Shown: positions 1 through 28,098 of the stretch, piece by piece
Position numbering within the stretch: position 1 is the first letter of the stretch
How the letters are laid out: every line of letters begins with the position of its first letter
IMG/VR virus record: IMGVR_UViG_3300025896_001403
Coordinates: 1 to 28,098 of that record
Length of the DNA: 28,098 bases
DNA from: a virus
Reading direction: 5' to 3' (one strand)
Translations under genes and position numbers: made by a program
The notes under the pieces: generated by a model
Told to the model about the DNA's origin: nothing
Seen by the model: the letters and a program-made list of their open reading frames with translations, nothing else
Databases searched by the model: none

Positions 1-2
1 AA

Positions 3-1067
3 TACACTGGTATGACAGGTCGTTCTACTGTATCAATTGATGGTCGTGAATGGGCAAGATGGAGTGACGCACAGCAAAAAGGCTACATTGAATTGAGTTC
101 AATGTCCGAGCAAGGTGTGGCGGAAGGCGAAGGCGACGAAGAGCAAGGTTATATGTTAGGTACTGTGTTATCATTCCCTGATTTTATTAAACAACTATCA
201 CTGACTTTGAGAACATCTAATCTAAATTGGAAGATGACCAAACGTGACGATAATGTATTTTTGTTCAGCGCACCAAACGATCACAATATACATAATATGT
301 TAGTGATTGCAGTTATTCACAATGGATGGGTTTCAGCTACCAATGGTGTAGTTTATCCAGGCGGTGAAGTTTCTATGGGTGATAAACAAGAATTGCCAAT
401 GACAGTTGCAAGTGTTTCAGAAATTGCTCAAGAAGCAATTCATTCATATCACAGTCTCGACCTTAGTGATTATGCCGACGAAGGCGAATTAGATGAGTCT
501 GACTCAGTTAAAACCAATCCCAAAGATAAGATCTGTGTAGATGTACCATTGTTTATACGCCTTATGGAATATGCACGTGAAGATGCCAAGTCTGATATGG
601 ATCTGCACTCATTGGCAGAACGTTTAACTGCAATGAGTGCAAGCGGGGAGACATTGGGCATGGATAGTTACGATGCAGTAGTTGGGTCTGAAACTCCAGT
701 TGAAGAAGCAAGTTTGGCACAAATGCGCGATTACTTTAGTCAGCCAGACAACAATACAGTTGACATTGATAATCAGTATGGTGCGCCTGAACGCAAGCCG
801 CACGCACACGTGCCACCAGAAATTCAATCATTGATCAATAAAATGTATCGTGTAGGTAAAATTACACCGCAGGAGTTTAACATATTAAAGAACTTCCAAC
901 TAAAGACAAAAATCAACGTTGGATTAAACATTAAAGAAGCTGATAAAAATCCGTATGCAATTGGTATGGCAGCCGCAATGAAGAGCACTGGTGATAAGCC
1001 ACCTTTGAAGAAGAGCACAATTAACAAGGCGCACGAAATCGCTCGTGCCGTCAAAAAAGGAGATTAA
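3..1067 (+). CDS. Conserved phage protein of unknown function, 5' end probably outside the window
   Basis: The frame is already open at the window edge, so the ATG at 12 may be internal; 351 residues are visible from it. I do not recognise a named family. An acidic stretch lies near residues 35-45. A segment around residues 172-220 (VDVPLFIRLMEYAREDAKSD) looks like a module seen in other T4-type phage proteins, and the C-terminal 80 residues are basic and helical, ending in a KKSTINKAHEIARAVKK-like tail. There is no signal peptide or membrane segment. The stop at 1065-1067 is directly followed by the endolysin start at 1069, so the two are probably co-transcribed. The position next to the lysis gene suggests a late or structural-module protein, but that is inference only. 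Confidence 0.6.
   Translation, partial: YTGMTGRSTVSIDGREWARWSDAQQKGYIELSSMSEQGVAEGEGDEEQGYMLGTVLSFPDFIKQLSLTLRTSNLNWKMTKRDDNVFLFSAPNDHNIHNMLVIAVIHNGWVSATNGVVYPGGEVSMGDKQELPMTVASVSEIAQEAIHSYHSLDLSDYADEGELDESDSVKTNPKDKICVDVPLFIRLMEYAREDAKSDMDLHSLAERLTAMSASGETLGMDSYDAVVGSETPVEEASLAQMRDYFSQPDNNTVDIDNQYGAPERKPHAHVPPEIQSLINKMYRVGKITPQEFNILKNFQLKTKINVGLNIKEADKNPYAIGMAAAMKSTGDKPPLKKSTINKAHEIARAVKKGD
1053..1064 (+). promoter_or_regulatory. Ribosome binding site that sets the GTG start of the endolysin
   Basis: AAAAAAGGAGAT lies at 1053-1064, with AGGAG at 1058-1062, six bases before the GTG at 1069. The ATG at 1067 is read straight into a stop, and the in-frame GTG at 1045 has no such site. This fixes the endolysin start at 1069. 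Confidence 0.7.
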
Positions 1068-1068
1068 T

Positions 1069-1698
1069 GTGATCGAATTAACAATTGATATACTTAAAGA
1101 GTGTTTACCAGACGCTAAAGTTTCTAATTTAGAAAAGTTTGTTGAAGGTTTCAATGAAACATTTGAACATTTTGATATTAGCACGCCTGAACGTATGGCA
1201 ATGTTTATTGCGCAGACTGCACATGAGTCTGGAAACTTTGCAACAACTTCAGAGAACTTGTTTTATAGTGCTAAGGGGTTAAACGGAACATTTAAGAAGT
1301 ATTTCTCAACTATAGCAGTGGCTGACGCATATGCTAAAAAGCCTGAAAAAATTGCCAATAGAGTTTACTGCAATCGTATGGGCAATGGCGACGAAGCAAG
1401 CGGCGATGGATACAAGTATCGCGGCCGTGGCATTATTCAATTGACTGGCAAAGACAACTACACACATTGCGGAAATGCACTAGAGCTGGATTTATTAACA
1501 GATCCAGATTCAGTGGCAGACAACCCAGTTGCAGTGTTAAGCGCAGGTTGGTTCTGGGATACACGTAAATTAAATCAATGGGCTGACAAGGGTGATGTTC
1601 TTACTGTTACTAAAAAGATCAATGGTGGCACCATTGGCCTGGCAGATCGTAAAAAGCATTATGAACACATTTTGGAAGTGTTGCAGGCTCTAGAATAA
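1069..1698 (+). CDS. Endolysin, glycoside hydrolase family 19 (chitinase-like muramidase)
   Basis: A 209-residue protein that is a GH19 catalytic domain and little else, the usual size for a phage endolysin. GH19 phage enzymes cut the glycan of peptidoglycan at the end of infection. Visible family features are AQTAHESGNF with the probable catalytic Glu at residue 53, an RGRGIIQLTGKDNY block at about 118-131, and a C-terminal helix with NGGTIGLADR. No signal peptide is seen, so export would need a holin, and no holin is recognisable in the window. I chose the GTG at 1069 because a good AGGAG site precedes it. The gene follows the upstream one by a single base and a hairpin terminator-like structure lies downstream, so it probably ends a transcript. 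Confidence 0.9.
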   Translation: MIELTIDILKECLPDAKVSNLEKFVEGFNETFEHFDISTPERMAMFIAQTAHESGNFATTSENLFYSAKGLNGTFKKYFSTIAVADAYAKKPEKIANRVYCNRMGNGDEASGDGYKYRGRGIIQLTGKDNYTHCGNALELDLLTDPDSVADNPVAVLSAGWFWDTRKLNQWADKGDVLTVTKKINGGTIGLADRKKHYEHILEVLQALE

Positions 1699-1718
1699 GA
1701 TAAGTATAGTTAACACGG

Positions 1719-1760
1719 CCCAAGCCTCTGCGGAGTAATTACCTAGCACGCTTGGGTTTT
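1719..1760 (+). terminator. Probable Rho-independent terminator with a long loop, after the endolysin
   Basis: CCCAAGC at 1719-1725 pairs with GCTTGGG at 1750-1756 and is followed by TTTT at 1757-1760. The 24-base loop is unusually long and contains a possible second small hairpin (CTC at 1726-1728 with GAG at 1733-1735) and the palindrome GTAATTAC at 1735-1742. The rest of the 93-base gap (1699-1791) has two ATAAGTA motifs (1700-1706 and 1780-1786) and no gene. Confidence 0.55.
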
Positions 1761-1791
1761 CCTTTGGCCAAAAACATACATAAGTATTCAT

Positions 1792-3084
1792 ATGATTACA
1801 TGGTACGGAGATACAATAGCAACTGACCTTAACGATCAAAACTTGTGGAATCGTTATCTGGAACAGAAAATTGATTCAGGTGAAACTCAACACTTTACTA
1901 TACATCCACAAATTGATTCTGCTATATTTAAATACTGCAACGATACACACGAATTTAAAACATTTGATCAGTACGCAACAGGCCACAATGTGGTAATCAT
2001 TGGCCTGCATGGTGGATGGACTTCTTTAAAATTAAAGTATATCACAGAATGGTTTAAGTCTGACCCAAATAGATTAAACGCCTGGAATGATTATAACTGT
2101 CAGATCATATTAGACTACAGTGAAGAAGGTTTTACTACAGAGTTATTTGGCGATGTATGGCAATGGATAGAAGACAATCAACTGCAAGACCGTGTGTTAT
2201 ATGTTAGCTCAAGCTGCAACGTAGCAGCATTATATAGTGAATGGTGCAAACAAGAACGAACATATGAAAATATGCGGGCCGCATGGTACGGGTTCTTTAC
2301 CAATTGGTTACTACGAGACAGGGAGATGTGCCAAATAGACGCACCAATTCTACAAGCAACATACACAGCAGGCAACCCACGTTGGATGTGTTTAAACCGC
2401 AGACCTCACCCGCATAGAATTTATCTGCTTACAATGCTTGAACGCTACAATCTAATCGAAACTGGGGCAGTCAGCATGCCCAAGCACTTTGGTGAAAAGG
2501 AAATTGATTGGGACGATAAGATTTGGAATATCCCGCTACAGTGGCAATGCTTAAAAGATCGTTTCAATGGGCATATTGATGCTCTTGACAATGACTTTAA
2601 TTCAATGTACAATAAATTACCACTGATTGCAGACACTGAAGACTTTACTTTCAATTATGCATTAAATTTAAATGGGGAGTATTCTCAGAACTTTCCTATT
2701 AATATCATATCTGAAACATTGTTCTTTAGTGCTGCAACGTTTGCATCTGAGAAGGTGTGGAAGCCAATGCTTATGAGTCAGATATTTTTAGTAATGGCTG
2801 CACCATTTTATCTACAAAGTTTACGGGAGCTGGGATTTAAAACTTTTGCCCCGTATATAAATGAAGAGTACGACTTATGCTTAAACCCAATGGAACGAGC
2901 CACAGCGTTGGTACATAGCCTTAGAGACATTACTAAATTAAGCGAAGAAGAGTTTAGCGTACTATTGACTAATTGTACGCCAATATTACAACACAATAAG
3001 CAATTACTTACAAACCGAAATAGTATGGATCATTTGGTGTCAGATCAAGTTGTTCGCGCCATCGAGTCACACTGGAATTTTTAA
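1792..3084 (+). CDS. Glycosyltransferase-like protein, related to the N-terminal half of the protein at 4554
   Basis: A 430-residue soluble protein. Its C-terminal part (about residues 302-375) has IISETLFFSAATFASEKVWK, then a hydrophobic strand and LRELGFKTFAPY. It aligns by eye with the protein at 4554-6848, which carries ISETNFF, LTEKSYKPIM and LREQGFRTF at the same spacing. Both also have a NRR segment before this region (MCLNRRPHPHR here). The [ST]EK-x-K-P pattern resembles the donor-binding region of GT10 fucosyltransferase-like enzymes. That resemblance is my inference, so the sugar and acceptor are unknown. ATG 1792 is the first start in frame and has no Shine-Dalgarno site; an ATAAGTA motif ends only six bases before it. 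It is the first gene of the sugar block. Confidence 0.75.
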   Translation: MITWYGDTIATDLNDQNLWNRYLEQKIDSGETQHFTIHPQIDSAIFKYCNDTHEFKTFDQYATGHNVVIIGLHGGWTSLKLKYITEWFKSDPNRLNAWNDYNCQIILDYSEEGFTTELFGDVWQWIEDNQLQDRVLYVSSSCNVAALYSEWCKQERTYENMRAAWYGFFTNWLLRDREMCQIDAPILQATYTAGNPRWMCLNRRPHPHRIYLLTMLERYNLIETGAVSMPKHFGEKEIDWDDKIWNIPLQWQCLKDRFNGHIDALDNDFNSMYNKLPLIADTEDFTFNYALNLNGEYSQNFPINIISETLFFSAATFASEKVWKPMLMSQIFLVMAAPFYLQSLRELGFKTFAPYINEEYDLCLNPMERATALVHSLRDITKLSEEEFSVLLTNCTPILQHNKQLLTNRNSMDHLVSDQVVRAIESHWNF

Positions 3085-3103
3085 ATTGATAAGTACGCAT
3101 ACA

Positions 3104-4564
3104 ATGAAAACTACTGAAAACTACAATGATCGAATGATTCGCATACACAAGGAACTGGACAAAGTTAGTCCGACATTCTGTGTAGCAAAATGGCAGCAAG
3201 TTACAATACATTTGGCAACTGGACAGACACACAGTTGCCATCACCCTGCAACCCACAAAATTCCAATTGAAGAATTGGAAAATAATCCATCTGCATTGCA
3301 CAATACAAAGTTTAAAAAAGAACAACGTAAGCTAATGTTGGAAGGACAGCGACCAAGTGAGTGTGACTATTGCTGGAGAGTAGAAGATGCCCCAGGTGCT
3401 CATCACAGTGATCGTATTAGGAAATCTGCCGACGCAACCTGGGGCGAACCGTATCTTGAATCATCTGCTAAAATGCCTTGGGATGCTGACGTAATCCCAG
3501 CGTATGTAGAAGTATCATTTAGTAACGTATGTAACTTTGGTTGCTCATATTGCAGTCCGGATATCAGCTCTACGCTAATGCAAACAGCAAAGCGCCACGG
3601 CCCCCTTAAATTAAGCAACCACATATCGCATGACCTTATATGGTTAGAAAAATCTGGTCGACTACCAATCCCTAACAGAGAACATAATCCTTACATTGAA
3701 GCATGGTGGGCTTGGTGGCCTACACTATATCCAAATCTACGTACATTTCGGATCACCGGCGGTGAACCGTTATTAAGCAAAGAAACATTTAAAACATTGG
3801 ATTGGATTATTGCAAATCCCAACCCAGAATTAGATCTTGCTATCAATACTAATTTAGGGGTTGATCAAAAGCTAATAGACGAATTCTTTGCCAAATGCCA
3901 AATTATCAAAGATGGCAATATGGTCAAACGTCTGCAGATTTTTACGTCATGCGACACGTGGGGCGAGCAAGCAGAATATATTCGCCCGGGTCTTGATTAT
4001 AAGAAATGGTACTATAATCTTTGGAATCTTACATTACGGTATCCAACATTAGATGTTACTATTATGTGTACGTTTAATCTGTTGAGCATTCCGCGCTTTA
4101 AGAAGTTCCTAAATGACATACTATCTATTAGACGTAGTGCAACTACCATAGGTAAAGTAAACGGAATCAGAGGCATTAATTTGGATTTCCCTTACTTACG
4201 ACACCCGCGTTATCTAAGTGCATTAATTGCTGACGATGGAATGACAAATACGTTGGCTGACACTATTAAATGGGCTGAACGCAATACAGCTACATTTCAG
4301 GAATTTGATTATCATGATGGATTCTACCCACACGAAATTGATAGCTTGAACAGGTTACTGCATATTGTACAAGCAGAAAGTCCAACATCAAAGGAAAATG
4401 TAATTGCCAGGCATGACTTCTACTTGTATGTAGGGCAGCATGATGCACGTAATGCAAGTAACTTTGCGACAACATTTCCAGAGTTAACTGCATTTTACAA
4501 TAGATGTAAAAATGAATACGAAGCAAGCGTAGCAGCAAGAGCAATTGTTGAAAATGTACAATAA
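3104..4564 (+). CDS. Radical SAM protein with an N-terminal twitch-like region
   Basis: A 486-residue protein with the radical SAM signature CNFGCSYC (Cys 143, 147, 150) that holds a 4Fe-4S cluster and cleaves S-adenosylmethionine. A cysteine-rich segment precedes it (SCHHP, then SECDYCWRVED), as in phage and bacterial twitch-domain radical SAM proteins. RITGGEPLLS near residue 220 matches the GGEP motif that binds SAM. The substrate is unknown. It is longer than QueE and lacks its short layout, so I do not assign it to 7-deazaguanine synthesis. I chose ATG 3104 because the upstream extension overlaps the preceding gene in another frame. It sits between two related glycosyltransferase-like genes, which suggests a role in sugar or surface-polymer chemistry, by context only. 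Its last 11 bases overlap the next gene. Confidence 0.85.
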   Translation: MKTTENYNDRMIRIHKELDKVSPTFCVAKWQQVTIHLATGQTHSCHHPATHKIPIEELENNPSALHNTKFKKEQRKLMLEGQRPSECDYCWRVEDAPGAHHSDRIRKSADATWGEPYLESSAKMPWDADVIPAYVEVSFSNVCNFGCSYCSPDISSTLMQTAKRHGPLKLSNHISHDLIWLEKSGRLPIPNREHNPYIEAWWAWWPTLYPNLRTFRITGGEPLLSKETFKTLDWIIANPNPELDLAINTNLGVDQKLIDEFFAKCQIIKDGNMVKRLQIFTSCDTWGEQAEYIRPGLDYKKWYYNLWNLTLRYPTLDVTIMCTFNLLSIPRFKKFLNDILSIRRSATTIGKVNGIRGINLDFPYLRHPRYLSALIADDGMTNTLADTIKWAERNTATFQEFDYHDGFYPHEIDSLNRLLHIVQAESPTSKENVIARHDFYLYVGQHDARNASNFATTFPELTAFYNRCKNEYEASVAARAIVENVQ

Positions 4565-6848
4565 AAAAGTTAATTTTGTATTTGATTGGATTGGCCCAAA
4601 ACATCCAATACCTAATAATATGCCGCCAAGCGTAATTGATTTGGCAAATGCGTCTGGTGTGTTTAGTGTCAATAAAGATGTCAATGAACTAAAAGGTGAG
4701 TTACAAAATTCTAACTGCTATACAATGCTCAAAGGCCAACATCTAGTCAATACACACTCGGCATCTCATTTGCCCAATGGCGTGTTTGTATATGAGTATA
4801 ATCATTATTGGTGGGAAAGTGTAGACGACTTATTTGGAACATTTAAGCTAAATGGCATACTTGGACAAGGATCTCAGCCGCCGGCGGTATTTGATCGTAT
4901 TCGTAATAAAACTGCATATCTATTAATTTCTATTCCAATGGAGTCTCTATTAGAAGATCGACACTTATCTAAAATCGACACATATTTTAGAAATTCTAAC
5001 CTACCAATGTCGCAGATTATATACTTAACATGTAGTCCAAATGGACAAGCATTGTATGATAGTTATTGTGAACGTACAGGCTTAGAAAATCAAGGTCTCC
5101 ATATTGAATATCTGCCCTTTTACTATTTTGTATACAAAACTACCATTGCGAATAAAACATTAGAGTATAAAGTTGGCCCAAAATCTAAATCATTCCTAAT
5201 GTTCAATCGTCGGTGGGGAAGTCAATCGCAGAGATCATTGATGCTATGTTATCTTTATAAAAATGATCTATTAGACAATGGCTATATTAGTTTTAGCAAG
5301 ACTGAAATTGACAATGGCGGAACGTTTACATCTCATGTTAAAAATTTCATCGAAAGACTTACAATTGAGAATACAATTACCGACGACGATCTGATTCAGA
5401 TTGAATCTAAGCTACCTCTTACATTAGATAGTACAGATCTAACATTAAATCTGATGTATGACGAATTCGAATCTACCAGGCATTTTTACGAAGACAGTTT
5501 AGTTCACTTGATCTCCGAAACAAACTTCTTTACAAAAATAGTACATCTAACTGAGAAAAGTTATAAGCCAATTATGTACAAGCAACCATTTATTATGATG
5601 GGTGCATGCGGTAGTCTTGACGCTCTTAGAGAACAGGGATTTAGAACATTTAGCACATTGTGGGATGAGAGTTACGACGATGAAGCTTCAGATACTACAC
5701 GATTTTTTATGGTGTTGGATCTGATTAAAAAAATATGTGCAATGTCCGCAGACGAGAAACTTGAAATTAGTAAAGCATGTAAAGAGATAGTTGACTACAA
5801 CTATGATTTATTAAAGAATACTCAGACTAATCTGCTGGTTGAAAAATTTATAAACAAATACGGAGTACAAGATAGTATGAAAAAGGTATTGGTATGCGGA
5901 GCCGGTGGCTTCATTGGAAGTCACTTGGTCACTGACTTAAAAAATAAAGGATTTTATGTAATTGGTGCAGATTTAAAGCTGCCCGAATATACGACATCAA
6001 CTGCCGACGAGTTTCATCTAGTAGACTTGCGAGATCCAGTTGATGTTGCCAAATTGATTACAACTGACATATATGAAATTTATCAATTGGCAGCAGACAT
6101 GGGCGGAGCCGGATATATCTTTACAGGTGAGCACGATGCTGACATTGTACATAATAGTGCAATGATCAATTTAAACGTAGTACATGAGATGACTAAAAAG
6201 GGCGTTAAACGTGTATTCTATAGTTCAAGCGCATGTATGTATCCTAGTCACAATCAACTTGATGCTGAAAATCCATTGTTAAGTGAAGATAGTGCGTACC
6301 CTGCAAACCCCGACAGCGAATACGGCTGGGAAAAACTATTCAGTGAACGTTTATATATGAGTTTTGCTCGTAACTATAAGATTCGAGCTCGTATTGCACG
6401 TTTTCATAATATTTTTGGCCCGTTTGGTGCTTGGAATAACGGTAAAGAAAAAGCGCCAGCTGCGTTGTGCCGTAAAGTTGCAATGTGCGAAGAAGGTGGA
6501 ATCGTCGAAATATGGGGGCCAGGCAATCAGACACGTAGTTTCTTATACATTGATGAGTGCATAGAAGGTATCCATCGCATTATGGCAAGTGACTGTGAGG
6601 TTCCTCTAAATCTTGGTAGCGAACGAATGATTAGCATTAATAACTTGGCATTTTTAATTGCAAAACTTACCAAGAAAGACATTACTATTACAAACATTAG
6701 TGGACCAGTGGGAGTAATGGGTCGAACTAGTCACAATAAACTTATTCAAGATTCAATTGAGTGGAAGCCTGGCGAAGATCTGGAATACGGACTAACACAA
6801 ACATACAATTGGATCAATCAACAAGTAAAAGAAAATGAGCAATCTTAA
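4554..6848 (+). CDS. Fusion: glycosyltransferase-like domain plus GDP-mannose 3,5-epimerase-like domain
   Basis: A 764-residue two-part protein. Residues 1-441 match the gene at 1792 by eye (FLMFNRRWGSQ, then LISETNFF, LTEKSYKPIM, LREQGFRTF). Residues 442-764 are an extended short-chain dehydrogenase: GAGGFIG at 449-455 for NAD, the LAADMGGAGYI segment, SSSACMYPS, the catalytic pair Tyr590/Lys594 (EYGWEKL), then RFHNIFGPFG, EKAPAALCRK and TRSFLYIDECIEG. That set is typical of GDP-mannose 3,5-epimerase, which makes GDP-L-galactose and related sugars. No stop separates the halves, but Met442 is preceded by GGAG at 5862-5865, 11 bases upstream, so a free epimerase could also be made. ATG 4554 is preferred over the TTG codons upstream. 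The 3' end overlaps the next gene by 14 bases. Confidence 0.85.
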   Translation: MYNKKVNFVFDWIGPKHPIPNNMPPSVIDLANASGVFSVNKDVNELKGELQNSNCYTMLKGQHLVNTHSASHLPNGVFVYEYNHYWWESVDDLFGTFKLNGILGQGSQPPAVFDRIRNKTAYLLISIPMESLLEDRHLSKIDTYFRNSNLPMSQIIYLTCSPNGQALYDSYCERTGLENQGLHIEYLPFYYFVYKTTIANKTLEYKVGPKSKSFLMFNRRWGSQSQRSLMLCYLYKNDLLDNGYISFSKTEIDNGGTFTSHVKNFIERLTIENTITDDDLIQIESKLPLTLDSTDLTLNLMYDEFESTRHFYEDSLVHLISETNFFTKIVHLTEKSYKPIMYKQPFIMMGACGSLDALREQGFRTFSTLWDESYDDEASDTTRFFMVLDLIKKICAMSADEKLEISKACKEIVDYNYDLLKNTQTNLLVEKFINKYGVQDSMKKVLVCGAGGFIGSHLVTDLKNKGFYVIGADLKLPEYTTSTADEFHLVDLRDPVDVAKLITTDIYEIYQLAADMGGAGYIFTGEHDADIVHNSAMINLNVVHEMTKKGVKRVFYSSSACMYPSHNQLDAENPLLSEDSAYPANPDSEYGWEKLFSERLYMSFARNYKIRARIARFHNIFGPFGAWNNGKEKAPAALCRKVAMCEEGGIVEIWGPGNQTRSFLYIDECIEGIHRIMASDCEVPLNLGSERMISINNLAFLIAKLTKKDITITNISGPVGVMGRTSHNKLIQDSIEWKPGEDLEYGLTQTYNWINQQVKENEQS

Positions 6849-7473
6849 TTTAACATGGTTAGCTGATAACCTAAAACCCAATGCGCTAGTATTTGATATT
6901 GGTGCAGCCGACTTAAACGATACTAGACGAATTAAAGCAGCGTTATCCTTGGCTACGTTCTATGCGTTTGAGTGTGCTGCTACCTGGGAAACACAAAACA
7001 AACAAACAGCAGTAGACCATGATATAAACTATTTTCATATAGCTATGTCAGACACTGTTGGCACATTGACATTTTATCCCAGTGCAGTATTAGACGGGCA
7101 AGAATGGCCATGGTCTGGCAGCGTATGCGAACCTGGATCTAACTTAATAAACAACCGCTGGAAGTGGGGAGAAGGATATACCGTACCTAGTACTACACTA
7201 GAATCTTTTTGCATTGAACATAATCTAAGTCCAGACTTTATTCATATTGATGTACAAGGTGCAGAGTACAAGGTGTTCAGTGCTATAGGAAGTTTACGTC
7301 CGGGTATAGTCTGGGCAGAAATTAGCGAGTTCCACATGTACAAGACTGGCACAACATATGATGACTTTAAAACTTTAATGAATACTCTTGGCTATCAGGA
7401 AAAATTTAAAGACGATTGCGATGCACTTTATGTGCTAGGCAGTATCAACGTTACGGAATACAAATGCGATTAA
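6835..7473 (+). CDS. FkbM-family methyltransferase
   Basis: A 212-residue protein with the layout of FkbM-type SAM-dependent methyltransferases: NALVFDIGAADLNDTRR near residues 16-32 as the SAM-binding loop, a YAFECA segment (strand 2 with its acidic residue), a STTLESFC segment, and FIHIDVQGAEYKVFSAIG near 135-152, the hallmark of the family. These enzymes usually O-methylate sugars or small molecules, and neighbouring sugar-nucleotide genes fit methylation of a glycan. The start overlaps the previous gene by 14 bases and the end overlaps the next by 10, so all three are probably translated from one message. Confidence 0.85.
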   Translation: MSNLNLTWLADNLKPNALVFDIGAADLNDTRRIKAALSLATFYAFECAATWETQNKQTAVDHDINYFHIAMSDTVGTLTFYPSAVLDGQEWPWSGSVCEPGSNLINNRWKWGEGYTVPSTTLESFCIEHNLSPDFIHIDVQGAEYKVFSAIGSLRPGIVWAEISEFHMYKTGTTYDDFKTLMNTLGYQEKFKDDCDALYVLGSINVTEYKCD

Positions 7474-8702
7474 AAGTAGCAATGATTGGATTGGGCAAAT
7501 TAGGTTTGCCATGTGCCGAAGTAATGGCCGAGCATTATAGCGTAAGCGGATATGATATCAGCATTGTAGACCCAACAATGACTGTAGCAGTTAAAAGTTC
7601 AATTGCTGAAGCAGTAGCAGGATGCAATTTGATCTTTATAGCAGTACCTACACCACACGATGCAGCATACGGTGGCAGCTCACCTATTGCTGATTTACCA
7701 GTTAAGGATTTTGACTACAGTATTGTACAGACAGTACTGGCTGAGATCAACCTGCATGTAAACAAGGAACAACTTGTCGTTTTAATAAGTACGGTCTTAC
7801 CTGGAACTGTACGCAATAAGTTGCAACCTTTGATCACAAACGCTCGTTTCATTTATAACCCGTACCTTATTGCTATGGGCAGTGTCAAGTGGGATATGGT
7901 AAATCCTGAGTGCTTGATCATTGGTACAGAAGATGGTACACGCACAGGTGATGCACAAGTGCTGATTGACTTCTATGCGCCAATGATGAAGAACACCCCG
8001 CAAATCAATGTGGGCACATGGGATGAAGCCGAAGCCATTAAAGTTTTCTACAACACATTCATCAGTGCTAAAATTGGCTTGGTAAACATGATTCAGGACG
8101 TAGCCGAATCCAATGGCAACATCAATGTAGATGTAGTCACTGATGCGCTCAAAGCAGCGACACAGCGTATTACTGGCCCACGTTATCTCACAGCAGGTAT
8201 GGGCGATGCAGGTGCTTGCCATCCACGCGATAATATTGCACTACGCTGGTTAGCAGAAGAACTTGATTTAGGTTACGATCTATTTCATTCGTTTATGCAC
8301 AGCCGTGACATGCAAGCTAAAAAGATGGCAATGCGATTAGTTGCATTGAGCAAAGAACACAATATGCCAATAGTAATTCATGGACGTGCATATAAGCCAT
8401 ATGTTGAATACACCATTGGTAGTTACAGCGAATTAGTTGGATACTTTATAACCGAAGCTGGATTAAAGTTTAACTATGTAGATCCGTTAACTGGAGATAA
8501 TGTACAGCCAGGAGTAGCAAGTGTATTCTTAATGGCACATAATGCGGCTGTTACCTATGCAGGCACAGGTGTCACTGTAAGTAGTGTTGAGCAGTACTGT
8601 ATATTTCCAAAAGGATCAATACTGGTAGACCCATGGAGATCGCTTCCTGAGCGAGAGGGTTATACAGTTATTCACTATGGTAACCCAAGGAAAAACAAAT
8701 GA
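7464..8702 (+). CDS. UDP-glucose/GDP-mannose dehydrogenase family protein
   Basis: A 412-residue NAD-dependent nucleotide-sugar 6-dehydrogenase relative. The N-terminus carries the Rossmann motif GLGKLG (residues 9-14), followed by IFIAVPTP and STVLPGT, as in UDP-glucose dehydrogenase. The middle domain has EAIKVFYNTFISAKIGLVNM, and GACHPRDNIAL places the catalytic thiol at Cys252, equivalent to the GSCFPKD motif. These enzymes oxidise the sugar C6 to a carboxylate in two steps, giving a nucleotide-linked uronic acid. The C-terminal domain looks shorter and more divergent than in the cellular enzymes, so the exact substrate is open. ATG 7464 lies just before the Rossmann strand. Its stop overlaps the next ATG (ATGA at 8699). 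Confidence 0.85.
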   Translation: MRLKVAMIGLGKLGLPCAEVMAEHYSVSGYDISIVDPTMTVAVKSSIAEAVAGCNLIFIAVPTPHDAAYGGSSPIADLPVKDFDYSIVQTVLAEINLHVNKEQLVVLISTVLPGTVRNKLQPLITNARFIYNPYLIAMGSVKWDMVNPECLIIGTEDGTRTGDAQVLIDFYAPMMKNTPQINVGTWDEAEAIKVFYNTFISAKIGLVNMIQDVAESNGNINVDVVTDALKAATQRITGPRYLTAGMGDAGACHPRDNIALRWLAEELDLGYDLFHSFMHSRDMQAKKMAMRLVALSKEHNMPIVIHGRAYKPYVEYTIGSYSELVGYFITEAGLKFNYVDPLTGDNVQPGVASVFLMAHNAAVTYAGTGVTVSSVEQYCIFPKGSILVDPWRSLPEREGYTVIHYGNPRKNK

Positions 8703-9457
8703 AAATTGTACTATGTACTGGCGGATATGATCCAATTCATTCGGGGCATATTGCGTATTTTGAAGCTGCTAAAAAATTAGGAGACAAGTTAGTAGTTGGA
8801 ATAAATTCTGATTCATGGCTAGAGCGTAAGAAAGGCAGATCGTTTATGTCAATGGAAGAACGTACTGCTATCATACAGTCATTACGAATAGTTGATCATG
8901 CAATTCTATTCAATGATAATGATGACTCTGCAATTGAAGCCATTAAGAATGTGCAACTGCTATATCCCAATGACGAGATCATCTTTGCCAATGGGGGAGA
9001 TCGTAATGCAAATAACATACCTGAGATGTCTGTTAATAACGTTGAGTTTAGATTTGGTGTAGGTGGCGAACATAAAAAAAACTCTAGTAGTTGGATACTA
9101 GAAGAGTGGAAAGCACCCAAGACTCAACGCCAATGGGGCTACTATCGCGTACTACATGATGTTCCTGGTTGCAAAGTTAAGGAGCTTACAATTGAACCAG
9201 ATCAGAGTCTGAGTATGCAACGACACTTTAAACGGCATGAACTATGGCACATTACTGAAGGGCAGTGCGAAGTAGATCAACAAATGAATAGTGGCTATGC
9301 ATTACCTATGTTAACACTAACCCAGCATTCACAGGTAGCAATTCCGCTTGGCGACTGGCATAGAATTCGCAATCCGTTTGACAGACCATGTCGCATCATT
9401 GAGATCCAGTACGGAGATCAATGTGTAGAAGAAGATATAGAGAGACAGCCCTACTAA
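8699..9457 (+). CDS. Fusion: RfaE/TagD-like nucleotidyltransferase plus C-terminal cupin
   Basis: A 252-residue two-domain protein. Residues 1-145 are a cytidylyl/adenylyltransferase fold: [14 protein letters not shown] with the HxGH motif at 14-17, [13 protein letters not shown], and FANGGDR, closest in feel to the heptose-phosphate adenylyltransferase half of HldE. Residues 150-252 are a cupin resembling the C-terminal part of mannose-6-phosphate isomerase type II ([14 protein letters not shown], then GDWHRIRNP). The likely role is activation of a sugar phosphate to an NDP-sugar, with the cupin either isomerising or binding the sugar; that division of labour is inferred. It is coupled to the dehydrogenase upstream through ATGA and is the last gene of the sugar block. 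Confidence 0.8.
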
Positions 9458-9484
9458 AGTACGAACTACTTGTGTGTATTGCAT

Positions 9485-9492
9485 CTTAAATA
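9485..9492 (+). promoter_or_regulatory. Possible T4-type late promoter
   Basis: CTTAAATA at 9485-9492 resembles the T4-family late element TATAAATA. It lies 20 bases before the ATG at 9513, with the ribosome site AGGAG (9498-9502) in between. A single short match is weak evidence. Confidence 0.3.
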
Positions 9493-9512
9493 TTGTTAGG
9501 AGAATAAACATT

Positions 9513-9878
9513 ATGAGCGGTAATCTATTAAGAAAATATATCGATATTATCAACGAAGGCCTTGACCCTGTTGGGAAAGAGGATAGCGATATCAACAATG
9601 ATGGCAAGGTCAACAAGACCGATGATTACTTAAAACATCGACGTAATGTTATTGGCAAAGAAGTAACCAAAGACGTAGGCGAGGCGTGGGATACTGAGAC
9701 AAAGGTTAGCCCAAGCGAGCGAGGCAAGTACGAAGGCAAGACCAAAGCCGAACTGGTTAAAGCATATAATAACTTGAAAGCTACTGGACCACACCCACGA
9801 GGTTCAAAGGAATTTGGCCGTATGAAAGAGCTAGCGTTTGCTATCAGGGCCAAAAGCAATTGGGGCTCAGTCACATAA
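9513..9878 (+). CDS. Small EF-hand-containing protein
   Basis: A 121-residue protein that begins [15 protein letters not shown], an N-terminus of the type found in virion or structural-module proteins of T4-type marine phages. Near residues 25-36 [12 protein letters not shown] has the spacing of an EF-hand or dockerin-like calcium loop (Asp, Asn, Asp at positions 1, 3, 5 and Asp at 12). The C-terminal half is basic and helical, with a [16 protein letters not shown] segment. No enzyme motif is seen. The start is fixed by AGGAG at 9498-9502, ten bases before the ATG. It has its own possible late promoter and is followed by a strong early-type promoter, so it seems to be a stand-alone late gene. 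Confidence 0.75.
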
Positions 9879-9883
9879 AGCTC

Positions 9884-9912
9884 TTGACAATTCATTGAAT
9901 TTATAGTATAAT
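9884..9912 (+). promoter_or_regulatory. Consensus sigma-70 promoter for the dsbA and small-gene array
   Basis: TTGACA (9884-9889) and TATAAT (9907-9912) are separated by exactly 17 bases, a perfect match to the bacterial housekeeping promoter. Transcription would begin near 9919, leaving a leader of about 27 bases with CGGAGA before the dsbA ATG. It probably drives early transcription of the whole run to about 14 kb, since no terminator is visible inside it. Confidence 0.85.
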
Positions 9913-9945
9913 TACTCTGTAAGACACTAACTAACGGAGATTTAT

Positions 9946-10197
9946 ATGAGTTTTAATCCAGAGCAAATTGCTAAACTGAAGCGTATCATTCAAGAGGGCA
10001 TTCAAATTAAACGTGAGGTTGACGATCTCACAGTTGGTCTAAAAGAAACTGTTGCAGCCATTGCAGAAGAAATGGACATCAAGCCAGCAGTGCTGAACAG
10101 AGTAATCACTAAAGCATTCAAAGGAGATTTTGATAAGGATCAATCAGACTTTGATGCAATGGAAGAAATCTTAGAAGTCACAGGCAACAAGTTCTAA
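9946..10197 (+). CDS. dsbA: DsbA-like double-stranded DNA-binding protein
   Basis: An 83-residue helical protein. The pattern KETVAAIAEEMDIKPAVLNR, followed by a VITKAFKGDF stretch and an acidic ending EEILEVTGNKF, resembles the T4 DsbA family, a small double-stranded DNA-binding protein (89 residues in T4) reported to bind near late promoters and aid late transcription. The assignment rests on size, helix pattern and location, not on a catalytic motif. The start is clear: GGAG at 9936-9939 lies six bases before ATG 9946. It is the first gene behind the consensus promoter at 9884 and its TAA overlaps the next ATG (TAATG). Confidence 0.65.
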   Translation: MSFNPEQIAKLKRIIQEGIQIKREVDDLTVGLKETVAAIAEEMDIKPAVLNRVITKAFKGDFDKDQSDFDAMEEILEVTGNKF

Positions 10198-10487
10198 TGA
10201 AACAATTACTCGCTAGTGTAAGAAATTACATTCGTGAGGATTGGGAAGAGAATCCAGCACGATGTGTGCTGGAAGTTCTGGCTTGGTTTCTGAGCATTGG
10301 CTGTGCATTGACCATGGCACTAACTGTTCCTAATCCACCGTTTCTAATTTTATATCCATTGTTTATTACGCAATGCGTAATTTTTGCATGGGCAAGCAAG
10401 ACGCGCGGTAGCATTGGCATGCTTGCCAACTACGTTTTGCTAGTCACAATCGATTCGATTGCATTGGTTAAAATGTGGATGCAATGA
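10197..10487 (+). CDS. Small membrane protein of unknown function
   Basis: A 96-residue protein with a charged N-terminus (about residues 1-22) and three probable membrane segments: VLEVLAWFLSIGCALTMAL near 23-41, PPFLILYPLFITQCVIFAW near 46-64, and MLANYVLLVTIDSIALV near 74-91. The central TVPNPP loop and the NYVLL-TIDSI segment look conserved in character. No signal peptide is cleaved and no transporter motif is recognisable. Its start overlaps the dsbA stop, so it should be made early. A role in the host inner membrane, for example superinfection exclusion or transport, is possible but unproven. Confidence 0.75.
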   Translation: MKQLLASVRNYIREDWEENPARCVLEVLAWFLSIGCALTMALTVPNPPFLILYPLFITQCVIFAWASKTRGSIGMLANYVLLVTIDSIALVKMWMQ

Positions 10488-10488
10488 T

Positions 10489-10779
10489 ATGGATCAACGA
10501 ATTATAGTACATCACTGGCGATACGATGATGGATGGCACGATATTCCTTACGTCCTGTTAAAGGATAAAAATCACCCAGGTCGTGAATTCCGTGAGGAAG
10601 TTGTTGGTTGGCATTGTTGGGTATACTGCAACAATCATAATGAGTTTGTTGATTGGATGAAAGAGCATTGTCCTGATGCCGACTGCACAATTCGTTTCAA
10701 TTCCGGTGATCCAATGATCACTGTAAATATCACCGACAAAGATGAGGCAGCATACTTTATGTTGAACTTTAATGTTTAG
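10489..10779 (+). CDS. Small array protein 1, divergent member of the FKLxW family
   Basis: A 96-residue protein, the first of the small-gene array. It shows the shared layout: a helix with FVDWMKEHCPDADCTIRF near residues 56-73, a strand, then an ending DKDEAAYFMLNFNV that matches the family tail (acidic residue, Ala, two residues, F-x-L-x-[WF]). The N-terminal 50 residues are rich in Trp, His and Tyr and are unique to this copy. Function is unknown. ATG 10489 is one base after the previous stop and was chosen over the upstream extension, which would overlap the membrane-protein gene. Confidence 0.7.
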   Translation: MDQRIIVHHWRYDDGWHDIPYVLLKDKNHPGREFREEVVGWHCWVYCNNHNEFVDWMKEHCPDADCTIRFNSGDPMITVNITDKDEAAYFMLNFNV

Positions 10780-11032
10780 AATATACTTAGGCGATCCCAA
10801 CGAAGAAGAAGTTCTAAGCTGGCTAATGGAAAATGTTAGCCCGCTAGGAATGACTACCAAAGCAGAGTTCAATTACTATAATACATATTACGGTGATGAT
10901 GACCTGTGGGTCATGAACACCAGTGACGTAAGCGATGTTAGCGGCCAATGGGACGAAATCGCCGAACTAGTATTTCGTACAAAAGAAGACGCTATGCTTT
11001 GCAGTCTTCGATTTGGTGGACGAATAGTATGA
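10772..11032 (+). CDS. Small array protein 2, FKLxW family
   Basis: An 86-residue acidic protein. A helix containing EEVLSWLMENV (residues 12-22) matches the h-x-x-W-h-x-E helix seen in its neighbours, and the ending KEDAMLCSLRFGGRIV is a degenerate form of the family tail with Phe in place of the last Trp. Tyr-rich and Asp-rich linkers lie between. The ATG overlaps the preceding gene by eight bases and the stop overlaps the next start (ATGA). No known function. Confidence 0.7.
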   Translation: MFRIYLGDPNEEEVLSWLMENVSPLGMTTKAEFNYYNTYYGDDDLWVMNTSDVSDVSGQWDEIAELVFRTKEDAMLCSLRFGGRIV

Positions 11033-11250
11033 AGTATCCAACATGTACATATGAGCACAGTAAGCACTATGGTCACATTGTCCGAATGCACATGTTGGAT
11101 CGCATTGAGCAGGACCTAAGTATCGACACAGCAATTGAGTGGCTCTCTACACAAATAGGATCAAAGCGTCTTGCTTATAATATGTGGCAATTTCGGTCGC
11201 AGAATGATGCAGATGAATGTATAATGCTTTATAACTTAACATTATCCTAA
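11029..11250 (+). CDS. Small array protein 3, divergent FKLxW family member
   Basis: A 73-residue protein. It carries AIEWLSTQIGSKR near residues 38-50, which fits the shared helix, then a NMWQFRSQNDADECIMLYNL segment at the position of the family tail, one of the most diverged copies. The start is set by the ATGA overlap with the previous gene; the longer open frame upstream would run antiparallel to nothing but overlap a real gene by 80 bases. Function unknown. Confidence 0.65.
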   Translation: MKYPTCTYEHSKHYGHIVRMHMLDRIEQDLSIDTAIEWLSTQIGSKRLAYNMWQFRSQNDADECIMLYNLTLS

Positions 11251-11251
11251 T

Positions 11252-11674
11252 ATGAATGATCCTGATTTCACTACAATTGATCTTGAAACAATGCTGGGCG
11301 AGAGCCTAGCGCCTTGGCAAAAGCAAACACTCAACAATGTTTATGGCGGGATTAAAAGTGGGGAAATGATGACATTCTCCTCTGGACGCCAACTTGGCAA
11401 GTCTACATTTACTGCCGATATGCTTAGAAAAGTAATAGATGATATGTCATTCGCTGCCCCAAGTTTTGAAGTGGTTGATACTGCACCAGTTGATGGGTCG
11501 CCTTGGTACACTATTGCATGCAACAATCAAATAGCCAAATGGGTCAGAGCACAGGATAATGAACAATGGTACGAACACGGGATGAGCAGATCAAACTTTC
11601 ATAACCCACGTGCTAATTTTGATGTGCATGTAGAATTGTTCACTATGTTAAAGCTGACATGGGGTGATGTATGA
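11252..11674 (+). CDS. Walker-A segment joined to a small-array domain
   Basis: A 140-residue chimera. Residues 20-65 read like the start of a phage terminase-type ATPase: LAPWQKQTLNNVYGGIKSGE followed by TFSSGRQLGKST, a Walker A P-loop whose RQLGK[ST] core is the one used by T4 gp17. No Walker B or nuclease domain follows, so it cannot be a complete terminase. From about residue 95 the protein instead shows the array pattern: IAKWVRAQDNEQWYEHGM and an ending FTMLKLTWGDV. It may bind ATP or may be a decoy or regulator; both ideas are inference. It starts one base after the previous stop and ends in an ATGA overlap. Confidence 0.75.
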   Translation: MNDPDFTTIDLETMLGESLAPWQKQTLNNVYGGIKSGEMMTFSSGRQLGKSTFTADMLRKVIDDMSFAAPSFEVVDTAPVDGSPWYTIACNNQIAKWVRAQDNEQWYEHGMSRSNFHNPRANFDVHVELFTMLKLTWGDV

Positions 11675-11880
11675 GAGTACTAAAAAAAGAGTTGTGGCCT
11701 TATAAAATAAAGATTGGCCAAGATGAATCTAATGTAAAGATTACTGAAATCGAACAATGGTTGGGTGAAACATTGGGTGCATTTAAAAGCCAATGGAATG
11801 TAGTTTACCAATTCAATTCTACGGATTTTTATTTTCGAACACGAGATGATGCAGTGTTGTTTAAACTATCTCATCTGTAA
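11671..11880 (+). CDS. Small array protein 5, FKLxW family
   Basis: A 69-residue protein with the shared order intact: a basic N-terminus, the helix TEIEQWLGETLGAF near residues 25-38, an aromatic strand SQWNVVYQFNSTDFYF, and the tail RDDAVLFKLSHL, which keeps F-K-L but lost the final Trp. Function unknown. Starts inside the previous stop (ATGA) and ends in TAATG with the next gene, so translation is probably coupled both ways. Confidence 0.75.
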   Translation: MRVLKKELWPYKIKIGQDESNVKITEIEQWLGETLGAFKSQWNVVYQFNSTDFYFRTRDDAVLFKLSHL

Positions 11881-12131
11881 TGGAATACTTCTACAGTAGC
11901 GGAGGCAACAACCGCCCCTACTTTAGCTATCGTATTCGAGTGCCTAAATGTACTACAGAAATGTACGAATGGTGCGATGCGTTTGATGCTGAAGGTGCAT
12001 ACTTTCGTCGCTTTCATGTAGAATGGCACAAGCCGCCACATGGACAGGAACCAAATTATGACGTTGTGCAATTTGAATGGCGGGAAGCTGCCAATATGTT
12101 TTTGCTAACTTGGGGCGGTGAAGTAATATGA
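11880..12131 (+). CDS. Small array protein 6, FKLxW family
   Basis: An 83-residue protein very rich in Tyr, Phe and Trp. TEMYEWCDAFDAEGAYFRRF near residues 26-45 is the helix-strand part of the family, and REAANMFLLTWGGEVI is the tail, with F-L-L-T-W instead of F-K-L-x-W plus a short extension. Function unknown. The ATG shares its A with the upstream TAA, and the end overlaps the next ATG by four bases. Confidence 0.75.
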   Translation: MEYFYSSGGNNRPYFSYRIRVPKCTTEMYEWCDAFDAEGAYFRRFHVEWHKPPHGQEPNYDVVQFEWREAANMFLLTWGGEVI

Positions 12132-12397
12132 ATAAAACAGCTACCCAAGTGCTTGAAGAGCAGTTTGCACGTGCTGCAAAAGAAATAGCCGATGAAATTG
12201 ATGCTAAAGTCTTGTTTGACCTAATGATCCAACACGGATGGACGCGAGTAGAGTTAAGCAGAGTGCCACGAACTATTGCAAGCGATATAAACATATGGAT
12301 GCATAACGAGTGTAACAAGCATTGGAAGCAACAGGGTAGAGTATGGATCTTTGAAAGTCAGGAAGAAGCAGCCCTGTTTAAATTGACCTGGTCATGA
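12128..12397 (+). CDS. Small array protein 7, FKLxW family
   Basis: An 89-residue protein and one of the clearest copies. An N-terminal amphipathic helix (residues 5-35, rich in Ala and Glu) precedes the common domain, where INIWMHNECNKHWKQQGRVW near 54-73 leads to FESQEEAALFKLTWS at the end. The closing acidic-acidic-Ala-Ala-x-F-K-L-x-W-S pattern is the type form of the signature. Function unknown. It is coupled at both ends by ATGA overlaps. Confidence 0.8.
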   Translation: MNKTATQVLEEQFARAAKEIADEIDAKVLFDLMIQHGWTRVELSRVPRTIASDINIWMHNECNKHWKQQGRVWIFESQEEAALFKLTWS

Positions 12398-12582
12398 GTA
12401 CAATAGTTACATTGCCGTACTCTCCGTTTTGGAAGCCACTGAGCTGGGCCAAAGAACATTGTCCCAGTTATATCACCAATGATCTGCATCAGGACGGTTA
12501 TAACACATATGATCATACTAAGATTGATTATTTTTTTGATGATCCTCATGATGCTGCATATTTTAAATTGCGATGGTCATAA
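12394..12582 (+). CDS. Small array protein 8, minimal FKLxW family member
   Basis: A 62-residue protein, the shortest complete copy, so it outlines the minimal domain: LSWAKEHCPSYI near residues 16-27, a Tyr-rich strand, and DDPHDAAYFKLRWS at the end. The short KEHCP segment is shared with array protein 1 (WMKEHCPD), direct evidence that the two are related. Function unknown. It begins in an ATGA overlap and its tail codons contain the possible start of the next gene. Confidence 0.8.
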   Translation: MSTIVTLPYSPFWKPLSWAKEHCPSYITNDLHQDGYNTYDHTKIDYFFDDPHDAAYFKLRWS

Positions 12583-13013
12583 ATGCAATGTTCAATATCA
12601 AGAATAGATACCTGTGTTGGCAAGAAGATCGGTTTTTAAGGAAGCACAAATGTCGCAATCGTAAAGAGTACGAGCGTAGATATGATCCAGACTATGTGCC
12701 ACATGCTACACAAATTGCCAACTACTACAATGGATACCAGCATGTACATTGTTTTGAAAATCGCGAAAACTTTGTGTACAACAGAATTTACGATTATGGT
12801 CCAGGTGGATACAGAGATGGGTTCCATGAAATATGTGACTGGTGCGAAGAGAACTTAAAAGGCAAATGGCGATACGACATACTACGTGCAATGAAAGCAC
12901 CGAGTACAGGTAATCGGTGGGAAGTAAATGAACTAGGTGGCGGAGACTATTGGTTCTTTGCGTTCCAAGACTCTGAAGATTATTTTATTTTTAAACTACA
13001 ATGGGGTAGCTAA
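12573..13013 (+). CDS. Small array protein 9, long FKLxW family member
   Basis: A 146-residue basic and aromatic protein, or 141 residues if the second ATG at 12588 is used; neither has a clear ribosome site, and 12588 would begin at MFNIKNRYL. The N-terminal 60 residues (FLRKHKCRNRKEYERRYDP and following) are unique in the array. The shared domain starts at HEICDWCEENLKGKWRYD near residue 86 and ends with a GGGDYWFFAF strand and SEDYFIFKLQWGS. Its overall pattern resembles conserved hypothetical proteins of T4-type marine phages. Function unknown. Its stop overlaps the next ATG as TAATG. Confidence 0.8.
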   Translation: MVINAMFNIKNRYLCWQEDRFLRKHKCRNRKEYERRYDPDYVPHATQIANYYNGYQHVHCFENRENFVYNRIYDYGPGGYRDGFHEICDWCEENLKGKWRYDILRAMKAPSTGNRWEVNELGGGDYWFFAFQDSEDYFIFKLQWGS

Positions 13014-13273
13014 TGACTGTGACATATACTAATCCCTGGCCCGACACACTGCCGCAGTTCAAAGTTCCTGTATTGCATAAGGTAATGTATGCCAAAACAG
13101 TTGATGAGGTGCAAGCATTTTATCAGCGTAGTTATAAGGATCACTTGGTAGATGCATGGTTGAAGGAAAATTGTAAGCATCCTTATTACCACAGCCCGGG
13201 ATATCTTAAAGAAAAGTCGATTCATTTTGAATGTGATGAAGAAGCAGTATTATTTGCGCTGTCGTGCGTATGA
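13013..13273 (+). CDS. Small array protein 10, FKLxW family
   Basis: An 86-residue protein. VDAWLKENCKHPYYHSPGY near residues 44-62 corresponds to the helix of array proteins 1 and 8 (W-x-K-E-x-C), and FECDEEAVLFALSCV is a decayed tail with Ala for Lys and no Trp. The N-terminal 40 residues are unique. Function unknown. It is joined to its neighbours by TAATG at the start and ATGA at the end. Confidence 0.75.
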   Translation: MTVTYTNPWPDTLPQFKVPVLHKVMYAKTVDEVQAFYQRSYKDHLVDAWLKENCKHPYYHSPGYLKEKSIHFECDEEAVLFALSCV

Positions 13274-13563
13274 AAATAGTTTGGGGTAGAAGTTTAGGAT
13301 GGAACATAGAGTTAAACAAGATGGTAACACTAACAAGATCTATTCCAAATGGAAAACAAATGGAATATACAATTATTGAAGATGGTGCAGGCTGTTATCC
13401 GTGGAGCAAAGTATATGCTTGGTGGCCGGTTAAAACAATATCAGGCGAGCGTATATGGTTAGAACGATTACTTAGACGTAGAGTCTGGGTAGTATGGGGG
13501 ACCGGATTCCACATGGAGCCAGAGACGCAGTATGCTACGGCATTTGACTTAATATCAATGTGA
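13270..13563 (+). CDS. Small array protein 11, uncertain relative of the FKLxW family
   Basis: A 97-residue basic protein rich in Trp. It ends with FHMEPETQYATAFDLISM, where A-T-A-F-D-L is at best a remote version of the family tail, and KVYAWWPVKT near residues 45-54 could be the degraded helix. Membership is therefore doubtful. No other motif is recognisable. ATG 13270 makes an ATGA overlap with the gene before it, better than the GTG six bases upstream. Confidence 0.65.
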   Translation: MKIVWGRSLGWNIELNKMVTLTRSIPNGKQMEYTIIEDGAGCYPWSKVYAWWPVKTISGERIWLERLLRRRVWVVWGTGFHMEPETQYATAFDLISM

Positions 13564-13572
13564 GCGTATAAT
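13544..13572 (+). promoter_or_regulatory. Strong sigma-70 promoter whose -10 box overlaps the next start codon
   Basis: TTGACT (13544-13549) and TATAAT (13567-13572) are spaced by 17 bases. The -10 box overlaps the ATG at 13571, so a transcript from here, beginning near 13579, would lack that start codon. It could still serve the GTG at 13592, which has AAGG at 13583-13586, the ATG at 13610, or the genes further down. Confidence 0.6.
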
Positions 13573-13795
13573 GAAGAAACGTAAGGCAGTAGTGCCAAAA
13601 ACAATTGCAATGTATAGGCTACCTCATAAGGCAAGTTTAATAGCGTATACTAAAAAAGAATTACTTGACATAGCAGAATGGTGTAAGAACACATTCGAAG
13701 CGGGCACGTGGGCTATAAGCGGCACTTATCCAGGATGGTTAAACTTTGAACATGGAACAGATATGATAACATTTAAATTGGTGTGGACAAAATGA
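13571..13795 (+). CDS. Small array protein 12, FKLxW family
   Basis: A 74-residue protein. LLDIAEWCKNTFEAGTWAIS near residues 33-52 matches array protein 9 (EICDWCEENLKGKW) in position and spacing, and HGTDMITFKLVWTK is a good tail. The N-terminus is strongly basic (MKKRK). Function unknown. The start at 13571 works on read-through messages from upstream, but the internal promoter at 13544 would give a shorter product. Its stop overlaps the next ATG. Confidence 0.75.
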   Translation: MKKRKAVVPKTIAMYRLPHKASLIAYTKKELLDIAEWCKNTFEAGTWAISGTYPGWLNFEHGTDMITFKLVWTK

Positions 13796-14016
13796 GCTTT
13801 GACGACTACTCATGGGAAAACGATAAAGACGAACCAATGATCGTCATTATTAAACGACAAGGGCAACCTCTAATGAGATTCTTCATTGGTGAGGCAATGG
13901 AAGGTGCTGGCCGAAAGAGGGTTATGACCCATGTAAGGGAATGTGATAATAGTTCATGGCTTAAAGAATGGCGTGAAGCTGCGGAAGAAGACATGCTTGA
14001 CAAACTTAAACAATAA
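13792..14016 (+). CDS. Small hypothetical protein at the end of the array
   Basis: A 74-residue highly charged protein without the FKLxW tail. The first 15 residues are acidic, followed by a strand MIVIIKRQGQPLMRFFIGEA and a C-terminal helix SSWLKEWREAAEEDMLDKL. No family recognised. Its ATG overlaps the previous stop (ATGA), so it belongs to the same operon. The -35 box of the next promoter lies inside its last codons. Confidence 0.65.
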   Translation: MSFDDYSWENDKDEPMIVIIKRQGQPLMRFFIGEAMEGAGRKRVMTHVRECDNSSWLKEWREAAEEDMLDKLKQ

Positions 14017-14025
14017 CACTATAAT
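13997..14025 (+). promoter_or_regulatory. Consensus sigma-70 promoter abutting the ATG at 14031
   Basis: TTGACA (13997-14002) and TATAAT (14020-14025) with a 17-base spacer, a second perfect match. The expected start of transcription, near 14032, falls on the ATG at 14031, which has no ribosome site, so the message would be leaderless or nearly so. It can also feed DNA polymerase downstream. Confidence 0.8.
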
Positions 14026-14030
14026 AGCAT

Positions 14031-14426
14031 ATGACTGATGAAATTAAAAAACAAGAAGTAATGGATGCATTACACGAATCTGGTAAAGAATTTGCCAAAG
14101 CTGCCGACGAGTATCAGCAAATGGCAAACTCATATTACTCAAGTCTTGAACCAGAAGAACAACTATGGGCATTTTGTTCTGTGGTTGAGAAACTATGTAA
14201 AGGCGAGTTGGATGAGCACCGAAGCTATCGTGGCGTCTTATATGATACCTTTGGGTGGGGGCCAGAAGCTTATGGCGCAGCTCTGCATTCTGGTTTCATG
14301 GGCCTGCATAACAGCATCTACCGATTCGAAGATTTGGAAACTGTGTTTAAGAATACACTCAAAGAACTTGATATAGAAGTTGATAACGAAAAAATGTCTG
14401 CTGCATTGGCAAAAAACTTCTACTAA
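14031..14426 (+). CDS. Conserved phage protein of unknown function upstream of DNA polymerase
   Basis: A 131-residue acidic, mostly helical protein. The central block EEQLWAFCSVVEKLCKGELD followed by RSYRGVLYDTFGWGPEAYGA and a GFMGLHNSIY segment is distinctive and looks conserved, but I know no function for it. The C-terminus is a charged helix ending AKNFY. ATG 14031 lacks a Shine-Dalgarno site and sits at the predicted transcription start; the in-frame ATG at 14061 is an alternative. It precedes the polymerase by 17 bases and may be a replication accessory. Confidence 0.7.
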   Translation: MTDEIKKQEVMDALHESGKEFAKAADEYQQMANSYYSSLEPEEQLWAFCSVVEKLCKGELDEHRSYRGVLYDTFGWGPEAYGAALHSGFMGLHNSIYRFEDLETVFKNTLKELDIEVDNEKMSAALAKNFY

Positions 14427-14443
14427 AGAGAAATATATAATAC

Positions 14444-17092
14444 ATGTTCATTGATGCTTATATTGACAAAAAGAGAGAGATCGTCCACGTTGTAGAACGT
14501 GTCGACGGCAAGAGGGTACTAAAAGAGTATCCTGCAAAGTATGTGTTATACTACCCAGACAAGAAGGGCAAGTATAAAAACATTGCTGGCGATGCTGTTA
14601 GCCGTGTTATACTTGGCAATGCAGTTGCATTTGATAAAGAAAAACGAATCCACTCTAACAAGAAATTGTGTGAAAGTGATTACCGTCCGTTGAATCGTTG
14701 TTTAGAAGAAAACTACGGCGGCCAAGACGCGCCCGATCTTCATGTAGCATTCTTCGACATTGAAGTGTCATACGACAAAGTCAAAGGCTTTGCTCCACCA
14801 AGTGATCCGTTTAATTACATTACTGCTATTACTACGCATTTGATGTGGACTGACCAAACCATTACACTTTGCTTAAAGCCAGATGCAATGTCTGTGGAAG
14901 TCGCACAAGAGATCTGTGCAAAGTTTGAGAACACCTTGTTGTGCTCTACTGAAAAGGAAATGCTTGACACTTGGCTTGATGTGATTGACGATGCTGATGT
15001 GTTGTCAGGGTGGAACAGCGAAGGCTTTGATATTCCATATACTACTAATCGTATTAGCCGTGTTATGAATAAAGATCAGACTCGTCGTATGTGTTTGTGG
15101 GACCAGTTTCCTAAACGTAGAGAGTTTGAAAAGTATGGTAAGGAGTTGGAAACATTTGACCCAATTGGTCGTGTTCACCTTGACTATCTTGAATTGTATC
15201 GTAAGTACAACTACCACGAGATGCACACATATCGACTCGACTTTATTGGCGAGTACGAACTTGGCGAGAACAAGATTGCGTACGAAGGTACGTTGGATCA
15301 GTTATACAACAACGACTTTGAAAAGTTTATTGCATATAACAGACAAGACGTTATCTTGCTGAAGAAGCTTGACAACAAGTTAAAGTTCATTGAGCTTACA
15401 AATCTTATCAGTCATGCAAACTGTGTAGGACTTCGTGCTACACTTGGTGCAGTGGCAGTGACTGACCAAGCAGTTATCAATGAAGCACATCGTTTGGGAA
15501 TGGTAGTTCCAGATCGTCCCCGTCGAAGCACTGATGCAAAAGATAATGCAGCCGCAGGCGCATACGTTGCAGTACCAAAAGCAGGTATGCACGAGTGGAT
15601 TGGGTCAATGGACATTAACTCGCTGTACCCATCGTTGATTCGTGCATTGAACATGAGTCCTGAGACTATCATTGGACAAGTACGTCAAACACGGACATTA
15701 GCTGGCATTGACGAAGTTATTGCAGATGGCAAGGGCATTGCTGACTTTTGGGATGGAAAGTTTGCTTGCTTTGAATACGAATCAGTCATGGCTCGGGACA
15801 TCGGGCAAACTGAAACAGTTGATTGGGCAGATGGTACCAGTACTGAGATGAGTGCTGCACAAGTATACGACTTTGTATTCCATGGTGGCGAGCCATTGAT
15901 GATCTCAGGTAATGGTACAATCTTTAGCTATGCCAGCAAAGGAGTTATCCCTGGTCTGCTTGAACGTTGGTATGCTGAACGTAAAGAATTACAAGCCAAA
16001 GCCAAAGAAGCGTACGGCACAGATATGTTTGACTTCTGGGACAAGCGACAGTTGGTCAAGAAGATTAACTTGAACAGTGCTTATGGTGCGTTACTTAATG
16101 CAGGTAGCAGGTTCTTCGACCAACGGCTTGGACAGAGTACTACACTATGCGGACGTCTTGTTGCACGTCACATGGCAGGTGCAGTAAATGATTGCTTGAC
16201 AGGTGAGAAGGATCACATGGGCCAGGCAATTATCTATGGTGACACTGACTCTGTTTACTTTAGTGCTGTACCAGTATTCAAAGAACAGATTGCATCAGGT
16301 GAAATGGATTGGAGTACTGATAAGATTATTGAGCTATATGATGCTATCTCAGAACAGGTCAATGATACATTCCCAGCATTCATGAACGTTGCGTTCAATG
16401 CACCAACCAGTCAAGGGGAGATTATCAAAGCAGGTCGAGAAGTAGTTGCATCCAAAGGTATCTTTATGACCAAGAAACGTTATGCTGTTCTTATCGTTGA
16501 TAAGGAAGGCAAGCGTAAAGATAAAGATGGTTCTAAGGGTGAAGTTAAAGCTATGGGCCTTGATATGAAGCGAGCAGATACTCCAGAGTTCATGCAAAAG
16601 TTCTTAGAAGAAGCACTTACTATGACACTGGAAGGCGTAAGCGAACGTGAGGTTATGACTCGTGTTCGTGGATTTAGGGAAGAATTTAAATCGCGGCCAG
16701 GTTGGGAAAAGGGCACACCTAAGCGTGTAAACAACCTAACTAAACATACTGATGTTTATAAAAAGACAGGTAAGTGTGGTGTAGGTCATGCAATGGCTGC
16801 TATTAACTGGAACAGGTTTAAAGAAGCATTTGGTGACCGACGTAGTATGGATATCACTGACGGGCAGAAAGCAATTGTTTGTAAGCTGCGGTCCAACAAC
16901 TACAACATTACATCTATCGCTTATCCAATTGACGAGATGAATCTCCCAGATTGGTTTAAGCAACTACCGTTTGATCACGTTGCAATGGAAGAGACTATTA
17001 TTGACTCTAAGATTGACAACTTGCTCGGAGTACTGCATTGGGATTTGAATGCATCAAAGGAGCAGGGTCATATCACTGATATATTTTCCTAA
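14444..17092 (+). CDS. 43: Family B replicative DNA polymerase, T4 gp43 type
   Basis: An 882-residue polymerase (T4 gp43 is 898) that copies the phage genome. The 3'-5' exonuclease is intact: FFDIE with Asp105 and Glu107, NSEGFDIPY with Asp196, YNRQDVILL with Asp302. The polymerase motifs are also complete: SMDINSLYPS with Asp390 (motif A), KKINLNSAYG near 538-547 (motif B), and IYGDTDSVYF with Asp600 and Asp602 (motif C). The C-terminal tail GHITDIFS could be the short clamp-binding peptide found at the end of T4-type polymerases. No intein or frameshift is seen. ATG 14444 is preceded by a TATAAT-like string but no matching -35. The probable clamp gene follows after its own promoter. Confidence 0.97.
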   Translation: MFIDAYIDKKREIVHVVERVDGKRVLKEYPAKYVLYYPDKKGKYKNIAGDAVSRVILGNAVAFDKEKRIHSNKKLCESDYRPLNRCLEENYGGQDAPDLHVAFFDIEVSYDKVKGFAPPSDPFNYITAITTHLMWTDQTITLCLKPDAMSVEVAQEICAKFENTLLCSTEKEMLDTWLDVIDDADVLSGWNSEGFDIPYTTNRISRVMNKDQTRRMCLWDQFPKRREFEKYGKELETFDPIGRVHLDYLELYRKYNYHEMHTYRLDFIGEYELGENKIAYEGTLDQLYNNDFEKFIAYNRQDVILLKKLDNKLKFIELTNLISHANCVGLRATLGAVAVTDQAVINEAHRLGMVVPDRPRRSTDAKDNAAAGAYVAVPKAGMHEWIGSMDINSLYPSLIRALNMSPETIIGQVRQTRTLAGIDEVIADGKGIADFWDGKFACFEYESVMARDIGQTETVDWADGTSTEMSAAQVYDFVFHGGEPLMISGNGTIFSYASKGVIPGLLERWYAERKELQAKAKEAYGTDMFDFWDKRQLVKKINLNSAYGALLNAGSRFFDQRLGQSTTLCGRLVARHMAGAVNDCLTGEKDHMGQAIIYGDTDSVYFSAVPVFKEQIASGEMDWSTDKIIELYDAISEQVNDTFPAFMNVAFNAPTSQGEIIKAGREVVASKGIFMTKKRYAVLIVDKEGKRKDKDGSKGEVKAMGLDMKRADTPEFMQKFLEEALTMTLEGVSEREVMTRVRGFREEFKSRPGWEKGTPKRVNNLTKHTDVYKKTGKCGVGHAMAAINWNRFKEAFGDRRSMDITDGQKAIVCKLRSNNYNITSIAYPIDEMNLPDWFKQLPFDHVAMEETIIDSKIDNLLGVLHWDLNASKEQGHITDIFS

Positions 17093-17109
17093 AACGGAGA
17101 ACAACATCA

Positions 17110-17138
17110 TTGACTTACACTACAATTTAAACTATAAT
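17110..17138 (+). promoter_or_regulatory. Sigma-70 promoter for the clamp and DpdA-like genes
   Basis: TTGACT (17110-17115) and TATAAT (17133-17138) with a 17-base spacer, one mismatch from consensus. Transcription would begin near 17145, and TGGAG at 17151-17155 gives a ribosome site before ATG 17165. Confidence 0.8.
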
Positions 17139-17164
17139 TGAACATATAACTGGAGAAACTAACA

Positions 17165-17884
17165 ATGCTAAAAGACATTACACTAGACATCGCAAAAAAC
17201 ATCGCAGGCTTGGGCCTGTTTGATGAGATCCTTGTTGAACAAGAAGACGACTCAACTAAATTTACTGCATACCCCGAAGACAACTTGCTAACTGTACTTG
17301 CAAACAGCAAAGACAAAGTTAGCGAGTTGCCAGATAAATGCGGTTTACTTAATCTTGGCTTTTACGTTGGTTTAACTAACTTGTACAAGTCTGAAGATAG
17401 TAAGGCTGCAACTGGTACTAACAGTAAGAGCGAAATTGATCGCTTGGTCTTTACTGGCAAGGACAATAACAACGATGAGTTCCGTTTGACTCCAACTAAC
17501 TTAATGAAAACTAAGAGTCGTAGCTTTAAAGGCACAACTTGGGAAGTTGAAGTAAAGCCTGCTGCTAATAAAATTAGCGAGTTGGTCCAGCGTGGTACAT
17601 TGTATGCCAGCATTGATCCAAACTTTGTTGCTACAACTGATAACGGCAAGTTGATCTTTACATTTGGTGGAGCTCAAGGTGGTGGACACAGTGGTAAGTT
17701 TATTTTTGCTGAAACTAACCAAACATTGAAGCGTCCAGTGACGTTGTCGATCCAAGCTGTGCTAACTGCATTCAAGCAGTGCAGCCAAGGAACTCCAGAG
17801 TTAAAGCTAAGTGAGAAAGCCACAAGCGTATCATTTGACAGCGGCTTGATCAAGTACGAATACATTACTCCTTCACAAAACTAA
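17165..17884 (+). CDS. Probable sliding clamp, T4 gp45-like
   Basis: A 239-residue soluble protein, close to T4 gp45 (228). Its pattern of short alternating strands and helices, the block LLNLGFYVGLTNLYKSED near residues 60-77, which fits the gp45 segment containing LNGFLGILSLV, a basic middle, and an ending GLIKYEYITPSQN are consistent with a DNA polymerase processivity ring. There is no enzymatic motif to confirm it. The location directly behind DNA polymerase, with its own strong promoter and a good GGAG site, supports the call. It is spaced three bases from the next gene. Confidence 0.6.
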   Translation: MLKDITLDIAKNIAGLGLFDEILVEQEDDSTKFTAYPEDNLLTVLANSKDKVSELPDKCGLLNLGFYVGLTNLYKSEDSKAATGTNSKSEIDRLVFTGKDNNNDEFRLTPTNLMKTKSRSFKGTTWEVEVKPAANKISELVQRGTLYASIDPNFVATTDNGKLIFTFGGAQGGGHSGKFIFAETNQTLKRPVTLSIQAVLTAFKQCSQGTPELKLSEKATSVSFDSGLIKYEYITPSQN

Positions 17885-17887
17885 TCT

Positions 17888-19459
17888 ATGACAATTGACT
17901 TGAGTAAGAAGGCAATAGAAAGCAATTACGCTTTCTATTTGCCAGCTATTAGCGGCTTCTATACCAAGCAACTTGGTAAAGATTTGTCTGACCCAACATT
18001 TACACCCAAAGAACGTGTGCCTGCCAAGTTCGAACATGGACTTCAAGGTACTAACTTCTTAGATCCAGAAAACTCTTACTATCACTATGGCGTAGCATTG
18101 TATTCAGCAGGACATGCTGACCGCAATCTTACACGTTGTGATGATAAAGAGCCAATGATTCACAAACGTGATCGTAGCAAAACAATTATCGTTGGTGATA
18201 GCTCTGGTTTCCAATTGGCAACTGGTGTTATCAAGATGGATTGGGCAAACATCAAAGGTGAAGCTGGCGATAAGTTCCGCGAGGAAATCCTACGCTATCT
18301 TGAACACACTTCTGATTGGTCAATGACACTTGACGTTCCTGCGTTCGCTGCTGTACCTCCATTAAGTCTTAAGACTGGTCTAACTAAGTTTGAAGATACT
18401 TTAGATATCTCAGTACACAACCTTCATTACTTCATGAAGCATCGTGTACCAGGTGCTACCAAGTTTCTTAATGTTATCTCTGGTAGTACACCAGATAACT
18501 CTAAGCTATGGTATGACACTATTAAACACTTTAGCATGCCAGCATCTGTTGAGGAAATGGGTTATACCAAAGACCGCACGTTAGAAGGCTGGGCGTTTGC
18601 TGGTATCAATATGAAGCACATGCCAAGCGTATTGAATCGTATGCTTGATCTAATTGAAGATGGATTGATCGCTGATAAAGATTGGATCCACTTCTTGGGC
18701 ATTGGTCGTTTGAAGTGGGCTTGCTATTTGACATCTATCAAGCGTCAGCTACAAAAGCATCACAATCCTAATATCAACATTAGCTTTGACGCTGCAAGTC
18801 CATTCGTGGCAGCAGGTGGCTATGCATTGAGTTACAACTACAATTACTTTACGCCAAACAAACTAACTTACTCAATGAGTAAGAGTGTTGACAACAAAGG
18901 GTTGAAAAACTCCCAGCTGGAAATGATTCATCAAGGTCCTATTATGGAACGTTTGGTAGCAGGCGACATTTGCTATCTCGGACCAAATGATGCTAATAAG
19001 AATGGTAAGATTGGTAAGACTTCGTGGGACACTACATCGTACTTGCTTATCATGGCGCATAATGTGTACAACCATATCCAGGCTGTACAAGAAACGTTAC
19101 GTCTTGCTGACATTGAGTATGCACGTACCACAGTAGACTATAAAGATTGGGCAGGGTTTGGTAAGAAGGCTCCCAACCATAGCGAGTTTATTCCAAACGA
19201 TATTTTGTACTTTAATAACTTTGCAGAAGTGCTGTTTAATCCTGCTACTACAATGGCAGATGCTCGACAGATGATTGTTGATAATACAACATTCCTTAAC
19301 TCGATTAGCTTCGGCGGTGTTGATGCAGCCAATGCAGCCAAGGGCAGAGATTTGTTTGATACTGTCGAAGAGACCCCAGACGAAGATGACATGACAAGCC
19401 TTGATAACGAGAAGCTGATGGCTCTTGAACATGAACTGGATGATGAAGATGACAATTGA
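17888..19459 (+). CDS. tRNA-guanine transglycosylase-like protein, DpdA-like
   Basis: A 523-residue protein with a TGT-type barrel. In order: DSSGFQLATG (Asp104, matching the DSGGFQ base-recognition motif), SMTLDVPAF (Asp149), FLNVISGST (193-201, as in the VQGG region), GWAFAGIN (234-241), HFLGIGRLKWA (268-278, as in LMGVG) and ISFDAASPF with Asp301 as candidate nucleophile. The CxCxxC...H zinc site of bacterial TGT is not evident. In phages such proteins (DpdA) exchange guanine in DNA for a 7-deazaguanine base, which blocks host restriction enzymes. GTP cyclohydrolase I at 25134 could supply the precursor. The C-terminal 25 residues are very acidic. The gene overlaps the next one by 11 bases. 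Confidence 0.7.
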   Translation: MTIDLSKKAIESNYAFYLPAISGFYTKQLGKDLSDPTFTPKERVPAKFEHGLQGTNFLDPENSYYHYGVALYSAGHADRNLTRCDDKEPMIHKRDRSKTIIVGDSSGFQLATGVIKMDWANIKGEAGDKFREEILRYLEHTSDWSMTLDVPAFAAVPPLSLKTGLTKFEDTLDISVHNLHYFMKHRVPGATKFLNVISGSTPDNSKLWYDTIKHFSMPASVEEMGYTKDRTLEGWAFAGINMKHMPSVLNRMLDLIEDGLIADKDWIHFLGIGRLKWACYLTSIKRQLQKHHNPNINISFDAASPFVAAGGYALSYNYNYFTPNKLTYSMSKSVDNKGLKNSQLEMIHQGPIMERLVAGDICYLGPNDANKNGKIGKTSWDTTSYLLIMAHNVYNHIQAVQETLRLADIEYARTTVDYKDWAGFGKKAPNHSEFIPNDILYFNNFAEVLFNPATTMADARQMIVDNTTFLNSISFGGVDAANAAKGRDLFDTVEETPDEDDMTSLDNEKLMALEHELDDEDDN

Positions 19460-19967
19460 TCGTATTGCACAAGACTTCTTTATAGGAGTAGAAGTTGAAA
19501 ACTCTCCTGCTAAAGGGTTGCTTACATTGTTTGTAGTTGGACTACAACCAGTTGATAAGATTTTAAATATTGCTATCCGTAATAATATTAAACATATCTA
19601 CCTTGGTGCTAATATGAGTCTACATGGCATTGCCAATGATGATCATTACTCCTGGCGTGCATGGGATGCTATGGTAGCTGGATTGCTTGATGATGATTAC
19701 TTATCATACATCACAGTAGATGCAACTGCGGATCAAGTTGAAGGATTTCTTGATAGTACTATGAGTGAAAATAATCGTATCATTCCAATGATTTCGGTGA
19801 AACTACCCTATACTAAGTTGCTTAACTACAATACAACGATTAAGATTGATGACAAAGGTTTCAATCAAACTAATCCTGGTGTATGGTGCCACTCTTTACA
19901 TAAACTTATGGATCGAGAAGTATTTACACCGTGGAGTGCCTATGTAGGCGATAACCCTGTAAACTAA
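19449..19967 (+). CDS. Conserved phage protein coupled to the DpdA-like gene
   Basis: A 172-residue soluble alpha/beta protein without a motif I can name. Recognisable blocks are FIGVEVENSPAKGLLTLFVV near residues 10-29, KHIYLGANMSLHG, and an unusually conserved-looking C-terminal part, IPMISVKLPYTKLLNYNTTI and TNPGVWCHSLHKLMD. Of several clustered ATGs (19440, 19443, 19449) I chose 19449, which begins MTIDRIAQD; none has a strong ribosome site. The 11-base overlap with the transglycosylase-like gene suggests a shared pathway, possibly base recognition or regulation of the modification; this is inference. Confidence 0.75.
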   Translation: MTIDRIAQDFFIGVEVENSPAKGLLTLFVVGLQPVDKILNIAIRNNIKHIYLGANMSLHGIANDDHYSWRAWDAMVAGLLDDDYLSYITVDATADQVEGFLDSTMSENNRIIPMISVKLPYTKLLNYNTTIKIDDKGFNQTNPGVWCHSLHKLMDREVFTPWSAYVGDNPVN

Positions 19968-19976
19968 GGAAATAAA

Positions 19977-20183
19977 ATGAGTGAAGAAGAAGTTAAAGTT
20001 GGTAATTTTACTAAGCCAGTAAGACGTCCGGTTCCAATTGCAAAAACAGTAGCAGTAGAAGAAGCAGTATCCGAAGATGGTATTGCTGAACTTAATGTAA
20101 AGATGGATACACTACTAAAGTTCATGCAAGCAATTGACTGGAAGATGTGGGTTTACTTAAAAGCTAATAACTACATTGATTGA
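19977..20183 (+). CDS. Small hypothetical protein, paralogue of the next gene
   Basis: A 68-residue protein with a charged, Pro-rich N-terminus and a C-terminal helix VKMDTLLKFMQAIDWKMWVY ending LKANNYID. The same ending is seen in the following gene (IDFKLWAYAKKDGLIK), so the pair arose by duplication. No known function. The start is supported by AAGGA at 19966-19970, six bases before the ATG. Confidence 0.7.
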   Translation: MSEEEVKVGNFTKPVRRPVPIAKTVAVEEAVSEDGIAELNVKMDTLLKFMQAIDWKMWVYLKANNYID

Positions 20184-20195
20184 TAGGTATTTGCT

Positions 20196-20363
20196 ATGGC
20201 AAAAAAATTACTTGAAGTAGATGCAGGACCTAAAACTAACGAAGAGGTTACTATTGAGCTTCTTAAAATGCTCAATAGTAATATTGTAGAGCTTGTAAAA
20301 TTATCAAAAGACATTGATTTTAAATTATGGGCGTATGCAAAAAAAGATGGTTTAATCAAGTGA
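20196..20363 (+). CDS. Small hypothetical protein, second copy of the pair
   Basis: A 55-residue open frame, ATG 20196 to TGA 20361-20363. It begins MAKKLLEVDAGPK, has a central helix EELLKMLNSN-like (actual LLKMLNSNIVELVKLSKD), and ends IDFKLWAYAKKDGLIK, aligned with IDWKMWVYLKANNYID of the gene before it. The matching ends, the 12-base gap to its neighbour and the ribosome site GAGG (20362-20365) overlapping its stop for the next gene make it a real gene. Function unknown. Confidence 0.7.
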   Translation: MAKKLLEVDAGPKTNEEVTIELLKMLNSNIVELVKLSKDIDFKLWAYAKKDGLIK

Positions 20364-20370
20364 GGTTAGT

Positions 20371-20742
20371 ATGTCACAAGACATGATTTGGGTAACCTTC
20401 CGCAAAGAAGGTGTTCATAGGTATCCGGCGGCACTTACGGATCCTAAGTTGGCAACAGGTGACGAGTATGATGTTTCTTTTCTAGGACATCCTCATCGAC
20501 ACATGTTCCACTTTAAAGTGTATCTCGAAGTCTTTCATGATGATCGAGATGTTGAGTTCATTCAGTTCAAGCGTTGGTTGGAAAATTTATATAACCAAGG
20601 AACGTTGGCATTGGATTATAAGTCCTGCGAAATGATGTCAGATGATCTATATGGTCAGATTACAGCAAAGTACACAGATCGTAAAATTTGGATTGAAGTT
20701 TCAGAGGATGGCGAAAATGGATGCATCAAACACTACGCTTAA
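20371..20742 (+). CDS. Conserved phage protein of unknown function
   Basis: A 123-residue protein. The most distinctive part is FLGHPHRHMFHFKVYLEVFH near residues 36-55, rich in His and aromatic residues, followed by EFIQFKRWLENLY and a C-terminal strand KIWIEVSEDGENGC. The arrangement looks like a small alpha/beta domain common in T4-type marine phages, but I know no function; the His cluster could bind metal. GAGG at 20362-20365 lies five bases before ATG 20371. It overlaps the following gene by 26 bases. Confidence 0.75.
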   Translation: MSQDMIWVTFRKEGVHRYPAALTDPKLATGDEYDVSFLGHPHRHMFHFKVYLEVFHDDRDVEFIQFKRWLENLYNQGTLALDYKSCEMMSDDLYGQITAKYTDRKIWIEVSEDGENGCIKHYA

Positions 20743-21166
20743 CAGCCATGTTAAGTTCAATAACAATACCCGCGACAACCGCGGAAGTTATAACCAGCAG
20801 TATCAACCTCGTCGGGTTGGTCTCAACATTAACCATGTAAAGTTCGATCTGTTAAAGATCAGTGAGCTGTATGATGGTGTGTTGACAGAGGACTTGGGGC
20901 GATTGCCTTTAGAGTTCTACAATCAGTACCTATCTGATTTGTGCAAATCAGATATGATTTATTCATATTCTATTGATAACCCAGAACTTCGTACACACGA
21001 AGCAAGTGGTGATCGTAGTTTCACTTACACGGTTAACGTGCAAAGCGGAAGGGAACGGGCCAGCAAGGCTCTTAAGATCCATGTAGGACTATACCGTAGT
21101 CCGTGGAATAATACAGAAACGATTCATCGTGAAGATGGATTATGTTGCATGCCTAACCGCTTGTAA
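20717..21166 (+). CDS. Hypothetical protein before the terminator
   Basis: A 149-residue protein. The N-terminal 35 residues are rich in Asn, Gln, Arg and Tyr and are probably disordered. A core with LLKISELYDGVLTEDLGRLP and EFYNQYLSDLCKSDMIYSYS follows, then a strand-rich end containing RERASKALKIHVGLYRSPW. No family recognised. ATG 20717 is the first start that does not run deep into the previous gene. It is the last gene before the terminator at 21173. Confidence 0.7.
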   Translation: MDASNTTLNSHVKFNNNTRDNRGSYNQQYQPRRVGLNINHVKFDLLKISELYDGVLTEDLGRLPLEFYNQYLSDLCKSDMIYSYSIDNPELRTHEASGDRSFTYTVNVQSGRERASKALKIHVGLYRSPWNNTETIHREDGLCCMPNRL

Positions 21167-21172
21167 TAAATG

Positions 21173-21202
21173 AAAAGCAACGGCAAATAACCGTTGCTTT
21201 TT
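21173..21202 (+). terminator. Rho-independent terminator
   Basis: AAAAGCAACGG (21173-21183) pairs perfectly with CCGTTGCTTTT (21191-21201) around a seven-base loop, and the T run extends to 21202. This is the strongest terminator in the window. Its 3' arm also supplies the -35 box of the next promoter. Confidence 0.9.
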
Positions 21203-21222
21203 CGTTTGCGCTTTGCTATAAT
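21194..21222 (+). promoter_or_regulatory. Probable sigma-70 promoter overlapping the terminator
   Basis: TATAAT at 21217-21222 is perfect, and 17 bases upstream lies TTGCTT (21194-21199), a three-of-six -35 box inside the 3' arm of the terminator hairpin. Transcription would begin near 21229, 15 bases before the glycosyltransferase ATG. AAGG at 21235-21238 is the ribosome site. Confidence 0.6.
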
Positions 21223-21243
21223 AAGCAATAAGAAAAGGTATCA

Positions 21244-22458
21244 ATGAGAAAATTATTTTATATGGCGCTTGAGCCGTACCAGGGAAGATACACTCTACAG
21301 TTGCAAGACTGGAACGAAGCAGTATTCAAACGCCGCGACATTAATTATGTTATTGTGCCAGGTAGCACAATTGACAATACCAAAGCAATCAGTGTTGGAC
21401 AAGTATTAGATGCACACGGCCGCAGTTACTTTGGCATGAGTCAGATGATGAACTTGGTTCAAATGATGCGTAGCGGTGATGTGACACACGAAGATGTGAT
21501 CTACTTCGAAGACATGTTCCAGCCTGGAATTGAATCGCTGCCATACATTATGGATCAGATTCCGCATCATCAACGTCCGCGTGTTTTTGTACGTTGCCTT
21601 GCACAAGCGATTGACCCCGATGACTTTGTTCATGTCTGGGGCATGGGTAAGTGGATGGGCTTGTATGAAAAGATGGTAAATGAATTTGCAACTGTGTTAG
21701 CAACCAATGAAGAGATGGTTGCCCATATGCGTATTGCAGGTTACGAAGCTCCTATCTATAACATCAGTGGTCTTGCGTTTGGCAAAGACGAAGTAATTGA
21801 ACGAGTTGGTGGTCCTGCAGAGATTCGTAGATTTGATCAAAGGGCAAAGCGTGTAGTATTTGCTGCACGTTTCGACCAAGAGAAGCAACCAGACTTCTTT
21901 ATGGACTTGATTGAAGAATACCATCGTCGCAATCCCAACAGTGGAGTTGAGTTTGCAGTACTAAGTGGTGGACCGTTGCGTAGCAACAATTCTAAATATT
22001 TGGATCGTGCATACAAGTTAGAAGCTGAAGGCAAGTTAAAGATCCGCAAGGACTTGAACAAGAATCAGTATTACGCCATTGTAAATGATAGCCGTGTGAT
22101 GTTCAACTGTGCGCTACAAGACTGGGTAAGCAATACTGTAAGTGAAGCTGATGCACTTGGATGTAATGTTCTGTATCCTGCATATCGTAGTTTCCCCGAA
22201 ACGTTTGCAAATGATCACACTCGTATGTACGTTCCCTGGAGCATGGAAGATGCGTTAGCAAAACTTGAAGTACTATTGCACCAACCAAGCCCTAACATGG
22301 GTAAGATTAGTGATTGGAACAATGGCACCATCGATCGCGTCATTGACATTATGGAAACTGCTGACACAGTTGCAGAAGGTGGCCCAGAATGTAAAGCTAC
22401 TCAATGGAATCGTGCAGGCAATCGTTATCGCGATCATGTTGCTGGAGCAAAGTACTAA
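21244..22458 (+). CDS. Glycosyltransferase, GT-B fold (GT4-like)
   Basis: A 404-residue protein with a two-lobe GT-B layout. The second lobe starts at about residue 195 with KRVVFAARFDQEKQPDFFMD, then EFAVLSGG, KIRKDLNKNQYYAIVNDSRV, and ALQDWVSNTVSEADALGCNV, the region that binds the nucleotide sugar in GT4 enzymes (the catalytic E-x7-E pattern is not strict here). The first lobe is less typical. The acceptor is unknown; candidates are modified phage DNA, virion proteins or host glycan. The gene heads a set with GalE and a cytidylyltransferase-like gene, has its own promoter, and shares TAATG with galE. Confidence 0.8.
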   Translation: MRKLFYMALEPYQGRYTLQLQDWNEAVFKRRDINYVIVPGSTIDNTKAISVGQVLDAHGRSYFGMSQMMNLVQMMRSGDVTHEDVIYFEDMFQPGIESLPYIMDQIPHHQRPRVFVRCLAQAIDPDDFVHVWGMGKWMGLYEKMVNEFATVLATNEEMVAHMRIAGYEAPIYNISGLAFGKDEVIERVGGPAEIRRFDQRAKRVVFAARFDQEKQPDFFMDLIEEYHRRNPNSGVEFAVLSGGPLRSNNSKYLDRAYKLEAEGKLKIRKDLNKNQYYAIVNDSRVMFNCALQDWVSNTVSEADALGCNVLYPAYRSFPETFANDHTRMYVPWSMEDALAKLEVLLHQPSPNMGKISDWNNGTIDRVIDIMETADTVAEGGPECKATQWNRAGNRYRDHVAGAKY

Positions 22459-23465
22459 TGGACAATAATTTAATTCCCGAGCGGTGGGTTGCAATTACAG
22501 GCTGCAACGGTTACATTGGCGGCCAAACTGTATTACGATTTAAAGAACTTGGCTTTAAAGTAATCGGAGTTGATCGCAATAATACTGCTCCCTGGGTGCG
22601 CTCCGAAGTTGATATGTTTGTGCAAGGTGAATTTACCAATGCAATGTTCATTAACATGATCATTGATAAGAATCCAAGTGCATTGATTCATATAGCTGGT
22701 ACGAGCTTAGTTGGACCGAGCATTGCAGACCCAGCACCATACTACGTAAATAACGTAGGTGGTACTGCAAGACTACTCGAATTACTGGCCGCTAGGGGCT
22801 GGCACAAAACGGTAGTGTTTTCGTCTAGCGCAGCCGTATATGGAAATCCTGTTAAGGATAATTGGTTGTACGAAGAAGATCCAAAAACACCAATGAGCCC
22901 ATATGGGCAAAGCAAACTAATGGCAGAGCAAGTACTTAAAGATTTTGCAATTGGCTATAAGTTTAAAGTAGTTGCATTACGATACTTTAATGCATGCGGT
23001 GCTGACACTAAAGGTAGACATGGCCAGTTAAAAGCAGCAACTCATCTAATTGCTCGTGTACTAGAGACTATTGTGAATAAGGGTGTGTTTACTCTCAACG
23101 GCAACGACTATAGTACACCCGATGGCACATGTGTTAGAGATTACTTGCACGTAGAAGACATTGCCGAAGCGCATTATCTTGCAACTCAATATAATGATCC
23201 AGCAGTTAGCTATGTAGAATACAATTTAGGCAGCGGCAAAGGTATTAGCATTAAAGAAATTGTTGCAGCAGTGGAACGTATTACTGGTCGTATGGTGTTA
23301 ACTCAAATTGGACCCAAACGTGACGGCGACCCTGCTTCGCTAGTAGCATGCCCAGATAAGATTAAACGAGCACTTGGATGGAAAGCTGAGAAAAGTTCAA
23401 TTGACAACATTATCAAGACTGCTTGGGCTTGGTATAATTCAGCAGAATATAGGAACAGAGCATGA
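22458..23465 (+). CDS. galE: UDP-glucose 4-epimerase (GalE-like)
   Basis: A 335-residue extended short-chain dehydrogenase, the normal length for GalE, which interconverts UDP-glucose and UDP-galactose (or the N-acetyl forms). Seen are GCNGYIG (residues 15-21, NAD binding), VVFSSSAAVYGNP, the catalytic pair Tyr149 and Lys153 in SPYGQSKLMAEQ, LRYFNACGAD, a STPDGTCVRDYLHVEDIA block and RDGDPASLVA near the C-terminus. All are standard GalE motifs, so the call is firm; the sugar specificity is not. It overlaps the glycosyltransferase by TAATG and the next gene by four bases and probably provides the donor sugar to its neighbour. Confidence 0.93.
   Translation: MDNNLIPERWVAITGCNGYIGGQTVLRFKELGFKVIGVDRNNTAPWVRSEVDMFVQGEFTNAMFINMIIDKNPSALIHIAGTSLVGPSIADPAPYYVNNVGGTARLLELLAARGWHKTVVFSSSAAVYGNPVKDNWLYEEDPKTPMSPYGQSKLMAEQVLKDFAIGYKFKVVALRYFNACGADTKGRHGQLKAATHLIARVLETIVNKGVFTLNGNDYSTPDGTCVRDYLHVEDIAEAHYLATQYNDPAVSYVEYNLGSGKGISIKEIVAAVERITGRMVLTQIGPKRDGDPASLVACPDKIKRALGWKAEKSSIDNIIKTAWAWYNSAEYRNRA
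23410..23438 (+). promoter_or_regulatory. Possible internal promoter at the end of galE
   Basis: TTATCA (23410-23415, four of six) and TATAAT (23433-23438) at 17-base spacing lie inside the galE coding region. Transcription would begin near 23445, 17 bases before ATG 23462, with AGGA at 23451-23454 as ribosome site. Only moderate support because it is in coding sequence. Confidence 0.4.
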
Positions 23466-23890
23466 AGGTTGGATTTACCTGCTCGTCCTTTGATTTGTTT
23501 CATGCTGGTCATGTAGCAATGCTTGCTGAAGCAAAAACTAAATGCGACTATTTAATCATTGGATTACAGAACGACCCAACATTAGATCGTTCTACTAAAA
23601 ATAAACCTGTACAGACTATCGTAGAACGACAAATGCAACTCAAAGGTAGTCGCTATGTTGACGAAGTATGGGTTTACAATACTGAAAAAGATTTAGAAGA
23701 CTTGTTGCTTACTTTACCAATCAATGTGCGTATACTAGGCGTTGAATACGAAGGTAAAGAGTTCACGGGCCGTGAAATTTGTCACAAGCGTAACATTGAG
23801 TTATACTTCAATGGGCGCGATCATAGCTTTTCATCAAGTAGTTTGCGCCGCCGTGTGTACGAGTCAGAATTAAATAAGGAAACAAAATGA
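23462..23890 (+). CDS. Cytidylyltransferase-like protein, glycerol-3-phosphate cytidylyltransferase (TagD) type
   Basis: A 142-residue single-domain nucleotidyltransferase. Motifs: GFTCSSFDLFHAGHVAML with HxGH at residues 14-17, YLIIGLQNDPTLDRSTKNKP, ERQMQLKGSRYVDEV, and HSFSSSSLRRRV near the C-terminus, equivalent to the ISST-x-x-R signature. TagD-type enzymes join CTP to glycerol phosphate or a similar alcohol phosphate. It differs from the gene at 8699 in having no cupin. The product may feed glycan or teichoic-like polymer modification, but substrate is inferred from family only. Coupled by ATGA at both ends. Confidence 0.85.
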   Translation: MKVGFTCSSFDLFHAGHVAMLAEAKTKCDYLIIGLQNDPTLDRSTKNKPVQTIVERQMQLKGSRYVDEVWVYNTEKDLEDLLLTLPINVRILGVEYEGKEFTGREICHKRNIELYFNGRDHSFSSSSLRRRVYESELNKETK

Positions 23891-24315
23891 AGATCAATGA
23901 ATTAGAAAACGGTGTAACCGACGCTTGGTTTAGCCAAGGCAGCTTTGAGACTTTTAAAAAGCCAACACCTATTAAGTATCAAACAGCAATAGAGCCGGGT
24001 ACAGTTGAAACATTAGAAGGACCAGTTAATTATATTGCTGGCCATAAAATTATAACTGGCCCCAAGGGAGAAAAGTACCCGATTACTCCGCAAAAGTTTG
24101 CTGACTTTTATGATGATAATAGCAACAACACTGCTACGCCAAAGAAAATTGACAAAGTTGCAAAGCTCGCAGACCACGACGGTGTATTAAAAACATCGTG
24201 GGGCGACTTAAACTATACAGCAGGTAATGATTACATTGTGCGTCACGGTACAGGTGATTACGGTGCAGTAAAGAAAGATATCTTTGCACAAACTTACGAT
24301 ACTTCAAAGGCATAA
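23887..24315 (+). CDS. Hypothetical protein with an internal duplication
   Basis: A 142-residue protein made of two similar units. GTVETLEGPVNYIAGHKIIT followed by GPKGEKYPITPQKFADFYD (about residues 38-76) lines up with GVLKTSWGDLNYTAGNDYIV followed by RHGTGDYGAVKKDIFAQTYD (about 99-138). Each unit looks like a small beta-rich domain with a GDYxIxGxxGExYP-x-FxxTYE-type pattern that I have seen in bacterial and phage proteins without a known role. The N-terminal 35 residues are separate. ATG 23887 overlaps the previous stop by four bases. Confidence 0.75.
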   Translation: MKINELENGVTDAWFSQGSFETFKKPTPIKYQTAIEPGTVETLEGPVNYIAGHKIITGPKGEKYPITPQKFADFYDDNSNNTATPKKIDKVAKLADHDGVLKTSWGDLNYTAGNDYIVRHGTGDYGAVKKDIFAQTYDTSKA

Positions 24316-24316
24316 G

Positions 24317-24478
24317 ATGCAAATCAGAGTAAAAGAGAATCCAGAAGAATTTGGCAAGTGTGGTTGTGGCCGCAGTCCAACGGGTAAATGCATTGGCTGG
24401 CACGGACTAACTACTTTACAGCTTAAAGAAGCTCAAGCAAAGTATGCGTTGGCTAATAAGCAGGATACTAAAACATGA
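24317..24478 (+). CDS. Small cysteine-rich protein, CDGSH-like
   Basis: A 53-residue protein with a CGCGRSPTGKCIGWHGL segment near residues 15-31. This resembles the CDGSH iron-sulfur motif (C-x-C-x2-S-x3-P-x-C-D-G-S-H) in having C-x-C-x2-S, a third Cys and a His in order. It differs in being one residue shorter before the third Cys and reading C-I-G-W-H instead of C-D-G-S-H. Metal binding by three Cys and one His is plausible; a 2Fe-2S cluster is inference. The longer open frame upstream is rejected in favour of ATG 24317, which lies one base after the previous stop. Its stop overlaps the next ATG. Confidence 0.7.
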   Translation: MQIRVKENPEEFGKCGCGRSPTGKCIGWHGLTTLQLKEAQAKYALANKQDTKT

Positions 24479-24567
24479 TTTTTAATTTACCAGAAGAATG
24501 GGTACCGTTTGTACCAGACGAGCAATCATTAGGATCAATGATTAATATGATTAGAAAGTCAATATGA
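24475..24567 (+). CDS. Mini-gene, 30 residues, between the CDGSH-like gene and glutaredoxin
   Basis: ATG 24475 to TGA 24565-24567 encodes 30 residues, beginning MIFNLPEEWVPFVPDEQSLG and ending in a short basic helix. It fills the gap between two genes exactly, with a four-base ATGA overlap at both ends, the same coupling used by real genes around it. I take it as a translated gene because a chance frame would not be expected to fit both junctions. No function can be given. Confidence 0.6.
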   Translation: MIFNLPEEWVPFVPDEQSLGSMINMIRKSI

Positions 24568-24812
24568 CCACTATTGTAATTTACAGCAAAGATCCGTGCC
24601 CTTATTGTGAGCACGCAAAAGCATGGCTCAACAGCAAGCAATTGACGTACACCGAACACCGTGTTGGGGTTGATGGATTTACACGCGAAGATCTAATAGC
24701 AGCAGTACCAACTGCCAGAACTGTACCGCAGATCATCATTGATGGTAATTTGATTGGTGGCTGGGATGACTTGCGAGCAAGTGCATTCTATGCTGCAACC
24801 AATCTCAAATAA
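24564..24812 (+). CDS. Glutaredoxin
   Basis: An 82-residue thioredoxin-fold protein that matches glutaredoxin: YSKDPCPYCEHAKAWL with the redox pair Cys12 and Cys15 (C-P-Y-C), TVPQIIIDG with the cis-Pro loop near 53-61, and the glutathione-site GGWDDL near 66-71. Phages carry glutaredoxins to supply electrons to ribonucleotide reductase, and no reductase is in this window. It lies in a redox-rich stretch with the CDGSH-like gene. Its 3' end overlaps the next gene by 23 bases. Confidence 0.92.
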   Translation: MTTIVIYSKDPCPYCEHAKAWLNSKQLTYTEHRVGVDGFTREDLIAAVPTARTVPQIIIDGNLIGGWDDLRASAFYAATNLK

Positions 24813-25077
24813 AGTATCGCATTCTGCTAAAACTGTAATTCCAATTACAAGTTTAAGAGAGATTAGAAGTTGGTTGATTGCTAATTGTAAACAACGTTGG
24901 TATGCAACCGATTTCAAAGGTGTTCCGTTTAATTGGCGCAGGGCCGGTAAAATGAGTCCAGAAATGCAAAAGTACTTTAGTGAAATGGACATTACATTGA
25001 TGATCCATTTTAATCAGCCAGAAGATTTAATGCTTTATTTGCTCACTTGGCCAAGCGAAGTCTTGCTAAATTCCTAA
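24790..25077 (+). CDS. Distant member of the FKLxW small-protein family
   Basis: A 95-residue protein with the same domain as the array at 10.5-13.8 kb: a helix LREIRSWLIANCKQRWYATD near residues 23-42 and a tail FNQPEDLMLYLLTWPSEVL near 74-92, where L-Y-L-L-T-W replaces F-K-L-x-W. It lies about 11 kb from the array, so the family is not confined to one tandem run. Start at ATG 24790 is inferred from the overlap with glutaredoxin, since the longer frame would cover more of that gene. Function unknown. Confidence 0.7.
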   Translation: MLQPISNKVSHSAKTVIPITSLREIRSWLIANCKQRWYATDFKGVPFNWRRAGKMSPEMQKYFSEMDITLMIHFNQPEDLMLYLLTWPSEVLLNS

Positions 25078-25091
25078 ATAGATGCTACAAT
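25063..25091 (+). promoter_or_regulatory. Probable promoter for GTP cyclohydrolase I
   Basis: TTGCTA (25063-25068) and TACAAT (25086-25091) are 17 bases apart, with nine of twelve matches to consensus. A T4-late-like CTAAATA (25074-25080) sits inside the spacer, and a five-base-pair inverted repeat follows (ATGAC at 25099-25103 and GTCAT at 25110-25114). Together these suggest a gene with separate control. Confidence 0.45.
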
Positions 25092-25133
25092 AAACAATAT
25101 GACATCCACGTCATTAACTCGGAGAAAATAAAA

Positions 25134-25973
25134 TTGACAAAAGAATTTGAACAGAACACAGCACTCACCAAGAAAGATGAGCGTGAGTTTAAGCAAGACG
25201 AATATGTGCCTTTGCAAAAAGAAGTATATATTAAAAAAGAAACAGCCCTAGACGCAATGGCAGGCGATGGCGGCTATCAAGAAGGCAAGTACTTGGGAGA
25301 TTACCTTCGCTTTAAAATGAAACGCAATAACAAACGTTTTTGGGCTGGCGACAACATTAGCGAATATGTTAGCGATGCTGACAAGGAACTATTGATCAAC
25401 GAAGCAACAGAAGCTTTCGAGCGTGTATTAGATACATTGCTCATTGATCGTGAAAACGATCCAAACTCCAAAGGTACTGCAAGACGACTTGCTAAGATGT
25501 ACTTTAACGAAATTATGGCAGGTAGATATGAACCAGCACCAGACGCAACAGCATTTCCAAACGACTCGGCGGACCGTTATGAAGGTATGCTCGTTGTACG
25601 TAGTGAGTTGCGCTCTATGTGTAGCCATCATCACCAACCCGTTGCTGGCGTTGCTTATATTGGCATTTTGGCTGCTAACAAACTCATTGGCCTTAGCAAG
25701 TATACCCGCATCGCCCAGTGGTGTGCAAGACGAGGTACTCTCCAGGAGGAACTTTGTAATGATATTGCTAGGGAGATCTCCAAAGCAACTGATAGCGAAA
25801 ACGTAGCAGTGTATATTCAAGCCACACACGGTTGCTGTGAGAATCGCGGTATCATGGCACACTCTAGCCTAACGCAGACAACTGTACTCAAAGGTGCATT
25901 CAAAGATGACCAAAGTACAAAGAAAGAGTTCTTTGACAATATCAAAATGCAACAAGAATTTGCCCCACGGTGA
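25134..25973 (+). CDS. folE: GTP cyclohydrolase I
   Basis: A 279-residue enzyme that converts GTP to dihydroneopterin triphosphate, the first step to folate and to preQ0. The catalytic domain is at the C-terminus: SMCSHHHQPVAGVAYIGI (zinc ligands Cys163 and His166), LIGLSKYTRIAQWCARR, and THGCCENRGIM with Cys234 as the third ligand, then SSLTQTTVLKGAF. An N-terminal extension of about 60 residues precedes it. In phages with a DpdA-like transglycosylase, this gene usually serves 7-deazaguanine synthesis, and such a protein lies at 17888. The start is TTG 25134, set by GGAG at 25121-25124, nine bases upstream; no suitable ATG exists in frame before residue 42. A TGATG overlap leads to the next gene. 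Confidence 0.93.
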   Translation: MTKEFEQNTALTKKDEREFKQDEYVPLQKEVYIKKETALDAMAGDGGYQEGKYLGDYLRFKMKRNNKRFWAGDNISEYVSDADKELLINEATEAFERVLDTLLIDRENDPNSKGTARRLAKMYFNEIMAGRYEPAPDATAFPNDSADRYEGMLVVRSELRSMCSHHHQPVAGVAYIGILAANKLIGLSKYTRIAQWCARRGTLQEELCNDIAREISKATDSENVAVYIQATHGCCENRGIMAHSSLTQTTVLKGAFKDDQSTKKEFFDNIKMQQEFAPR

Positions 25974-26449
25974 TGACAATGGATGAAGATTCAAAAGACC
26001 ATGTAAGCACAGTAGCTGATATAACTCCTATTCAGTTTGCATGGGATGAAACTAATACAACTGTTGGTATAATTGCACAAGAGATTGGTAGTATCGATCT
26101 AAGCGACTATTCAATAGCTACTGGCGTAGGATTAGCGAGTGTTAGTGTTGGTAGTGTTGGTAGTGTTGGTATTGGTGTTAATAATTGGGCAAATGGATCT
26201 AGTATTTCATTTGCTGGCAGTGCTACATTAAAGGCAGACACTACCGAGTATGGTAAGAACACTATCAAGACAGCCAATAGCACAATTGATATTGACGAAC
26301 TAGCCGACATGATGGAAACTCTTAAAAAGCGTTTGCTAATTTTGACTCCAAATTTTGAGCAACTTGAAAAGTATCCAATGCTTAAAGCAGCATACGACGA
26401 ATTTAAAATGTTAGAGAAACTACTTGGAGAACCAAATGACGACACATAA
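25973..26449 (+). CDS. Hypothetical protein with a Gly/Ser/Val-rich low-complexity region
   Basis: A 158-residue protein. The N-terminal half is low in complexity, with SVSVGSVGSVGIGV near residues 57-70 encoded by a tandem 9-base repeat. The C-terminal third, IDELADMMETLKKRLLILTP followed by NFEQLEKYPMLKAAYDEFKM, is a helical segment of the kind I recognise at the end of several unrelated phage proteins, possibly a virion-interaction or oligomerisation module. No enzyme motif. ATG 25973 overlaps the folE stop (TGATG); ATG 25979 is an alternative start. Confidence 0.7.
   Translation: MTMDEDSKDHVSTVADITPIQFAWDETNTTVGIIAQEIGSIDLSDYSIATGVGLASVSVGSVGSVGIGVNNWANGSSISFAGSATLKADTTEYGKNTIKTANSTIDIDELADMMETLKKRLLILTPNFEQLEKYPMLKAAYDEFKMLEKLLGEPNDDT
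26143..26169 (+). repeat. Tandem repeat, three copies of a 9-base unit
   Basis: TAGTGTTGG occurs three times in a row at 26143-26169, in frame within the gene at 25973, coding a V-G-S repeat. Perfect identity suggests recent slippage and possible length variation between relatives. Confidence 0.85.
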
Positions 26450-26951
26450 ACTTTTACTATCGTGGGAAGATGTTGAACACCAATGTCAGACCATTGTTCA
26501 ACAGATGCAAATTGATCGATGGATCCCAGATCTTGTTATTGGGATTGATCGTGGTGGACTTGTTGCATCGAGTATGATTAGTCATTACTTAAAGGTACCG
26601 CATCAGAGTGTTAAAGTATCGTTGCGCGAGAACGGCGGCGAAGGCACACAATCATTGCTATGGGCACCTGAAGAAGTAATTGAAGGTAAACAAATTTTGT
26701 TAGTTGATGATATCAATGATACTGGTGCAACTCAAGCATGGCTTCGCGCAGATTGGGCATCATCAGTTGCAGGTGTAAATTCTGAGTTTGATTCTGAGCA
26801 TTGGCATAACAATGTACGTTGGGCAAGTTTAGTTGAAAATGATGCAAGTGATGAATATAGCGACTATCATGGTATAGTAATCAATAAATTTGAAAACAAT
26901 ATGTGGGTAGATTTTCCGTGGGAATCTTGGTGGACGAGGAGTACAAAATGA
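26436..26951 (+). CDS. Phosphoribosyltransferase domain protein
   Basis: A 171-residue type I phosphoribosyltransferase-like protein. VIGIDRGGLVASSMISHYL near residues 34-52 forms the first lobe, and ILLVDDINDTGAT (87-99) is the PRPP-binding loop. The layout resembles xanthine or hypoxanthine-guanine phosphoribosyltransferases, so purine salvage is likely; the closest member cannot be told. A C-terminal Trp-rich hood follows. ATG 26436 overlaps the previous gene by 14 bases. The next gene begins in its stop (ATGA at 26948). A purine-handling role would fit phage DNA synthesis or the deazaguanine route. Confidence 0.85.
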   Translation: MTTHKLLLSWEDVEHQCQTIVQQMQIDRWIPDLVIGIDRGGLVASSMISHYLKVPHQSVKVSLRENGGEGTQSLLWAPEEVIEGKQILLVDDINDTGATQAWLRADWASSVAGVNSEFDSEHWHNNVRWASLVENDASDEYSDYHGIVINKFENNMWVDFPWESWWTRSTK

Positions 26952-27361
26952 AAGTTGGATTTAGTTTAGGTCGTTGCATCCGTGATATTGTCAACGGTAC
27001 AGTAGATGAAAGTGATGTTATTGTAATCGTGTCAGGTACACGTTTCACAACACAAGAACAGTTAGTTGGCATTGTCTCTGATTACATGTGGCGGGATAAC
27101 TACTTGGTGGGACTAGACGAAGCTGAATGCCAGGGTGTTGCTAGTGTATTGTTCCGAGAAGGTAAAATCCACCAGCCACGTAACTTTGGTTCATACAGAA
27201 GCCAAATGCCTGAAGAATGTGTTTGGGCAGACTTGTTGCCTACTGGTGGTCATGAAGACCCAATGGTACAGGAAGCATGGCAAGCCTATCGCGGCATGTT
27301 AGGACTAACTGGCAATAAGCCAGATGACAAAGAGTATATTGAATCGAATTGGAAAATCTAA
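26948..27361 (+). CDS. Conserved phage protein of unknown function
   Basis: A 137-residue protein. The N-terminal half, [20 protein letters not shown] followed by [10 protein letters not shown], looks like a small alpha/beta domain I have seen in marine T4-type phages as a hypothetical protein. The second half contains [20 protein letters not shown] and a tail rich in charged residues. No catalytic motif is clear. The start is set by the ATGA overlap with the phosphoribosyltransferase, rejecting 15 extra residues upstream. It is followed by the ferredoxin after one base. Confidence 0.7.
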
Positions 27362-27362
27362 A

Positions 27363-27677
27363 ATGACATTTGTAGTAACTGAAGGTTGTGTTAAGTGCAA
27401 GTACACCGACTGTGTAGATGTATGCCCAGTTGATTGCTTTAAAGAAGGTCCTAACTTTCTTGTAATTGATCCTGATGGTTGCATTGACTGTGCAGTATGT
27501 GTTCCAGAATGTCCAATCAATGCTATTGTAGTTGATACTGATGCTACTAAGGAATGGATCGATATTAATGCAAGGTTAGCATTGACTTGGCCAAGCATTT
27601 ATAAAAAGAAAGAGGCACTTGATACTGCTGAAGAGTTTAAAACGATTATTGATAAAAAACATCTATTAGAAGAATGA
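27363..27677 (+). CDS. Seven-iron ferredoxin, FdxA type
   Basis: A 104-residue ferredoxin (about 106 in Azotobacter FdI). Cysteines at 9, 12, 17, 21, 25, 40, 43, 46 and 50 match the family pattern: [17 protein letters not shown] for one cluster and [12 protein letters not shown] for the other, so a [3Fe-4S] and a [4Fe-4S] cluster can be held. The N-terminus [17 protein letters not shown] is almost that of proteobacterial FdxA proteins. In a phage it may supply electrons to the radical SAM protein at 3104 or to the oxygenase that follows; both are inference. The frame extends 13 residues upstream, but ATG 27363 fits the family start. The next gene overlaps it by four bases. Confidence 0.92.
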
Positions 27678-28098
27678 GTTTGGAAAACATAATCAATCTT
27701 GACCATGTGCCAAAGCTAGTAAAGAAGTATTCTGGCATTGGTGCATTGCCATTGGCGCTGCCCAAGTTTGTATTAGATGATGTAAACGAGTTTTGGCGAA
27801 TATGGAATAGTGAAGTTGTAGCAGTTGCACGTCAACATATTGATCGAGGCGCATTGGGTAACGATAATCCTGGCATGTCTTTTACTCAATGGGAAGGTCT
27901 TGCCATGTATGAAGACACTACTTTGTTGGCTAAGGCAGCGTGGAATACTAAAATATCAACTGCACTTGCAACCAGTCAGCCCAAGTTTCTTAAATCTATT
28001 TTTGAAACGCTACCATTTGTTAAAATACGTTCAGTTAGGCTATGGAGTGCAAATCGTGAAGTCAAGGCACACTACGATGGTAACATGCCTGCTAGTTT
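27674..28098 (+). CDS. Probable 2-oxoglutarate/Fe(II) oxygenase, aspartyl-hydroxylase-like; 3' end outside window
   Basis: ATG 27674 opens a frame that reaches the window end without a stop; 141 residues are visible. The last part, [20 protein letters not shown], contains H-x-D (HYD) in a context like the first iron-binding strand of aspartyl/asparaginyl-hydroxylase-type oxygenases. The second His and the 2-oxoglutarate Arg would lie beyond the edge, so the assignment is tentative. It starts in the stop of the ferredoxin gene (ATGA), which hints at a shared redox job. Confidence 0.6.

Follow-up and report, generated by a model that had tools for sequence, protein, structure and literature searches.

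The takeover genes of Bacillus phage SPO1 are small and early, and in phage T4 regA lies near gp43. African swine fever virus and other large eukaryotic DNA viruses carry multigene families, with tandem diverged paralogues and copy-number variation. Bacillus phage G encodes approximately 35 zinc ribbons, an expansion that has been called unprecedented (PMC7824862), the host takeover module of SPO1 comprises 26 genes (PMC6873191), and 390 of the 714 ORFs of phage Atu_ph07 are ORFans (PMC6102473).

Here we analysed a stretch of 28,098 nucleotides of viral DNA (IMG/VR record IMGVR_UViG_3300025896_001403; hereafter the window), for which an initial annotation had described a tandem array of small genes sharing a C-terminal block between positions 10489 and 13795. 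This observation is confirmed and turns out bigger than claimed: the array is one local part of an undescribed and very large multigene family found in jumbo phages.

Array genes belong to a single protein family

A family profile was seeded with nine C-termini and then iterated over 77 related loci. Genes were counted as members if their C-terminus matched this profile (E<1e-3), or matched in a profile-profile comparison, with the match ending near the stop codon. At E<1e-3 the profile yielded 268 matches in the related loci, 268 of 268 on the + strand, and none in reversed decoys; the family domain ends 0-4 aa before the protein C-terminus in most members, which were sorted into 34 groups. 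All eleven stops listed in the initial annotation (10779, 11032, 11250, 11674, 11880, 12131, 12397, 12582, 13013, 13273 and 13795) are exact and end same-family genes. The C-terminal profile search that it had proposed connects ten of them directly; the gene ending at 11250 escapes the profile and is linked by profile-profile comparison, its own group, kept in about 30 loci, matching the family profile with an hhalign probability of 94%. In this group the last helix is longer by about four residues. The 11 array genes are a single protein family, chance likeness of short tails being ruled out by reversed, shuffled and strand controls together with cross-training. As a description of the family the array interval stands for these eleven genes only: in gene 13270-13563, which lies inside it, no family domain was detectable by profile or profile-profile comparison, and the eleventh profile match of the window (24754-25077; group E, present in 20 loci) lies outside. 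The features of the locus are as follows.

9884-9912, +: perfect sigma-70-like promoter (TTGACA-17-TATAAT) before the gene run; consensus match only
9946-10197, +: upstream flank gene, 83 aa, non-member, conserved among relatives
10197-10487, +: left border of the slot, 96 aa, hydrophobic stretches, putative membrane protein (by eye), non-member, conserved
10489-10779, +: family gene 1, group A (E 1.7e-13; AF2 pLDDT 94)
10772-11032, +: family gene 2, group B (E 1.6e-5)
11029-11250, +: family gene 3, divergent group (linked by hhalign)
11252-11674, +: family gene 4, group F, Walker-A head and C-terminal family domain (E 6.3e-10)
11671-11880, +: family gene 5, group N (E 5.7e-10)
11880-12131, +: family gene 6, group M (E 2.2e-11)
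12128-12397, +: family gene 7, group D (E 3.4e-16)
12394-12582, +: family gene 8, group J, minimal form of 62 aa (E 3.5e-16; AF2 pLDDT 84.7)
12573-13013, +: family gene 9, group K, 146 aa, long head (E 5.9e-16)
13013-13273, +: family gene 10, group G (E 1.2e-7)
13270-13563, +: interloper gene, 97 aa, non-member, conserved among relatives
13571-13795, +: family gene 11, group W, found here only (E 8.1e-7)
13792-14016, +: right border of the slot, 74 aa, non-member, conserved
14444-17092, +: DNA polymerase, family B (T4 gp43-like), anchor of the locus in relatives
24754-25077, +: extra copy outside the array, group E, adjoining GTP cyclohydrolase I (E 1e-4)

The junctions within the array are mostly overlaps of 1-4 nt, in agreement with the initial annotation. 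An ATGA was found at the 3' end of 95 of 162 family genes followed in tandem versus 20 of 105 others (p ~1e-10). The claim of one perfect sigma-70 promoter had to be revised, since a second perfect sigma-70-like site is located at 13997-14025 and a further site with an 11/12 match at 13544. Early expression of the array, for which the basis is the consensus promoter in the window, is unproven. This link between promoter and family genes does not extend generally to the 561-kb genome described below, in which only one of 25 strong sigma-70-like sites lies directly upstream of a family gene; this speaks against the takeover reading considered below.

Copies are old paralogues that are gained and lost among relatives

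In freshwater relatives the array comprises 2-17 copies and lies in one and the same slot, upstream of the gene for DNA polymerase. For 268 of 268 members the best match was in another genome, which led us to reject both recent tandem duplication and gene conversion within the window, and no young in-genome duplicates were found in the window array or in the 561-kb genome. Orthologue groups displayed dN/dS values of 0.10-0.35, well below 1 wherever the data sufficed, indicating purifying selection. The N-terminal heads, noted earlier as variable, indeed differ among paralogues but are conserved among orthologues; likewise, the 'diversified set' proposed from them is one of old paralogues that have diverged strongly and whose copy number turns over extensively, not of rapidly varying proteins. 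These old paralogues are thus maintained by purifying selection, with copies gained or lost from one relative to another. An arms race would usually leave signs of fast change rather than purifying selection alone, which counts against the takeover and counter-defence reading considered below. Large repertoires with presence/absence variation would fit strain-specific conflict between phages, in which the proteins inhibit or exclude competitors during co-infection; we found nothing that connects them to known exclusion genes, and consider such a role very unlikely.

The family is greatly expanded in some jumbo phages

Searching for named relatives by single-sequence tblastn gave only a weak match in Sinorhizobium phage Phosso (E=5), which was made solid by the profile search: Phosso carries approximately 41 copies, some of them scattered. 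Many IMG/VR contigs of 266-608 kb contain 8-60 copies each, and one 561-kb contig contains 267, corresponding to about 28% of its genes. Controls with reversed sequence, shuffled DNA or shuffled residues of this genome gave 0 matches versus 267 for the real sequence, and a freshwater-only profile still gave 124 matches at E<1e-3, which together exclude profile drift. A profile trained on the 561-kb genome alone regained 220 known freshwater members and added 12 more that were judged by eye to be members. Because no pair of copies in this genome exceeds 49% identity, an assembly artefact or recent amplification was rejected. Very high copy number and scattered copies were seen in a few genomes, as could be expected if jumbo genomes had room for duplicates of little function to linger; given dN/dS values well below 1 and the failure to find young duplicates, such non-adaptive accumulation appears highly improbable.

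No family member was found in 12 reference phages and one bacterial genome; phage G lacks the family. Scanning IMG/VR with a DNA pattern of the motif returned 86 stretches of viral contigs, versus one match in 257 Gb of cellular genomes. This sole match, in a Chitinophagaceae MAG, was attributed to chance rather than to a cellular relative, as that genome contains no profile match. In Atu_ph07 the members gp232, gp255 and gp258 fall outside the three clusters of virion proteins reported from mass spectrometry (PMC6102473).

Searches of Pfam, PHROG, NCBIfam, PADLOC (a collection of defence proteins) and PDB revealed no matching family, nor did any known counter-defence family come up in them, which counts against the takeover reading considered below. 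Such a family was not described in the literature searched, which was without subscription papers and most preprints. Weak matches to the TumE toxin, 'sunset' and similar entries concerned 1-3 members only at E>0.001 and were regarded as noise. The head of gene 4 contains a Walker A motif (SGRQLGKS) found in 9 of 19 group-F members; as Walker A is all that this head offers and about half of the group lacks it, a functional ATPase is unlikely.

Predicted fold and alternative roles

The family motif combines a tryptophan in helix 1 with a phenylalanine in strand 3 and E-D-A-x-x-F-K-L-x-W in helix 2, and represents the C-terminal half of one small domain per gene. Profile information peaks at W5, F42, L53 and W55; the conserved residues are nearly all hydrophobic and core-forming, with no conserved set of polar catalytic residues among them. 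AF2 models for two groups, represented by genes 1 (pLDDT 94) and 8 (84.7), have a common beta-alpha-beta-beta-alpha core, located at aa 40-94 in gene 1. The initial annotation had named unrelated C-terminal folds as the outcome speaking against it, and this common core leaves its proposal unrefuted. Compared with the full ferredoxin-like/RRM topology (beta-alpha-beta-beta-alpha-beta), both models lack the fourth strand after helix 2; the predicted fold is therefore ferredoxin/RRM-like minus this strand, for which head strands might stand in in the gene 1 model. Structural comparison with RRM, ACT and KH gave a best Z of 6.2 with many unrelated families tied (many RRMs at Z 5-6 in the VIA rows), and Foldseek a best E of 0.07, so that PDB matches are at common-fold level only. 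Gene 8 matched BFVD entry A0A6J7WHX3 from uncultured Caudovirales with 60% identity and a TM of 0.93.

The array adjoins a gp43-like gene, a position similar to that of regA in T4, its fold class resembles the RRM, and the pattern of strand 3 and helix 2 is RRM-like by eye. The copies could thus be RNA-binding post-transcriptional regulators, each controlling how certain phage or host mRNAs are translated, like T4 RegA, which has an RRM fold (PMC7824862). We regard this as unlikely, since the fourth strand is absent from both models, no RRM model was among the Pfam matches, structural matches do not go beyond the common fold, and most of the proteins are acidic, with a median pI of 5.7 here and 6.0 in the 561-kb genome. 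The missing strand would also leave an edge strand free, through which neighbouring paralogues might pair into one or several hetero-oligomers. Coupled translation fits subunits of a complex, and two long members resemble tandem domains, albeit with weak second-domain matches (i-E 0.04-0.13). Yet 2-17 copies among close relatives fit a fixed assembly poorly, as do the scattered copies of Phosso, making mutual assembly distinctly unlikely.

Proposed function

The most likely function, to which we give somewhat less than even chances, is that of small proteins binding and modulating many different host proteins, in takeover or counter-defence, with a repertoire built by gene gain and loss. Each copy would be a binding protein. 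Given core-forming, hydrophobic conserved residues and no conserved polar catalytic set, the shared part of the domain would serve as scaffold, while head and surface would choose the partner. Partners would be many, different and probably host proteins; the binders would be produced from translationally coupled operons, and the repertoire of a phage would shift through gene gain and loss, not fast mutation. The earlier interpretation as host-interaction or anti-defence proteins is partly supported overall, its anti-defence action being unproven.

We tentatively suggest, as a possibility short of an even chance, that jumbo phages of one clade give as much as roughly a quarter of their genes to a single tiny scaffold domain, which would act as an all-purpose platform on which partner-specific binders evolve. 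If so, many 'hypothetical proteins' of such genomes would in good part be one system. Jumbo phage genomes are mostly unannotated, and one profile now links tens to hundreds of genes per genome. Why some phages grow so large becomes a testable question, with a reservoir of small binding proteins as candidate answer. As Phosso is cultured (on Sinorhizobium meliloti) and carries some 41 copies, function can be tested directly.

Comparison with known systems

The BFVD proteins of uncultured Caudovirales (A0A6J7WHX3) belong to the same family, for which no description was found in the literature searched. The families of African swine fever virus are comparable in their tandem arrays and copy-number variation, while proteins and hosts are unrelated. 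The SPO1 module is similarly one cluster of many genes tied to host remodelling; unlike the present family, its functions are partly tested and the abstract of its report mentions no common domain. T4 RegA, an RRM-fold translational repressor (PMC7824862), is likewise a small phage protein of a related fold class, likened by that class and not by sequence, but is single-copy. Within the literature searched, the closest phage case is that of the phage G zinc ribbons, which involve another domain, in a phage without the present family, and approximately 35 copies versus 41-267, but likewise represent a small domain that expanded within a particular jumbo-phage lineage.

Identification of a protein family in the coupled gene array

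The window (28,098 bases) takes in the whole of an IMG/VR virus record, in which the array of tiny genes at 10489-13795 lies among the following features:

1045-1698: glycoside hydrolase family 19 (chitinase class I) protein, likely an endolysin
4545-9457: run of sugar and cell-surface genes (Pfam)
14444-17092: T4-type family B DNA polymerase, with the array directly upstream
24754-25077: additional copy of the array family (group E), a profile match directly before GTP cyclohydrolase I

By Pfam, the sugar gene run includes an NAD-dependent epimerase, an FkbM-type methyltransferase, a UDP-glucose dehydrogenase-like protein; it also contains a cytidylyltransferase whose fusion partner is a mannose-6-phosphate isomerase C-terminal domain. 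The polymerase has its nearest named relatives in jumbo phages: one with 47% identity in Sinorhizobium phage Phosso (469 kb), and one in Agrobacterium phage Atu_ph07 (490 kb). The array genes are present, with ends as in the initial annotation; neighbours share 1-4 or 8-10 bases at their junctions or are separated by 1-7 bases. A perfect sigma-70-like promoter at 13997-14025 ends five bases ahead of the ATG of a 131-aa gene at 14031, so that a transcript from this promoter-like site would be nearly leaderless; -10-like sequences also directly precede 13571 and 14444.

Single-sequence comparison of the array genes revealed only weak similarity. We therefore built a profile, seeded with nine C-termini and iterated over the ORFs of 77 related freshwater loci fetched via the polymerase. 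It gave 268 matches at E<1e-3; every one lay on the coding strand, and reversed decoys gave no match. The profile tied ten array genes into one family, in agreement with the shared closing block proposed for them. Group E was present in 20 loci. The divergent gene 11029-11250, whose group is known from about 30 loci, joined the family by profile-profile comparison (94% probability), while genes 13270-13563, 13792-14016 and other neighbours did not.

Predicted fold and conserved residues

AlphaFold2 models of gene 8 (12394-12582; 62 aa, pLDDT 84.7) and gene 1 (10489-10779; 96 aa, pLDDT 94.1) have the same predicted beta-alpha-beta-beta-alpha core, to which the gene 1 head adds four short strands. 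The conserved block described initially as a C-terminal domain thus makes up most of a single small domain, whose first strand lies inside the part taken as variable. The models place the fold in the ferredoxin/RRM-like class without the fourth strand. In structure searches, solved structures had only this widespread arrangement in common with the models, and the best match among predicted viral proteins was an uncharacterised phage protein (60% identity); a sequence search against solved chains gave no match.

Information in the profile is concentrated in one Trp (helix 1), one Phe (strand 3) and the closing E-D-A-x-x-F-K-L-x-W, with no conserved set of catalytic-type polar residues. Tryptophan makes up 5.0% of the family versus 1.8% of the window's large proteins. 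In most members the domain ends at the C-terminus or a few residues short of it.

Evolution among close relatives

The array slot is bounded on the left by a conserved hydrophobic protein and on the right by either a conserved protein of 74 aa or the gene that follows. It spans 0.85-8.8 kb with 2-17 copies in relatives with both borders placed and copies found, a count that leaves out unplaceable loci and a few more distant relatives with one match each. Members sort into 34 groups with gene order partly kept, most arrays starting with A-B. The groups are under purifying selection, with dN/dS medians of 0.10-0.35 where pairs sufficed (polymerase, 0.06; three flanking genes, 0.11-0.14; all rough Nei-Gojobori estimates). 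For 268 of 268 members the best match lay in another genome and for none in its own; hence the paralogues are old, and arrays vary by gain and loss. Group F is mixed, some members having a Walker-A head and others lacking it; heads therefore change. Gene 4 (11252-11674) begins with a Walker-A segment (11252-11450) weakly similar to phage primase/helicase, and two relatives and Phosso have further weak matches in ORFs of 490-510 aa; its head appears to be a piece of an ATPase, captured or decayed, that is joined to the family domain.

Restriction to viruses and expansion in very large genomes

Phosso encodes 46 members at E<=0.01 (a broader profile gives 41 at E<=1e-3), in small arrays scattered round the genome. 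At least a dozen, all annotated as hypothetical, lie within 3853-20086, flanked by genes for tRNA-Pro and tRNA-Cys and close to a histidyl-tRNA synthetase-like gene. Atu_ph07 has a few weakly matching members. Two profile searches found none in T4, RaK2, GAP32, phiKZ, G, P-SSM2, HTVC008M, phiM12, CcrColossus, Munch, S-SCSM1 and a Vibrio jumbo phage (twelve phages in total).

The family is restricted to viruses: a DNA pattern of the motif followed by a stop codon occurred in 86 stretches of IMG/VR versus a single stretch in bacterial and archaeal genomes totalling 257 Gb. Profile-confirmed members were present in 83 of 84 pattern loci examined, and the lone cellular genome gave no profile match. 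Many pattern matches fell in very large contigs of 266-608 kb, each holding 8-60 copies at E<=1e-3. In 14 of 22 records tested the window's polymerase has a recognisable relative, with identity typically around 50%.

Expansion was massive in a contig of 561,116 bases, retrieved piecewise and profile-searched. The freshwater-only profile detected 124 members at E<1e-3; within-genome iteration gave 270 ORFs (267 without overlap), and none in reversed ORFs, ORFs of shuffled DNA or shuffled proteins. The family accounts for about 28% of roughly 958 genes (an approximate, simple ORF count) and 15% of bases, in 50 clusters, the largest of which, at 362-389 kb, has 78 members spread over both strands. 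Since no pair of copies exceeds 49% identity, neither an assembly repeat nor recent amplification explains these numbers. A profile trained solely on this contig recovered 220 known freshwater members and 12 more that look like members by eye. ATGA endings occurred in 95 of 162 genes followed by another copy versus 20 of the remaining 105; coupling is therefore a property of the arrays. Two long members (368467-368994 and 381231-381728) each appear to carry two tandem copies of the family domain, which suggests pseudo-dimers.

Possible role and comparison with known systems

We infer that family members may be binding proteins on a common scaffold, whose partners would be set by head and surface; host proteins would be the most likely targets, during takeover or counter-defence. 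In the 561-kb contig, just one strong sigma-70-like site out of 25 lies close upstream of a member, which speaks against early action being general. Most Atu_ph07 virion proteins found by mass spectrometry are encoded in three clusters (PMC6102473). Three family members of this phage sit outside these clusters, among nucleotide-metabolism genes, which lends weak support to a non-structural role.

Pfam, PHROG, NCBIfam and PADLOC contain no corresponding family, and the open-access literature searched holds no report of the protein family or of such scale in phages. Viral multigene families are a known kind; this one is unnamed in the libraries searched. Lineage-specific expansions are known in jumbo phages, where the about 35 zinc ribbons of phage G were called unprecedented (PMC7824862); the copy number of the present family reaches several times that.
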